This document shows, one piece after another, positions 1 to 64,000 of a stretch of DNA of 64,000 nucleotides. The stretch covers positions 2,480,001-2,544,000 of the forward strand of contig NZ_BBXJ01000001.1 in the NCBI RefSeq assembly GCF_001019715.1, given 5' to 3'. A program made the translations under genes and the position numbers. The notes beneath the pieces are model-generated. The model was not told the origin of the DNA, made no database searches, and was given only the letters and a program-made list of their open reading frames with translations. The DNA comes from Rodentibacter caecimuris. GTDB lineage: Bacteria > Pseudomonadota > Gammaproteobacteria > Enterobacterales > Pasteurellaceae. Position 1 is the first letter of the stretch. Each line of letters opens with the position of its first letter.

Positions 1-1708
1 TATCCAACGCCCATTTGATGATGGTGAGGGTGCGTAATCCCAAGAAGTCAAATTTGACTAAACCGGCATATTCCACATCATTTTTATCAAAGTGGGTTAC
101 TGGGTGAAGGCCTTCACTATCACAATAAAGCGGGGCAAAATCGGTAATTAAAGTAGGTGAAATCACCACGCCGCCGGCGTGCTTACCGGCATTTCGGGTT
201 ACGCCTTCCAGCTTGCGCGCCATATCAATTAGCGCTTGCACTTCCTCATCGCTGTCATAGGCGGCTTGTAATTGTGGCTCAATCTCAAAGGCCTTGGCAA
301 GTGTCATGCCCGGATCTGGCGGAATCAATTTAGAAATGCGATCCACAAAACCGTAGGGGTGCCCCAATACCCGCCCGACATCGCGAATCACCGCCTTCGC
401 CGCCATCGTACCGAAAGTAATAATTTGTGATACCGCACCACGCCCATAGGTGTCCGCTACGTGCTCAATCACACGATCCCGTCCGTCCATACAGAAATCC
501 ACGTCAAAATCGGGCATGGAGACACGTTCAGGGTTTAAGAAACGTTCAAAAAGCAAATCAAATTCTAAGGGATCGAGATCGGTAATTTTTAACGCATACG
601 CCACCAATGACCCCGCACCAGAACCCCGTCCCGGCCCCACGGGAATATCATTATCTTTCGACCATTGAATAAACTCCATCACGATCAAAAAGTAACCGGG
701 AAACCCCATTTGGTTAATTACATCAAGTTCTACTTGCAAACGTTCATCATATTCCGCACGTTTTTCCGACCGCACTTTTTCATCGGGAAATAAAAACGCC
801 AACCGTTCTTCCAAGCCCTCTTTCGATTTCATCACCAAATAATCTTCCGTACTCAGTTTCCCCGTTGGGAATTGCGGTAAGAAATATTGCCCAAGGCGCA
901 AGGTAACACTGCAACGCTGTGCGATTAATAGGGTGTTTTCAAGGGCGGAAGGAATATCGGCAAATAACGCACACATTTCCTCTTCAGTACGGAAATACTG
1001 CTGTGTCGTGTAAAGTTTAGGGCGTTTGGGATCATCCAAGGTATAGCCGTCATGAATCGCCACGCGGATTTCATGGGCTTCCGCATCATCCGACTTTAAA
1101 AATACAACATCATTGGTTGCCACAAGGGGTAAATGTTGAGTCTCCGCAAGGGCACAAGCGGCTTTGATATAACGTTCTTCATCAGGCTTGCCGGTTCGGG
1201 TTAATGCCAGATAAAAATGATCAGGAAAAAATTCTTGGTAAAAACCGACCGCACTTTGTGTTTCCGCCGCATTTTCTTTCAACAATTTTTTACCCACATC
1301 ACCTTTTGTTCCGCCGGATAAAATAATCACGCCCTCACGGTGTTCGATCAACCAATCTTGATCGATGTAAGGCAAATCGTCATAGCCCCGTTGGTAAGCC
1401 TTCGATAAGAGCAGTGTGATATTTTTATAGCCCGTATTATTTTTCGCAAGTAAGGTCAGCTCAAATAATTCATCACCGCATAGCTCGCTACGCACTCGCA
1501 CATCCGCACCAATAATCGGTTTAATGCCGGCAGACAATGCTTCCCCATAAAAACGCACGACACCACAAAAATTGGTGAAATCCGTCAGTGCCATCGCCAC
1601 CATATTATTTTCCGCACAGGTTTTAATCAATGGTTTTACCTTGGCAATCCCATCAATCATGGAAAAATCACTGTGTGTACGGAGATGGACGAAACGGGGT
1701 TGTGTCAT
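1..1708 (-). CDS. dnaE: DNA polymerase III alpha subunit, N-terminal part (runs off the window)
   Basis: The catalytic subunit of the replicative polymerase; about the first 569 codons are present and the 3' part lies beyond base 1. The start ATG at 1708 follows a Shine-Dalgarno AAGGA. The N-terminus shows the PHP-domain signature [13 protein letters not shown]. The polymerase active-site motif [15 protein letters not shown] lies near residue 400 and holds the first two catalytic aspartates. A third motif, [15 protein letters not shown], close to the window edge supplies the third. All three match the C-family polymerases, so the enzyme looks intact as far as it can be seen. Uptake signals lie inside the gene at 769-777 and 1248-1256. 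No transcription partner is visible upstream, where a GlxA-type regulator ends at 1850 on the same strand. Confidence 0.97.
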
Positions 1709-1849
1709 TTAAAATCCTTGAAAGTGCTGTCAATTTGAATACATTTTATAGGCGAGTATTATACGGAAATTTGGGTTGAAGGGAAAACAAAGGTCTTAAT
1801 GATCTATGTCAATTTGGCCTTCGTTTTATTCCATATTGCCTTTTATATC

Positions 1850-2797
1850 TTATGATACAGAAAACCGCTTTTGCCATTGTTTTGGGCTGATATGGTGTTT
1901 GGCTTTAAAATGCTGGCGAAATGCTGTTGTGGAATGAAAGCCAATTTGGTGAGCAATGTCGTCAATCGTTAATTTGGTACTTTCTAATAATTCCCGCCCT
2001 TTTTGTAACCGAACCTCAATCAACCATTCAGTGAATGCCATTCCGGTTGTTTGACGGAAATGACGGGTAAATGTGCTGCGGCTCATCATTAACTTTTCAG
2101 CGAGTATATCAATAGAATAGTCAGCGTTTAGGTTAGTCCTCATGATATCTAACCATTCGTTGATGTTTTCATTAGCGGTTTTGCGTGCGATAGGTTGTTC
2201 AATAAATTGTGCTTGTCCTCCTTCCCGATGAGGAGAAATCACCAACAAACGTGCCAGTTGATTGGCAATTTTTACACCATATTGGCGGCGAACAATCGCA
2301 AGACAGCAATCTAACCCTGCAGACGTTCCCGCAGAGGTGATGATATTTTCATCTTCAATATAAATTGCATTGCAGTCTAATTTTACCTGTGGGAAACGTT
2401 GTTTAAAATCAGTTTCACCTAACCAATGTGTCGTGGCCTTTTTACCATTTAGTAATCCGGCATAAGCCAGTGAATATGCCCCATAACACAATCCGACAAT
2501 CGTCGTACCACGTTTTGCCGCTTGTTGTAACGCTTGTATGAACACATCAGAAGGGGGAGACACTGCATTGTCCCAACCGGGTATGACAACAAAATCGGCT
2601 TGAGCTAACAAACTCAGATCACCATCCGTCATAATCGTGGCGGGATAAGACCGTGCAACCATTGGATTTTCTGCCACGATTTTAACCTTAAATAAAGGCT
2701 TCTCATCAATTTCTGTTGAAAAAACCATATACGGCACAGAAAACTGAAAAGGATTAAAGTTGGGATAAAGTACAAGTGCAACAGTTGGAATAGGCAT
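1850..2797 (-). CDS. GlxA-family transcriptional regulator (DJ-1/PfpI domain plus AraC-type HTH)
   Basis: A 315-residue regulator. Roughly residues 1-180 form a DJ-1/PfpI-like domain, beginning PIPTVALVLYPNF and containing GLCYGAYSLAYAGLL around the nucleophile-elbow cysteine. The C-terminal ~100 residues are a double helix-turn-helix of the AraC/XylS type (MSRSTFTRHFRQTTG and IAHQIGFHSTTAFRQHF). I chose ATG 2797; reading upstream to TTG 2827 would add ten residues that do not belong to the domain. It is divergent from the secreted MBL-fold gene at 2940, so it probably controls that gene and itself from the 2798-2939 spacer. Family members sense small metabolites, but the ligand here is unknown. 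Confidence 0.88.
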   Translation of the reverse strand: MPIPTVALVLYPNFNPFQFSVPYMVFSTEIDEKPLFKVKIVAENPMVARSYPATIMTDGDLSLLAQADFVVIPGWDNAVSPPSDVFIQALQQAAKRGTTIVGLCYGAYSLAYAGLLNGKKATTHWLGETDFKQRFPQVKLDCNAIYIEDENIITSAGTSAGLDCCLAIVRRQYGVKIANQLARLLVISPHREGGQAQFIEQPIARKTANENINEWLDIMRTNLNADYSIDILAEKLMMSRSTFTRHFRQTTGMAFTEWLIEVRLQKGRELLESTKLTIDDIAHQIGFHSTTAFRQHFKAKHHISPKQWQKRFSVS

Positions 2798-2839
2798 TTT
2801 TTTCTCAATGAAGTAAATTTGACCCAATTTTTTCGATAT

Positions 2840-2868
2840 TTGAATAATAAGTCAATATTTTTTATTTT
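2840..2868 (+). promoter_or_regulatory. Candidate promoter of the MBL-fold gene
   Basis: TTGAAT at 2840-2845 and TATTTT at 2863-2868 are separated by 17 bases and read towards the gene at 2940. The region is very AT-rich, so chance matches are likely. Confidence 0.35.
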
Positions 2869-2890
2869 ATCTCTCTTTCATAATAACCAC

Positions 2891-2906
2891 ACCGCACACA
2901 AGCGGT
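2891..2906. promoter_or_regulatory. Small inverted repeat (possible operator) containing an Apl-type uptake core
   Basis: ACCGC and GCGGT face each other across six bases, 34 bases before the start of the MBL-fold gene and inside the spacer shared with the GlxA-type regulator. This could be a regulator site. The right half also reads ACAAGCGGT (2898-2906), the uptake core of the Actinobacillus pleuropneumoniae subclade rather than the AAGTGCGGT used elsewhere in this window. Confidence 0.3.
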
Positions 2907-2939
2907 TTAATTTATCTTATTTTTACAAGAGGAAACAAA

Positions 2940-3785
2940 ATGAAATTAAAACCTATCTTATTGACACTCGTGGCTGCAACCTTGGCAACAACGGCTCATG
3001 CCGAAATCAGCTATCAGCATATCCGTAATGCGACCGCCAAAATTGAAATGGCAGGTAGCACGTTTTTAGTCGATCCCTATCTTGCCCCTAAAGGCACTTA
3101 TGCAGGCTTTGAAGGCACGATTAACAGTCAAAAACGTAATCCGTTGATTGATATGGTAGAGCCGGTTGAGAAAGTATTAGAAGGCGTTGATGCGGTGATT
3201 GTGACACATACCCACGCTGATCATTGGGACGAATATGCACAAAAAATGTTACCGAAAACCTTACCGATTTTTGTACAAAATGCCGGTGATGCACAAATTA
3301 TCCGCTCACAAGGCTTTAAAGATGTTAGAGTCGTAGGTAAAAATACAGAATTTAACCAAGTAAAATTAAGCAAGACCGGCGGACAACACGGTACGGATCA
3401 AATGTACTCTACCCCACAATTTGCTGAAATTGCAGGTGAAGCAATGGGCGTGGTAATGCAAGCGGACGGAGAAAAAACACTGTATATCGTAGGCGATACC
3501 ATTTGGAATGAAGAAGTAGATTTTGCACTCAACCGTTATAAACCCGAAGTGATTGTTATGAATACGGGTTATGCACAAATGGAAGGTAATTCAGATAGTA
3601 TTATTATGGGGAAAGCCGATGTGGCGAAAGCCCGTCAGGTTGCGCCAAAAGCCGATATTATTACGGTCCATATGGATGCGGTCAATCACGCTTCGGTGAC
3701 ATCCGATGAAATGCGAAAATTCGTGAAGGAAAACAATTTGAGCAAAGTTGCTGTGCCAAAAGAGAGTGAAGTATTGAAATATTAA
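2940..3785 (+). CDS. Exported metallo-beta-lactamase-fold hydrolase (UlaG-like)
   Basis: A 281-residue protein with a Sec signal peptide (MKLKPILLTLVAATLATTAHA, likely cut after AHA near residue 21) and a single MBL domain. The metal-binding motif THTHADHWDEY lies near residue 85, and further ligand motifs are GGQHGTD, YIVGDT and TVHMDAVNH. The layout resembles UlaG/YcfI-type hydrolases, but UlaG itself is cytoplasmic, so this is a periplasmic relative of unknown substrate. The Shine-Dalgarno AAGAGGAAA precedes the ATG. It is divergent from the GlxA-type regulator, and the two look like a regulator-effector pair. No Haemophilus-type uptake signal lies in either gene, unlike their neighbours. 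Confidence 0.85.
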   Translation: MKLKPILLTLVAATLATTAHAEISYQHIRNATAKIEMAGSTFLVDPYLAPKGTYAGFEGTINSQKRNPLIDMVEPVEKVLEGVDAVIVTHTHADHWDEYAQKMLPKTLPIFVQNAGDAQIIRSQGFKDVRVVGKNTEFNQVKLSKTGGQHGTDQMYSTPQFAEIAGEAMGVVMQADGEKTLYIVGDTIWNEEVDFALNRYKPEVIVMNTGYAQMEGNSDSIIMGKADVAKARQVAPKADIITVHMDAVNHASVTSDEMRKFVKENNLSKVAVPKESEVLKY

Positions 3786-3849
3786 TGCTGGGTAAGAAAT
3801 GAGTTAGACGAAATTCTGTCTATTCTTTTCAAATTAAAACCTATAATGA

Positions 3850-3891
3850 AAAGTGGTCGTAAAATCTTAAGGATTTTCGACCGCACTTTTA
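3850..3891. terminator. Bidirectional terminator built from an inverted uptake-signal pair
   Basis: AAAAGTGGTCG and CGACCGCACTTTT pair around an inner AAAATC/GATTTT stem between the convergent MBL-fold and gpt genes. The right arm is a full uptake signal (3881-3889). The left arm lacks two of its bases, giving a bulge. T runs on both sides allow use in both directions. Confidence 0.7.
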
Positions 3892-3902
3892 TTTTAAAAG
3901 TC

Positions 3903-4370
3903 TTATTTTCTCGCAAGAGGAGGAACAAACGCTAAACCTAAATCCCAAGGTTGTTCAATCCATGTGTTTTGCGGAATGTCGATGATATAATCGTCCACTA
4001 ATTTTGCCCCTGCCGGTTTGGCGAAAACGGTGACAAATTTTGCATTAGGATACATTTCACGAATTGCACGAGCGGTGTTGCCGGTATCGACCAAATCATC
4101 AACAACGATAAAGCCTTCCCCACCGTTTGGTACTTCCGCCGCGTGTAAAACTTGGAGTTCCCCTTGGCTTGTGTGATCGTGATAACTGGCGATACAAACG
4201 GTTTCTACGTGGCGAATGCTTAATTCACGCGCTAATACCGCTGCCGGAAATAAACCGCCACGGCTCACCGCAATAATGCCTTTCCATTGGGAAGCGGGAA
4301 GTAAACGTTCTGATAATTTGCGGGCGTGCATTTGGAACATATCCCAAGTCACCACATATTTTTCGCTCAT
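3903..4370 (-). CDS. gpt: Xanthine-guanine phosphoribosyltransferase
   Basis: 155 residues, the usual length. It salvages guanine and xanthine by transferring phosphoribose from PRPP. The PRPP-binding loop [12 protein letters not shown] lies near residues 88-99, an N-terminal VSRGGLFPA supplies the second PRPP loop, and the C-terminus [15 protein letters not shown] matches Gpt. It is divergently placed from pepD across a 100-base spacer, an arrangement I recall from Haemophilus influenzae. I see no clear PurR box in the spacer. Confidence 0.96.
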
Positions 4371-4470
4371 AATTACACCTTAGTATCGATAAATAAAAAT
4401 CGCGTAAGGATAACCTGAAACGGGGTTTTATGCTATTATTTCGTGAAATTTTTCGCAAAAAGGAAAGAAT

Positions 4471-5925
4471 ATGTCTGAAATTACCACCCTACAACCACAA
4501 TTATTATGGAAATGGTTTGATCAAATTTGTGCTATCCCTCACCCTTCCCATCATGAGGACGAATTGGCAAATTTCATTGTCAATTGGGCGAAAGAAAAAC
4601 AGTTTTTTGTGGAACGTGATGACGCGGGCAATGTGTTAATTCGTAAACCGGCAACCGCCGGAATGGAAAACCGCACGCCGGTGGCATTGCAAGCTCATTT
4701 GGATATGGTGCCGCAAGCCAATGAAGACAATCCGCACAATTTCACCCAAGATCCAATTCGCCCCTATATTGACGGCGATTGGGTGAAAGCACAAGGCACC
4801 ACATTGGGAGCTGACAACGGAATTGGTTTAGCCTCTGCCCTTGCAGTGTTGGAAAGTGATGATGTAGCGCATCCGCCTCTTGAAGTGTTACTCACAATGA
4901 CGGAAGAAACCGGCATGGACGGCGCATTAAATCTTCGCCGTAATTGGTTGCAATCCGAAATACTCATTAATACGGATACGGAGGAAATCGGTGAAATTTA
5001 TATCGGTTGTGCCGGCGGCATTAATGCCAATTTGGAATTACCGATAGAACGAGAAAATAATGCTTTCGAGCATTGCCTTCAACTCACCTTAAAGGGCTTG
5101 CGTGGCGGGCATTCCGGTTGTGATATTCACACCGGCAGAGTGAATGCAATTAAGTTGCTTGCCCGTGTGTTGGCAAAACTTTCGCAAAATCAACCGCACT
5201 TTGCTTTAGCGGAAATTCGTGGTGGCTCAATTCGTAATGCGATTCCTCGTGAAGCGGCAGCTGTGCTGACATTCAATGGTGATCTTAATGCCCTTGAAAG
5301 TGCGGTCAGAAATCTTGACGTTTTACTAAAAGAAGAATTAGCGATTGCCGAACCGAATTTAACCCTCTTTGTTGAACCGACTGCCAAAGCCGAAACCGTA
5401 TTTACTGCACAAAGCACAAAAACCGTCATTCACTTGCTCAATGCCCTACCAAACGGTGTGATTCGTAACAGTGATGTGATTAAAAATGTAGTGGAAAGCT
5501 CGCTCAGTATCGGTGTATTAAAAACCGAAAGTGACAAAGTAAAAGGTACGATTTTAATCCGTTCATTGATTGAAAGCGGCAAGGCTTATGTAACCGAACT
5601 ATTAAGCTCCGTTGCCACCTTAGCCGGTGCGAAAACCGAATTCTCCGCCCCTTACCCGGGCTGGAAACCGGTGAATGACTCCGCCATTCTCAACCTAACG
5701 AAAAAACATTATGCCGACGTATTAGGCAAAGACCCTGAAATCAAAGTGATCCATGCAGGCTTGGAATGTGGTTTGCTTAAAGAACATTACCCACATATTG
5801 ATATGGTTTCCTTAGGGCCTACAATCCGCAACGCCCACTCACCGGATGAAAAAGTACAGATCTCCACAGTGAAGACTTATTGGGAGGTGCTGGTGAGGGT
5901 TTTGGGAGATATTTCGATTAAGTAA
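4471..5925 (+). CDS. pepD: Aminoacyl-histidine dipeptidase (peptidase D), M20 family
   Basis: 484 residues, the usual length for cytosolic PepD, which hydrolyses Xaa-His dipeptides with a two-metal centre. Metal-site signatures are [10 protein letters not shown] (residues about 73-82), [12 protein letters not shown] and the catalytic [10 protein letters not shown]. The lid domain carries [14 protein letters not shown], and the last metal ligand region is [11 protein letters not shown]. The Shine-Dalgarno AAGGAAAG precedes the ATG. Uptake signals lie inside at 5193-5201 and 5298-5306. It converges with the SIR2-domain gene across a terminator hairpin. Confidence 0.96.
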
Positions 5926-5936
5926 AAGGTTAATCC

Positions 5937-5971
5937 AATAAATATGGCAAACTTTATTTGCCATATTTATT
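5937..5971. terminator. Terminator of pepD (perfect 15-bp stem)
   Basis: AATAAATATGGCAAA (5937-5951) and its exact reverse complement (5957-5971) enclose a 5-base loop, CTTTA. It lies 12 bases after the pepD stop and 20 before the end of the convergent SIR2 gene, so it may serve both. Unlike many terminators in this genome it is not made of uptake signals. Confidence 0.75.
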
Positions 5972-5990
5972 ATCAAAAAAGCTTATAGAA

Positions 5991-7289
5991 TTAAATTCCT
6001 AGAATGTTTTTCTTAGCAAAGTCATTAGTTAAATTTTTCTTCGCATATTCTCTTATTATTAGCCTATTATCTGGGATAATATTGCTCCATGAATATTTCC
6101 ACTCTTTTGTTGCCTCCCAAGGACTTGCCCAAGTTCCTATTTTTTTGCAGTTAGAAAGTGAAATCATTGTATATTCTAATATAATATCTCTTAGTTTAGA
6201 TTCTTTTAGATAAATAATACTATTTAAATATATTAGCCAGAGTGCCAATTGATAATACTGATCCCACGCACCATCATTCCCTGTAAGCTCCATTTTCTTT
6301 TTCAAAACATCACTTAGTAAGTTTGTCACATTTTCATCTGAGAGTTCTACTCCTAAAGCCTGAATAGATGACACGATCTCAAATAATGATGTTACTTTTT
6401 TTAGGTATTTAATACTATAACTATAATTTTCATATAGAACCTTCTTTATATCTTGAATTTTCTTATCTTTCAACTCTATTACTTCTTTAATTTTAATATT
6501 AAGTTCTTTAAAAAAATCATTGATTTCCAAACTGTCTATTACGCGAATACCAAAACAAATAAGATAATAATCTTTAGTATATTGAGAGGTTTCTTCTCTA
6601 GATATAAATATTATATTAATTGGAATATATTGATTATTAGAAAAACCTTTATATTCATTAATAATTGCCTTTAAATTTATATCTGACAATGAATAACCTA
6701 AAATAACAACAAGATTTTCATGTAAAGATGTGCTCAATTTCCTAGAGAAATAGGATTCATAATTTATAAATCTAAAATAATCTTCAGCTGTAACAACCAT
6801 ATGAGCAGGAGAATCAATAGAACCATGAATATGATATATATCGACCTTAGCTTCAATTCTTGGTATAGGTTTGCCAGGAGAAAAACTATTATAATCATTA
6901 TTAATTAGTTTTTCCGTTAACTTATCATAATTAGTTGTAATTACCCTAAATTTTCTGCTTGAGAAAAATTCTTTAATACTATCAATTCCATCATCTGATA
7001 AATTCAAAGACGAAATAATAGATGATATTTCATTATAGATAGTTTTCTTTTTACCTTTATCCTTCAACTTTTCAGAAATCAGCTGAGCTTTTTCTTCTAA
7101 ATTTAATGAGTCTTGTTCTAAAATATCTTTTTCTATATCATTATTTTTACAAACTTTCTCTAACAAATCCTTCCAAGACGGAGCTTCACCATTTGTAATC
7201 GCTTTACTAAAACCCGCACCAGTAAAAAAACATAACCGATTATGAATTAAAGCATATGATATTTCTAATAGAATATGATTAGTTGCCAT
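5991..7289 (-). CDS. Stand-alone SIR2-domain protein, putative NAD-consuming defence protein
   Basis: 432 residues. The N-terminal ~270 form a SIR2_2-type domain with the NAD-site motifs in order: FTGAGFS (22-28), TTNYD (118-122), HIHG (153-156) and GYSLSD (198-203). The Asn and His expected for NAD cleavage are present. The remaining ~150 residues are predicted mostly helical, with a lysine-rich linker (270-290) and a Trp-rich end; I do not recognise them. SIR2 domains of this type are NADase effectors in several phage-defence systems (Thoeris ThsA, DSR, SIR2-Argonaute), but no partner gene lies beside it. It is strikingly AT-rich, has no uptake signal in its 1.3 kb or its flanks, and sits between housekeeping genes, which suggests horizontal gain. 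The Shine-Dalgarno AAAGGA precedes the ATG. The 193-base spacer upstream (7290-7482) is AT-rich and holds no convincing gene. The defence role is inferred from family and context. Confidence 0.85.
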   Translation of the reverse strand: MATNHILLEISYALIHNRLCFFTGAGFSKAITNGEAPSWKDLLEKVCKNNDIEKDILEQDSLNLEEKAQLISEKLKDKGKKKTIYNEISSIISSLNLSDDGIDSIKEFFSSRKFRVITTNYDKLTEKLINNDYNSFSPGKPIPRIEAKVDIYHIHGSIDSPAHMVVTAEDYFRFINYESYFSRKLSTSLHENLVVILGYSLSDINLKAIINEYKGFSNNQYIPINIIFISREETSQYTKDYYLICFGIRVIDSLEINDFFKELNIKIKEVIELKDKKIQDIKKVLYENYSYSIKYLKKVTSLFEIVSSIQALGVELSDENVTNLLSDVLKKKMELTGNDGAWDQYYQLALWLIYLNSIIYLKESKLRDIILEYTMISLSNCKKIGTWASPWEATKEWKYSWSNIIPDNRLIIREYAKKNLTNDFAKKNILGI

Positions 7290-7482
7290 TATAAATCCTT
7301 TTGTTAATTTTAATTAGATATTTTTATTCTAAAATAATATCATTAAATATTCTATGTGTTTTTAATAAGAAAAATTCATTCGAGTTTTTACTTTATTTAT
7401 TTTACATAATTAACCTGCTATTTCAGAAGTTAATAATGCTAAAAATTATTAAATTATTTGACAAAAATAAACTAAAATACCA

Positions 7483-8427
7483 CTATTTCGCCCAAAACTG
7501 CCCCTTCACCAACTTATACAACGTCATCAATACAAGTAATCCAATCATCAAATTTGAAAAAATAAAGGCAAACATGGCAATGCCGGATAGTACTTGATTA
7601 TGGTAAAACACAACTGCACTATTTGCCATTGAGGCTAATCCGAATGAGAATGCCCATAAGCCGATGTTTAAGCCTTTTTCGATAATCCAAGGGAAAATTC
7701 TCAATAGAAAGAACATTTGCAAAAAGCCATAGCCCCATAGGATTTTGGCGAAAGTATCCACTTCGCCTTGATTTACCGCTAAATAAGCGGAGGCGGCAAC
7801 AAAAGCAGGGGCGAGGATAATTCCCATCGTGGCACGGAAAGGCGGCTCTAAGGAAGAGATGCGTAAATGCTGGAGCAATACCGGTTCAAAAATAATCCAT
7901 GAGATGAGACCTGCGCCAAAAAATAAGTAGCCGAGGTCGTGATACCCAAGTAAGGCCAGTGAGCTTGCACTGGTGAAGTTTGCGGCGACAGAGGGTAAAT
8001 AAAAAGGTGGGCGTGTTGATTTTTGCTCAAATATACCGCCTTTCCACAGTTCACTCATCCTAAAAGAAGAAAACAATAATTGCCCGATAGTTCCTAACCA
8101 AATCATTACTTCTGCAATAACAGGATTCCAGCGATACGCAATATCACCGATTAACATCGTTGTGATGGGAATTAATGCAATAAAAGAAAAACGAACGGGG
8201 CAGCGGTATTCTTCCTTCACCTCGTGGAAATAATAGCGTAATTTATAGCCATACATGGCAACAAAGAGCGACCAGACAAAGATAGCCGTAATGCCGATCA
8301 CATCACTAACCGTTTGTACCCAAGGGGAGAAAGTGTCCAAATGCCACCATGCTAAGGATAGCGCCGCTAATCCGAGAGGAATACCAAAATAGGCGGTAGG
8401 TAAAGGGAAAGGTTTTGTTGTATTCAT
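7483..8427 (-). CDS. tehA: TehA, SLAC1-family anion channel / tellurite resistance protein
   Basis: 314 residues with about ten hydrophobic helices. It is very close to what I recall of the structurally solved H. influenzae TehA: the segments VRFSFIALIPITTML, LPSVAANFTSASSLALLGYH, SLEPPFRATMGI and KGLNIGLWAFSFGLASMAN are near identical. This inner-membrane protein forms a trimeric anion channel related to the plant guard-cell channel SLAC1. I start at ATG 8427, which follows GAGGATGA; an upstream in-frame ATG at 8466 would add 13 residues with no better ribosome site. No tehB lies next to it. It lies downstream of rpoC on the same strand, beyond the rpoC terminator. Confidence 0.95.
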   Translation of the reverse strand: MNTTKPFPLPTAYFGIPLGLAALSLAWWHLDTFSPWVQTVSDVIGITAIFVWSLFVAMYGYKLRYYFHEVKEEYRCPVRFSFIALIPITTMLIGDIAYRWNPVIAEVMIWLGTIGQLLFSSFRMSELWKGGIFEQKSTRPPFYLPSVAANFTSASSLALLGYHDLGYLFFGAGLISWIIFEPVLLQHLRISSLEPPFRATMGIILAPAFVAASAYLAVNQGEVDTFAKILWGYGFLQMFFLLRIFPWIIEKGLNIGLWAFSFGLASMANSAVVFYHNQVLSGIAMFAFIFSNLMIGLLVLMTLYKLVKGQFWAK

Positions 8428-8562
8428 TAAATCATCCTCATAAAAATCGTTGAGTAAGTCTAACAATAAATCGTATGGTTTTCTTAAAATCTCAAATTCT
8501 TGTGAAAAAATGACCGCACTTTGAATTCCTATTGCGAAGTCATTAATCCGATAATCATCAAC

Positions 8563-8590
8563 AAAAAAGCCCCTTTCGGGGCTTTTTTAT
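8563..8590 (-). terminator. Intrinsic terminator of the rplJL-rpoBC operon
   Basis: The stem AAAAAAGCCCC/GGGGCTTTTTT around loop TTTC lies 14 bases after the rpoC stop. On the minus strand it is a strong G+C stem followed by six Ts. It is symmetrical and could act in both directions, but no plus-strand gene approaches it. Confidence 0.9.
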
Positions 8591-8603
8591 CTATCTTGCA
8601 AAA

Positions 8604-11600
8604 TTAATCTTCCATTTCGGAATTTAATAATGCCGCTAGGCTTTGCGTTGCATCGTCAGCGACAAATTCAAATTCCGCTTCGATATCCGCATCGCTTGCG
8701 AAAGCAGAAATAGGCTCTTCGATCGCTTCCACCACTAATTCCGCTGCTTTTTGACGGTTTTTAATGCGGTTTTGGTGATAGGCAAAACCGGTACCTGCCG
8801 GAATTAAACGACCAACGATAACATTTTCTTTCAAGCCACGTAATTCATCACGCTTACCTGCCACTGCCGCTTCGGTAAGCACACGTGTGGTTTCTTGGAA
8901 CGATGCCGCAGAGATGAAGGATTCCGTCGCAAGAGACGCTTTGGTGATACCCAATAATTCGCGCTCAAATTCAACCGGCGGTTTACCTTCCGCTTCACGT
9001 TTACGGTTTACGATTTTCACGCGTGCCACTTCTACCTGCTCCCCTTCTAGGAACTCAGAGTCGTAAGCATTTGTGACGATCGCTTTACGCAACATTTGGC
9101 GAACAATGACCTCAATGTGCTTATCATTGATTTTTACCCCCTGTAAGCGGTAAACATCTTGCACTTCGTTCACAATGTATTCGGTTACGGCACGTACACC
9201 GCGTAAACGTAAAATATCGTGTGGTGTTTCCGCACCATCGGAGATTACATCACCACGTTGAACCATCTCACCTTCAAATACGTTGAGCTGACGCCATTTC
9301 GGAATCATTTCTTCGTACACTTCGCCTTCAGTCGGTGTGATCAGTAAACGACGTTTACCTTTGGTTTCTTTACCGAAGGATACGATACCTGAAATCTCCG
9401 CCAAAATTGCCGGCTCTTTCGGTTTACGGGCTTCAAATAAGTCTGCAACGCGTGGAAGACCACCGGTAATATCTTTCGTTCCCACAGATTCTTGTGGAAT
9501 ACGGGCTAAAGGTTCACCCACTTTTACCGCTACGCCATCGTCTAAACTTACAATTGCTTTACCCGGTAAGAAGTATTGTGCGATGACATCGGTTTCCGGT
9601 AAGAAAACGTCATTGCCGTTTGCGTCAACTAATTTAATAGTTGGGCGTAAATCTTTACCAGCAGTTGCACGTTCACCCACATCTTGTACCACAATCGAGG
9701 ATAGACCAGTTAATTCATCGGTTTGACGTGTTACGGTTAAACCGTCCACGATATCCACGAATTTTACGAAACCGGTCACTTCAGACACAACCGGCATAGT
9801 ATGAGGATCCCAGTTCGCTACGGTTTCACCCGCCGTGACTTCTTGACCGTCACCTTTACTTAATACCGCACCATAAGGCACTTTATAGTGTTCTTTGGTA
9901 CGACCGAATGCGTCAGTAACAGTTAATTCCGTATTACGGGAAGTTAACACTAATTTACCTTCATCATTCGTGACAAATTTCGCATTGGCTAAGTGTAATG
10001 TACCGGTATTTTTCGCTTGTACGCTAGATTCTTTTGCTGCCACAGACGCCGCACCACCGATATGGAACGTACGCATGGTTAACTGTGTTCCCGGTTCACC
10101 GATAGATTGCGCCGCAATAACGCCTACCGCTTCACCTTGGTTGATTAAGTGACCGCGCGCCAAGTCACGACCGTAACATTTAGCGCAAACGCCATAATTG
10201 GTATCACAGGTTACTACTGAGCGTACTTTCACGCTATCTACCGAATTTGCATCTAACACATCACAAAGTTTTTCATCTAGTAACGTATTACGTGCAATTA
10301 AGACTTCTTCTGTTCCAGGCTTATAGATATCTTCTGCTGCTACACGACCTAATACTAACTCGCGAAGTGGGACTTTTTCATCGCCCCCCTCAATTAACGG
10401 GGTCATCACTAAGCCTTCGTGCGTACCACAGTCATCTTCAATAATCACCAAGTCTTGTGCCACGTCAACTAGACGACGGGTCAAATAACCGGAGTTCGCT
10501 GTTTTCAATGCGGTATCCGCCAAACCTTTACGCGCACCGTGGGTTGAAATAAAGTATTGAAGTACGTTCAACCCTTCACGGAAGTTCGCGGTGATTGGCG
10601 TTTCAATGATCGAGCCGTCCGGACGCGCCATCAAACCACGCATCCCCGCCAGCTGACGAATCTGTGCCGCAGAACCACGCGCACCGGAATCCGCCATCAT
10701 AAAAATACTATTAAACGAGGCTTGTTTTTCAGGTTTACCTTCACGGTTCAGCACTTCTTCCGTAGAAAGATTTTCCATCATCGCTTTTGCAACACGTTCG
10801 TTTGCCGCAGCCCAAATATCGATCACTTTATTGTAACGTTCGCCTGCTGTCACAAGACCGGATTGGAATTGCTCTTGGATTTCCGCTACTTCGTCTTCCG
10901 CTGCCGAAATAATTTCATATTTCTTCTCAGGGATCACCATGTCGTCAATACCGACAGATGAACCGGAGCGAGCCGCATAAGCAAAACCGGTGTACATAAT
11001 TTGGTCGGCAAACATAACCGATTCTTTTAAGCCTAAACGACGGTATGCTTCATTAATTAATTTGGAGATCGCTTTTTTGCCTAATGTTTGATTAAACAAC
11101 GCATAAGGCATACCTTTCGGTGCAATCATCCATAAAATCGCACGGCCAATGGTGGTATCCGTTAATGTTGTCACTGCATCAAGTTCGCCGGCTTCATTTT
11201 TTACATATTCAGTGATCCGTACTTTTACACGAGAATGCAATTCTGCCTGACCGGTAGAATAAGCTCTTTCCGCCTCACGCGGATCTTGCAATAACATTCC
11301 TTCGCCTTTACCGTTCACTTTTTCTCGGGTCATATAATAAAGCCCCAATACCACGTCTTGTGATGGCACGATAATAGGATCACCGTTCGCCGGTGAAAGG
11401 ACGTTATTGGTGGACATCATCAACGCGCGGGCTTCTAATTGGGCCTCAAGGGTTAACGGAACGTGAACCGCCATTTGGTCACCATCGAAGTCCGCATTGA
11501 ACGCAGCACACACGAGCGGGTGTAATTGAATCGCTTTACCTTCGATTAAGATTGGTTCAAACGCTTGAATACCCAAACGGTGAAGTGTTGGAGCACGGTT

Positions 11601-12872
11601 CAATAAAATCGGATGTTCGCGAATCACTTCCGCAAGAATATCCCAAACAATCGCCTCTTCACGCTCAACCATTTTCTTCGCCGCTTTAATGGTTGTGGCA
11701 TAACCGCGACTTTCTAATTTTGCATAGATAAACGGACGGAATAATTCCAATGCCATTTTCTTCGGTAAACCGCATTGATGTAGGTGTAGGTATGGACCTA
11801 CGGTGATTACCGAACGGCCGGAATAGTCAACACGTTTACCCAATAGGTTTTGACGGAAACGACCTTGTTTACCCTTAATCATATCTGCTAAGGATTTTAA
11901 CGGACGACGATTAGAACCGGTAATTGCACGACCGCGGCGACCGTTATCCAATAACGCATCGACCGATTCTTGCAACATCCGTTTCTCATTACGCACAATA
12001 ATATCCGGAGCGATAAGATCCAATAAACGTTTTAAACGGTTATTACGGTTAATCACTCGACGGTATAAATCGTTCAAATCGGAAGTCGCAAAACGTCCGC
12101 CGTCTAATGGTACTAACGGACGAAGATCCGGTGGAAGTACCGGTAATACGGTCATCACCATCCATTCCGGTTTGTTACCCGACTGAATAAATGCTTCTAA
12201 TAATTTTAGACGTTTAGTAATTTTCTTACGTTTTGTTTCAGAATTGGTTTCTTGTAACTCTTCACGTAATTTTTCGCATTCCACATCAAGATCCATACCT
12301 TTTAATAGATCTTGGATTGCTTCCGCCCCCATTTTTGCTTCAAATTCATCTTGCCAACGATCTTCAGCATCAAGATATTGTTCTTCCGTTAATAATTGAC
12401 CGCGTTCTAAATCCGTCATACCCGGTTCAGTCACAATGTACATTTCAAAATAAAGTACACGCTCAATATCACGTAACGGCATATCAAGTAATAAACCGAT
12501 ACGGGATGGAAGGGATTTTAAGAACCAAATGTGTGCCACCGGTGAGGCTAATTCAATATGACCCATACGTTCACGACGCACTTTGGTTTGTGTCACTTCA
12601 ACGCCACATTTTTCACAAATCACACCACGGTGTTTTAAACGTTTATATTTACCACATAAACATTCGTAGTCTTTTACCGGCCCGAAGATACGCGCACAGA
12701 AAAGACCATCACGTTCAGGTTTGAACGTACGGTAGTTAATGGTTTCAGGTTTTTTCACTTCACCAAATGACCAAGAACGGATCATATCCGGTGACGCTAA
12801 CCCAATTTTAATCACATCAAAATCTTCACTGGTTTTTGACTGTGCTTTTAAAAACTTAACTAAGTCTTTCAC
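8604..12872 (-). CDS. rpoC: RNA polymerase beta' subunit
   Basis: 1422 residues, the usual enterobacterial-type length. The N-terminal zinc ribbon is [19 protein letters not shown] (about 70-88). The catalytic Mg-binding NADFDGDQM falls at about 458-466. The second zinc site includes [11 protein letters not shown], followed by [16 protein letters not shown] and the trigger-loop region TMRTFHIGG. The start is GTG at 12872 behind a good AGGAGAA, so the gene does not use ATG. It is the last gene of the rplJ-rplL-rpoB-rpoC operon and is followed by a strong terminator. No unusual residue was seen in the active-site regions read. Confidence 0.98.
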
Positions 12873-12902
12873 AAATGTTCTCCTGTCGGAGTTAAAGGTT
12901 TA

Positions 12903-12941
12903 AAGTGCGGTTAAAAATTACCGAGAATTTTGACCGCACTT
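12903..12941. repeat. Inverted uptake-signal pair in the rpoB-rpoC spacer
   Basis: AAGTGCGGT (12903-12911) and ACCGCACTT (12933-12941) form a long stem together with flanking A/T bases. Elsewhere in this window such pairs sit at terminators. Here the pair lies inside an operon, between rpoB and rpoC, and lacks a strong T run on the minus strand. It may act as a weak attenuator or processing hairpin. Confidence 0.7.
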
Positions 12942-12992
12942 CGGCGATTTTTGTAGTGTGTGAATTATGCCAATCCACACACCCTACTTTCA

Positions 12993-15900
12993 TTACTCTT
13001 CGTCTAACTCAATATTTAAACCAAGTGAACGGATTTCTTTCATAATCACGTTGAAAGATTCCGGCGTACCCGGATCCATTTGTTGGTTGCCGCTGACGAT
13101 GTTTTTATACATCTTCGTACGACCGTTCACATCATCGGATTTCACGGTTAGCATTTCCTGTAAAGTATAAGCTGCACCATATGCTTCAAGCGCCCATACC
13201 TCCATCTCACCGAAACGTTGACCACCGAATTGTGCTTTACCACCTAATGGTTGTTGCGTGACGAGACTATAAGAGCCCGTTGAACGTGCGTGCATTTTGT
13301 CATCAACCAAGTGGTTCAATTTGAGCATATACATATAACCTACGGTTACCGGACGCTCAAATTTCTCACCGGTACGTCCATCGTATAAGGTGATCTGTCC
13401 GGAAGTCGGTAAACCGCCGAGTTTTAATAACTCTTTGATTTCCGTTTCATCCGCACCATCAAACACAGGGGTAGCAACCGGTAAACCTTTACGCAAGTTA
13501 TCTGCTAAACGTAGCACTTCTTCATCAGTGAAAGTGCTTAAATCCACTTTTTGTGAACCATGACCTAAATCATAGGCTTTTTGCATATAACTGCGTAATT
13601 TTTCTACTTCTTGTTTTTGTTTAAGCATCGTATTGATTTGATCACCAATACCTTTTGCCGCTAAACCTAAGTGAGTTTCAAGGATCTGACCGATATTCAT
13701 ACGGGATGGAACGCCCAGAGGGTTTAATACGATTTCAACCGGTTGGCCATTTTCATCGTACGGCATATCCTCAACAGGATTAATTTTTGAGATAACCCCT
13801 TTGTTACCGTGACGACCCGCCATTTTATCACCAGGTTGGATTTGGCGTTTCACCGCAAGATAAACTTTCACCACTTTCAATACACCCGGCGCAAGATCAT
13901 CACCTTTGATGATTTTCTTACGTTTCACTTCAAGTTTGAGTTCAAACTCTTTACGAAGCTCTTCGTATTGCTCTGCGAGTTGCTCTAATTGGTTTTGTTT
14001 CTCTTCATCGGCAATGGTTTGTTCTAACCATTTAGTACGATCTAATTTATCTAATTGTGCTTCATCTACGCCACCCGAAATAAGAAGATTGCGAACACGC
14101 GCGAATAAACCAGCCTCTAAGATTTCTAATTCATCGGAAAGGTCTTTCTTCGCTTCTTTTAATTGCATTTCTTCGATTTCTAGCGCACGTTTGTCTTTTT
14201 CCACGCCATCACGGGTGAAGACTTGTACGTCGATAACCGTACCGCTTACGCTGTTTGGTACACGCAATGAAGAATCTTTCACATCAGAGGCTTTTTCACC
14301 AAAAATTGCACGTAACAATTTTTCTTCCGGTGTTAATTGGGTTTCACCTTTCGGTGTCACTTTACCGACTAAGATGTCTCCACCTTTTACTTCCGCACCC
14401 ACATAAACGATACCGGATTCATCTAATTTGCTGAGTGCCGATTCACCCACATTTGGAATATCTGCGGTGATTTCTTCTGCGCCTAATTTAGTATCACGAG
14501 CCACACAAGAAAGTTCTTGGATATGAATGGTGGTAAAGCGATCTTGTTGAACCACACGCTCAGACACTAACATGGAGTCTTCAAAGTTATAACCGTTCCA
14601 TGGCATAAATGCCACACGGATATTTTGACCTAACGCCAGTTCCCCTAAATCGGTTGAAGGACCGTCAGCCAACACCTCACCACGATTAATCGGATCGCCT
14701 AAATTCACACAAGGAATTTGGTTGATACAGGTATTTTGGTTAGAACGGGTGTATTTGATTAAGTTATAAATATCAATCCCCGCTTCACCTGCAACGGTTT
14801 CATCTTCATTCACTTTAATCACAATACGTGATGCATCCACATATTGAACGATACCACCACGTTTCGCCACAACAGCCACACCGGAATCAAGAGCAATTGG
14901 TTTTTCCATACCTGTTCCCACTAACGGCTTGTCAGCACGTAATGTTGGAACAGCCTGACGTTGCATGTTTGCCCCCATCAATGCACGGTTCGCATCATCA
15001 TGCTCAAGGAATGGGATCAATGCCGCCGCTACAGACACTACTTGTTGAGTGGATACGTCCATATAATGGATATCTTCAGGTTTATATAAACCGGACTCAC
15101 CACGCTCACCACGAGCCGTAACAAAAGCATCAGTAAAGCGATTATTCTCGTCTAGATTTGAGTTTGCCTGAGCGATGATATAATTTGCTTCATCAATGGC
15201 TGATAAATATTCAATTTCTTCCGTCACTTGACCGTCAATGACTTTGCGATATGGGGTTTCTAAGAAACCGTAATCATTAGTACGAGCAAATGCGGAAAGG
15301 GAGTTAATCAAACCGATGTTCGGACCTTCAGGCGTTTCGATTGGACATAAACGACCATAATGGGTGTTATGTACGTCACGTACTTCAAAGCCTGCACGTT
15401 CACGGGTTAAACCGCCCGGACCCAACGCAAAAATACGACGTTTGTGGGTCACTTCTGATAATGGGTTGTTTTGATCCATAAATTGCGAAAGTTGTGAAGA
15501 ACCAAAGAATTCTTTCACTGCCGCAGAAATTGGTTTCGGATTAATTAAATCCTGTGGCGTGATCGCATCCAAATCACCTAAAGATAAGCGTTCTTTGACC
15601 GCTCTTTCTACACGTACTAAACCAATACGGAATTGGTTTTCAGCCATTTCGCCCACAGAACGGATACGACGGTTACCTAAGTGGTCGATATCATCCACTT
15701 CACCACGACCGTTACGGATATCAATGAGTTTACGCATTACGGCAATGATATCCTCATGGCTTAAAATCCCACTTCCCACACCTTCAGGAATACCTAAAGA
15801 ACGGTTGAATTTCATACGACCTACTGCAGATAAATCATAACGTTCCGCAGAGAAAAATAAGTTGTTAAATAAGGCTTCTGAAGATTCCGGTGTTGGTGGC

Positions 15901-17021
15901 TCACCCGGGCGCATCATACGATAGATTTCATAAAGCGCACTGGTTTTATCGTCAGTCGGATCAACACGTAAGGTTTCGGAAATATAAGGACCGTAATCTA
16001 AATCATTGGTGAACAAGGTTTCAATAACGTTGTAGCCTGCTTGTGCTAATTTCGCTAGAACTTCTAAAGAGATTTCACCATTTGCCGGACAAATAATTTC
16101 ACCGAATTCCAAATCTACATAATCTTTGGCTGCCACTTTACCTACAATATACTCGGTAGGCACAACAACTTGGCTTACATTATCTTTCTCTAATGCTTTA
16201 ATGTGGCGGGCAGTAATACGACGACCACGCTCTACATAGACTTTACCGTTCGCTTCAATATCAAATGACGCCGTTTCACCACGTAAACGATCTGGTACTA
16301 GGGTCATTAATAATTTATTATCGGCGATTTCAAAGGTTACTTTATCAAAGAATAAATTTAAGATTTCTTCGGTGTTGTAACCTAATGCACGAAGAATAAT
16401 GGTTGCCGGTAATTTACGACGACGGTCAATTCGTGCATAAAGATTATCTTTCGGATCAAATTCAAAATCCAACCAAGAACCACGATAAGGAATAATACGT
16501 GCGTTATAAAGCACCTTACCCGATGAATGGGTTTTACCTTTATCGGAATCAAAAAATACGCCCGGGCTGCGGTGTAATTGTGAAACGATAACACGCTCGG
16601 TACCATTGATGACAAAAGTACCGTTATCCGTCATTAATGGGATTTCCCCCATATACACTTCATTTTCTTTAATATCTTTAACGGCGCGTGAAGATGACTC
16701 TTTATCGTAACTTACAAGACGTAATTTAACACGTAAACCTGCAGCATAAGTCGAACCACGAATTTGGCACTCACGTACATCAAATTCCGGTTCTTCTAAA
16801 CGGTAGTCAACATATTGTAATTCGGTATAGCCATTGTTGCTAACAATTGGAAAGACTGAACGGAAAGCCGCTTCTAAACCTTGCTGACCTTCAGGATCTT
16901 TTTGAATAAATTTATCAAACGAATCTAATTGGATAGTTAATAAATAGGGTACATTTAAAACTTGCGGACGTTTGCCGAAGTCTTTACGAATTCGTTTTTT
17001 CTCAGAATAGGAGAGACCCAT
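12993..17021 (-). CDS. rpoB: RNA polymerase beta subunit, with a rifampicin-resistance type S531F change
   Basis: 1342 residues when started at ATG 17021 ([19 protein letters not shown]), which has GAGGA nine bases upstream and gives exactly E. coli numbering. The open frame continues to 17105, but those 28 residues are not part of the family. The rifampicin cluster reads [17 protein letters not shown] then [14 protein letters not shown]. Codon 531 (bases 15429-15431) is TTT, Phe, where E. coli and, as I recall, H. influenzae have Ser. Asp516 and His526 are unchanged. The rest is typical, including [13 protein letters not shown] and the C-terminus [11 protein letters not shown]. The subunit forms the RNA polymerase catalytic core with beta', encoded next. 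Confidence 0.98.
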
Positions 17022-17200
17022 TGGTTGGTTTTCCTCTATCAATTTTAGTGAGACTGAGCTGACACAAGAAAAAGTGCGGTCAATTTTGACCGGATTTTGA
17101 CTCATATCAAGGTATGGACACCGTTTTCAGGAACCGCACTCTGAACCTTACTTCTGTAGTGGGCTACTCAAATTAAAACGTCTATAATCAACTTGAGTGG

Positions 17201-17260
17201 AAACAGATAAGATTAAACGGAAAATTATTATCTGTTTTTTGTGCCTATTTTGATAGCACA
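17201..17260 (-). promoter_or_regulatory. Paired inverted repeats in the rplL-rpoB spacer (possible RNase processing site)
   Basis: AAACAGATAA (17201-17210) and TTATCTGTTT (17228-17237) are exact inverted repeats. A GTGCTAT/ATAGGCAC-type hairpin follows at about 17240-17260. In E. coli the same spacer holds an attenuator and an RNase III site, so I infer a similar role in setting the ratio of ribosomal protein to polymerase. The rest of the 17022-17323 spacer holds one uptake signal (17072-17080) and no gene. Confidence 0.5.
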
Positions 17261-17262
17261 AA

Positions 17263-17288
17263 ATGGCTGATGGTAACCCACCAGCCAT
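17263..17288 (-). terminator. Attenuator-like hairpin between rplL and rpoB
   Basis: An 11-bp stem with one G-U pair (ATGGCTGGTGG / CCATCAGCCAT on the minus strand) and a GTTA loop, 35 bases after the rplL stop. Only four Ts follow, so it is probably a partial terminator that lowers rpoBC expression relative to rplJL, as known in enteric bacteria. Confidence 0.6.
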
Positions 17289-17323
17289 TAAGCCTGAGAA
17301 ACAGGACATAAGAGAATCAAAAA

Positions 17324-17695
17324 TTATTTGATTTCTACTTTTGCACCAGCTTCTTCTAATTCTTTCTTAAGCGCTTCAGCTTCTTCTTTAGAGATGCCTT
17401 CTTTTAACGCTGCAGGTGCAGATTCAACTAAGTCTTTAGCTTCTTTTAAGCCTAAACCGGTTGCACCACGTACTGCTTTGATTACTGCTACTTTATTTGC
17501 ACCAGCTTCAGCAAGTACCACATCAAATTCAGTTTTCTCTTCAGCTGCCGCTGCACCGCCTGCTGCTGGTGCTGCCGCTACTGCTGCCGCTGCTGATACG
17601 CCGAATTTTTCTTCCATCGCTGCGATTAATTCAACGATTTCAGTTACAGTTTTAGAAGCAATCGCTTCAATGATTTGTTCGTTAGTTAATGACAT
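17324..17695 (-). CDS. rplL: 50S ribosomal protein L7/L12
   Basis: 123 residues. The N-terminal dimerisation helices ([22 protein letters not shown]) lead into an Ala-rich hinge ([19 protein letters not shown]) and the C-terminal factor-binding domain ([21 protein letters not shown]). It forms the mobile ribosome stalk that recruits elongation factors. I start at ATG 17695, matching the family N-terminus; a TTG nine bases upstream is unlikely. It lies 54 bases after rplJ in the same operon. Confidence 0.97.
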
Positions 17696-17749
17696 AACAA
17701 TCAATTCCTAAAATAAATAAAGTTAAATGAAGTAAGAAACGCTTAGAAA

Positions 17750-18241
17750 TTAAGCTGCTTCTTGTAATTTGTCGCGTAATGCTGCAAAAGTGCGAGCAAG
17801 CTTGCCTGCCGCTGCTTCTTTCATTGTGCCCATTAAACGTGCAATTGCTTCTTCGTAAGTTGGTAATGTTGCTAAGAATTCAACATCCTGAATCTTACCT
17901 TCAAAGGCGGCACCTTTAATTTCAAACTTATCGTTTGCTTTAGCAAACTCTTTGAACAAACGAGCAGCTGCGCCCGGGTGTTCATTAGAGAACGCGATAA
18001 GTGTTGGACCTACAAACGTATCTTTTAAGCATTCGTAATCTGTGCCTTCAACCGCACGGCGTAATAAAGTATTACGAACCACACGCATTGTTACACCCGA
18101 TTCACGAGCTGCTTTACGTAATTCAGTCATTTTCTCAACAGTTACACCGCGTGAATCCGCGATAACCGCTGAAAGTGCACCTTTGGCTGCTTCATTTACT
18201 TCAGCAACAATTGCTTGTTTGTCTTGAAGATTTAATGCCAT
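17750..18241 (-). CDS. rplJ: 50S ribosomal protein L10
   Basis: 163 residues. It begins [26 protein letters not shown], a close match to the L10 RNA-binding domain, and ends in the helical segment that anchors L7/L12 dimers ([18 protein letters not shown]). L10 binds 23S rRNA and, in complex with L7/L12, represses its own operon through the mRNA leader described upstream. The Shine-Dalgarno GGAGCTAA precedes ATG 18241. It is the first gene of the operon here; rplK-rplA are not adjacent, and ridA is the next gene upstream. Confidence 0.97.
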
Positions 18242-18455
18242 TGGCTTTTAGCTCCTGAATACACTCCGATTGCTCGGAATTAATTTACCTAATCTAAGAT
18301 TAGGACGACTTCGGTGCCCAGAAGCAAGAAAAATTCTTATTCTGTACACCATCTACGTAGGATGATTAAGATTGCTCCCCTACGGTCTTGGACGGGGCTT
18401 GAATAGGTCAAGCACCAACCAGAAATGAGGTTATAGCCTAAAGCCATAACAAAGG
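18242..18455 (-). promoter_or_regulatory. L10 leader (autogenous control region of rplJL-rpoBC)
   Basis: A ~210-base untranslated leader lies between a strong promoter and rplJ. On the minus strand it contains several G+C stems (for example CCCCGTCC with GGACGGGG around 18375-18400, and CCTAATCTTAGATTAGG near 18288). It has the general form of the ribosomal L10 leader, in which L10-L7/L12 binding shuts off translation. I recognise the element by context and overall layout. A covariance-model scan (Rfam L10_leader) would confirm it. Confidence 0.75.
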
Positions 18456-18461
18456 TGCAGG

Positions 18462-18490
18462 ATTATAAAGTGAATCCTTTCTCTTGTAAA
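18462..18490 (-). promoter_or_regulatory. Promoter of the rplJ-rplL-rpoB-rpoC operon
   Basis: On the minus strand TTTACA (18490-18485) and a perfect TATAAT (18467-18462) are 17 bases apart. The predicted start of transcription is near 18455, just before the L10 leader. This shows that rplJL-rpoBC has its own promoter here. Confidence 0.8.
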
Positions 18491-18528
18491 GCTATTTGGC
18501 GAAAAAAGATCCAAAACTGCGCCCTATA

Positions 18529-18918
18529 TTATTTTCTTACCGCGATGGCTTCAATTTCCAACCCGACATCTTTTGGTAAACGTGCCACTTCCACACAAGA
18601 GCGGGCTGGAAAAGTCGGATGACTATTCTCTTTAAAGAAACGCTCATATTCCGCATTCACCACAGCAAAATCATTTAAATCTTTCACGAATACGGTGGTT
18701 TTTACAATATCCGCTACACTTAAACCGGCTTGTTCTATGATAGCTTTTACATTTTCTAACGATTGACGGGCTTGTGCCACAATATCAGCCGGCACTTCGC
18801 CCGTTGCCGGATTCACCGGAATTTGGCCTGAAGTCAAAACCAAATTTCCTAAATCGACCGCTTGAACATAAGGACCGATTGCGGCAGGGGCTTGCTCGGT
18901 ATGAATAATTTTTGTCAT
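18529..18918 (-). CDS. ridA: RidA, reactive enamine/imine deaminase
   Basis: 129 residues, the normal size. It hydrolyses 2-aminoacrylate and related enamines released by PLP enzymes such as threonine dehydratase. Family marks are IGPYVQAVDLGNLVLTSGQI near the N-terminus and FPARSCVEVARLPKDVGLEIEAIA at the end, including the arginine (R105 in E. coli numbering) that binds the substrate carboxylate. The Shine-Dalgarno AGGAGAA precedes the ATG. It sits 64 bases downstream of mlaA on the same strand. Confidence 0.96.
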   Translation of the reverse strand: MTKIIHTEQAPAAIGPYVQAVDLGNLVLTSGQIPVNPATGEVPADIVAQARQSLENVKAIIEQAGLSVADIVKTTVFVKDLNDFAVVNAEYERFFKENSHPTFPARSCVEVARLPKDVGLEIEAIAVRK

Positions 18919-18982
18919 AGTCAGTTCTCCTTTTCTTATCTTTCATAGAGAAAAATGCAGTAAAAATTAACCGCACTTTTTA

Positions 18983-19729
18983 TTAATCAATTTCTTTCAA
19001 CACATCATCAGAAAGTTCTTTCTGTGAACTTTCTTTTACGTTTCCGTCATTGACTTTAAATTCCAAATTTTGGAAATAAGCTTCACGGAAAGTTACATAA
19101 GGATCTTGCGCTTGATTTAACAATTCCGCGTTATCCAAATTCTTCGCACGGGAGTCCAGCACTTGAACGCCATATTTAACCAGTGAAAAAGGACCGTCCA
19201 CCGCCCATTCCCAGAACGGATACATATAGGCAGCGTCCACAATTGCACCGGTTAATTGACGCGGGGTTGTCGCATTATAAAGCGGCAGAACCATATAGGC
19301 ACCGGCATCAACCCCATAACTCCCTAATGTTTCACCAAATCCGCGTTGTTCATAGACTTGTAATTCTTTGCTCGCACTGGCGAAATCAAATAAACCGCCG
19401 ATACCGAATACGGTATTAATCCAAAAACGATTAAAATGCACAAAGGCTTTTTTAGGTTCGCCCTCAATCATACGGTTTACAAAACTTACCGGCTCATCCA
19501 AATTATTCGCGACATTAGTAAGCCCTTTTGTTAGCGGCTTAGGCAAATAATCACGCCAACCTTTTGCCGCCGGTTCTAACACATAGCGATCCACGACGTT
19601 GTAGTTAAAATCCCACATGGTACGGTTAAACCCTTCCATTGGATCATTACGCTCTCCATTTGGCTTGGTTGCACAGCCAGTTAATACCATCGCACCTAAA
19701 AGTGCGGTCAATATTAGTTGTTTTTTCAT
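18983..19729 (-). CDS. mlaA: MlaA (VacJ), outer-membrane lipoprotein of the phospholipid retrograde-transport system
   Basis: 248 residues starting at ATG 19729 behind AAAGGATA; an upstream in-frame start at 19756 would spoil the signal peptide. The lipoprotein signal peptide ends LTGC, with the lipidated Cys at 19. The VacJ domain follows, with NDPMEGFNRTMWDFNYN, NRFWINTVFGIGGLFD and GETLGSYGVDAGAYMVLP. MlaA removes misplaced phospholipids from the outer leaflet of the outer membrane. An uptake signal lies near its 5' end (19700-19708). It is 56 bases from lptD, also an outer-membrane biogenesis gene. Confidence 0.95.
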   Translation of the reverse strand: MKKQLILTALLGAMVLTGCATKPNGERNDPMEGFNRTMWDFNYNVVDRYVLEPAAKGWRDYLPKPLTKGLTNVANNLDEPVSFVNRMIEGEPKKAFVHFNRFWINTVFGIGGLFDFASASKELQVYEQRGFGETLGSYGVDAGAYMVLPLYNATTPRQLTGAIVDAAYMYPFWEWAVDGPFSLVKYGVQVLDSRAKNLDNAELLNQAQDPYVTFREAYFQNLEFKVNDGNVKESSQKELSDDVLKEID

Positions 19730-19785
19730 AACATATCCTTTAAGCAAAAACCTCATTCCGAAGATAATCTAGAGCAAGCCTATGC

Positions 19786-22128
19786 TTATAAACTATACGC
19801 TTTAATATACGGCAACTTACCTTTTTTCAACATATCTTGAATACCGCTTTGGTGATCATTCGTGCCTAAACCGCGTAATTCAAAGGTCACACCGATACTG
19901 TTATCATACAGCACTTCATCTTGCCCTTGATTTTGGCGGCTGGTAACATGACGTCTAGCCCCGACACCTACAGCCCAACAACAACTGTTATACTGCACAC
20001 CAAGATACTGTTCTACCGGTTTTTTCAAGGCTAAGTCCTGATAATATTTTCCGACCACCGCCCAATTATCCGTCACTTCCCAAGCCGCAACCAAGCCTAA
20101 CTGTTTAATATCTTGATTATAGGCATTGGCGGATCGCCCTAAGTTTTGGTCGATATAAGCTTGGCTCGCATAACGATAATTTAACTGAATTAAATTATTT
20201 CTTTCCGGATTATATTCAATACTGGTATTGACTAATGAGGTTTTCTTTAACTGGGTATCATATTGATAGCTACCATGCCAGTTCCAGTTATCATTGAGTT
20301 TCCAATTTGACTCTAACGCCCAAGAGGAAGAAGAACGTTGCGTACTATTTGCCGGATTGCTGTCAATTCGGGAATCGGTTAAGTGATAAGTTTGTCCGGC
20401 AGAGAAATTAAAACGTTCTGTTGAGTGTCTGTCATAAAAACGGGTGGTTCCCCCCAGCGTCACTTGGTTAGCCGAAGCAATACGGTCTAACCCGCTATAA
20501 CGACGATCACGGAATAAAGAATAGTAATCTTGTTGAACCAACGAGGAATCATAGCCATACCCTAAATAATCATTAGTACGGCTTGAGCCGATATTGCTTT
20601 GATTGCGATACGGGCGATATAAATACTGCACGCGCGGTTCAAAGGTTTGCGTATAATCTTTTAAAAATGTGGTATCCCGTGCTAAAACGGTCTGTAAATC
20701 CACTTTAATTTGTGGAATAACCCGATTTACCCGACTTTCCACCTCTTCCGCACCGGCTCCTTTTCCTTTTTTCTGTTGGTAATGGGTGGCATAAAGTTTG
20801 GTTTCAATATTCAAGCTACCGTATTTATTCGACATTGCCGTGGCTAAACTAGGCTCAAGATGAAAACGCCAAGCCGTTGGCATAAGGCTACTATCATTAT
20901 CAAAACGTACTGCTTGTGAGAATAACTTAAAGTCTAACCAACCATTCGCTAAATCATTTTTATAATAGTTAAAATCAATTTGCGGCATGGCACGATAAGG
21001 CCCGATATCCACCTCATCAAAGATTTGGAATTGGCGTGCAGAAATAGCGAAATTGTAATTTGGCTGGTAATAAGCAATACGTGCATATTGGTTGGCATAA
21101 CCATCCGTGCTACTGCCATAGTCAGACGTAAAATCCGTGAAATAGCGTTTATCACTTACTCGCGTATAATCAATATTCAAACGCCAATTTTGAAGGAAAG
21201 AGGAACTGTGATTCCAATAAAAAAGATGGCGTTTCCGATTCTCGCCATAGTATTCATCATAGCGATCACGTGCCAAATATTCACCGGCAACTTTACCCTC
21301 ACCAACCGGTGTTAAATAGCGAAACTCACCGTTTAATTGCCAACCGCGGTGCGACATATATTTCGGGATAATGGTCGCATCATAATTCGGTGCGATATTC
21401 CAATAAATCGGTTGGGAATACCAATACCCATCACGGCTCGAACTTCCCGCACTTGGGATTAATAAACCGGAACGACGACGATCACCGATAGGGAGTTGCA
21501 AATATGGCGTATAAAATACCGGTACGCCAAGTACCTTAAAGCGTGCGTGCCACATTTCCGCATACTCTTCTTTAATATACTGACGAATCTCCGAGGCATC
21601 CACCGCCCACGCATTATCATTCGGTAAACAGGACGTAAAAGTGGCATTTTTCATCACACGGGTATTATTACGCAATTCAATTTCTTGCGCTTTTCCCCGA
21701 CCTTGACGCCCGACTAGCTGATAATCGGCTTCCGTCACATTACCGTCTTTCGACTCTAAATTAAAATCCGCATTTTGCCCCAACATATTGATTTGATCGT
21801 CTTTATAATCAAATCCGCCACGCACATAAGCGAAACGTTGCAATGCCTTGCCTTCACCGGTTTGTTTCACTTCTACGGAATCGGCAATCAGATGACGGTT
21901 TCCCTGCTTGAGATCCGCATTTCCTTTATAAATTGCGCTTGTCGGCTGATTAATTTCCGCATCATCCGCCTCAATATAGACAGGCAAATCATTTGGATTC
22001 CCTGACACTACCTCACCGGAAAACGTTGGCACGCCTAGCAAACATTGCGAACGTAAATCCGCTAAAGCCGTTTGGCTATAAAGTGCGGTCAAAATAGAAA
22101 GCGAAATTAAAGTATATTTTTTATTCAT
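19786..22128 (-). CDS. lptD: LptD, outer-membrane lipopolysaccharide assembly translocon
   Basis: 780 residues: a signal peptide cut near residue 23 (ALA-D), an OstA/LptA-like periplasmic jellyroll (residues about 50-180) and a C-terminal beta-barrel. Four cysteines correspond to the two disulphides needed in E. coli: one near residue 29 (SQCLLG), one in TFTSCLPND and the adjacent pair in NSCCWAVG. LptD with LptE inserts LPS or LOS into the outer leaflet. A perfect -10-like TATAAT lies just upstream of the gene. An uptake signal overlaps codons near the start (22081-22089). Confidence 0.96.
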   Translation of the reverse strand: MNKKYTLISLSILTALYSQTALADLRSQCLLGVPTFSGEVVSGNPNDLPVYIEADDAEINQPTSAIYKGNADLKQGNRHLIADSVEVKQTGEGKALQRFAYVRGGFDYKDDQINMLGQNADFNLESKDGNVTEADYQLVGRQGRGKAQEIELRNNTRVMKNATFTSCLPNDNAWAVDASEIRQYIKEEYAEMWHARFKVLGVPVFYTPYLQLPIGDRRRSGLLIPSAGSSSRDGYWYSQPIYWNIAPNYDATIIPKYMSHRGWQLNGEFRYLTPVGEGKVAGEYLARDRYDEYYGENRKRHLFYWNHSSSFLQNWRLNIDYTRVSDKRYFTDFTSDYGSSTDGYANQYARIAYYQPNYNFAISARQFQIFDEVDIGPYRAMPQIDFNYYKNDLANGWLDFKLFSQAVRFDNDSSLMPTAWRFHLEPSLATAMSNKYGSLNIETKLYATHYQQKKGKGAGAEEVESRVNRVIPQIKVDLQTVLARDTTFLKDYTQTFEPRVQYLYRPYRNQSNIGSSRTNDYLGYGYDSSLVQQDYYSLFRDRRYSGLDRIASANQVTLGGTTRFYDRHSTERFNFSAGQTYHLTDSRIDSNPANSTQRSSSSWALESNWKLNDNWNWHGSYQYDTQLKKTSLVNTSIEYNPERNNLIQLNYRYASQAYIDQNLGRSANAYNQDIKQLGLVAAWEVTDNWAVVGKYYQDLALKKPVEQYLGVQYNSCCWAVGVGARRHVTSRQNQGQDEVLYDNSIGVTFELRGLGTNDHQSGIQDMLKKGKLPYIKAYSL

Positions 22129-22175
22129 AATTTAATTCTTTTTATCGATAAAATCCGAGCGATTATACTGGAAGA

Positions 22176-23542
<1,367 letters not shown>

Positions 23543-24094
23543 TTATCCTTGTCTAAACAATTGGTTAGTCATCAAATCACGAATCTCAGAAGGATTTTTC
23601 GCTTTGCCTACTGCTAAATCTAAGACAGGAAAATCCTCGCCAAATTGCGACCGCACCTCCTCCCCTGTCCGACAGGGAGGCGCACCGGTTAAATTTGCAC
23701 TCGTTGAAATCAATGCAAAACCTGTTGCCTCGCATAACGCTTTTACCGCCGGATGATCACTTAAACGCACCGCAATTGTGTTAAATTTTCCGGTAAGTAA
23801 GGGGGAAACATCCGATTTTGCCGGCACAACCCAAGTGATCGGACGATCATAACGGGCAGTCAGCCTTTCCATTTGTGTTTCCGTCACCCCTGCAAGATCA
23901 ATAAAGGGCTGTAAAAATGTCAAACTCGGTGCAATCAAAATTAATCCTTTTTCCATAGGACGTTGTTTTAAATCGAGTAATTTTTTGACCGCACTTTCAC
24001 TGAACGGGTTACACCCCAACCCAAATACGGCCTCGGTGGGATAAGCGACAACTTGATCTTGTAATAAACGGGCGACAATTTGTTGTAAAGTCAT
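23543..24094 (-). CDS. tsaC: Threonylcarbamoyl-AMP synthase (YrdC/Sua5 domain)
   Basis: 183 residues, a single YrdC domain without the extra Sua5 C-terminus. It makes threonylcarbamoyl-AMP for the t6A modification of tRNAs that read ANN codons. Signatures are [36 protein letters not shown] and [14 protein letters not shown]. It overlaps the upstream zinc-finger gene by four bases and is followed at once by aroE, the arrangement familiar from enteric bacteria. Confidence 0.95.
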
Positions 24095-24633
24095 TTGGAA
24101 ATCTCAAAAATATGGCGGCAAGTTTTATTCGCACATTGCATTTGTTGCCCCGTTTCATTTTCACTTTTTAATAAGGCAAGAGGAAAATTGCATTGCGGGC
24201 AAGGCATTTCATAGGGCTTAGCCGGCAAAGAAAATTTGCAGTGAGGAAAATCATTGCAGCCATAAAATGTTTTCCCCTGTCGCCCGCGGCGGGCAACCAA
24301 ATGCCCCTTTTGACATTGCGGGCAAGCGATTTTTTCTGCCGTTTTTTGTTCTTCGTGTACGACAAAATCACATTGCGGATAATTACTGCAACCGATAAAC
24401 ATACCGAACGCCCCTTGTTTCAACTGTAACGGATTAGCGCATTGCGGACAAGCCTCATCCAGTTCTTTCAATACTTTATGTTCCATACGTTGTAGAGGGC
24501 GTAAATAATCACATTGCGGATAGCCGCTGCAACCAAGAAATAGCCCTTTTTTGCCCTGTTTAATCTGTAAAATCGAACCGCACTTCGGGCAGTATTCTTG
24601 TTGTTTTGTATGATGAAAAAGGGATTCGGTCAT
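24091..24633 (-). CDS. yrdD: YrdD-like protein with four topoisomerase-type zinc fingers
   Basis: 180 residues from ATG 24633, two bases after the yheS stop; a longer reading from 24687 lies inside yheS and is rejected. Four Cys4 zinc ribbons of the type found at the C-terminus of topoisomerase I follow in tandem: CPKC..CSGYPQC, CPQC..CSNYPQC, CPQC..CNDFPHC and CPQC..CANKTC. There is no catalytic domain. It probably binds nucleic acid, but the function is not established. Tight coupling with tsaC is conserved in enteric bacteria. Confidence 0.9.
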
Positions 24634-24635
24634 AA

Positions 24636-26564
24636 TCACTCCGCATTTGATACGATTTCTTCCAATGTCTCTTGCGCCTCCATCCAATCCGTCTCCACGG
24701 TTTCCAAGGCTTTTTTGGTCTCCACCTGTTGCGCTAAAAGTGCGGTCAATTTTTCTTTATTTTCTACCTGATAAAGTGCGGAATCCGCTAGGCTGTGTTC
24801 AATTTCCGCCAGCTGTTCGGTCAAGGTATTCATTTTGTCTTCTAACTGCGTGATTTTTTTCCGAAGCGGCGCGGTTTGTTGGCGCAATTCGGCTTCTCGA
24901 CGTTTTTGTTCTTTGCGACTTTGATTGGAATGAGCAGTTTCTGTCGCTGTATTTTCTTCTGCTGATTTTGTAGAAGATTGGCTATTTTGTTCCATCAGCC
25001 ATTTTTGATAATCCTCTAAATCGCCTTTAAAGGGTTCGACTTGTTTATCATGGACTAAGTAAAATTCTTCCACCGTATTGCGTAATAAGTGGCGGTCGTG
25101 CGATACCACGACCAACGATCCCTCATAATCCACCAACGCTTCCGTTAAGGCCTGGCGCATATCAAGATCCAAATGGTTGGTCGGTTCATCCAATAACAGT
25201 AAATTCGGGCGTTGCCACACAATCAATGCTAAAACCAACCGCGCTTTTTCGCCACCGGAAAAAGAGGAAACGGGCTGATTGACTTTATCACCCTGAAAAG
25301 CAAAACTACCGAGGTAATCCCGCTGTTGTTGCTCTGTCTGCTCCGGTGCAAGTTTTTGCATATGCCACAAAGCGGACTCTTCCGCGCGGAGAGTATCAAG
25401 CTGATGTTGGGCGAAGTAGCCCAATTTAACCCCTTTCGCGAGCTGTACCATACCGGAAAGTGCGGTTAGCTCTTGTGCCAAAAGTTTAATCAAGGTGGAT
25501 TTTCCCGCCCCATTCTTACCCAGCAATCCAATGCGCGAACCCGGCACAAGATTGAGTTTAATTTTACGCAGAATTTCAACCGCACTTTCCCCTTTACCGT
25601 AACCGGCACTGGCTTGTTCAAGCATCACCAACGGATTGGGCAACGAAACGGGAGGACGAAAAGTAAATGTAAAAGGATTATCCGCATAAGCCGGCGCAAT
25701 TAACTCCATTCTCTGCAAGGCTTTCACACGGCTTTGCGCTTGTTTTGCTTTCGTAGCTTTGGCTTTAAAGCGATCAATATAGCTTTGCAGATGGGCAATT
25801 TTTTGTTGCTGCTGGCGATACATTGCCGCTTGTTGGGCGAGTTTAGTGGCTCGTTGAACTTCAAAAGAAGAATAATCCCCGGTATATTCGTTTAGCTTTT
25901 GATGTTCTATATGCAAAATTTTATTTACAATAGGATCAAGAAAATCACGGTCGTGAGAAATCAATACTAACGTTCCTTGATAGTTCACCAACCAGCGTTC
26001 AAGCCAAATAACCGCATCTAAGTCTAAGTGGTTAGTGGGTTCATCAAGCAATAATAAATCTGACGGACAAAGCAACGCCTGTGCCAAATTCAATCTCATT
26101 CGCCAACCGCCGGAGAAAGATTTTACACGATGCGTGGTCTCAGCTTGTGTAAAACCCAATCCGTGCAGCAGTGTTTCTGCGCGGGATTGAATTGTCCAAG
26201 CATTAATCGCATCCAGCCTGTCATGAATATGTGCAATGGCGTTGCCATCATTGCGCGCATTCGCTTGAGCAAGTTCTGCCTGTAAACGGCAATATTCACG
26301 ATCCCCTTGAATCACATAATCTAAGGCAGAAATTTCCAATGCCGGTGTTTCCTGATTCACCCATGATACCGCCCAATTAGCGGGGTAAGTGACCTCTCCG
26401 CCTTCCGCCTGAAGTTCTTTTTTCAATAAGGCAAATAGGGAAGATTTACCACAACCGTTTTTTCCCACTAAGCCGACTTTTTGTTTTGGATTAATGGTTG
26501 CGCTGGCATGTTCAAGTAATTCCGTTTGCCCGCGTTTTAAGGAAATATTACTAAATACAATCAT
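24636..26564 (-). CDS. yheS: ABC-F family ATPase YheS
   Basis: 642 residues with two ABC domains: Walker A GLVGKNGCGKSS (near 33) and GLLGKNGAGKST (near 340), signatures FSGGWRMRLNLA and FSGGEKARLVLA, and Walker B LLLLDEPTNHLD twice. There are no membrane segments. A lysine/glutamine-rich linker and a charged coiled coil (about 530-635) end the protein, as in YheS. ABC-F proteins act on ribosomes during translation. It is the first gene of the cluster that runs to tag, with four uptake signals at 24738, 25458 and 25579 and in the next gene at 24577. Confidence 0.93.
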   Translation of the reverse strand: MIVFSNISLKRGQTELLEHASATINPKQKVGLVGKNGCGKSSLFALLKKELQAEGGEVTYPANWAVSWVNQETPALEISALDYVIQGDREYCRLQAELAQANARNDGNAIAHIHDRLDAINAWTIQSRAETLLHGLGFTQAETTHRVKSFSGGWRMRLNLAQALLCPSDLLLLDEPTNHLDLDAVIWLERWLVNYQGTLVLISHDRDFLDPIVNKILHIEHQKLNEYTGDYSSFEVQRATKLAQQAAMYRQQQQKIAHLQSYIDRFKAKATKAKQAQSRVKALQRMELIAPAYADNPFTFTFRPPVSLPNPLVMLEQASAGYGKGESAVEILRKIKLNLVPGSRIGLLGKNGAGKSTLIKLLAQELTALSGMVQLAKGVKLGYFAQHQLDTLRAEESALWHMQKLAPEQTEQQQRDYLGSFAFQGDKVNQPVSSFSGGEKARLVLALIVWQRPNLLLLDEPTNHLDLDMRQALTEALVDYEGSLVVVSHDRHLLRNTVEEFYLVHDKQVEPFKGDLEDYQKWLMEQNSQSSTKSAEENTATETAHSNQSRKEQKRREAELRQQTAPLRKKITQLEDKMNTLTEQLAEIEHSLADSALYQVENKEKLTALLAQQVETKKALETVETDWMEAQETLEEIVSNAE

Positions 26565-26720
26565 TTTTTCTAAGGTATGTCTCTAATTTTGGCTATTTTG
26601 CAACATTGTGAGAAAAACACAAAATTTGTTTTGATTTTTTCATTTTACAAAAAGGGAAATATGCCTGCTTTGAGGAAAATGACAAGTGATACTGAATGGG
26701 ATACAGCCCCAAATCAAGGC

Positions 26721-26774
26721 AATAAAAAATCTGCACCTTAATCTGTCGGTTTTACCAACATTTAGGTGCAGATT
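26721..26774 (-). terminator. Intrinsic terminator of the giant adhesin gene
   Basis: On the minus strand TTAATCTGCACCTAAAT pairs with ATTAAGGTGCAGATT around a second small hairpin (GGTAAAACC) and runs into six Ts. It begins about 55 bases after the adhesin stop codon. The remainder of the 26565-26720 spacer holds nothing recognisable. Confidence 0.8.
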
Positions 26775-26828
26775 AAATTAATGATGTTTTATTAAGTTAA
26801 GAAACTTAATAACTTCACCGAGTAGAGA

Positions 26829-29800
26829 TTACCACTGGTAACCTACCCCTACGCCACCGGAATAGTGACCTGCAGAGTTAGCCGTACCGGTTAATTTCAA
26901 GATAACCTTACCGTTATCGCTGGCTCTTGAGTAACCCAAGGCAACCGCTGATGCACCGCTATATCCGCTTGCGGCTGCGGCAACCATTGATTTACCCGGC
27001 AACATTACCTGTGGTAATGACGCAGCGGCTGCGGCATTTGCACCAATTCCACGAACGCGTTTATCTAACTTATCAACACGGTTATTGACGTTATAGACAT
27101 CTCCACGAACCTGATCTAACTGGGCTTTATTCACAGCATCTGTCGGTTTCACACCCGGTGCAACATTGCTAATGACTTTGTTACCGGCATTGATACCACT
27201 CGTTGTTACGCTTGGTCCGCCCTTAATAGTTAAACCATCATTATTAACCGTGGTATTACCGATATTCACGCTACCGTTATCCCCTAAAGTGATATTTTCA
27301 GCTAATTTCACTGTTAGGTTACCGCCTTCGTTAACAACACCAATGTTCTTATCGGTTAATTTACCGTTTGCACCACCCGTGATGTTTAACGTCTCGTTCA
27401 ATTTCTTAGCAATTTCTTTACCGTCATCGCCTTTGAACTTCAAGCCGTCATTTAAGGTTGCGACTTCTTCGGTTTGACCATTTGGTTTTTCGTAAACAAT
27501 ACGGGTTTTGCTTTCGCCGTTTTTACCGTCATTTCCGTCCAGACCTTTTGCTCCGTCTTTCACAGAAATATTAGCGGATACGCCGTCTTTACCGTCTGAA
27601 CCTTTCGGGCCGGTTAAGCCGATTGAGCCGTCTTTACCGTTGATCACAACAGATGATCCGTCTTTGCCGTTTACACCGATTGAACCATCAACACCGTCTT
27701 TACCCGGCTGACCGTTTTGACCCGGTTCGCCTTTTTCACCGATAACTAAGTTATTACCCGTTGAAATTTCGTAACCGTTGTCGATCTGTTTCACAACAAT
27801 ATTGTTACCTTGGTTGAGATTAAAGGTATCGTTATTGTTGATCCGTTTATCCGTCGCCGTATCTTGACCATTGGTCGCAAGGTTAAAGCCACTGTTTGCA
27901 ATCGCCGTATGGAGCTGACCGCCATTGATCGCTTGTTTGCTGTTCGGGCTAATATCCCCATCTGCTACATTGTTCACCACTTTATTACCGGCATTAATAC
28001 CGTTTTGGGTGATGGATGGGCCGTCTTTGATGGTGAGGCCATCGTTGCCGACTGTGGTGTTACCCATTGTCAAGTTGCCCTCTTTCAAGGTCGTTCCGCC
28101 AATGGTGACACTACCGTCTTTAGTCAGATTCAGATCTTTATTGAGGCTGACTGCAAAGTCTTTACCACCCGAAGCGTTAGTACCGTTTGCAACCACTTTC
28201 ACGTTTGTATCACCTGTGCTGACACTTTCTTCTTTCGCGATCTGTTTTTTCATTTCATCGGAAAGATCGATGTCATAGGTCGTCGTGAAGTTTGCTTCAT
28301 CACGATTCGCTGTCACTTTCACGCTATCGGAACCTTTAACCACAGATTTTTCTGCATTCACAGTATAAATGGTTTGATTGTTAGCTCCTGTGCTACTCGT
28401 CACATTCACGTTCTTACCAGCCGTGACTTCCGTTTTCGCCGCAGCCATACTTCTATTTAGCTGAGAAAGATTAACTGCATCCGTCGGATCCACGCCGTCC
28501 GCAACTTTGGTGATGCGTTTATTCCCTGCATCGATACCGTCAATGGTAACACTTGGTCCACCGGCAATAGTTAACCCTTTATCATTGAGGGTGGTGTTGC
28601 CGATAGTGACGCTACCGTCTTTAGTGAGGTTCAGATCTTTGCTCAATTTAACGGATAAGTTGCCGTTTTCATTGGTTACACCGATATTATCGTTAGTAAG
28701 TTTGGTTGGATCCGTTACACCGCCGGTAATATTCAGGGTTTCACCCAATTTCTTCGCAATTTCTTCACCATTGTCGCCTTTGAACTTCAAGCCGTCGTCT
28801 TTGGTTGCGATTTCACGAGTCGTGGTTGAACCATCAGCATTGGTCGTGTTGTAAACCAAACGCTCAATGCCTTTACCGCCTTTATCGTCGGTATCTAAGG
28901 TACCGGTACCGTTAGCAACAGTGATATTGACTGATGCACCGTCTTTGCCGTCAGCACCTCTCGGACCGGTTAAGCCGATTGAGCCGTCTTTACCGTTTAA
29001 GACCACAGACGCACCGTCTTTACCGTTTACGCCAATCTTACCGTCCACACCATCTTTGCCGTCTTTACCAACCGTAATGTTATTTGAGGTTGCAATTTCA
29101 TAACCATCATTGATTTGTTTAATCACAATGTTATTACCCGCATTGAGGTTGAACGTTTCGTTATTGGTTAAACGTTTACCTTCTTCGCTCAAGTCGTCAG
29201 CCGTCTCGACCACACCGTTAGAACCCGCTACTTTTGCAGATTTCAGTGCAAATCCGACCGCACTTAAGGTGGTGTTGGTGATATCTTTGGTCGCATTTTT
29301 CAAATCGCCCACATTCACGGCATTCTTCAACGCATCACCCGTGATGTTATTCAAAACGTCATTGAAAGTGTCGTTACCTGAAATCAAGGTACCGTTTGGT
29401 AATACGCCACTATCCACATTGGTAATTAATACCGGTGCGGTAGCATTGCCGCCGATAAATTTCACCGTGTTACTCGGTACGTTGGTTAATGCACCATTGC
29501 TATCTACATAACTGTTTGTAGTGTTAAAGGTAATGTTGGTTGTACCTGTTGCATTGTCATAAACTGCATTAACCGATACACCTGTACCGTTATTAAAGTT
29601 CACTGTATTACCGTGCGTTACAAAATCAACCGCTTGACCGTTGTTTTGTAAGTTCCAACCGGCATTCAAGACATCGCCAACCGTCGCTGCGTTATTAGTG
29701 ATGTTTTGGTATTTATTACCTGATGTATCCGGATTAGACTTGGTGTCATTTGTTACATTTCCTAAGTTACCTTTTACATTAGTAATAGTTGTATTACCTG

Positions 29801-32800
29801 CGTTGAAACCATCTTTGTTAATAGTCACATTGCCAATTGTTACGCTACCGTTTTCGGTTAGGTTCAGATCTTTCGATAATTTCACTTCCAACGTACCATT
29901 GTTGTTATTCACACCAATGTTACCGTCTGTCAGCTTATCTTTATCCGCTCCACCTGTGATGCTTAACGTTTCATTGAGTTTCTTCGCAATTTCCTTGCCG
30001 TCGTCGCCTTTAAATTTCAAGCCATCGTTCAAGGTTGCAACGGTTTCTTTATCGCCGTTTGGTTTAACGTATTCAATACGGGTTTTGCTTTCACCGTTTT
30101 TGCCGTCATTACCATCAAGACCTTTTGCACCGTCTTTCACAGAAATATTAGCGGATACGCCGTCTTTACCGTCTGCACCTTTCGGACCGGTTAAGCCGAT
30201 TGAGCCGTCTTTGCCGTTAAGCACCACAGATGCACCGTCTTTACCGTTCACGCCGATTGAACCGTCCACACCGTCTTTACCATCTTTACCTGCCGCACCC
30301 ACAGTGATGTTATTGGCAGTTGCAATTTCATACCCGTTTGCAATTTGCTTGATCACAAGGTTGTTACCGGCATCTAGCGTGAAGGTTTCGTTATTCGCTA
30401 AACGTTTATCTTCATCAGACAGACCGTCTGCACTGGCTTGACCGTTTGTACCAGCTACTGATTTAGTGGTAAGGTTAAAGCCGCTATTGGTGATCGCAGT
30501 GTAGAGCTGACCGCCGTTAATTGCGTCTTTACTGTTGTTGCTGACATCACCGTCTGAAACATTGGTAATTTTCTTATCACCCGCATCAATACCGCTTGTG
30601 GTGACATTTGGCCCGCCAACTAGGGTGAAGCCGTTGTCATTCAAGGTGGTATTGCCAATGGTTAAGCTACCGTCTTTGGTTAAGTTAAGATCTTTTGCTA
30701 ATTTAATGACTAAACTGCCCGCTTGATTCACCACACCGAGGTTATTATCGGTCAGTTTATTGCTGTCCGTTAATCCGCCGGTGATATTCAAGGTTTCGCC
30801 CAGTTTCTTCGCAATCTCGTCACCGTTATCGCCTTTGAATTTCAAGCCGTCATCTTTGGTCGCAATTTCACGGGTCGTGGTTGAACCATCGGTATTGGTG
30901 GTGTTGTACACCAAACGGGTAATGCCTTCTTTGCCTTTACCGGTTTCATCTAATGTGCCAGTACCATTCACCACAGTGAGGTTCGCGGAAGCGCCGTCTT
31001 TACCATCTTTGCCTTTCGGACCGGTTAAGCCGATTGAACCGTCTTTGCCGTTAAGCACCACAGAGGCACCGTCTTTACCGTTCACACCGATTGTGCCGTC
31101 CACGCCGTCCTTGCCGTCTTTACCTACTGTGATGTTGGTAAAGGTGACATTTTCTGCCGTAGCAACTTCATAGCCGTTTTCAATCTGTTTAATGCGAACA
31201 TTATTGCCGGCATCTAAGGTGAAGGTCTCGTTATTAGTGAGACGTTTGTCTGCCTCGGATAACCCGTCTTTCTCGCTGGATTGACCGTTAGTATTCGCTA
31301 CCGCTTTCGATGTCAGCGCAAATCCGACCGCACTTAACGTGCTATTGGTAATGTCTTTGGTCGCGTTTTTCAAATCGCCCGCATTCACGGCATTATTCAA
31401 CGCATCACCAGAAAGATTGTTTAACACATCATTAAAGGTTTGACCTGTCGGTATAGTGGCATTATTTGGCAATACGCCGCTATCCACGTTGGTAATCGCA
31501 ACCGGTGCTGATGCATTGGCGCCGATAAATTTCACTTTATTGGTTGGCTCAGCAGTCGCATTGCCGTTATCGTCCACATAGCTGTTGGTGGAGTTAAAGG
31601 TAATGTCGGTGGTGCCCGTTGTGCTGTTGTAGGTTGTACCCACTTTCACACCTTGACCGTTTTTGAAATTCACCGTATTACCATGAGTAACAAAGTCCAC
31701 CGCTTGGCCGTTATTCTGTAAATTCCAGCCTGCATTTAACACATCACCCACTGTCGCTGCGTTGTTTGTCACATTCGCATACTTATTACCCGTACTATCC
31801 GGATTAGAGGTGGTGTTATTCGCCACAGGATCTAAATTGCTGGTGACGTTAGTAATGGTGGTATTACCGGCATTGAACCCGTCTTTGTTGAGGGTCACAT
31901 TGCCGATCGCCACACTACCGTTCTCGGTTAAGTTCAGATCTTTGGCTAATTTCACGGTGAGGTTGCCGTCTTTGTTGATCACCCCAATATTATTGTCGGT
32001 CAGTTTCGCTTCATCGTTGACCCCGCCGATAATATTTAAGGTTTCGCCCAGTTTCTTCGCAATCTCGTTACCATTGTCGCCTTTGAACTTCAAGCCGTCA
32101 TCTTTAGTTGCAATTTCACGGGTGGTAGTTGTGCCATCGGTATTCGTCGTGTTGTACACTAAACGGGTAATACCCTCTTTGCCTTTACCAGTTTCATCTA
32201 ACGTACCAGAACCGTCTTTCACCGTGAAGTTCGCTGATGCACCGTCTTTACCGTTGATACCGATTGTGCCGTCTTTACCGTTTAAGGCAATACCTGCACC
32301 ATTTTTACCATCCGCACCTTTCGGACCGGTTAAGCCGATAGAACCGTCCTTACCGTTAATGACCACCGCAGAACCGTCTTTGCCGTTTACGCCGATTGTG
32401 CCGTCCACGCCATCTTGACCGTTTTTACCGGCTGCACCTACGGTAATATTGTTAGAAGTTGCAATCGTTACTTTCTTACCGCTTTGAGTGATATTGATAT
32501 TATCACCTGCTTCAATGGTCACGGTTTCACCCATTGCCACTTTTTCAGTGGTATTGCCGCTGACTTTACCCGTACCGGATTGTGCAGTAGTCAAGTTCCA
32601 ACCTTTCGCCACTTCATTGCTGATATTAGTTACATTTTGGTTAGTCGCATACAACTGGCTGCCGTTTACCGCATCTTTACTGTCTGCTGAAAGTGTTCCT
32701 GCTGTTACATTGGTGATTTTCTTATCACCAGCATTGATACCGTCGCCCATTACGCTCGGACCGTTAGCGATAGTTAAGCCGTCTTTGGTGAGATTCACAT

Positions 32801-35800
32801 TTCCAACTTTCACGCTACCGTTTTCGGTTAAGTTCAGGTCTTTGGCGAGTTTCACGCTTAAATTGCCGTCTTTGTTGATGACACCGAGGTTGTTATCCGT
32901 CAATTTCGCTTCATCGTTGACGCCACCGGTAATGTTTAGGATTTCGCCGAGTTTCTTCGCAATTTCTTCACCCTTATCACCTTTGAATTTCAAGCCGTCA
33001 TCTTTGGTTGCAATTTCACGCGTTTTGGTTGTTCCGTCCGGATTGGTGGTGTTGTACACCAAACGCTCAATGCCTTTACCACCTTTATCGTCGGTATCTA
33101 AGGTACCTGTTCCGTTAGCAACAGTAATATTAGCCGACGCATTTTTGCCGTCCGCACCTTTTGGACCGGTTAAGCCGATTGAACCGTCTTTACCGTTGAT
33201 CACAACAGATGAACCGTCTTTACCGTTCACGCCGATAGAACCGTCCACACCATCTTTACCGTCTTTACCTGCCTGACCAACTGTAATGTTATTTGATGTA
33301 GCAATCTCATAACCATTCGCAATTTGTTTAATAACAATATTGTTACCCGCATCTAATGTGAAGGTTTCATTGTTAGTCAACTGCTTGTCATTATCAGATA
33401 AATTGTCCGCTACCGTAGCATTACCATTAGTATCAGCGACTGATTTTGTTGCAAGATTGAATTTAACACCGCTTAACGCTGTGTTGGTAATATCTTTAGT
33501 TGCATTTTGTAAGTCGCCTACATTGACAGCATTCTTCAAGGCATCACCGGAGATATTATTTAACACATCATTAAAGGTTTTATCTACCGGAATAGTTGCG
33601 CCGTTTGGTAATACGCCGCTATCTACATTAGTAATTAATACCGGTGTAGAAGCATTGCCGCCGATAAATTTCACTGTGTTACTCGGTACGCTAGTAAGTG
33701 TGCCATTACTATCAACATAACTATTTGTAGTGTTAAAGGTAATGTTGGTTGTACCTGTTGCATTGTCATAAACTGCGTTAACCGATACACCTGTACCATT
33801 ATTAAAGTTCACCGTATTACCGTGTGTTACAAAATCAACCGCTTGACCGTTGTTTTGTAAGTTCCAACCGGCATTCAAGACATCGCCTACCGTCGCGGCA
33901 TTATTTTTCTTATCCTCATAATTTGTGGTATTCGGATTAGAGGTGGTTGTATTCGTAACATTATCTAAATTACCTTTTACATTGGTAATGGTTGTATTGC
34001 CGGCATTGAAACCATCTTTATTGATCGTTAAATCACCGATTGTTACGCTACCGTTTTCGGTCAGATTCAAGTCTTTCGCCAATTTAACGGTTAAATTACC
34101 GTCTTTGCTGATAACGCCGATATTATTATCGGTTAAGACATCTTTATTCGCACCACCGGTAATGTTTAGGGTAGAACCTAATTTCTTCGCAATTTCATCA
34201 CCGCTGTCGCCTTGGAACTTCAAGCCGTCATCTTTGGTTGCGATTTCGCGGGTAGTGATTGAGCCGTCCGTGTTAGTGGTATTGTAAACTAAACGGTTAA
34301 TGCCATCACCACCGTGAGTTGCGTTATCTAAAGTACCACTACCGTTTGCAACAGTGAAGTTCGCTGATGCGCCGTCTTTACCGTTGATGCCAATTGTGCC
34401 GTCTTTACCATTGAGCACAACAGATGAACCATCTTTACCATTCACACCGATCGTGCCATCTTTACCGTCTTTGCCGACAGTAACATTGGTAAAGCTTACA
34501 TTTTCCGCCGTGGCAATTTCATAACCATTATCAACTTGTTTAACCAGAATATTGGTGCTTTGATTTAGGTTAAAGGTTTCATTGTTATTGATACGTTTGT
34601 CTTTGGCCTGTGTTGCATCACCATTAGTTGCAAGCTCGAAGCCTGAATTTGCAATCGCCGTATAGAGCTGACCGCCGTTAACAGCCTCTTTACTGTCTTG
34701 GGCAACTTCACCATCCGCAACATTGGTAATTTTCTTATTACCGGCATTAATACCATCAATAGTCACATTTGGCCCACCATTAATAGTTAAGCCATTATCA
34801 TTGACTGTGGTATTGCCGATTGTAACGCTACCGTCTTTAGTCAAATTTAAGGTGTTATTGAGATTGACTTTTACTTTACCATCTTCAATTGTCGTATTGA
34901 GATTGCTGTTGCCGCCAACCACTTCAATTACATCACCTAATTGGTGGGTTACATTATTACCGTCTTGTGCTTTTAAGCCGAAACCTTTGCGCGCTTTGTC
35001 AATCGCATCAGTTGCGTTAGCATCTAAACCAACAGTGATATTGCTTCCATTTACAGCCGTAGTGGTATAGTTACTACCGACAATATCAAAACGTCCGCCG
35101 TTGGTAACATTAATTCCCGTAGCTGTATTATTTTGATCCGCGCCAACCGTAAAGTTTTGAATTGCATTATCAATTTTATCTTTCGCTGTTTTGCTTAAAT
35201 CAAAGCCAATCTCACCATTTTTAGCAGTCGTATTAATATAATCCGAACCTTTGAAAGTGATTTCATCACTTAATTTATTCGTTCCGTTACCTGTATCAGC
35301 TTTATATTTTAAGCTCACATCTCCGGTAAGTTTGCTCATATTGACAGACAAGTCATAATTTTTTGGTTGCGTTCCATTTGGCGTTACCATTACGCTACCA
35401 TCTGTTGAAGTAACAGTTGTACGACCATCGTCCACATATTTTTTGGTTGTCGCATCATTATCTGCAATCGGCGTACCGACATTAGTAATGTTATTACCAC
35501 CAAAATCGACTTTACCACCGTTTCGAACCGTTAAATTTCCGGTATCCACAGAACTAAAGTTAGGTGTTAATGAAGTGGCAATAGTTACTTTCTTAGCAGC
35601 TTGAGTAATATTGATGTTATCACCCGCTTCAATAGTAACTGTTTCACCCATGGCAACTTTTTCAGTTGTATTATTAGAAACATTACCTGTGCCTGATTTA
35701 GATGTGGTGAGATTCCAACCTTTCGCTACTTCATTGCTGATATTAGTTACATTTTGGTTAGTTGCATACAACTGGCTACCATTTACCGCATCTTTGCTGT

Positions 35801-38800
35801 TTTCCGCAATATCGCCGTCTTGAACGTTGGTAATTTTCTTGCTACCCGCATCAATACCTGCTTTAGTAATATTCGGTCCGCCGTTAATGGTTAAGCCATC
35901 TTTAGTCAGATTAACATCACCAATTTTTACATTACCGGCATCGGTCAAATTGAGGCTGTTATTTAAGTTAATCTTAACTTTACCGTCAGCCACTGTAGTA
36001 TTTAGGTTGCTGTTACCGCCTTCAATCTCGATCGCTTCACCTAATTGTTTGGTAACATTGCTACCATCTTGTGCTTTTAAACCAAAGCCTTTGTGTGCTT
36101 TTTCAATCGCTGAAGTCGCATTTTGATTTAGTGCAACCGTGATATTTTTACCGCTCACATTGGTTTCGATGTAGTTGCCGTCTTTGCCGACAATATCAAA
36201 ACGTCCGCCGTTCGTAATATTTAACCCTGTTGCTTGGTTATTTTTATCAGCTCCTACGGTAAAGTTTTGAATTGCATTATTGATTTTATTTTTAGCAGTA
36301 TCACTTAAATCAAAGGCAATTTGTCCATTTGAGGCATTGGTCGTAACATAATCAGAACCTTTAAACTTCACGGTTTCACTTAATTTGTTTTCACCGCTAG
36401 AGTTATTGTCGCCGGAGTATTTAAATTTCACATCTTCAGCAACTTTAGTCATATTCACGGACAAATCGTAATTTTTCGGATTTGTGCCTGTGCCGTTTAC
36501 TGTTACGCTACCGTCCGTGGAATTCACTGTCGTACGACCATCATCCACATATTTTTTGGTTGTCGCATCATTATCTGCTACCGGCGCACCAACATTAGTA
36601 ATGTTATTACCACCAAAATCGACTTTACCACCGTTTCGAACCGTTAAATTTCCGGTGTCCACAGAAGTAAAGTTAGGCATTAATGAAGTGGCAATAGTTA
36701 CTTTCTTAGCGGCTTGAGTAATATTAATATTGTCACCCGCTTCAATGGTAACTGTTTCACCCATGGCAACTTTTTCAGTTGTATTATTAGAAACATTACC
36801 TGTGCCTGATTTAGATGTGGTGAGATTCCAACCTTTCGCTACTTCATTGCTGATATTAGTTACATTTTGGTTAGTTGCATAAAGCTGGCTACCGTTTACT
36901 GCATCTTTGCTGGTATTAGAAATTTCACCTTCAGACACATTAGTAATCTTCTTATTACCCGCATCAATACCGCCTTTAACGACTTTAGGGCCATCATTAA
37001 TGGTTAAACCTGTGCTGTTTAACGTTGTATCGCCTAACTTAACGCTACCTGCATTTGTTAAATCAAGAGTATTGTTTAGAGTGACAGAATAATTTTTACC
37101 GCCGGTATCATTTGTTGTATTTTGAGTAACAATTAAATTAGAAGTGGTTGAATTAACACTTTCTTCTTTTTTAAGCTGATTTTTTGCCTCATCAGAAAGA
37201 TCAACCGAGTAATTTGTTACATTATTTGCACCAACTGTCTCCGTTACTTTTACTTTGTCAGACCCGTTGGTTACCGTAGATTTATCGGCATTTACCGTGT
37301 AAATAGTCTGATTATTAGCCCCTTTGTCTTCAGTAACATTAACGTTATTACCCGCTTTCACTTCAGTTTTTGAAGCTGCCGCTGATGCGTTTAATTGACT
37401 TAAGTTCACCGCATCAGTGCCGTTTGTACCATTCGCGACGTTAGTGATTTTCTTATCACCTGCGTTGATACCTTCTTTGGTAACTTTAGGTCCATTATTA
37501 ATGGTTAAACCAGTGCTGTTTAATACGGTATCACCTAGTTTGACACTACCTGCATCGGTGAGATTTAGGGTGTTGTTTAAATTAACTTTAACCTTACCAT
37601 TATCAACGAGGGTGTTAATATTCGAGTTATTGCCCTCAATATCAATGGTATTCCCCACCTTTTTACTAACATTGCCGTTTTGCGTATTTAAACCAAAGGT
37701 TGCTTTGTCACTTAAATCAAAGGAAACCGTGCCATTTTCTGCTTTCGTGGTGATTAAATTAGAACCTTTGAAATTAACACGATTACTCAGTGAATTTTCG
37801 CCCTGTGTATTATTATCACCTGAATATTTTAATTTCACGTCATTGGCAACTTTGGTCATATTCACTGAAAGATCATAATTCGCCGGATTTTGACCGCTCT
37901 TTGTGACATTTACACTTTTATCGGTAGAATTGACCGTCGTACGACCGTCATCAACATATTTTTTGGTTGTCGCATCATTGTCGTTAACCGGCGCACCAAT
38001 ATTCGCTAAAACATTACCACCAAAATTCACATTGCCGTTTGGTCGAATGGTTAAATTACCGGTATTGACACTACTAAAGTTAGGCGTAGAAGAGGTAGCA
38101 ATAGTGACTTTTTTACCTGATTGAGTAATGTTGATATTATCACCGGCATCAATCGTAACGGTGTCGCCCATTGCAACTTTAGTTAAATTACTACCGCTTA
38201 CATTACCCGTACCGGATTTAGAAGTCGTTACATTCCAACCTTTTGCAACTTCATTTTTTAGATTGGTTACATTATTACTTACATTCGTAACATTTTGATT
38301 AGTTGCATGAAGCTGACTACCGTTTACCGCATCTTTGCTATTCGCACCAATTGTACCGTCAGACACGTTAGTAAGTTTTTTATTACCCGCATTAATTCCG
38401 GTAGTAGTTACACTTGGGCCATTATTAATGGTTAAACCTGTGCTGTTCAGATTAGTATTGCCAAGTTTTACATTTCCGTTATTACCCAAATCCAAACTAT
38501 TATTTAAGTTGATCTGAATTTTCCCGTTAGCAACAGTAGTATTAATGTTACTATTGCCGCCAATAACATCGACATACTCACCTAGTTTTTTATTAACCGT
38601 CTGATTATCTTGTGCTTTTAAGCCAAAACCTTTGGCAATATCCCTTGCATTATTGGTGATATTTTGCGCATTCTTAGTAATGTTTTGCGCATTTTTGCTC
38701 ACATTATCAATGGCTTCTTTAGATTTTTGTGATAAATCTACTTTGATACTGGTGCCATCAACGGCTGTAGTAAGATAGCTTTCGTTACCGCTAACAATGT

Positions 38801-39668
38801 CAAAGCGTTTTTGATCTTTAGTGACATTAATACCCGTAGCATTATGATTTTTATCAGCACCTACCACAAAATCGGTCAAGCCACTACTTACATTATCTAA
38901 AGCCCTCACTACGGCATAAAGTTGCGAACCATTGATCGCATCGGTAGAATTGCTCGCAACGCGACCGGCTGCTACATTTTGAATTTGGCGATACTGATAT
39001 ACCCAATTGGAACTACCACTACTCGTTCCACCTTGGCCAAATAAAGAGCCTGAACCAATGGATAATACGGATGTATTTTGTTTATCAGTCGTTGGTTGTC
39101 CTGCATAAGTATAGGTATTACCTCCTATCGTTATGCTTTTCGTTTCATTACCGGTATTTAGAGGTCCAGATACAGAATATGCGCCCAATGAAACACTACC
39201 AGCTGGCGCTTTGTCTACACTTCTAACAGCTGCAGAACGTCCTAACGCAACAGCTTCAATAGTGTTACCAATGTATGCAGCGCCACCAATAGCGATAGAA
39301 CCTCTTGCATCAAATCTGTTTGCGCTAGCAGGATCACTAACAGCACCGCTCCCAACTACACGAGCTCTGGTTGTACGAGATTCATAGCCACCTTGGATAC
39401 CACCTAACACCCCTGATTCACTAATCGCGATCGTACCGTAAGGCGCAGTTCCACCCTCAACAGCCGCCATAGATAAGCTAGCAGATCCAACTGCTAATAA
39501 CGCTACAGCTATCTTGGATAAACTAAAAGATATCTTCTCTTTTGCTGATTTGCTCCCAACTACATCCGAAAATAATGAACTTGATTTACTATACCCTTTC
39601 GCTAACTCAGATACAGCCACCCAAGCGCTAATTGATTGGTTCCAAATTACTTTAAATATTTTATTCAT
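26829..39668 (-). CDS. Giant trimeric autotransporter adhesin (YadA/Hsf type) with collagen-like blocks
   Basis: 4279 residues. The N-terminus MNKIFKVIWNQSISAWVAVS is an extended signal peptide region of type V secretion, with likely cleavage near residue 69 (SMA-A). A YadA-like head follows (repeats of the SIAIGGAA / AVALGRSA / SVSLGAYS kind), then a first neck (STDAINGSQLYAV, near 240). The stalk repeats necks (SKDAVNGSQLYATNQNV), GWNL Trp-ring-type modules (NAGWNLQNNGQAVDFV occurs three times) and seven Gly-X-Y-like blocks such as GLTGPKGADGKDG. The last ~75 residues are the trimeric YadA anchor (GVGVGYQW end), preceded by a short coiled coil. It would form a long surface fibre for adhesion. 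Asn-X-Ser/Thr sequons are extremely frequent. The frame is open throughout, so the gene is intact. The Shine-Dalgarno AAGGAAA precedes ATG 39668. Promoter-linked TAAA repeats suggest phase variation. Confidence 0.96.
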   Translation of the reverse strand: MNKIFKVIWNQSISAWVAVSELAKGYSKSSSLFSDVVGSKSAKEKISFSLSKIAVALLAVGSASLSMAAVEGGTAPYGTIAISESGVLGGIQGGYESRTTRARVVGSGAVSDPASANRFDARGSIAIGGAAYIGNTIEAVALGRSAAVRSVDKAPAGSVSLGAYSVSGPLNTGNETKSITIGGNTYTYAGQPTTDKQNTSVLSIGSGSLFGQGGTSSGSSNWVYQYRQIQNVAAGRVASNSTDAINGSQLYAVVRALDNVSSGLTDFVVGADKNHNATGINVTKDQKRFDIVSGNESYLTTAVDGTSIKVDLSQKSKEAIDNVSKNAQNITKNAQNITNNARDIAKGFGLKAQDNQTVNKKLGEYVDVIGGNSNINTTVANGKIQINLNNSLDLGNNGNVKLGNTNLNSTGLTINNGPSVTTTGINAGNKKLTNVSDGTIGANSKDAVNGSQLHATNQNVTNVSNNVTNLKNEVAKGWNVTTSKSGTGNVSGSNLTKVAMGDTVTIDAGDNINITQSGKKVTIATSSTPNFSSVNTGNLTIRPNGNVNFGGNVLANIGAPVNDNDATTKKYVDDGRTTVNSTDKSVNVTKSGQNPANYDLSVNMTKVANDVKLKYSGDNNTQGENSLSNRVNFKGSNLITTKAENGTVSFDLSDKATFGLNTQNGNVSKKVGNTIDIEGNNSNINTLVDNGKVKVNLNNTLNLTDAGSVKLGDTVLNSTGLTINNGPKVTKEGINAGDKKITNVANGTNGTDAVNLSQLNASAAASKTEVKAGNNVNVTEDKGANNQTIYTVNADKSTVTNGSDKVKVTETVGANNVTNYSVDLSDEAKNQLKKEESVNSTTSNLIVTQNTTNDTGGKNYSVTLNNTLDLTNAGSVKLGDTTLNSTGLTINDGPKVVKGGIDAGNKKITNVSEGEISNTSKDAVNGSQLYATNQNVTNISNEVAKGWNLTTSKSGTGNVSNNTTEKVAMGETVTIEAGDNINITQAAKKVTIATSLMPNFTSVDTGNLTVRNGGKVDFGGNNITNVGAPVADNDATTKKYVDDGRTTVNSTDGSVTVNGTGTNPKNYDLSVNMTKVAEDVKFKYSGDNNSSGENKLSETVKFKGSDYVTTNASNGQIAFDLSDTAKNKINNAIQNFTVGADKNNQATGLNITNGGRFDIVGKDGNYIETNVSGKNITVALNQNATSAIEKAHKGFGLKAQDGSNVTKQLGEAIEIEGGNSNLNTTVADGKVKINLNNSLNLTDAGNVKIGDVNLTKDGLTINGGPNITKAGIDAGSKKITNVQDGDIAENSKDAVNGSQLYATNQNVTNISNEVAKGWNLTTSKSGTGNVSNNTTEKVAMGETVTIEAGDNINITQAAKKVTIATSLTPNFSSVDTGNLTVRNGGKVDFGGNNITNVGTPIADNDATTKKYVDDGRTTVTSTDGSVMVTPNGTQPKNYDLSVNMSKLTGDVSLKYKADTGNGTNKLSDEITFKGSDYINTTAKNGEIGFDLSKTAKDKIDNAIQNFTVGADQNNTATGINVTNGGRFDIVGSNYTTTAVNGSNITVGLDANATDAIDKARKGFGLKAQDGNNVTHQLGDVIEVVGGNSNLNTTIEDGKVKVNLNNTLNLTKDGSVTIGNTTVNDNGLTINGGPNVTIDGINAGNKKITNVADGEVAQDSKEAVNGGQLYTAIANSGFELATNGDATQAKDKRINNNETFNLNQSTNILVKQVDNGYEIATAENVSFTNVTVGKDGKDGTIGVNGKDGSSVVLNGKDGTIGINGKDGASANFTVANGSGTLDNATHGGDGINRLVYNTTNTDGSITTREIATKDDGLKFQGDSGDEIAKKLGSTLNITGGANKDVLTDNNIGVISKDGNLTVKLAKDLNLTENGSVTIGDLTINKDGFNAGNTTITNVKGNLDNVTNTTTSNPNTTNYEDKKNNAATVGDVLNAGWNLQNNGQAVDFVTHGNTVNFNNGTGVSVNAVYDNATGTTNITFNTTNSYVDSNGTLTSVPSNTVKFIGGNASTPVLITNVDSGVLPNGATIPVDKTFNDVLNNISGDALKNAVNVGDLQNATKDITNTALSGVKFNLATKSVADTNGNATVADNLSDNDKQLTNNETFTLDAGNNIVIKQIANGYEIATSNNITVGQAGKDGKDGVDGSIGVNGKDGSSVVINGKDGSIGLTGPKGADGKNASANITVANGTGTLDTDDKGGKGIERLVYNTTNPDGTTKTREIATKDDGLKFKGDKGEEIAKKLGEILNITGGVNDEAKLTDNNLGVINKDGNLSVKLAKDLNLTENGSVKVGNVNLTKDGLTIANGPSVMGDGINAGDKKITNVTAGTLSADSKDAVNGSQLYATNQNVTNISNEVAKGWNLTTAQSGTGKVSGNTTEKVAMGETVTIEAGDNINITQSGKKVTIATSNNITVGAAGKNGQDGVDGTIGVNGKDGSAVVINGKDGSIGLTGPKGADGKNGAGIALNGKDGTIGINGKDGASANFTVKDGSGTLDETGKGKEGITRLVYNTTNTDGTTTTREIATKDDGLKFKGDNGNEIAKKLGETLNIIGGVNDEAKLTDNNIGVINKDGNLTVKLAKDLNLTENGSVAIGNVTLNKDGFNAGNTTITNVTSNLDPVANNTTSNPDSTGNKYANVTNNAATVGDVLNAGWNLQNNGQAVDFVTHGNTVNFKNGQGVKVGTTYNSTTGTTDITFNSTNSYVDDNGNATAEPTNKVKFIGANASAPVAITNVDSGVLPNNATIPTGQTFNDVLNNLSGDALNNAVNAGDLKNATKDITNSTLSAVGFALTSKAVANTNGQSSEKDGLSEADKRLTNNETFTLDAGNNVRIKQIENGYEVATAENVTFTNITVGKDGKDGVDGTIGVNGKDGASVVLNGKDGSIGLTGPKGKDGKDGASANLTVVNGTGTLDETGKGKEGITRLVYNTTNTDGSTTTREIATKDDGLKFKGDNGDEIAKKLGETLNITGGLTDSNKLTDNNLGVVNQAGSLVIKLAKDLNLTKDGSLTIGNTTLNDNGFTLVGGPNVTTSGIDAGDKKITNVSDGDVSNNSKDAINGGQLYTAITNSGFNLTTKSVAGTNGQASADGLSDEDKRLANNETFTLDAGNNLVIKQIANGYEIATANNITVGAAGKDGKDGVDGSIGVNGKDGASVVLNGKDGSIGLTGPKGADGKDGVSANISVKDGAKGLDGNDGKNGESKTRIEYVKPNGDKETVATLNDGLKFKGDDGKEIAKKLNETLSITGGADKDKLTDGNIGVNNNNGTLEVKLSKDLNLTENGSVTIGNVTINKDGFNAGNTTITNVKGNLGNVTNDTKSNPDTSGNKYQNITNNAATVGDVLNAGWNLQNNGQAVDFVTHGNTVNFNNGTGVSVNAVYDNATGTTNITFNTTNSYVDSNGALTNVPSNTVKFIGGNATAPVLITNVDSGVLPNGTLISGNDTFNDVLNNITGDALKNAVNVGDLKNATKDITNTTLSAVGFALKSAKVAGSNGVVETADDLSEEGKRLTNNETFNLNAGNNIVIKQINDGYEIATSNNITVGKDGKDGVDGKIGVNGKDGASVVLNGKDGSIGLTGPRGADGKDGASVNITVANGTGTLDTDDKGGKGIERLVYNTTNADGSTTTREIATKDDGLKFKGDNGEEIAKKLGETLNITGGVTDPTKLTNDNIGVTNENGNLSVKLSKDLNLTKDGSVTIGNTTLNDKGLTIAGGPSVTIDGIDAGNKRITKVADGVDPTDAVNLSQLNRSMAAAKTEVTAGKNVNVTSSTGANNQTIYTVNAEKSVVKGSDSVKVTANRDEANFTTTYDIDLSDEMKKQIAKEESVSTGDTNVKVVANGTNASGGKDFAVSLNKDLNLTKDGSVTIGGTTLKEGNLTMGNTTVGNDGLTIKDGPSITQNGINAGNKVVNNVADGDISPNSKQAINGGQLHTAIANSGFNLATNGQDTATDKRINNNDTFNLNQGNNIVVKQIDNGYEISTGNNLVIGEKGEPGQNGQPGKDGVDGSIGVNGKDGSSVVINGKDGSIGLTGPKGSDGKDGVSANISVKDGAKGLDGNDGKNGESKTRIVYEKPNGQTEEVATLNDGLKFKGDDGKEIAKKLNETLNITGGANGKLTDKNIGVVNEGGNLTVKLAENITLGDNGSVNIGNTTVNNDGLTIKGGPSVTTSGINAGNKVISNVAPGVKPTDAVNKAQLDQVRGDVYNVNNRVDKLDKRVRGIGANAAAAASLPQVMLPGKSMVAAAASGYSGASAVALGYSRASDNGKVILKLTGTANSAGHYSGGVGVGYQW
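27510..34490 (-). repeat. Seven collagen-like repeat blocks inside the adhesin gene
   Basis: Blocks rich in GKDG, VNGKDG, GSIGLTGPKG triplets lie near 34.35-34.49, 33.14-33.29, 32.22-32.44, 30.98-31.14, 30.09-30.31, 28.93-29.09 and 27.51-27.73 kb. Several are nearly identical at DNA level, alternating with longer units that carry TREIATKDDGLKF and KKLGETLNITGG. Such long near-identical units favour recombination and make short-read assembly risky. Confidence 0.85.
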
Positions 39669-39729
39669 GTGATTTCCTTTTCATCAATGTCATCCAAATC
39701 GACCTAAAGTCAATTATAGTTAAGCTCAT
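39661..39729 (-). CDS. Possible 22-codon leader ORF overlapping the adhesin start
   Basis: An ATG at 39729 sits eight bases after a perfect AGGAG and opens a 22-residue frame (begins MSLTIIDF). Its stop codon overlaps the adhesin start (ATGAATAA). This arrangement would allow translational coupling. The AGGAG lies in the loop and arm of a hairpin with 7-bp arms (39733-39749, TATACTC-TAG-GAGTATA). No homologue is known to me; it may be a chance ORF. Confidence 0.35.
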   Translation of the reverse strand: MSLTIIDFRSIWMTLMKRKSHE

Positions 39730-39760
39730 TTCTATACTCCTAGAGTATAAAAATTGCCAG

Positions 39761-39790
39761 ATTCTATCTTAAAGTTTGTTGCAAAAACAA
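39761..39790 (-). promoter_or_regulatory. Candidate core promoter of the adhesin gene
   Basis: On the minus strand TTGTTT (39790-39785) and TAGAAT (39766-39761) are 18 bases apart. An alternative -10 is TATACT near 39744-39749. The tetranucleotide tract begins 27 bases upstream of the -35, so its length would change the distance between the promoter and any upstream activator or repressor rather than the spacer itself. Confidence 0.45.
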
Positions 39791-39816
39791 CCTATTTTTT
39801 GTAAAGGAAATGTAAA

Positions 39817-39902
<86 letters not shown>

Positions 39903-39973
39903 CAAGATGTTACATCTTAAAAAGATAAAAACAACACTTAATTAAACAATTTCAAAATTTATATATACCACTT

Positions 39974-40291
39974 TTAATACTCTATTTTAATCGGCAAGTC
40001 AGACCTCATCCAACTATCAAATCCGCCAATTATGCTATAGACATTTTCATAACCTTGTTTCGCTAAAAATTCTGCTACGTTACGGCTACTTATACCGTGA
40101 TAGCAAATAACAATGATTGGAGAATCAAAATCCACTAATTCCTCAAATTGTAAAAAGGTTTGATTCGTTAAATGAAATGCACCCTTTGGGTGTGAATAGG
40201 TATAACGCTGTGCATCACGCACATCGGCAAGTATGGCACCCTGTTGTACCATTTCCCACGCTTGTTGTGGGGTAATTTCTTTAAACGACAT
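39974..40291 (-). CDS. glpE: Thiosulfate sulfurtransferase GlpE (single rhodanese domain)
   Basis: 105 residues. It transfers sulfane sulfur from thiosulfate to cyanide or thiols. The active-site loop CYHGISS starts at Cys63, which carries the persulphide. Substrate-binding [10 protein letters not shown] lies near residue 21 and the family end GGFDSWM is present. It shares one base with the upstream rarD stop, so it is co-transcribed. The same rarD-glpE order is known to me from H. influenzae. Confidence 0.94.
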
Positions 40292-41169
40292 TATAAAGAT
40301 CCCTTTGCGTGTTGTTTATACACGCCATCAATAATCACAAGGCTCATCGCCAACACTAAACAAATAAAAAGCGGGTAACTTTCCCCATCAATTTTTTCGC
40401 CGATAAAAAACGAAACAAACACCATCATAATGGTTTCTACATAGCCCAATAGCCCGAGTAAATTCATCGGCAGCATATTGCTGGCAATCACATAAGCAAT
40501 CAGCGCTGTACCACTGATCAAACCAAGCAATATCAATAATCCCCAGATATTCGGGTTAGTTTGTTCCACCACTATAAAATCCGTCTGCAAAGCAAAATAA
40601 ATACTAATCGGGATTAAACTGAGCATCTCAAGGCAAAAGGAAGCAAGATCGGTATTTTTTAACGCTTTTCGAATTGAAAAATATGAGGTATAACCGATAC
40701 AAATCACAATAGCTTCCCAAGATAATCCGCCTTTAATCACAATATTTGAAATCACACCGAGAGCAGCAATTAATACGGCAATAAGTTTAAAGGCGGAAAT
40801 GCGTTCTTTAAAAATTAACCGTCCGGCTGCCACCATCACAATGGGTAACAATAAATAGCCAAAAGAGACGCTTAATGAACTCCCATTGTTCGGCGCCCAT
40901 AAAAACAACCACATTTGAAATCCCATTAATGCTCCGCAAAGAATATAGGAAAGCGCAAAGTGCGGTCGTTTTTGAAGATGTTTTAAACGTTCGATAAGGG
41001 CATTTTTTTGTTTAAAAATCAGTACGGCTAATATGACAAAAGGAAAGGTAAAAATCATTCGATAACCGAAAATATCCGTACCGCTCAGAGGTTTGAGCAA
41101 CGTAGAAAAATAATAGAGATAGCCAAACAAAAAGGAGGCTAACAGTGAAACGAGAATACCTTTTAACAT
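40291..41169 (-). CDS. rarD: RarD-type EamA-family inner-membrane transporter
   Basis: 292 residues with ten predicted transmembrane helices in two EamA halves (helices start at [16 protein letters not shown] and end at [11 protein letters not shown]). The family exports metabolites; RarD was linked to chloramphenicol sensitivity in Pseudomonas and has no firm substrate. It begins 32 bases from the ilvY stop and runs into glpE. An uptake signal lies inside at 40958-40966. Confidence 0.9.
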
Positions 41170-41201
41170 AGGAAATCCTTAATCTGAATTGTCACGCCAT
41201 T

Positions 41202-42080
41202 CTATTCCAACATTGCCCAAAAGGCACGAATTAAGGGATGGGCTAAATTCCTTTTTTGTGTACAAATCCCTAATTCAAAAGGCTCAACGGGTACATCTAA
41301 ATTTAAACGGAAAATTTGATCGCGCATTGGGCTGTTATTAATCACTTCGTCAGGTAACATCGCCAACCCAAATCCCAAACCAACCATTGGCACAATTCCC
41401 TCATGCCCAGCCACCGTGGCATAAATTTTCGGATGTTTAATATGTTTTTCGCGCAACCATTGTTCAATTCGTTGCCTTGCGTGACCTTCCACAGGAAAAA
41501 TAAAAGGTATTTGCTGCCAGTTAATCGGCTTCTCTTGCAATAATTGCGTTGCCAAACAGGCGATACGCGGTGCAATAAGCGAAAGATGAATATCGTCAAT
41601 TTTATGAAATACCATGCTTGCAGGCAGATTATTGGGTTTCCCTGCAAGAGCAAGATCGGCTTGCTGAGTTTGAATGAATTCCAAAGCGAGTGCAGGATCA
41701 CCGGTAGTGAGCTGAATTTCTACTTTTGGATAACGTTGGCGAAATTGTTTTAGCACCTGTGGCAAATGACTATAAGATGCCGTTACGGAACAAAACAGTT
41801 TGAGTTCACCGCTCAGTTCGTCCGACTCGTCATTGAGTTGCTGTTTTAATTGTTGCCAATTTTGCCATTCCGTCTTAGCAAATTGGAGAAACCTCTCGCC
41901 ATATTCTGTGAGATTGACTTGGCGGTTATCACGAATGAAAAGGGTTTTCCCAAGCTCTTCTTCCATACGTTGAATTTGGCGTGAAAGGGTGGAGGGGGAC
42001 ATGTGGTTTTGGGTGGCGGTTTTGGCGAAGTTTTTTGTTTCCGCTAGTTTGATGAATACGTTGAGATCGTTAAATTCCAT
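41202..42080 (-). CDS. ilvY: IlvY, LysR-type activator of ilvC
   Basis: 292 residues. The N-terminal winged helix (MEFNDLNVFIKLAETKNFAK, with SPSTLSRQIQRMEEELG as recognition helix) is followed by a LysR substrate-binding domain. In E. coli IlvY senses acetolactate or acetohydroxybutyrate and activates the divergent ilvC. Here ilvC lies 706 bases away instead of directly adjacent, because a 498-bp repeat element separates the two genes. Confidence 0.92.
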   Translation of the reverse strand: MEFNDLNVFIKLAETKNFAKTATQNHMSPSTLSRQIQRMEEELGKTLFIRDNRQVNLTEYGERFLQFAKTEWQNWQQLKQQLNDESDELSGELKLFCSVTASYSHLPQVLKQFRQRYPKVEIQLTTGDPALALEFIQTQQADLALAGKPNNLPASMVFHKIDDIHLSLIAPRIACLATQLLQEKPINWQQIPFIFPVEGHARQRIEQWLREKHIKHPKIYATVAGHEGIVPMVGLGFGLAMLPDEVINNSPMRDQIFRLNLDVPVEPFELGICTQKRNLAHPLIRAFWAMLE

Positions 42081-42118
42081 TATTTTTTCTCTTAATTTTT
42101 TTATAAATTAATATTGGG

Positions 42119-42616
42119 TTTCGCCGATGGCGACCTACTTTCTTTTGCTTGCCCAAAAGAAAGTAGGCAAAGAAAAATGCCCCTGCTTTTCCTTATTTCC
42201 TTTGTTACATTGAATTTGCTTGACGAAAATTTTCTAAACTCGCAACTACGTTGCTCAAACAGACGAAAATTTCCTATAAATTCAACTCCACAAAGGCGGA
42301 AAGAAGGGAACCTGACTTGTTATTTCTATGAACCCCAAAAGTGCGGTTAAAATTCGCTATGTTTTTTGTAGAGTAAAATAATTTTAAAATCAACCGCACT
42401 TTTACATTAAATGCTCTGATAGATTCGGGGCCCCATATAAATCGCCTTTGCGACTTGGCATTTTTAGCTAAATTTGTACTGTTTGAGCGTAGCGAGTTTA
42501 CAAATTTAGCGTTAAAAAAATGACAACAAAGCAAAGATCAGCGATTTAACTGGGCGTGTTTTCTTTGCCTACTTTCTTTTGGGCAAGCAAAAGAAAGTAG
42601 GTCGCCATCGGCGAAA
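42119..42616. mobile_element. 498-bp inverted-repeat element between ilvY and ilvC (MITE-like)
   Basis: Perfect 58-base terminal inverted repeats lie at 42119-42176 and 42559-42616. Each arm itself folds: TCGCC-GAT-GGCGA at the tip and a 13-bp hairpin (CTACTTTCTTTTG / CAAAAGAAAGTAG around CTTGCC). The 382-base interior has no gene. It holds an inverted uptake-signal pair (42339-42347 and 42393-42401), a perfect 11-bp stem (42468-42478 with 42499-42509) and a GGGGCCCC palindrome (42427-42434). I recall similar boxes between genes in other Pasteurellaceae, so I read it as a non-autonomous dispersed element. No flanking target duplication is obvious. Confidence 0.75.
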
Positions 42617-42686
42617 TACGATATTAAGTTAAACAAAAAAACATTATTATTGCAAAAACCACAACATCACATTCCCATAATATCAC

Positions 42687-42714
42687 TTTACGCAACCACC
42701 AAAAACCTTATAAT
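42687..42714 (+). promoter_or_regulatory. Candidate ilvC promoter
   Basis: TTTACG (42687-42692) and a perfect TATAAT (42709-42714) are 16 bases apart. TTGCAA-like half sites around 42650 and 42690 could be IlvY operator sequence, but I cannot define them. The remaining DNA from 42617 to 42786 is AT-rich leader. Confidence 0.55.
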
Positions 42715-42786
42715 CCCACTCACAACAAAATAATATGCAAACACAACATCATACAATCACCACCCTTACAAAATTAAGGAAAATAT

Positions 42787-44265
42787 ATGGCTAACTATTT
42801 CAACACATTGAATTTACGTCAAAAATTAGACCAGTTAGGTCGTTGTCGCTTTATGAATCGCGAAGAATTTGCCGATGAAGCAAATTTTCTAAAAGGTAAA
42901 AAAATTGTCATCGTAGGCTGTGGTGCGCAAGGTTTAAACCAAGGTTTAAATATGCGTGATTCCGGTTTAGATGTCAGCTATGCGTTACGCCCTGAAGCCA
43001 TTGCAGAAAAACGAGCTTCATTTCAACGTGCAACGGAAAACGGTTTCAAAGTAGGCACTTACCAAGAATTAATTCCAACCGCAGATTTAGTGGTGAACCT
43101 CACACCGGATAAACAACACTCAAAAGTGGTGGCTGATGTGATGCCATTAATGAAACAAGGTGCGGCATTCGGCTATTCTCACGGTTTTAACATTGTTGAA
43201 CAAGGCGAGCAAATTCGCTCTGATTTAACTGTTGTCATGGTCGCGCCAAAATGTCCGGGTACGGAAGTGCGTGAAGAATACAAACGTGGTTTCGGCGTAC
43301 CGACATTAATCGCCGTTCACCCTGAAAATGACCCGAAAGGTGAAGGTATGGCAATTGCCAAAGCATGGGCAGCGGCAACCGGTGGCCATCGTGCGGGTGT
43401 GTTAGAGTCTTCATTCGTAGCAGAAGTGAAATCCGATTTAATGGGCGAGCAAACCATTCTCTGTGGTATGTTGCAAGCAGGTTCTATCGTGTGCTACGAC
43501 AAATTAGTCGCTGACGGCAAAGATCCTGCCTATGCCGGAAAATTAATCCAATACGGTTGGGAAACCATCACCGAAGCCTTAAAACAAGGCGGTATCACAT
43601 TAATGATGGATCGCTTATCCAATAGTGCAAAATTACGTGCATTCGAGCTTTCCGAACAAATTAAAGAAAAACTCGGTTTCTTATACTACAAACATATGGA
43701 TGACATCATCAGCGGTCACTTCTCTGAAACCATGATGGCAGACTGGGCAACCGGCGATAAAGATTTATTCGCATGGCGTGAAGCCACCGCCAAAACTGCC
43801 TTTGAGAATGCCCCAAAATATGATGGCAAAATCAGCGAGCAAGAATATTTTGATAACGGTGTATTAATGATCGCAATGGTAAAAGCCGGTGTTGAACTTG
43901 CCTTTGACGCCATGGTAGAAAGTGGTATTTATGAAGAATCCGCCTACTACGAATCACTTCACGAATTACCATTAATTGCGAACACGATCGCACGTAAACG
44001 TTTATATGAAATGAACGTGGTGATTTCTGACACGGCAGAATACGGTAACTATTTATTCTCTAACATAGCGACCCCAATTCTTGCCAAAGAAATTATCCCA
44101 ACCCTGCAAAAAGGTGACTTAGGCGAACCAACTCCAACCGTTGAAATCGACAATATCACCTTACGCGATGTGAATGAGGCTATCCGTAACCATCCGGTTG
44201 AATTGATCGGTCAAGAGTTACGTGGTTATATGACGGATATGAAACGTATCGCAGTTGCGGGTTAA
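42787..44265 (+). CDS. ilvC: Ketol-acid reductoisomerase, class II
   Basis: 492 residues, the long class II form. It converts acetolactate or acetohydroxybutyrate to dihydroxy acids in valine, leucine and isoleucine synthesis, using NADPH and Mg2+. The Rossmann motif is [16 protein letters not shown] (about 40-55). [20 protein letters not shown] and the duplicated knotted C-terminal domain are typical. The Shine-Dalgarno TAAGGAAA precedes the ATG. A terminator follows, so it is monocistronic. Confidence 0.97.
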
Positions 44266-44286
44266 TAATTAAACAGATAAAATTTA

Positions 44287-44317
44287 AGTCGATTTAGTAT
44301 GAAATCGGCTTTTTTTA
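44287..44317 (+). terminator. ilvC intrinsic terminator
   Basis: A 9-base stem (AGTCGATTT / AAATCGGCT, one G-T pair) with a six-base loop and a run of seven to eight Ts. It ends just before the Shine-Dalgarno of the next autotransporter gene, so that gene's promoter must be within or upstream of it or depend on readthrough. Confidence 0.85.
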
Positions 44318-44336
44318 TATTTAGAGGGAACCAAAA

Positions 44337-46712
44337 ATGAAAAACAATAAGAAAAATGACCGCACTTTTAAACTGAGTTTAGTAGCCATGGCGTTAAGTA
44401 TGACGAATTTGGCATGGGCTGGTGAGGTGGCTTGTAATAATAGTCGTGTTGAGATTATCGGACAAAATGGAGCTATGCTAAATAACTGTGTAATCGATCA
44501 ACCCGCTAAATACGGGAAAATCCACATCGAAAATAGCCCAAATACGGTTGTCAATAATACCCAAATTTCTGTTCCAAATGATATATTTTCAGGTATCCAC
44601 ATTATGAATTCTAATGTAGAGCTCAATAATGTAACTTTATCCGCAACGCTTATTGAAGCGAAACAAATAAGCCAAGTCGCAGTTGAAGCAATAAACTCGG
44701 CTGTGAATATTAATGGGGGACACTATAAAACAGAGACCACTCAAGAAACAAGTGAAGCCTTTCGTTTAAATAATTCTACTTTAAATGTAAAAAATGCAAC
44801 CATTTCCCTCAGTGGAGAAGCCGGTAGTGGTTTATCATTAGAAAATAATAGCATTGCCAATTTGGAGAATGTCACAATTACCGCAATCAATGGAGCAGAT
44901 GCAGTATTTTACGATGCAGACAACAATAATACCCGCTCAGGTATTAATATTTCGAATTCCACATTAAAAGCAGATGAAGTTTTATTTGGAATGGTTACAA
45001 GTGCCGATCAAAATACTGAAGGTCGATTCCGGGTGAATATTAATAATTCAATATTCGATGCACCTAGAATTATTAGAGCAGAAACCGATATTGTGGATGG
45101 TTTTTCTATCACTGAAAATATTACGTTCACAGCCAGTAATAGTAAATTAACCGGTTTAATGAATGTTGAGGATAATAAAAGTAAGCTCGACGTAACGTTA
45201 ACGAATTCCACTTGGACAATTAAACCATATTTTTATGAAGATGAAGAAGAGGAAAGTGAATTACATTCTGCCAGCGTGACAAATCTTGCACTTAACAATA
45301 GCGTGATAAATTTGGAACAAACCGATGATTTCCAAACCCTCACCATCAAAGGTAACCTCACAGGTTCAGGCATATTTAATCTCAATACCAATATCGCAGA
45401 AAACAAAGGTGATAAAATTATTATTGAAGGGACTGCGGAGGGCAATCACAAACTAGGGGTGAAAGATCACGGTGTAGCAGCCGCAAATAAAAAATTGACT
45501 CTCGTTGAAACAAACGGCGGGAACGCAAAATTTAACTTAACTACTCCAAATAACCGAGTGGATTTAGGTGCATATCAGTATTTCCTAACCAAAGAAGGAA
45601 ATAACTGGGTCTTGGCGAATTCACAAAGTGTGATCACGCCACCAACAACACCTAATGTACAACCGGAAACACCAAGTACGCCGACAACGCCGGAAAATCC
45701 TAATATACAACCAGAAATACCAAGCACACCAACAGCTTCAACAAATCCGAACGTGCAGCCGGAAACGCCAGGCATACCAAATCCATCGGTCGTACTGCCG
45801 GTCAAGCCAATTCAACCAAGCAATCCGACATTGCCAAGTTCACCATTACTTAGCAATTTAGCCAATGCGCAAGTCTCGCTCCGTCAAGCCCAATTATTGC
45901 TGGTAGAAAGCGAACTCAGCGGTATTCATCAACGTTTAGGCGATATGAAAAACGGCGAAAAAGGCAATGTGTGGGTGCGTAATGTGAATTCTCGTAAAAA
46001 ATTGACCGCACTTTCTACTGGTGATAGCCAAACTTCAGGCTTTAAGCAAAATGTTCATAGCTTACAATTAGGAGCGGATGTTGCCGTGAAGGATAATTTC
46101 CGTCTGGGCGGGTTTATTGGTCGCAGCCAAGCCGATGTTGATTTCAACGGTAATTACGGTGATGGCAAAGTACGCAGCAACAGCGTGGGCTTATACGCTA
46201 CTTACCTCGCCGATAACGGTATTTACATGGATAACATTGTGAAATATAGCCGTTTGAAAGCTCAATCCGATCACACGGAAAAACGCCATTACAACGCTTA
46301 CACAGTATCAAGCGAGCTCGGTAAACAATTCAAATTGAGTGGTGATTGGATAATTACACCACAAGCGCAATTAGCTTGGACGCACATTCAAGGTAAAGAG
46401 AATGAAGATAGCCTTTCTTCCATTTACTCTCGTGTCGGCTTGCGTGTGGCGAAAAATTTTGCTCTAGCCAACGGTTGGAACTTGCAACCTTATGCGGAAA
46501 TTAATGCTATTACAAGTCGCAATAATAGTAGCAAAGTTCATTATGCAAACGCTGCGCTTAATGTTGAAGATAGCCGCAGACGTTTTGAAAGTATTCTGGG
46601 CGTGAATGCAGGGATAACCGACCATCGCATCGGTTTAGAAATTAGCCGAGCTGACGGAAAACGTTACGATAAACCTTATCAAATTCAAGCAGTATATCGC
46701 TATCAATGGTAA
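44337..46712 (+). CDS. Pertactin-like classical autotransporter (type Va)
   Basis: 791 residues. A signal peptide (LSLVAMALSMTNLAWA-G, cut near 29) is followed by a beta-helical passenger rich in Asn-Ser-Thr turns (NISNSTLKADE, NNSTLNVKNATISLSG). Three 16-residue Pro-rich repeats of the type PNVQPETPSTPT lie near 439-486, then a linker helix (LANAQVSLRQAQLLLVESELSGIHQRL) and a C-terminal 12-strand barrel ending YRYQW. The layout matches pertactin-type adhesins. No serine protease motif was seen. Many N-X-S/T sequons occur. An uptake signal sits within the first codons (44359-44367) and another in the barrel (46005-46013). Confidence 0.9.
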   Translation: MKNNKKNDRTFKLSLVAMALSMTNLAWAGEVACNNSRVEIIGQNGAMLNNCVIDQPAKYGKIHIENSPNTVVNNTQISVPNDIFSGIHIMNSNVELNNVTLSATLIEAKQISQVAVEAINSAVNINGGHYKTETTQETSEAFRLNNSTLNVKNATISLSGEAGSGLSLENNSIANLENVTITAINGADAVFYDADNNNTRSGINISNSTLKADEVLFGMVTSADQNTEGRFRVNINNSIFDAPRIIRAETDIVDGFSITENITFTASNSKLTGLMNVEDNKSKLDVTLTNSTWTIKPYFYEDEEEESELHSASVTNLALNNSVINLEQTDDFQTLTIKGNLTGSGIFNLNTNIAENKGDKIIIEGTAEGNHKLGVKDHGVAAANKKLTLVETNGGNAKFNLTTPNNRVDLGAYQYFLTKEGNNWVLANSQSVITPPTTPNVQPETPSTPTTPENPNIQPEIPSTPTASTNPNVQPETPGIPNPSVVLPVKPIQPSNPTLPSSPLLSNLANAQVSLRQAQLLLVESELSGIHQRLGDMKNGEKGNVWVRNVNSRKKLTALSTGDSQTSGFKQNVHSLQLGADVAVKDNFRLGGFIGRSQADVDFNGNYGDGKVRSNSVGLYATYLADNGIYMDNIVKYSRLKAQSDHTEKRHYNAYTVSSELGKQFKLSGDWIITPQAQLAWTHIQGKENEDSLSSIYSRVGLRVAKNFALANGWNLQPYAEINAITSRNNSSKVHYANAALNVEDSRRRFESILGVNAGITDHRIGLEISRADGKRYDKPYQIQAVYRYQW
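45651..45794 (+). repeat. Three tandem 48-bp repeats encoding a Pro-rich spacer
   Basis: Units begin at 45651, 45699 and 45747, exactly 48 bases apart, each coding PN(V/I)QPE(T/I)P plus eight residues. They form the hinge between passenger and barrel. In-frame unit loss or gain would change spacer length without breaking the frame. Confidence 0.8.
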
Positions 46713-46730
46713 TTATCCTCTATAAGACGT

Positions 46731-46762
46731 AAAAAGAGCGGTCATTTTGACCGCTCTTTTTT
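46731..46762 (+). terminator. Terminator after the pertactin-like gene
   Basis: AAAAAGAGCGGTCA (46731-46744) pairs perfectly with TGACCGCTCTTTTT (46748-46761) around a TTT loop. The arms resemble the uptake signal but read AAGAGCGGT, one base off the core. Confidence 0.9.
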
Positions 46763-46770
46763 AATCTTTT

Positions 46771-46875
46771 GGTATTATGTAGCAAATGCACAATTTAAAG
46801 AAAATGTAGGGACGCCAGCATATCGTCCCTACCTATGAAATAAAATTTAAGTTTGTGCAACCGCTACATAATACC
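46771..46875. mobile_element. 105-bp palindromic extragenic element
   Basis: Perfect 13-base terminal inverted repeats GGTATTATGTAGC / GCTACATAATACC bound a near-complete palindrome. Inner matching blocks are GCACAA/TTGTGC, AAATTTAA-like stretches and TAGGGACG/CGTCCCTA at the centre. It has no coding capacity. It looks like a MITE or a REP-type element. The rest of the 46763-47152 gap holds the CRP site and tnaA promoter. Confidence 0.75.
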
Positions 46876-47029
46876 GTAATCCTTCCGATTCAAATGTTAT
46901 CTCTTACCCCTGCTTTACCAATTCGAGATAGTAAGTCGTTAAAAAACGAGTAAAGCATTCCAACTCAAACTCACTAAAAAATTGTCATTTATACTATTCT
47001 TTTGCTATTTTTGATAAATTTTTATTATT

Positions 47030-47045
47030 TGAGACAGAGATCACA
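47030..47045 (+). promoter_or_regulatory. CRP-cAMP binding site upstream of tnaA
   Basis: TGAGA-CAGAGA-TCACA matches the CRP consensus (TGTGA-N6-TCACA) at nine of ten positions. A -10-like TAATAT follows at 47067-47072. The site centre at 47037.5 would then be near -41.5, the class II position. Catabolite control of tnaA is well known in E. coli. Confidence 0.75.
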
Positions 47046-47113
47046 GTTTATATAAAAATTTTTTATTAATATAGCCACAACTCGATGATGGATGTTGATG
47101 GACGAGTTATTAA

Positions 47114-48529
<1,416 letters not shown>

Positions 48530-48537
48530 GTGTAATG

Positions 48538-48568
48538 CTCCTACTTCAGCAATGGAGTAGGCGCCTTT
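48538..48568 (+). terminator. Hairpin between tnaA and the permease gene (partial terminator)
   Basis: CTCCTACTTC and GGAGTAGGCG pair with one mismatch around AGCAAT, followed by a short T run. It begins eight bases after the tnaA stop. It could reduce readthrough into the permease gene or protect the tnaA mRNA end. Confidence 0.5.
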
Positions 48569-48643
48569 TATGTCCGAACTTAAAGCGAAAACATTCTAAT
48601 GACATTGTTTTTTTGATGTGTTGTCAAATAAGGACGTGACTCG

Positions 48644-48666
48644 CCTTTCTATAAAAATAAGAAAGG
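48644..48666 (+). promoter_or_regulatory. Hairpin masking the permease ribosome-binding site
   Basis: CCTTTCT (48644-48650) is complementary to AGAAAGG (48660-48666), which includes most of the Shine-Dalgarno AAAGGAG of the gene at 48676. If it forms, permease translation would be damped. Confidence 0.4.
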
Positions 48667-48675
48667 AGAAAACTC

Positions 48676-49890
48676 ATGAACAAAACACTGGGCAGTACAC
48701 TCATTACTTCCGGAACTATGATTGGCGCGGGAATGCTTGCTATGCCACTCACTTCCGCAGGAATGGGATTAACCTTTACAATTATTTTACTTGGCATTTT
48801 ATGGGTATTACTGACATATAGTGCATTGCTTTTTGTCGAGGTATATCAAACGGCTGAATATGATGCCGGAATAGGCACATTAGCTTCACAATATTTTGGG
48901 AAATTGGGAAGAATCGTTGCAACAAGCGTATTAATGATCTTTTTATATGCTTTATTGTCCGCTTACATTACGGGGGGAGGCGCAATTCTTTCCTCAACAT
49001 TGCCTGATTTTGCAATGCCTAATCTGAAAATGAAAGTCGCTATCCTACTATTCACTATATTTTTTGGAATTTTTATCATTATTGGTACACAAATTGTCGA
49101 TATATTAAATCGAATTTTGTTTGTGTTTATGCTTCTAGCATTACTCATTGTTTTAGGCTTAATGATTCCGGAAATTAAATTAGACAACCTTATGGCGATG
49201 CCAATAGATAGCACGTTGCTCATTTCAGCAAGTCCGGTTTTCTTCACTGCATTTGGTTTTCATGGTTCAATTCCATGTCTTAATAAATACCTTGAAGGAG
49301 ACGTAAGAGCGCTCAGAATTTCGATTATTTTGGGTTCTGCGATGACCTTAATTGGCTATATTTTATGGCAATGTTCAACTCACGGCGTATTAAGTCAAAC
49401 AAAATTCCTTGAAATACTACATCAAGATCCGACACTAAACGGGCTCATTGAAGCGGTTAGAATAATCACCGGAAGCAGCATTATTGCAGGCATAGTAAAA
49501 ATCTTCTCAGCACTTGCCCTGATAACCTCTTTCTTAGGTGTCGCACTAGGTTTACTCGAATGTATTGAGGATCTACTCAAACGTGCCTGTAATATTTCAA
49601 CGAATCGATTATGCCTAGGATTTTTAACTTTTCTTCCTCCTCTCCTATTCGCATTCTTCTATCCCGAAGGTTTTATTTTAGCACTGGGTTACGCAGGACA
49701 AATGTTTGCATTCTATGCGGTTGTATTACCGGCAGCATTAGTATGGAAAGCACGGAAACTGTATCCTAATCTTCCCTATCGGGTTATTGGCGGTAAGGGT
49801 ATTCTAATAGCGATTTCTATTTTAGGTATGATCATTGTCAATATTCCTTTCCTCATAAAATTAGGATTTTTACCGGCAGTTGTTGGCTAA
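48676..49890 (+). CDS. tnaB: Tryptophan permease, hydroxy/aromatic amino acid permease family
   Basis: 404 residues with eleven predicted transmembrane helices. The N-terminal signature LGSTLITSGTMIGAGMLAMP binds the carboxylate end of the substrate in this family, and FTAFGFHGSIPCLNKYL is typical of Mtr/TnaB. Tandem placement behind tnaA argues that it is the low-affinity tryptophan importer serving indole production. Mtr is an alternative name, since the two paralogues cannot be told apart without alignment. It ends at a strong terminator facing the YheO-like regulator gene. Confidence 0.9.
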   Translation: MNKTLGSTLITSGTMIGAGMLAMPLTSAGMGLTFTIILLGILWVLLTYSALLFVEVYQTAEYDAGIGTLASQYFGKLGRIVATSVLMIFLYALLSAYITGGGAILSSTLPDFAMPNLKMKVAILLFTIFFGIFIIIGTQIVDILNRILFVFMLLALLIVLGLMIPEIKLDNLMAMPIDSTLLISASPVFFTAFGFHGSIPCLNKYLEGDVRALRISIILGSAMTLIGYILWQCSTHGVLSQTKFLEILHQDPTLNGLIEAVRIITGSSIIAGIVKIFSALALITSFLGVALGLLECIEDLLKRACNISTNRLCLGFLTFLPPLLFAFFYPEGFILALGYAGQMFAFYAVVLPAALVWKARKLYPNLPYRVIGGKGILIAISILGMIIVNIPFLIKLGFLPAVVG

Positions 49891-49897
49891 CAAAAAA

Positions 49898-49924
49898 ATT
49901 GACATTCTTACTTAGAATGTCAAT
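49898..49924. terminator. Terminator between the permease and the YheO-like gene
   Basis: TTGACATTCT (49899-49908) and AGAATGTCAA (49914-49923) form a perfect stem with one further A-T pair, loop TACTT. T-rich sequence follows on the plus strand and the preceding A run serves the minus strand, so it suits both convergent genes. Confidence 0.85.
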
Positions 49925-49931
49925 GTTCTTC

Positions 49932-50609
49932 TTATTTTTTCTGCTTAATATTTTTTAAATACCGATAAACGCTAGGCTCTGATATTCTCAAATATTTTGC
50001 CACAAAAGGAACCGCACCTTTAATATTAAATATTCCTTTCTCAAATAAAACACGGATAGAATTTTCTTTTTGTCTTAGTGTTAAACTTTTCTCGGAGTCC
50101 AGTAACGTGAGATCTATATATTCAGACAAAATATCTTCGACTGAATTTTCAAGTTTTTCCTGACTAATTATTTCCGATTCTTCCATTTCTGCAAATGCCG
50201 AATCGATACCTAATAAATTAACAAACACCCCTAAATTTTCTAATGAGATTAGTTTGCTCATCGTATCAACAAGCTCGGATGTATCATGATTAATACACAA
50301 TATTCCTTCTAGTTTATCTCCATTTTTTATAAAATAAGTTGAACCTCGAATGAGCTTATCAGAATCCCCCACGGCTTTATAATTAGAAACAAAGTCTTTA
50401 TCTAAATAAACTTTATCCTGTAACATATTTAAGGCAAAAGAACTTAGCGGTGAAGAAAGCGTTCTCCCACTAACGTGATTATTTGCTATCGCTTCCATTG
50501 AAGTTTTATTTTTATCAACAGAATGAAAAACCACCTCATATTTTGGCCCAAGTACATTACCTAAAAAATGGGTTAATCCAATAAAATATTTCTTTTGTAC
50601 ATTATTCAT
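49932..50609 (-). CDS. YheO-like transcriptional regulator (PAS-like domain plus C-terminal HTH)
   Basis: 225 residues. An N-terminal YheO-type PAS domain begins LTHFLGNVLGPKYEVVFHSV and includes VSGRTLSSPLSSF. A C-terminal helix-turn-helix (KGAVPFVAKYLRISEPSVYRYLKNIK) resembles that of DauR/YheO. DauR represses a D-arginine pathway, but ligands of most members are unknown. It converges on the tryptophan permease. Whether it controls tnaA-tnaB is not shown by the sequence. It has its own 88-base upstream gap to the purT terminator. Confidence 0.85.
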   Translation of the reverse strand: MNNVQKKYFIGLTHFLGNVLGPKYEVVFHSVDKNKTSMEAIANNHVSGRTLSSPLSSFALNMLQDKVYLDKDFVSNYKAVGDSDKLIRGSTYFIKNGDKLEGILCINHDTSELVDTMSKLISLENLGVFVNLLGIDSAFAEMEESEIISQEKLENSVEDILSEYIDLTLLDSEKSLTLRQKENSIRVLFEKGIFNIKGAVPFVAKYLRISEPSVYRYLKNIKQKK

Positions 50610-50654
50610 AATATTGTGACTTATCCCCTTTTATTAAATTTGGGTTTATTCTTA

Positions 50655-50682
50655 ATAAAAAGGCATATCCTAAAATATGCCT
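50655..50682 (-). terminator. purT terminator
   Basis: On the minus strand AGGCATAT and ATATGCCT pair around TTTAGG and are followed by TTTTTATT. It begins 16 bases after the purT stop. Confidence 0.8.
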
Positions 50683-50697
50683 AAATAATGAAATAAT

Positions 50698-51879
50698 TTA
50701 CAACTTAACGTCTAATTTTTCATAAGCCCGTTTTACTTTTTCTAATGCTTTTTCTACCGAAATATCACGAGCCAGTACCACGCCCAAGCGGCGATGACCG
50801 TTTACTTCCGGTTTTCCAAACAAACGGATATTGGTGTGCGGTTCGGCAAGCAATTTATCAATGCCACCAAATTGAACATTCTTTGATTGCCCCTCCACCA
50901 CAATAGCTTTAGAAGCCGATGGGCTAATTAAGGTTATTTCGGGAATAGGTAACCCCAAAATGGCACGAGCGTGTAAGGCAAATTCGGATAATTCTTGTGA
51001 AATTAAAGTGACCATACCGGTATCATGCGGGCGTGGTGAAACTTCATTAAAAATCACCTCATCACCACACACAAACATTTCTACTCCGAAAATGCCACGT
51101 CCACCTAATGCGCCGGTGATTTTTTCCGCAATAGCTTGTGCTTTTTGTAAAGCAATCTCTGACATTGCCTGCGGTTGCCAAGATTCGCGATAATCACCGT
51201 CCTCTTGGCGATGTCCGATTGGCGCAAGGAAACTCGTTCCATTAATATGGCGAACGGTTAATAACGTAATTTCGTAATCAAATTTAACAAAACCTTCTAC
51301 AATGACACGTCCTGCTCTGGCACGCCCACCCTCCTGCGCATAGTCCCACGCTTTTTGTAGATCGTCTTTTGATTTCAAAATACTTTGACCATGGCCCGAA
51401 GAAGACATAATCGGTTTCACCACACAAGGAATGCCTATTTTTTCTACCGCACTTTGAAAATCAACAAAATTATCGACAAATTGATAAGGTGAAGTAGGCA
51501 AGCCTAATTCCTCGGAAGCCAAACGGCGAATGCCTTCCCGATTCATGGTGAGCTGCGTAGCTTTTGCCGTTGGAACGACATTAAAACCGGCTTGTTCCAA
51601 TTCCACTAAAGTCGCCGTGGCAATCGCTTCCACTTCCGGCACAATATAATCAGGTTTTTCCTTTTCGACTAAAGCTTTCAGTGCATCACCGTCTAGCATA
51701 GAAATCGTATAAGCACGGTGCGCCACTTGTTGTGCCGGTGCATTTTCGTAACGATCTACCGCGATTACTTCTACACCTAAACGCTGTAATTCAATGACGA
51801 CTTCTTTGCCTAACTCACCGGATCCCAACATCATCACTTTAGTTGCATTCGGGCTTAATGCGGTGCCAAGGGTTGTCAT
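50698..51879 (-). CDS. purT: Formate-dependent phosphoribosylglycinamide formyltransferase
   Basis: 393 residues, ATP-grasp family. It makes formyl-GAR from GAR, formate and ATP in purine synthesis, an alternative to folate-dependent PurN. The N-terminal [20 protein letters not shown] and [14 protein letters not shown] bind GAR. The ATP-grasp loop is [12 protein letters not shown], and metal ligands lie in [27 protein letters not shown]. The gene starts nine bases after the luxS stop, so the two are probably co-transcribed. I saw no PurR box nearby. Confidence 0.96.
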
Positions 51880-51888
51880 ATTCTCTCC

Positions 51889-52392
51889 TTATTTTAGTAA
51901 TGATTCGTCAAGGGTAAGATCAGAATTCTTATTCACACCAACCCCTCGAGCAATGATATTTTTGGCAATCTCGTGCGCTTCATCAAGAGAATGTTCCGTA
52001 TAAGTGCCGCATTGGTAAATATTTAATTCCGGAATTGCCGTTTGATCTTTCACGTTTAAAATATCCTGCATCGCAGCCAACCACGCCTGCGCCACCTGCT
52101 GTTCGTTCGGAGTACCGATTAATGACATATAAAAACCGGTACGGCAACCCATTGGAGAAATATCAATAATTTCCACACTCTCACTATTTAAATGATCGCG
52201 CATAAAGCCGGCAAACAAATGCTCAAGGGTATGGATCCCTTTTGGCGGCAGAATTTCCTTGTTTGGAATACAGAAACGTAAATCAAAAATTGTGATGTCA
52301 TCGCCCTTTGGCGTTTGCATTGTTTTGGCAATACGCACGGCCGGTGCATTCATTTTCGTGTGATCCACTTTAAAACTATCAAGTAACGGCAT
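51889..52392 (-). CDS. luxS: S-ribosylhomocysteine lyase (autoinducer-2 synthase)
   Basis: 167 residues from ATG 52392, which follows AAGGAAA; a longer reading from 52476 is upstream sequence. LuxS cleaves S-ribosylhomocysteine to homocysteine and DPD, the AI-2 precursor. The metal-binding HTLEH is at 54-58, the catalytic cysteine at about 83 (MGCRTGF) and a third ligand region is QCGTYTEHS. It heads a luxS-purT transcript. A candidate sRNA is transcribed divergently just upstream. Confidence 0.97.
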
Positions 52393-52416
52393 AAACTTTT
52401 CCTTATAAATCATTTG

Positions 52417-52445
52417 GTTGTAAATTTTCTTCAAGAAATTGTCAA
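52417..52445 (-). promoter_or_regulatory. luxS promoter
   Basis: On the minus strand a perfect -35 TTGACA (52445-52440) and TACAAC (52422-52417) are 17 bases apart. Transcription would start near 52410, leaving a leader of about 18 bases. It does not overlap the divergent sRNA. Confidence 0.6.
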
Positions 52446-52462
52446 TTTTCTCAATTCCCTTT

Positions 52463-52489
52463 GAACTTTTCTGCAAAGCCTTAGTCTTA
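52463..52489 (+). promoter_or_regulatory. Candidate sigmaE-type promoter divergent from luxS
   Basis: GAACTT (52463-52468) and TCTTA (52485-52489) are separated by 16 bases. This fits the sigmaE pattern (GAACTT, 15-17 bases, TCTNA-like). A sigma70 reading is poor here. The rpoE gene for sigmaE is in the same window (63.7 kb). Confidence 0.6.
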
Positions 52490-52494
52490 TAGAG

Positions 52495-52569
52495 TAAGCA
52501 ACTTGCAGTTGTTTAATAAAATTGGTTCCTTAGGTTATTCGCCCTTCACTTGCTGAAGGGCATTTTTTT
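52495..52569 (+). ncRNA. Candidate MicA-like small RNA next to luxS
   Basis: A ~75-base transcript is predicted from the sigmaE-type promoter to an intrinsic terminator (GCCCTTCA / TGAAGGGC, 52541-52548 and 52554-52561, then seven Ts). The 5' end folds into CAACT-TGC-AGTTG. The middle is AU-rich and unpaired, suited to Hfq, with UUCCUUA complementary to Shine-Dalgarno sequences. No ORF with a ribosome site is present. MicA of enteric bacteria is also sigmaE-driven, 70-75 nt, and lies just upstream of and divergent from luxS. I see no match to the MicA seed, so homology is open. It is not the yqaA terminator: the minus strand lacks a T run after the stem. Confidence 0.55.
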
Positions 52570-52574
52570 GCATT

Positions 52575-53051
52575 TTATAATAAGAACGCCGTACTTAAAA
52601 ACAATAACAGTGTATAACGTGCTAATTTACCAAGAAAAATAAATAAACAGCTTGCTGCAAAGTTTAGACGTAGCCAGCCCGCAATAGCACAAAATAAATC
52701 GCCTACAACAGGTAACCAGCTCAATAATAATGCCACCGCACCATAACGTTGAAGTTTTTCCATTATCCATAAAGTGCGGTCATTTTTGCTTTCAAATTTA
52801 GGAAACCAACATCCAATCGCATAGGTCGTAAGACTTCCCAAAGTATTTCCCAACGTGGCAATAAAAATAAGCCCCAAAACATCCGCACTTAAGAGCAGAT
52901 TGAGGGTTAATTTAGGGATAGCCAATGTCATAAACACAATTTCCGAATTACCGGGCAATACCGTAGCACTTAAAAAAGCACTGGCAAACATCAACCAGAG
53001 TGCGTGATTCTGCCAGAAATCAGCCCAAAAGCTAAAGGAAAACCAATCCAT
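52575..53051 (-). CDS. yqaA: YqaA-family small inner-membrane protein (DedA/VTT type)
   Basis: 158 residues with four to five hydrophobic helices. The VTT-domain signature is seen in SAFLSATVLPGNSEIVFM, TLGNTLGSLTTYAIGCWF and LLSWLPVVGDLFCAIAGWLR. DedA relatives move lipids or help keep the proton-motive force, but YqaA itself is uncharacterised. In E. coli yqaA-yqaB lie near luxS and micA, and the same neighbourhood is partly kept here. It is two bases from the acetyltransferase gene. Confidence 0.88.
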   Translation of the reverse strand: MDWFSFSFWADFWQNHALWLMFASAFLSATVLPGNSEIVFMTLAIPKLTLNLLLSADVLGLIFIATLGNTLGSLTTYAIGCWFPKFESKNDRTLWIMEKLQRYGAVALLLSWLPVVGDLFCAIAGWLRLNFAASCLFIFLGKLARYTLLLFLSTAFLL

Positions 53052-53053
53052 CG

Positions 53054-53653
53054 CTAGATATCCGGCCGATAAGTCCGAATATAATATTCACGATCCTGTT
53101 CGGTAATTTCACGCACGATACGGCAAGGGTTACCAAACGCAAGCACGTTATCCGGCAGATCTTTACTGACCACACTACCCGCACCAATAACAACATTATC
53201 TCCGATAGTAACCCCTGGCAAAATCACCACATTGCCACCAACCCAAACATTATTGCCGATGGTGATCGGCCTTGCCTGTTCCCAGCCAATATTACGCAAT
53301 TCCGCATCTAAAGGATGTCCCACCGTATAAAGGCTAACATTGGGTGCGAACATCACATCGTCACCAATGGTAATTCCGCCATTATCTAACATCACACAAT
53401 GGTAATTCGCAAAAAAATTTTTTCCGACTTTAATATTTATCCCGTAATCACAATGAAAAGGTTCATTAATGGAGGTAGTTTCATCGGCCTGACCAAACAA
53501 CTTTCTAATCAAGTTATTTTGCATTTCCTCATCATTTGGTGAAGTGCGGTTAAACTCAAACAAAATTTCCCTTGCACGTTGGCGCATCACCGTTAATTCG
53601 GATTTCATCGGCAAGTGAGCCAAACCCGCCATCATTTTTTCATATTCCGTCAT
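53054..53653 (-). CDS. Maa/LacA-type sugar O-acetyltransferase (hexapeptide repeat)
   Basis: 199 residues. An N-terminal helical cap (EYEKMMAGLAHLPMKSEL) is typical of maltose and galactoside acetyltransferases. Hexapeptide left-handed beta-helix turns follow (GITIGDDVMFAPNVSLYTVGHP, WVGGNVVILPGVTIGDNVVIGAG). The catalytic His is in VGHPLD. It acetylates sugars with acetyl-CoA in a trimer; the natural acceptor is unknown. It is inserted between yqaA and yqaB with gaps of two and three bases. Confidence 0.9.
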   Translation of the reverse strand: MTEYEKMMAGLAHLPMKSELTVMRQRAREILFEFNRTSPNDEEMQNNLIRKLFGQADETTSINEPFHCDYGINIKVGKNFFANYHCVMLDNGGITIGDDVMFAPNVSLYTVGHPLDAELRNIGWEQARPITIGNNVWVGGNVVILPGVTIGDNVVIGAGSVVSKDLPDNVLAFGNPCRIVREITEQDREYYIRTYRPDI

Positions 53654-53656
53654 TAT

Positions 53657-54256
53657 TTATGCCTTAATGATTTGGTGAGAACGCACATCAAATACGTCCA
53701 TTCCTGCGCTAAGCCCTGCCTGAATGCCTAAATCCGCATCCTCAAATACAATGCAGTTTATCGGATTCACCCCGGTTAATTCCGCACAACGTAAAAACGT
53801 TTCCGGATGCGGTTTGTGTTCTTTTACATCGTCGGCACTGACAATCGCATTAAAATAAGGCGCAATGGCAAGTTTATTCATTAACATATCGATCAAATGG
53901 CGGTGAGAACCGGAACCAAGCGAAATCGGTTTTTTCCGATAATAGTGTCGAACAACCTCAAAGGTAGGAAGCAATTTGGATTCAGTTGGGATAAGCTGAT
54001 AGGAAAGCGCCCGTTTCGCCTCAATCACCTCATCAAGATGGCGTTGTGGCATACCGGCTTTTTCCATAATCGCCAAGGCAATGGTTCGCACCGTAGCACC
54101 GCCTAGCTGATACATAATTTGGCTGTCAAAATCATAGCCGAATTGCTCACCCACCATTCCCCAAGCACGAGCATGTACCGGCATTGTGTCAATCAATGTG
54201 CCATCCATATCAAAAATCAACCCTTCATAGCGGTCGAAAAGTGCATTGTCTATCAT
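53657..54256 (-). CDS. yqaB: YqaB-type HAD-family sugar phosphatase / beta-phosphoglucomutase-like
   Basis: 199 residues. HAD motifs in order are: DMDGTLIDTMPVHARAW (I, nucleophile Asp near 17), LGSGSHRHL (II) and HKPHPETFLRCAELTGV with VFEDADLGIQAGLSAGM (III/IV). In E. coli YqaB dephosphorylates fructose-1-phosphate and 6-phosphogluconate. It is the first gene of the yqaB-acetyltransferase-yqaA run that heads towards luxS. Confidence 0.9.
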   Translation of the reverse strand: MIDNALFDRYEGLIFDMDGTLIDTMPVHARAWGMVGEQFGYDFDSQIMYQLGGATVRTIALAIMEKAGMPQRHLDEVIEAKRALSYQLIPTESKLLPTFEVVRHYYRKKPISLGSGSHRHLIDMLMNKLAIAPYFNAIVSADDVKEHKPHPETFLRCAELTGVNPINCIVFEDADLGIQAGLSAGMDVFDVRSHQIIKA

Positions 54257-54376
54257 CTTTATTTCTTAATTCCTTACGAGATTTATGATTTGTTACAGAT
54301 TTGTGATCTCTGCACTGTTTTCTTTATATAAAGTGCGGTAGATTATGAAAGTGATTTTAGTGGAACGGGAGAAAAA

Positions 54377-54772
54377 ATGCGACTGCTTGATCAGCTTGAG
54401 CGTTGGAAATTACGTGGGCAAATTAATCAACCGATTATTGACATCGTACTTCAACTACATGATCGCCTCAAAAACCACTGGCAAGCGGACGTGAACACGG
54501 CATTAGTCAATATGTTGTTGTTCCATATCGCCTGTAGCTTAGGTCGTATAGAACGCGGCGGCTGTGTTTCTCCACTCTATCAGGACATATTTGAAGAAAT
54601 CCAGCGTGCAACTATTTTGCCTCAGGTTTTGGCGATTCATGAGGACCTCCTCTCTTTCATACCTTTTGAGATTCCTCATGCAGAACAAACTTATTTTTTA
54701 GCAAATATTTATTCGTTGCTACTGGAGCAAGAACAAATTTACCAAACGCCAACCACTACTCCCACCGATTAA
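54377..54772 (+). CDS. Single-domain PRD-like protein
   Basis: 131 residues, mostly helical. The pattern VNMLLFHIACSLGRIERGG and a second conserved region FEIPHAEQTYFLANIY resemble the PTS regulation domain found in antiterminators such as BglG, where PTS proteins phosphorylate the histidines. Here there is neither an RNA-binding nor a DNA-binding domain, and no PTS genes are near. The Shine-Dalgarno GGGAG precedes the ATG. Its stop region overlaps the end of convergent ppx by four bases. The family call is tentative and the function unknown. Confidence 0.7.
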   Translation: MRLLDQLERWKLRGQINQPIIDIVLQLHDRLKNHWQADVNTALVNMLLFHIACSLGRIERGGCVSPLYQDIFEEIQRATILPQVLAIHEDLLSFIPFEIPHAEQTYFLANIYSLLLEQEQIYQTPTTTPTD

Positions 54773-56313
54773 TTAAATACCAATCCTAATCCCAATTCTT
54801 TCAATCCGTTACTTTCTTGTCTAAGCTCATTCCAAATCAATGGGTTGCGATCCAGATAACCCGGTTCAAATCCCAATATCCAATCCTTAAAAGTGCGGTT
54901 GGTTTTGAGGGTGATTTTTTGTGTTTTTTCTGTGGCTTGACGTGATTTATTTAAGATTACGGCAAGGCGCAACAATCGGATTAACGCCACCACGTCCTGT
55001 TCATCATAGCGGGAAAATTTCACCAAATCCGCCATTTTTAATATGCCGAGATGCAGACGAACAAGCAATACAAGTAAGCGTTGTTGCTCACGATCAAATC
55101 CCGGTAATTTCATATTTTGCAGAATATAGGCAGAATGTTTTTGCATACCTTTATGATTAATCACAATACCGACCTCGTGTAAGCGTGCCGACCAAAGCAA
55201 CAAATCCCGCATTTCCTCTGCCAGTTCCAGCTTGACCCATCCGGTATATTGATGCGCCAATAAATTTGCACTACCGGCTGTACGGTGTGCTTGATCCGAA
55301 TCAATATCAAATTGTTCCGTTAATCCCCATGCGGTACGCGCGCGAATATCCGCTACTTGGAAATTTTTCTCAAGATTATACATCACCCCTTCACGCAATG
55401 CACCGTCAGAATAACGCATCTGCTCAATATGGAATACATCAAATATTGCATTTAAAATAGCCAATCCCGGTACAAATACATCCACCCGCTCCGGATTCAA
55501 CCCAACAATATTGAGTTCATTAAAATGTTTCGCACGCAAAGTTTGTTCGATTAAATCCTCTAAACGTGCTTTCGTAATAATCCCGTTTGGTTCAAAGGTG
55601 GTTGCAATGACTTGATGTACCGCTTTTATTGTACCGGACGAACCCAATACGGATTGCCAACCGAGATTGCGGTATTCCCAGCCTAAATCTTCAATTTTAT
55701 TCGTTGCATTTTGATAAGCTTTTTCAAAATTTTCTTTGGAAATTTCGCCGTTTTTGAAATATTTTGAAGCAAAGCTGACACAACCCATATGACGACTTTC
55801 TGCTACAATCGGAGTAAAATCATCTCCAATGATCATTTCGGTCGAACCGCCGCCAATATCAATCACCAATTTTCTGCCTCTTTCCGGCTGGGTATGGCAC
55901 ACACCGGCATAAATAGTTTTAGCTTCGGCTTGCCCACTGATAATATTGATCGGATAAGGAAATACTTTCGCAGCCTGACGTAAAAATTCATCGTTATTGA
56001 CCGCTCTTCGTAACGTGTAAGTGCCTACTACACACACATTTTCCGAGGCAAAACCTTGCAAACGTTCGGCAAAGAGCGCCAAACAATCGACACCGCGGGT
56101 AATCGCCTCTTGATTTAACACGCCGTTTTCATCTAACCCTTCTGCTAATTTTACTTTTTGTTTTAAACGTGACAGCACCTGAATCGAGCCGTTCATAATG
56201 CGTGCCACAATCATATGAAAACTGTTTGAACCGAGATCAATCGCCGCAATTTCCCGCACATTAACACGGGGATAAGGCTGTGTATCTTGTTCAGTCTGTA
56301 TTTTGTTACTCAT
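54769..56313 (-). CDS. ppx: Exopolyphosphatase (Ppx/GppA family)
   Basis: 514 residues, as in E. coli Ppx. It removes phosphate from polyphosphate chains or hydrolyses pppGpp. ASKHA-fold motifs are AAIDLGSNSFHMIVARI (phosphate 1), VIDIGGGSTEMIIG and SDGALREGVMYNL. The second half is an HD-like helical domain (WSARLHEVGIVINHKGMQKHS). It lies 11 bases after tamB and is the third gene of tamA-tamB-ppx. Confidence 0.94.
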   Translation of the reverse strand: MSNKIQTEQDTQPYPRVNVREIAAIDLGSNSFHMIVARIMNGSIQVLSRLKQKVKLAEGLDENGVLNQEAITRGVDCLALFAERLQGFASENVCVVGTYTLRRAVNNDEFLRQAAKVFPYPINIISGQAEAKTIYAGVCHTQPERGRKLVIDIGGGSTEMIIGDDFTPIVAESRHMGCVSFASKYFKNGEISKENFEKAYQNATNKIEDLGWEYRNLGWQSVLGSSGTIKAVHQVIATTFEPNGIITKARLEDLIEQTLRAKHFNELNIVGLNPERVDVFVPGLAILNAIFDVFHIEQMRYSDGALREGVMYNLEKNFQVADIRARTAWGLTEQFDIDSDQAHRTAGSANLLAHQYTGWVKLELAEEMRDLLLWSARLHEVGIVINHKGMQKHSAYILQNMKLPGFDREQQRLLVLLVRLHLGILKMADLVKFSRYDEQDVVALIRLLRLAVILNKSRQATEKTQKITLKTNRTFKDWILGFEPGYLDRNPLIWNELRQESNGLKELGLGLVFN

Positions 56314-56324
56314 AAAAATGATTC

Positions 56325-59300
56325 CTAAAATTCAAATTGATAAAGTAAATCGAAAACTTGGTTTGTGCCGGAAACCGATTGAAAATAAAGTTGTGGCAGT
56401 AAACGATAGCGTAGGGTAACTTCGGCTAAACCATCAAACAAACCGACCCCATATTTTACCTGTAAGCGTTTACCGATATTACCGCTTACTTGTACTTTAG
56501 AGCTATCACCCACTCCGGCAGTACCTAAGTTCAAATCTTGAATCCCAAAGGCTTCGCCAATTCCCCCCACAAGTTTGCCGCTCTTCGCCAAGCCCATACC
56601 AAGCAATGCAGCGCCCACAGAGCCACCGCTTCCGGCTTGTCCGCTGTCTTCCAAAGAACGCCCGGTTAATAAGTAGGAAAGCGCCTGATCTTGTGGTTTA
56701 CTCGGGTTTGAGAATATCGTCACTTCCGGATTGCTTGCTACCCCCACCACTTTTACACCGGCGGTAATATTGCTATCCTCCATGGCTTCCGGATTACGGA
56801 TTGCCTCAATATTTAACATAGGTTGTGAAGGTAAACCCGCGAAATTAATTTGCCCTTTGCGAATAAGCAAATCTTGTCCAAAAGAAGCGTAACGCCCATT
56901 TTTCAAATCTATTTGACCGTACAATCCCAGCCGCCCCTTTTCCTGTTTCACGGAAAGCAAGCCTTCCAAATTGGATTTGAAACCATAGGCATCAAAATGG
57001 ACATCGTTGCCGATTTTGATTTTCAGATCAGAACGAATTTCCATACCCGACTTGGTGGTTGAAGCAAATTCACGGTTAATTAATTCTTCTTTACTCTTGC
57101 GCGGCCCGTTTAAAATGACTTCATCTTCGCTCACCGGCTCCGCATTATCCGGCAAGGTATCTACTTTAATTCTCGCCCATGGAATATCCACATTACCCGA
57201 TAATTCCAATAATTTCGGTGTAGCCTTTGCCAATACATTGGTAGAAAGGCGAAGTTTACCCATAGAAGGCAAATCGAGCTTAAAATTCTCCGTTTCTGCC
57301 CGCACTTCCGTATTCCAATTGGCTAAATTTTCCCAATTTGCACGCCCCGTCATAGTTAAACGTCCTTCCGGCGTTTGTACATTACCTTGCAGCGTTGAGC
57401 TAGTGCCGTTAAAACGAATGGCGATATCACCTTTTGTTACTTCAAAAGGTAACATTTTCAGCTTGGTTGCCACATTCCGAACATCAAAATAACCGTTCAA
57501 TAACGGTTTTTCAAGATTTCCCGCTAACGTCAGTGTTGAAACAATTTCACCGTTGATGCTTTCGCCATTGCTGAATAGTTGGTTTACTAATGCTAAATTC
57601 AAGCGTTCAATATTGAGCGTTCCGCCAAGATGACGCGCCCCGCTTAAATCATTCAATTTTAAATTGGTATGAATACGGCCTTGATTTTGTACATTAATGT
57701 CGGATTTTAAGGTCAAATTATTATTTTGAATATCCGCATTAAGTGACAATTTAGGCACATTCAATTTAAAAGTGCGATAATCCAACTTTTGCGTAATACC
57801 CAAGTTATCACCGTTTAATGCAACATTTAAAACGAACGGCTTATCGGCAAACCAGGCGACTTTTCCCTCGCTGCGAAGCTGACCCTTTAAGCTGTCTTGT
57901 TGAGTCAGTTTATTCACCAATTCCAAGTTAATACGTTTTATATTAAATGGAATTTCACCATTTGCGCCAGCAGTAAAGGTCTGCGGAAAACATAAATCCA
58001 CATCCGTATTTGTCCAACAGTGCGCCCCAACCGAGACTTGGGCTTTTTTATTGTTATAAGTAATCGGAATAGACTGATTCGACTTAACTTCACCAATCGG
58101 CGTATCAATTTTTACCTGACTTAAACTCCCTTGCCATTGCTGCGAAGTGCGGTCAAAATTTCCGGAGAGTTGTAAATTCGCCGCAGCGGGTTCCCCCTGA
58201 GACGCTAAAACCAATTTGTGATTTTTTTCATCGCCGGAAAACATTAAATCGACCGAGCGCATTGCCACCGCATCGCCATAGCGAATATTACCGCCTTTCA
58301 CCGTCAAATCCCCTTTCAGTAGCGGAGAACTCGAAATATTGCCCCTAATCGCCGCATTGGCAATATTTAGGGTTTGCCAGTGGAGGTTTTGCGTCTTGAG
58401 ATCAATCGCCACATTCGGTTCACTCAATCTACCTTTTATTGCAGCGTTCCCAACTACAGAACCCGCCAAATCACCATACAATCCCTGTAAATTCGGCGCA
58501 TTAATCTCCAAGACTAAATCCGATTGCTCACTTAGCGAACCTTTAGCGTGAAGCCGATTATCGCCATAATTTAGCAAGAGATGAGGGGTATTGAGTAATA
58601 CTTTATCATTTAAGATCAGGTTACCTTTCAAACTTAACGGACGGTTAGAAAGTGTACCGTTTAAATCCAACGTAGGGATATCCACGTGCCAACCGGCACT
58701 CCCCGCAGAACCCGATGTTGCCAATGAACCGGATAACACCGCCGGCATTGTGGGAACGTAAGGGCGGATATTCATTTTATTTAGATCCGTATCCACCTTC
58801 CATTTCACGCCCTGTTTCCAATTTGCCGATCCGCTCAATTTCGCTGAACCGCCAAGCGCAGCTAGATCTAATTGATTGATGTTTACCTCGTATAATTTGC
58901 CTTCGGCATCAAGGGTTAAACGGGTCGGCGGAATATGTCCCATTCCTTCCATTTTTCCCTCAAGTTCCGCACGATAATTCAGTAAATCACCGTTTAATTT
59001 TAATGCTACATCATTCCACTTAAGTGGCGACAGTCCTTCTGCAAAAGCATATTGCCCATTGGAGACTTTTAGGTTGAAATTCAATGGCATTTTGTCTTCA
59101 GCCAATTTTACTTCACCCTTTAATTCCGCATTTACTACGCCTTTTGTATTAAGAGAAAGTGCGGTCGTTTTTTTCAACGATCCGGAAAGCAAAAATTGCA
59201 CATCACTTTTAGGTAGGATTTCTTTTCCTTTGGATTGAATAGCCTTCAATTCGGAAGTGAGGGTCAAATTCACAGGAAAATCGCCATTAAGTTGTAATGA

Positions 59301-60221
59301 ACCCTGTGAATTAACATTGCCTAACGAACTTTCTAAAGCAAATTTCTTCAGTTCAACATGATGCCCCGTAGCATCAGCCTGCAAGATGAGGGAAGGCAGG
59401 GTAATGCGTTGCAATTCTTCCGCTTGTTCGTTTTGAGAGAGATACAGCCAATCTTTCGCCACAAGGCTTGGAATATGAATATCAAAGGGTAAATTTACTT
59501 CATTTAAATTGCCTAAAAATGCGGGTGTCAGATTTTGCTCAATCCGATCCCAATCCACCGGTGGATTATTTTTCGGTTCAGCCGTTTTTTCCGTTTGATT
59601 GAATTGAATACTTTTAACATTAAGCGTATCAAGTTCAGTCGGTGCTAAGGTCAAACCCGATTTATTATTTAAACCGACCGCACTTTGAAAACGATCGAGG
59701 GCAATATGGGTTTGATCAAGTTGAAGATGAAGGGCTTCTACCGTTATATTTTTCACATCAAGACTGATCGGCAAATTCAATTTTTCCAGCTTGCTATTTT
59801 CAGTCTGCCGAGGGGCTGAGGGCGGTAATTTTGATGTGTCGATTAAAATATTAGGGGATTTGACAGAAATATCTTCCACACAAATTTTGCGAGAAAGTAA
59901 GCAACTAAAGTCGAGTTGTAGGCGAGCTTGGGTAATTTGGCTATCGATACCTGCCGTTTGATAACGCACGTTTTGCAAAATCAACCCTTGTTGAAGCCCC
60001 CCCTCAATATGTTCGATTGAAAGATCATCAAGCAGTTTATCCGCCAGTTGGATAAGGCTCCGTTGCCCGGCTGCAAAAGAAAGCATTCCCACAAGGGCAA
60101 AAACAGGTACAAAAATGACTGCACTTCCCAAACAAATGGCTTTACGTAAACAACCTTTTTTCTTTTTTGACATCGTTTTAGGGGGTGTTTCTTCCGTTTG
60201 TTTTATTTCTTGTTCCGACAT
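56325..60221 (-). CDS. tamB: TamB, translocation and assembly module / AsmA-like lipid-transfer bridge
   Basis: 1298 residues. A short cytoplasmic start, one transmembrane helix (AICLGSAVIFVPVFALVGMLSF, about 29-50) and a very long beta-rich periplasmic body make up the protein. The conserved DUF490 lies in the last ~350 residues (RTGRSLEDSGQAG-type YLLTGRSLEDS, ending LLYQFEF). It works with TamA in outer-membrane protein assembly, and newer work sees it as a phospholipid conduit. It starts eight bases after tamA. Confidence 0.95.
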   Translation of the reverse strand: MSEQEIKQTEETPPKTMSKKKKGCLRKAICLGSAVIFVPVFALVGMLSFAAGQRSLIQLADKLLDDLSIEHIEGGLQQGLILQNVRYQTAGIDSQITQARLQLDFSCLLSRKICVEDISVKSPNILIDTSKLPPSAPRQTENSKLEKLNLPISLDVKNITVEALHLQLDQTHIALDRFQSAVGLNNKSGLTLAPTELDTLNVKSIQFNQTEKTAEPKNNPPVDWDRIEQNLTPAFLGNLNEVNLPFDIHIPSLVAKDWLYLSQNEQAEELQRITLPSLILQADATGHHVELKKFALESSLGNVNSQGSLQLNGDFPVNLTLTSELKAIQSKGKEILPKSDVQFLLSGSLKKTTALSLNTKGVVNAELKGEVKLAEDKMPLNFNLKVSNGQYAFAEGLSPLKWNDVALKLNGDLLNYRAELEGKMEGMGHIPPTRLTLDAEGKLYEVNINQLDLAALGGSAKLSGSANWKQGVKWKVDTDLNKMNIRPYVPTMPAVLSGSLATSGSAGSAGWHVDIPTLDLNGTLSNRPLSLKGNLILNDKVLLNTPHLLLNYGDNRLHAKGSLSEQSDLVLEINAPNLQGLYGDLAGSVVGNAAIKGRLSEPNVAIDLKTQNLHWQTLNIANAAIRGNISSSPLLKGDLTVKGGNIRYGDAVAMRSVDLMFSGDEKNHKLVLASQGEPAAANLQLSGNFDRTSQQWQGSLSQVKIDTPIGEVKSNQSIPITYNNKKAQVSVGAHCWTNTDVDLCFPQTFTAGANGEIPFNIKRINLELVNKLTQQDSLKGQLRSEGKVAWFADKPFVLNVALNGDNLGITQKLDYRTFKLNVPKLSLNADIQNNNLTLKSDINVQNQGRIHTNLKLNDLSGARHLGGTLNIERLNLALVNQLFSNGESINGEIVSTLTLAGNLEKPLLNGYFDVRNVATKLKMLPFEVTKGDIAIRFNGTSSTLQGNVQTPEGRLTMTGRANWENLANWNTEVRAETENFKLDLPSMGKLRLSTNVLAKATPKLLELSGNVDIPWARIKVDTLPDNAEPVSEDEVILNGPRKSKEELINREFASTTKSGMEIRSDLKIKIGNDVHFDAYGFKSNLEGLLSVKQEKGRLGLYGQIDLKNGRYASFGQDLLIRKGQINFAGLPSQPMLNIEAIRNPEAMEDSNITAGVKVVGVASNPEVTIFSNPSKPQDQALSYLLTGRSLEDSGQAGSGGSVGAALLGMGLAKSGKLVGGIGEAFGIQDLNLGTAGVGDSSKVQVSGNIGKRLQVKYGVGLFDGLAEVTLRYRLLPQLYFQSVSGTNQVFDLLYQFEF

Positions 60222-60229
60222 AATTTAAC

Positions 60230-61966
60230 CTAAATTTCTGTGCCTAAGCCAATATAGAATTGAATATTTTTACTGTTGTCTTTGTCACGAATCGGCGTCG
60301 CAATATCAAATTTGATTGCCCCCACCGGCGATGCCCAACGCACGCCCACACCGGCACCATAGCGTAATGCTTCATTACTAAAATTATTTGCCGCAAGTCC
60401 TGTATCTACAAAAGTTGCCCCCCACCAAGCAGGATAAACTTGATATTGATACTCAAAGGATCCGGCGAGCAAACGGGAGCCACCCACGAGTTTGTTATTA
60501 TGATCTTTCGGTGAGATTTTTTTATAGCCGTAACCCCGCACGCTCCGATCTCCTCCGGCAAAAAAACGTAATGTTGGCGGGATCTTATTAATATCTTTGG
60601 TATGTAAATAACCTATTTCGGCACGAGTAATAATACGGTGATTTTCCGCATAAGTGCGAATCCAACCCGTTGAGGCTTGCACTTTATAAAAGCTCACATC
60701 GGAAAGTAGCCCTTTGTAGGCCACATCAACGGTAATTTTCTGCGAATCACCCCAAGTCGGAAATATTCCGCCACGTAAACGGGTACGATTAAATCCGCCG
60801 GTCGGATAAACTAAAAGGGTTTTATCATCAATATCCGCTTGAGTAAATTTATCATAACGGGCACGCACACCGGCAAAATATTGCCAACCTTCGTTATTAT
60901 TCCAATAACGCAACCCAGCCAAGGTGATAGCCGTGGTTTTAGTATCATTTTTATCCTCATTTTCCAAACCGCCGGAAAATTCGTAATAATAATTTAATGG
61001 ATTTTTTAACAGCGGAATTTTGTAAGATGCCTCAAGGGTTTGCTTCGGAGAAGAAACATAAAGATTGGTTCTAAAGCTATGCCCACGATTATTAATCCAA
61101 GGTTTTGTCCAACCGATTTGTAAATGCGGCCCGGTGTCCGTAGCAAACCCTACACCAAGTTCCACGGCATTTTTTTTACGCGGATTCAACAATACTTCCA
61201 AATTCACCACTTTATTTTGTTCATCCACATGCGGTTGTAACAAAACGGAACCGAACCAACCGGTAGAAGAAAAATCATTGGTTAATCCGGAAAGTTGGGT
61301 TAATAAATAAGGATCGCCGCGTTGGATCTTTAACATATTCTGTAAATAATCGTCACGAATCTGTGAACGACTAAATTTAATCTCGCCATAATGATAGCGT
61401 ACACCGCTGTCGAACAGCATTCGCCACCAAGCTTGATGGGTTTCGGGGCTGATTTCTAAACGGGAAACGGTAAATTTTCCATCTAAATAACCACGCGCAA
61501 GGGCAAGGGTAGAAATACTACTTTTATAATCATCATATTTTTGATGTTCGACCAATTCTCCCTCTTTGGGTAAATTTTTACGTAATGCCTGAAAATTTTC
61601 ATCCTGCGCCGCTTCCCCTTCTATCTTAACATCCGTACCTGCAATTCTGCTTGGTTCTCCCGGTTTGACATGAGCGATCAATAAATCATGTCCGCTTTTA
61701 CGCTTTTTTAATTCAAAGGAGACAGAAGAGTCGTAATAACCAAACACTCGCAAACCTTTATCAACGGCTTCCGTAACAAGTTGTTTATAACGGTCAGAAC
61801 CATCCATTTCTTCTTTATTGATCAACTCAACATTGAGTTTTGTATTGCGAATTGCTCGTTCACCCCGAATACCCCGAATTTCGATATCTACGGTTTGTTC
61901 CGCAAATACAGAGAAGGCCGGAAAACACAATAAAAGTGCGGTCAATTTGAGAAGATGTTTTTTCAT
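60230..61966 (-). CDS. tamA: TamA, outer-membrane Omp85-family assembly factor
   Basis: 578 residues. A signal peptide ([19 protein letters not shown], cut near 22) leads to three POTRA domains (about 25-260) and a 16-strand Omp85 barrel, with the conserved lid motif [15 protein letters not shown] and the end [10 protein letters not shown]. TamA partners with TamB, encoded next, and is known to help autotransporter biogenesis; two autotransporter adhesins are in this window. An uptake signal lies in the signal-peptide region (61934-61942). Confidence 0.95.
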
Positions 61967-62076
61967 TTTTAATTCACTAAATATTATAAAAATAAGAATT
62001 AACCGCGTTAGTTTACCTTAAAGTGAAAGGGTTTGACGATTTTTTACAAAAAATTTAATTACTTAAATAAGAGATA

Positions 62077-62106
62077 AAAAATGCGGTTAGAATCAACCGC
62101 ACTTTT
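62077..62106 (-). terminator. Terminator of the rpoE-rseA-rseB operon (inverted uptake-signal pair)
   Basis: On the minus strand AAAAGTGCGGTT and AACCGCATTT pair around GATTCT, followed by six Ts. It begins four bases after the rseB stop. One arm is a perfect uptake signal (62096-62104). Confidence 0.85.
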
Positions 62107-62109
62107 CTT

Positions 62110-63063
62110 TTAGTTACCGAAAAACCGCACTTCCTGCACAATGCGCTTGGCGGTAGCAATAGGTAATTGTCCAATAAAGGTGATTTCTTTGTCGCCGACC
62201 ACCTCGCTATACAGGGTATATTCGCCTTGTTTCCACACTTGATCGGGATTTAATTGTTGCCCTTCTGCCTTGGTGACATATAACGTGAAAGTAAACAAGC
62301 CATCACTAAATAAACTGCTGTCAATCGTTTCTCCGTCAAATAAATCCTGACTGTGGCGAAGACTTTCAAACCCTTTCGGCAACCAGCTTGGTTTCCAGTT
62401 TAGAGAAGAAACTGCATTTTGTGTTTCATTTAATAACGGTGGCATGGAAACTTTATTTAAATACTCAGTTAATCCTTTTAAGCGATCATCAATATAAAGA
62501 GTGACTACACGGAACTGATTAAGCAATTTACCATCTCTATCAAGCATATCGCCACGCAATAATAAGCCGTTTTCTTCATCGACAAAAACCAAATATTGGT
62601 AGCGAAAATCATCTTTCGGCACAATACGGACAGTATCGACAAAACGTCCGGCAACGCGGCTTTTCCCTAAGGGGATAAAATCATAGTTTTCCGCTAATTT
62701 ATTAAAATTACTACGAATCACTGCCGGTAAAGCATCAACAATGCTTCCGCTGTTCAATGTAAAAGCCCGTGAATCCAATTGGAAATAGCTCACTAAATTA
62801 TCACGCTGAATTATTTCTTTCTGATCGCCGTCCAATGTGACAAGCTGTGCGTAAATTTTGTTATCCCGTTTGATATGTCGATAACGGAAAGAATCCATAT
62901 TAGAAGGCGACGTTTGCACAAAGGCAATTTCGTAATTGAGATTATTCACCGCATTCGCCATTTTTTCCAACGTTTTCTTTGCTGAAAGTTCTCCTGCAGA
63001 AACAGAAAAGCTAAACAAAGCTATAAGCAAAAGTGCGGTTAATTTGAAGGCGTTTTTTTTCAT
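62110..63063 (-). CDS. rseB: RseB, periplasmic regulator of sigmaE
   Basis: 317 residues with a signal peptide (FKLTALLLIALFSFSVSAG) and the MucB/RseB fold: an N-terminal LolA-like domain (EIAFVQTSPSNMDSFRYRH, FQLDSRAF) and a C-terminal domain (WKPSWLPKGFESLRHSQD). RseB shields RseA from the protease DegS and senses lipid or LPS intermediates. It follows rseA by 77 bases. No rseC follows; a terminator does. Confidence 0.94.
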   Translation of the reverse strand: MKKNAFKLTALLLIALFSFSVSAGELSAKKTLEKMANAVNNLNYEIAFVQTSPSNMDSFRYRHIKRDNKIYAQLVTLDGDQKEIIQRDNLVSYFQLDSRAFTLNSGSIVDALPAVIRSNFNKLAENYDFIPLGKSRVAGRFVDTVRIVPKDDFRYQYLVFVDEENGLLLRGDMLDRDGKLLNQFRVVTLYIDDRLKGLTEYLNKVSMPPLLNETQNAVSSLNWKPSWLPKGFESLRHSQDLFDGETIDSSLFSDGLFTFTLYVTKAEGQQLNPDQVWKQGEYTLYSEVVGDKEITFIGQLPIATAKRIVQEVRFFGN

Positions 63064-63140
63064 AAATTCTTAACAATTCATAAAAAAATTCACCATGCCA
63101 TCGTGAGATTGGTGGTGAATTTATTTATTTTATTTAATAA

Positions 63141-63725
63141 TTATTTTACTTGATGAGTACCGATATTCAAGGTATCGGCATGCATACGACGCTGTAATTC
63201 ATAGTTTTGTAACATTGCGCCGATACGCCGATTTTTTTGTTCCATTTGATCAGCTGTTGCCACATCTTTAGTCGGCGCATTATAGCTGACTTCTTGGACT
63301 GCATTATTAAACGGCAATGTTTGTAAAACCGGAGTTTCCGGCGCATTATTTACGTCATTTTTTGCATTAAATGACTGCACGCCAAGCACGGCGACTAAAC
63401 ATACGCCGGCTGCGACAGCAATTTGAGCCATTGGCGCAAAGAAAGACTTAAATTTACGCATAAACGGCAAACGTTGTGTTTCTTCAGGTGTTGGCTGAGA
63501 TTGTGTGATTTCAACTCTTTCGATTTCTTCATGTTCAATTAAATCGGCCATTTTTGCGGTAAAATCAGCCCCTAAAATAACCGCACTTTCTTTACGCATG
63601 ACTGCACGAGCCACATGATACGTTGCCCAAGACTGGCGTAAAGATTCATTTTTACACAATTCCTCTGTGAATGCTGCATCCACTTGCTCGCCATCCATAT
63701 AGGCTGAAAGTAACTCTTTTTGCAT
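63141..63725 (-). CDS. rseA: RseA, anti-sigmaE factor
   Basis: 194 residues from ATG 63725 (MQKELLSAYMDGEQVDAAF), which has GGAG at good spacing. A second possible start at 63743 overlaps the rpoE stop (TAATG) and would add six residues. The cytoplasmic sigma-binding domain comes first. One transmembrane helix (FAPMAQIAVAAGVCLVAVL, about 92-112) and a periplasmic tail that DegS and RseP would process follow. It pairs with rpoE upstream and rseB downstream. Confidence 0.94.
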   Translation of the reverse strand: MQKELLSAYMDGEQVDAAFTEELCKNESLRQSWATYHVARAVMRKESAVILGADFTAKMADLIEHEEIERVEITQSQPTPEETQRLPFMRKFKSFFAPMAQIAVAAGVCLVAVLGVQSFNAKNDVNNAPETPVLQTLPFNNAVQEVSYNAPTKDVATADQMEQKNRRIGAMLQNYELQRRMHADTLNIGTHQVK

Positions 63726-63742
63726 TTTAAACTCCGACTTCA

Positions 63743-64000
63743 TTAACGTTGCATAAGCGGTTGTATTTTGTTTTCGATAATTTCACGCGCACGGAAAATT
63801 CGAGAACGCACAGTGCCTACGGGACAGTTCATAATTTCTGCGATATCTTCATAGCTTAATCCTTCTAATTCACGAAGGGTAATCGCACTCTTTAAATCTT
63901 CCGGCATACCGTTAATCGTATCAAATACGATTTTTTCCAGTTCGTCGGATAACATTTCATTTTCCGGCGTATCCACATCACGAAGATGAGTTCCCACATC
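63743..64000 (-). CDS. rpoE: RNA polymerase sigmaE factor, C-terminal part (runs off the window)
   Basis: Only the last ~85 codons are present, and the start lies beyond 64000. Region 4 is visible: ITLRELEGLSYEDIAEIMNC with PVGTVRSRIFRAREII, the -35 recognition helix-turn-helix that reads GAACTT. The frame stays open to the window edge. A GTG at 63997 is an internal valine, not a start. SigmaE drives the outer-membrane stress response and, by inference, the candidate sRNA beside luxS. Confidence 0.95.
   Translation of the reverse strand, partial: DVGTHLRDVDTPENEMLSDELEKIVFDTINGMPEDLKSAITLRELEGLSYEDIAEIMNCPVGTVRSRIFRAREIIENKIQPLMQR

Follow-up and report, generated by a model that had tools for sequence, protein, structure and literature searches.

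Several small RNAs (sRNAs) described in other bacteria and in Pasteurellaceae are close to the one analyzed here. RybB, VrrA and MicV have been described as sigma-E outputs that repress the mRNAs of outer membrane proteins (OMPs) (PMC7602753), and MicA as an antisense RNA overlapping the 5' untranslated region of luxS (PMC4618604). In Pasteurellaceae, JA04 was reported as one of four Fur-regulated RNAs of Aggregatibacter actinomycetemcomitans, with orthologues across many members of the family (PMC4144887), and the Rfam 13.0 paper likewise reports it as Fur-regulated. For a strain of non-typeable Haemophilus influenzae (NTHi), the former study describes JA04 as neither expressed in mid-log phase nor regulated by Fur, with no predicted Fur box close by (PMC4144887). 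Rna01 of Actinobacillus pleuropneumoniae, for which a length of 86 bp is reported, has been described as associated with Hfq and was detected on Northern blots, and its deletion raised ompP2B (p < 0.10) and altered the OMP profile (PMC9577009). Our search of the open-licence literature found no paper connecting JA04 with sigma-E or luxS, and JA04, luxS, rpoE and MicA are all absent from the text of a Histophilus somni paper on Hfq and sRNAs (PMC10204968).

We propose, with a probability of roughly 0.75, that JA04 serves this part of Pasteurellaceae as its principal envelope-stress sRNA under sigma-E, situated at the locus that carries micA in E. coli, presumably transcribed by sigma-E and presumably repressing OMP mRNAs.

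The RNA Beside luxS and Its Identity

The original prediction described a sigma-E-type promoter followed by a 5' stem (CAACT-TGC-AGTTG), an AU-rich middle and a strong terminator, in a stretch free of open reading frames. Each of these elements was recovered at its position, the stem at 52499-52511, in the 64-kb stretch of DNA of a rodent-associated bacterium analyzed as a whole (the window), and no + strand reading frame of at least 40 amino acids was found overlapping the unit. The features of the locus are as follows.

51889-52392, - strand: luxS, the divergent neighbor (71% identity to E. coli LuxS; PF02664)
52463-52489, + strand: sigma-E-type promoter, with the -35 box GAACTT at 52463-52468, a 16-nt spacer and the -10 box TCTTA at 52485-52489
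52496-52569, + strand: JA04 sRNA unit of ~73 nt (Rfam RF02732 match), with the presumed 5' end 7-9 nt past the -10 box and the 3' end at the T run
52498-52512, + strand: 5' hairpin GCAACU-UGC-AGUUGU, from the fold, its pairs conserved
52520-52539, + strand: conserved single-stranded core AAUUGGUUCCUUAGGUUAUU, the presumed seed, from the alignment of JA04 copies
52526-52534, + strand: UUCCUUAGG within the core, common to JA04 and Rna01
52541-52569, + strand: intrinsic terminator, from sequence, terminator search and fold; 8-bp stem GCCCTTCA/CTTGC/TGAAGGGC (stem-loop 52541-52561, loop CTTGC) and T run (TTTTTTT, 52563-52569)
52575-53051, - strand: yqaA homologue (VTT/DedA-like), convergent with the sRNA (44% identical to its E. 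coli counterpart YqaA across 129 aligned columns; PF09335; no NCBIfam match)
53054-53653, - strand: gene separating yqaA from yqaB, for a protein resembling maltose/galactoside O-acetyltransferases (its NCBIfam equivalog scores fall short of the cut-offs)
53657-54256, - strand: yqaB homologue, a HAD phosphatase (44% identity to E. coli YqaB; above the cut-off of subfamily TIGR02009, below that of the YqaB-type equivalog NF008000, 194 vs 215 bits)

From the -10 box TCTTA, 8 nt lead to GCAACTTGCAGTTGT; an AU-rich part that includes AATTGGTTCCTTAGGTTATT follows, and the terminator with its seven T closes the unit. The luxS frame on the - strand can be extended mechanically to a TTG start at 52476; this is not likely to be the N-terminus, as LuxS aligns with E. 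coli LuxS from 52392.

The Rfam model of JA04 (RF02732) matched the window at 52498-52578 over its full length (model positions 1-81 of 81), with 83.6 bits against a gathering cut-off of 81. By its sequence, the element beside luxS is the already catalogued sRNA JA04. A match to RprA at the same locus (21.3 bits, cut-off 70) was taken as chance.

Conservation of JA04 and of Its Promoter

At an E-value of 0.01, RF02732 was found in 95 of 140 Pasteurellaceae genomes (53 over the cut-off) and in none of 14 control genomes. Hits of at least 43 bits were kept for counting, which gave 117 copies in 93 genomes of 24 genera; six weaker hits were dropped beforehand, and two genomes (G031 and G083) had only such hits. 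One record carrying the JA04 core, CABDVE010000001.1, is titled Pseudomonas stutzeri NCTC11607 and is probably a mislabelled strain.

In the predicted fold of the window copy (-19.1 kcal/mol), 26 nt lie open between the 5' hairpin and the terminator. Of 200 shuffles of the 75-nt RNA, 197 folded less well and 3 equally well (z -2.31). In an alignment of 29 sequences, one row of which (g17) is apparently misaligned at the hairpin, its pairs were kept in 95.8% of cells, with no two-sided change and a covariation score reached by 302 of 500 shuffles. The hairpin is conserved as sequence, and covariation is not its support. A terminator was detected in 115/117 copies, with 49 different versions of its 5' arm, in line with the sRNA-sized, terminated unit that had been claimed. 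Within the core, UUCCUUA is near-invariant (of the 115 terminator-bearing copies, 89 have AATTGGTTCCTTAGGTTAT), and the bases flanking it on both sides are nearly as conserved as UUCCUUA itself.

The strict promoter pattern GAACTT-N15-17-TCTTA matched once in the window, against 0.06 expected by shuffling. The looser GAACTT-N15-17-TCNNA was at chance level (1 match, 1.67 expected), and the window alone is therefore no proof of a promoter. Across the family, a GAACTT-N16/17-TCTTA-like promoter, called with at most one difference from TCTTA, precedes 103/117 copies and is found at one copy or more in 92 of the 93 genomes. Exact GAACTT occurs in 102 of these 103, with a spacer of 16 in 86 and of 17 in 17. 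When one copy per genus was taken (22 genera), the -35 box, the -10 box and the adjoining T and G reached at least 0.77 per column, against only 0.32-0.64 for the commonest base in the 14 columns inside the spacer. Selection of this set had used the two boxes but not the adjoining bases, and both of these, T behind GAACTT and G ahead of TC, were invariant. The strict-pattern statistics and this recurrence upheld the sigma-E class assigned to the promoter, and the anticipated conservation of the GAACTT box and terminator upstream of luxS was found across the JA04-bearing genomes of the family. Because it is conserved, we regard the element as real, the JA04 match and the family-wide promoter being the decisive evidence.

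The genes of the sigma-E system lie close by. rpoE straddles the right edge of the window (63752-64315), ~11 kb from JA04, and is followed inside it by rseA (63141-63743) and rseB (62110-63063). The host rpoE is itself preceded by GAACTT-N16-TCAGA, as read by eye.

A Core Shared with Rna01

The A. pleuropneumoniae Rna01 sequence, located in one genome (G004) by its published primer, reads ...CATTTCCTTAGGTAAG... and has UUCCUUAGGU in common with JA04. This recurrence, together with the near-invariance described above, supports the suggestion that UUCCUUA is a pairing element. Of the features of the Rna01 type, JA04 has the UUCCUUAGG core under a sigma-E promoter and lacks the Rna01 5' region. 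The 23-nt primer itself (up to 3 mismatches) matched 1/140 genomes and is absent from the genome under study.

A sigma-E promoter followed at 25-55 nt by TTCCTTAG was found in 114/140 genomes, representing 33 of 43 genera, compared with 3/140 for the reversed pattern. By reading the matched strings by eye, we assigned 29 of the 114 to the Rna01 type; these do not overlap with the 93 genomes that have JA04, and no genome with both types was found among the 140. Together, the two types cover 122/140 genomes. Exact matches to the 19-nt core pattern also occur in two contigs of one Patescibacteria bin and in one Solobacterium bin, perhaps by chance or contamination.

luxS was found in 40 of the 47 genomes without a JA04 hit of at least 43 bits. 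At 30 of these 40 luxS loci, neither a sigma-E promoter nor a TTCCTTA core was present within 420 nt upstream of luxS. Since these loci lack both and the Rna01 type exists, the sRNA is not tied to luxS everywhere.

The luxS-yqaA Locus and MicA

The gene order in the window is luxS(-), JA04(+), yqaA(-), the acetyltransferase gene(-) and yqaB(-); that of E. coli K-12 is luxS(-), micA(+), gshA(-), yqaA(-) and yqaB(-). JA04 is divergent from luxS in 92/93 genomes, the gap between luxS and the closest copy having a median of 94 nt (range 56-263). In 72/93 it is also convergent with a detectable yqaA, which was not detected beside JA04 in the remaining 21/93. The claim of a MicA-like position divergent from luxS was thus borne out in a stronger form than it had been made, as the locus corresponds to the luxS-[sRNA]-yqaA-yqaB arrangement of E. 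coli. The micA promoter of E. coli reads GAACTC-N16-TCTGA. On the - strand of the window, TTGACA-N16-TACAAC (52418-52445, read by eye) is a candidate luxS promoter that would start luxS short of JA04.

The MicA model (RF00078) gave no match over its cut-off in the 140 genomes, with the E. coli control found and a single weak match of 30.8 bits against 41; in the genome under study it gave none, and a scan of the locus up to an E-value of 5 was also empty. The alignment of JA04 with MicA was equalled by 3 of 500 shuffles when the terminators were included and by 114 of 500 when they were left out. Membership of the MicA family was rejected, given the lack of a model match and of detectable similarity outside the terminator, and the original statement that there is no obvious seed identity with MicA holds. 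JA04 is MicA-like by locus and promoter and, by sequence, is not a MicA.

Could JA04 nevertheless be a true MicA orthologue, derived from one ancestral luxS-yqaA sigma-E sRNA whose seed and body have been replaced since the split? The order and strands of the two loci agree apart from gshA and the acetyltransferase gene, the promoter class, 16-nt spacer and length class are alike, and JA04 keeps its luxS neighbor, frequently with yqaA, across the family. Against this stand the failure of the MicA model in all 140 genomes, the terminator-free alignment that nearly a quarter of the shuffles equalled, the existence of Rna01 as a second sigma-E type, and the 30 luxS loci bearing neither promoter nor core. 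We regard orthology as possible and somewhat doubtful; the two RNAs may instead have arrived at this locus independently, the convergent origin named in the original prediction. By its switch, its position and its conserved pairing motif, JA04 is likely to correspond in Pasteurellaceae to MicA, the envelope-stress RNA of E. coli.

Second Copies and a CpxR-Like Box

Two JA04 copies were present in 24/93 genomes. Both are of the sigma-E kind in Haemophilus (g19), Volucribacter, one genome of the H. parainfluenzae group and one Rodentibacter genome; the second copy has no sigma-E promoter in g3 (A. seminis among its members), Avibacterium, Caviibacterium and Necropsobacter. The JA04-bearing Haemophilus genomes carry one or two copies beside luxS. 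One further genome (G033) has a sole copy of the non-sigma-E kind. The two sigma-E-type copies of the Rodentibacter genome (G121) are separated by ~1.35 kb, whereas the pairs of other genomes are close tandems. In one Haemophilus genome (G062), one of the two copies has an altered core (GGTTACTTAAG) and no recognizable terminator, and is apparently a decaying duplicate.

All 14 non-sigma-E copies have GTAAW-N5-GTAAW in the 110 nt that precede them, its start lying 44-69 nt from the RNA, where dinucleotide shuffling gave an expectation of 0.045 copies. The strict form GTAAA-N5-GTAAA occurs in 9 of the 14; the CpxR site has been given as GTAAA-N4-8-GTAAA (PMC5890194). The box also precedes 9/103 copies of the sigma-E kind, from three of these genera only, and may thus partly act on luxS or on the sigma-E copy. 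CpxR-like proteins (match at 1e-50) are encoded by all 14 genomes with a non-sigma-E copy and by 133/140 overall, which makes the presence of CpxR uninformative as a predictor of a Cpx-type twin. The one Avibacterium genome without the twin (G026) has a CpxR match of only 46%, compared with 67-72% in the six Avibacterium with it. Two cases run counter to this: the twin is present in G012, where CpxR is no more than a fragment, and the sigma-E copy of G026 has GTAAA-N5-GTAAA upstream. The Pfam CpxA domain matched 17/140 genomes and is too divergent for mapping Cpx. On the luxS tree the Cpx-type twin requires five changes (4-6), at least two of them forced, and a single origin was not shown.

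These patterns could be joined in one history. A luxS-yqaA sigma-E sRNA predating the split would be ancestral to MicA and JA04, with promoter, place, strand, length and terminator kept and the pairing part replaced; a duplication in Pasteurellaceae would then have let one twin pass from sigma-E to CpxR in several genera with a near-identical seed, and elsewhere the seed would have moved to a new body and locus, giving Rna01. We offer this history tentatively and consider it, taken whole, rather unlikely.

Predicted Targets

A strict search for CCTAAGGAA-N2-14-ATG in 24 genomes, with one match inside JA04 itself excluded, gave matches in 22, and no gene recurred across genera among the loci examined. 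We also compared predicted duplexes at 148 gene starts. In this exploratory comparison, based on a small sample (184 kb, made up of the window plus six further 20-kb pieces of its genome) with starts guessed by script and only part of the 148 annotated, the six β-barrel OMPs that were recognized showed stronger pairing than the remaining 142 starts (p 0.036, Mann-Whitney; 2/800 sRNA shuffles were as extreme), the grouping having been made after some of them were visible in the ranking. The set excludes one candidate that proved to be a lytic transglycosylase. The duplex energies were -15.7 for a pertactin-type autotransporter at 44337, -14.3 each for OmpW and FadL/OmpP1, -13.3 for a YadA-type adhesin, and a poor -8.7 and -7.4 for LptD and TamA, respectively.

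Two genes of the window were noted for themselves. The Shine-Dalgarno stretch of the pertactin-type autotransporter gene (44337-46712, +) is predicted to pair with the JA04 core at 10 positions in a row, and a YadA-type trimeric autotransporter adhesin (26829-39668, -) has 4279 amino acids with collagen-like repeats.

By duplex, the ompA of the same genome ranked 35/149 and the one of its four porins that was tested 24/149. For this ompA, 169 of 1000 sRNA shuffles were as good. Across 18 genomes of 15 genera, which cover 18 of 20 ompA loci, the fraction of shuffles that did equally well had a median of 0.15 and was below 0.05 in 2 genera. ompA was thus set aside as a target, its leader being conserved and its pairing not significant. 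Just upstream of the Shine-Dalgarno sequence, GATGACTAA or ATGACTAA is retained in most of the 20 ompA leaders, possibly as a site for binding RNA or protein. For porins, fewer than 0.1 of the sRNA shuffles were as good in 18/20 genomes, with failure in genus g11; the set comprised 20 of the 21 JA04-bearing genomes among 30 porin loci, G110 (a 1163-aa frame) being excluded. This porin signal is weak, because any AAGGAA site favors the JA04 core. Overall, target prediction gave a weak and mixed picture.

JA04 might instead act mainly on transcripts other than those of OMPs, with UUCCUUAGG as a general blocker of Shine-Dalgarno sites. The core does resemble an anti-Shine-Dalgarno sequence able to pair with AAGGA sites generally, and the five strongest predicted duplexes among the 148 starts are not OMP-like. 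However, a general blocker would not need the bases on both sides of UUCCUUA, which are conserved almost equally, and OMPs are enriched in the exploratory comparison and are reported to change when Rna01 is deleted (PMC9577009). We therefore consider such a general role unlikely and prefer the repression of OMP mRNAs.

Fur Regulation and Other Alternatives

As first described in A. actinomycetemcomitans, JA04 would be an iron-responsive sRNA repressed by Fur, and the two reports of Fur regulation cited above (PMC4144887 and the Rfam 13.0 paper) speak for this. In 12 copies (four each from Aggregatibacter, Rodentibacter and Haemophilus), a 19-bp Fur box was searched in the 120 nt upstream and the first 10 nt of the RNA, and its best match was equalled by 127-300 of 300 shuffles. 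The Aggregatibacter promoter is also of the sigma-E type, in 9/9 copies over 43 bits, with a spacer of 17. The reported NTHi results show neither Fur regulation nor a nearby Fur box (PMC4144887); silence in mid-log phase together with non-Fur status is compatible with a stress RNA. Repression by Fur as the main control of JA04 thus appears quite improbable to us. Membership of the JA04 family is unaffected, since Rfam membership rests on sequence.

That JA04 is no separate RNA but derives from luxS or yqaA as a leader or by-product, as the short gap between them might suggest, is scarcely credible in view of its strand, opposite to both genes, its own + strand promoter and T-run terminator, its duplication in 24/93 genomes and its retention in 21/93 without a detected adjacent yqaA.

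Proposed Role in Envelope Stress

The identity of JA04, its conserved promoter, core and terminator, and its position can be read from the genomes themselves. For an sRNA of envelope stress, we propose the following course, which draws in part on Rna01 for transcription in this bacterium, sigma-E dependence, Hfq binding and target repression. Envelope stress would free sigma-E, and RNA polymerase with sigma-E would initiate at ~52496, the intrinsic terminator ending an RNA of ~73 nt. The unpaired UUGGUUCCUUAGGUU would probably be presented by Hfq bound at the A/U-rich middle and the U tail. UUGGUUCCUUAGG would then probably pair over the Shine-Dalgarno region or ribosome sites in the mRNAs of abundant OMPs and lower their translation.

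If this is correct, the regulatory label of JA04 would be corrected from iron to envelope stress, and Haemophilus, Pasteurella, Aggregatibacter and Rodentibacter would have a common sigma-E RNA. JA04 and Rna01, described separately, would be joined by one seed. The locus would also offer two natural cases of regulatory RNA evolution, one with place and promoter fixed and the seed new, and one with twins sharing a seed under two stress pathways.

Comparison with Known Systems

The window element agrees with catalogued JA04 (RF02732) in the full-length model match, 5' hairpin, core and terminator, and luxS is the neighbor in Aggregatibacter genomes too; it differs from the literature in that the label there is Fur-regulated, whereas the sequence evidence of this analysis favors sigma-E. 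HrrF (RF02728) is, like JA04, a conserved sRNA of Pasteurellaceae, but it is Fur-regulated and located at pmbA-hpt (PMC4144887). Rna01 resembles JA04 in its GAACTT-N16-TCTTA promoter, UUCCUUAGGU core, terminator and similar length. It differs in its 5' part, which lacks the GCAACUUGCAGUUGU hairpin of JA04 and has GUUUUUUUCAUUUCC before the core, and in its place between sbcB and eriC rather than at luxS. RybB, VrrA and MicV belong to the functional class proposed here for JA04 (sigma-E control and OMP mRNA repression), and their seeds and loci are not known to match those of JA04. MicA (RF00078) shares with JA04 the luxS-[sRNA]-...-yqaA-yqaB locus, the orientation divergent from luxS, a sigma-E promoter with a 16-nt spacer, a length of 73 nt and a 3' terminator. 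The two have no detectable similarity outside the terminator and differ in gshA, which in E. coli sits between micA and yqaA, and the pairing region, which lies in the 5' part of MicA, is presumably internal in JA04.
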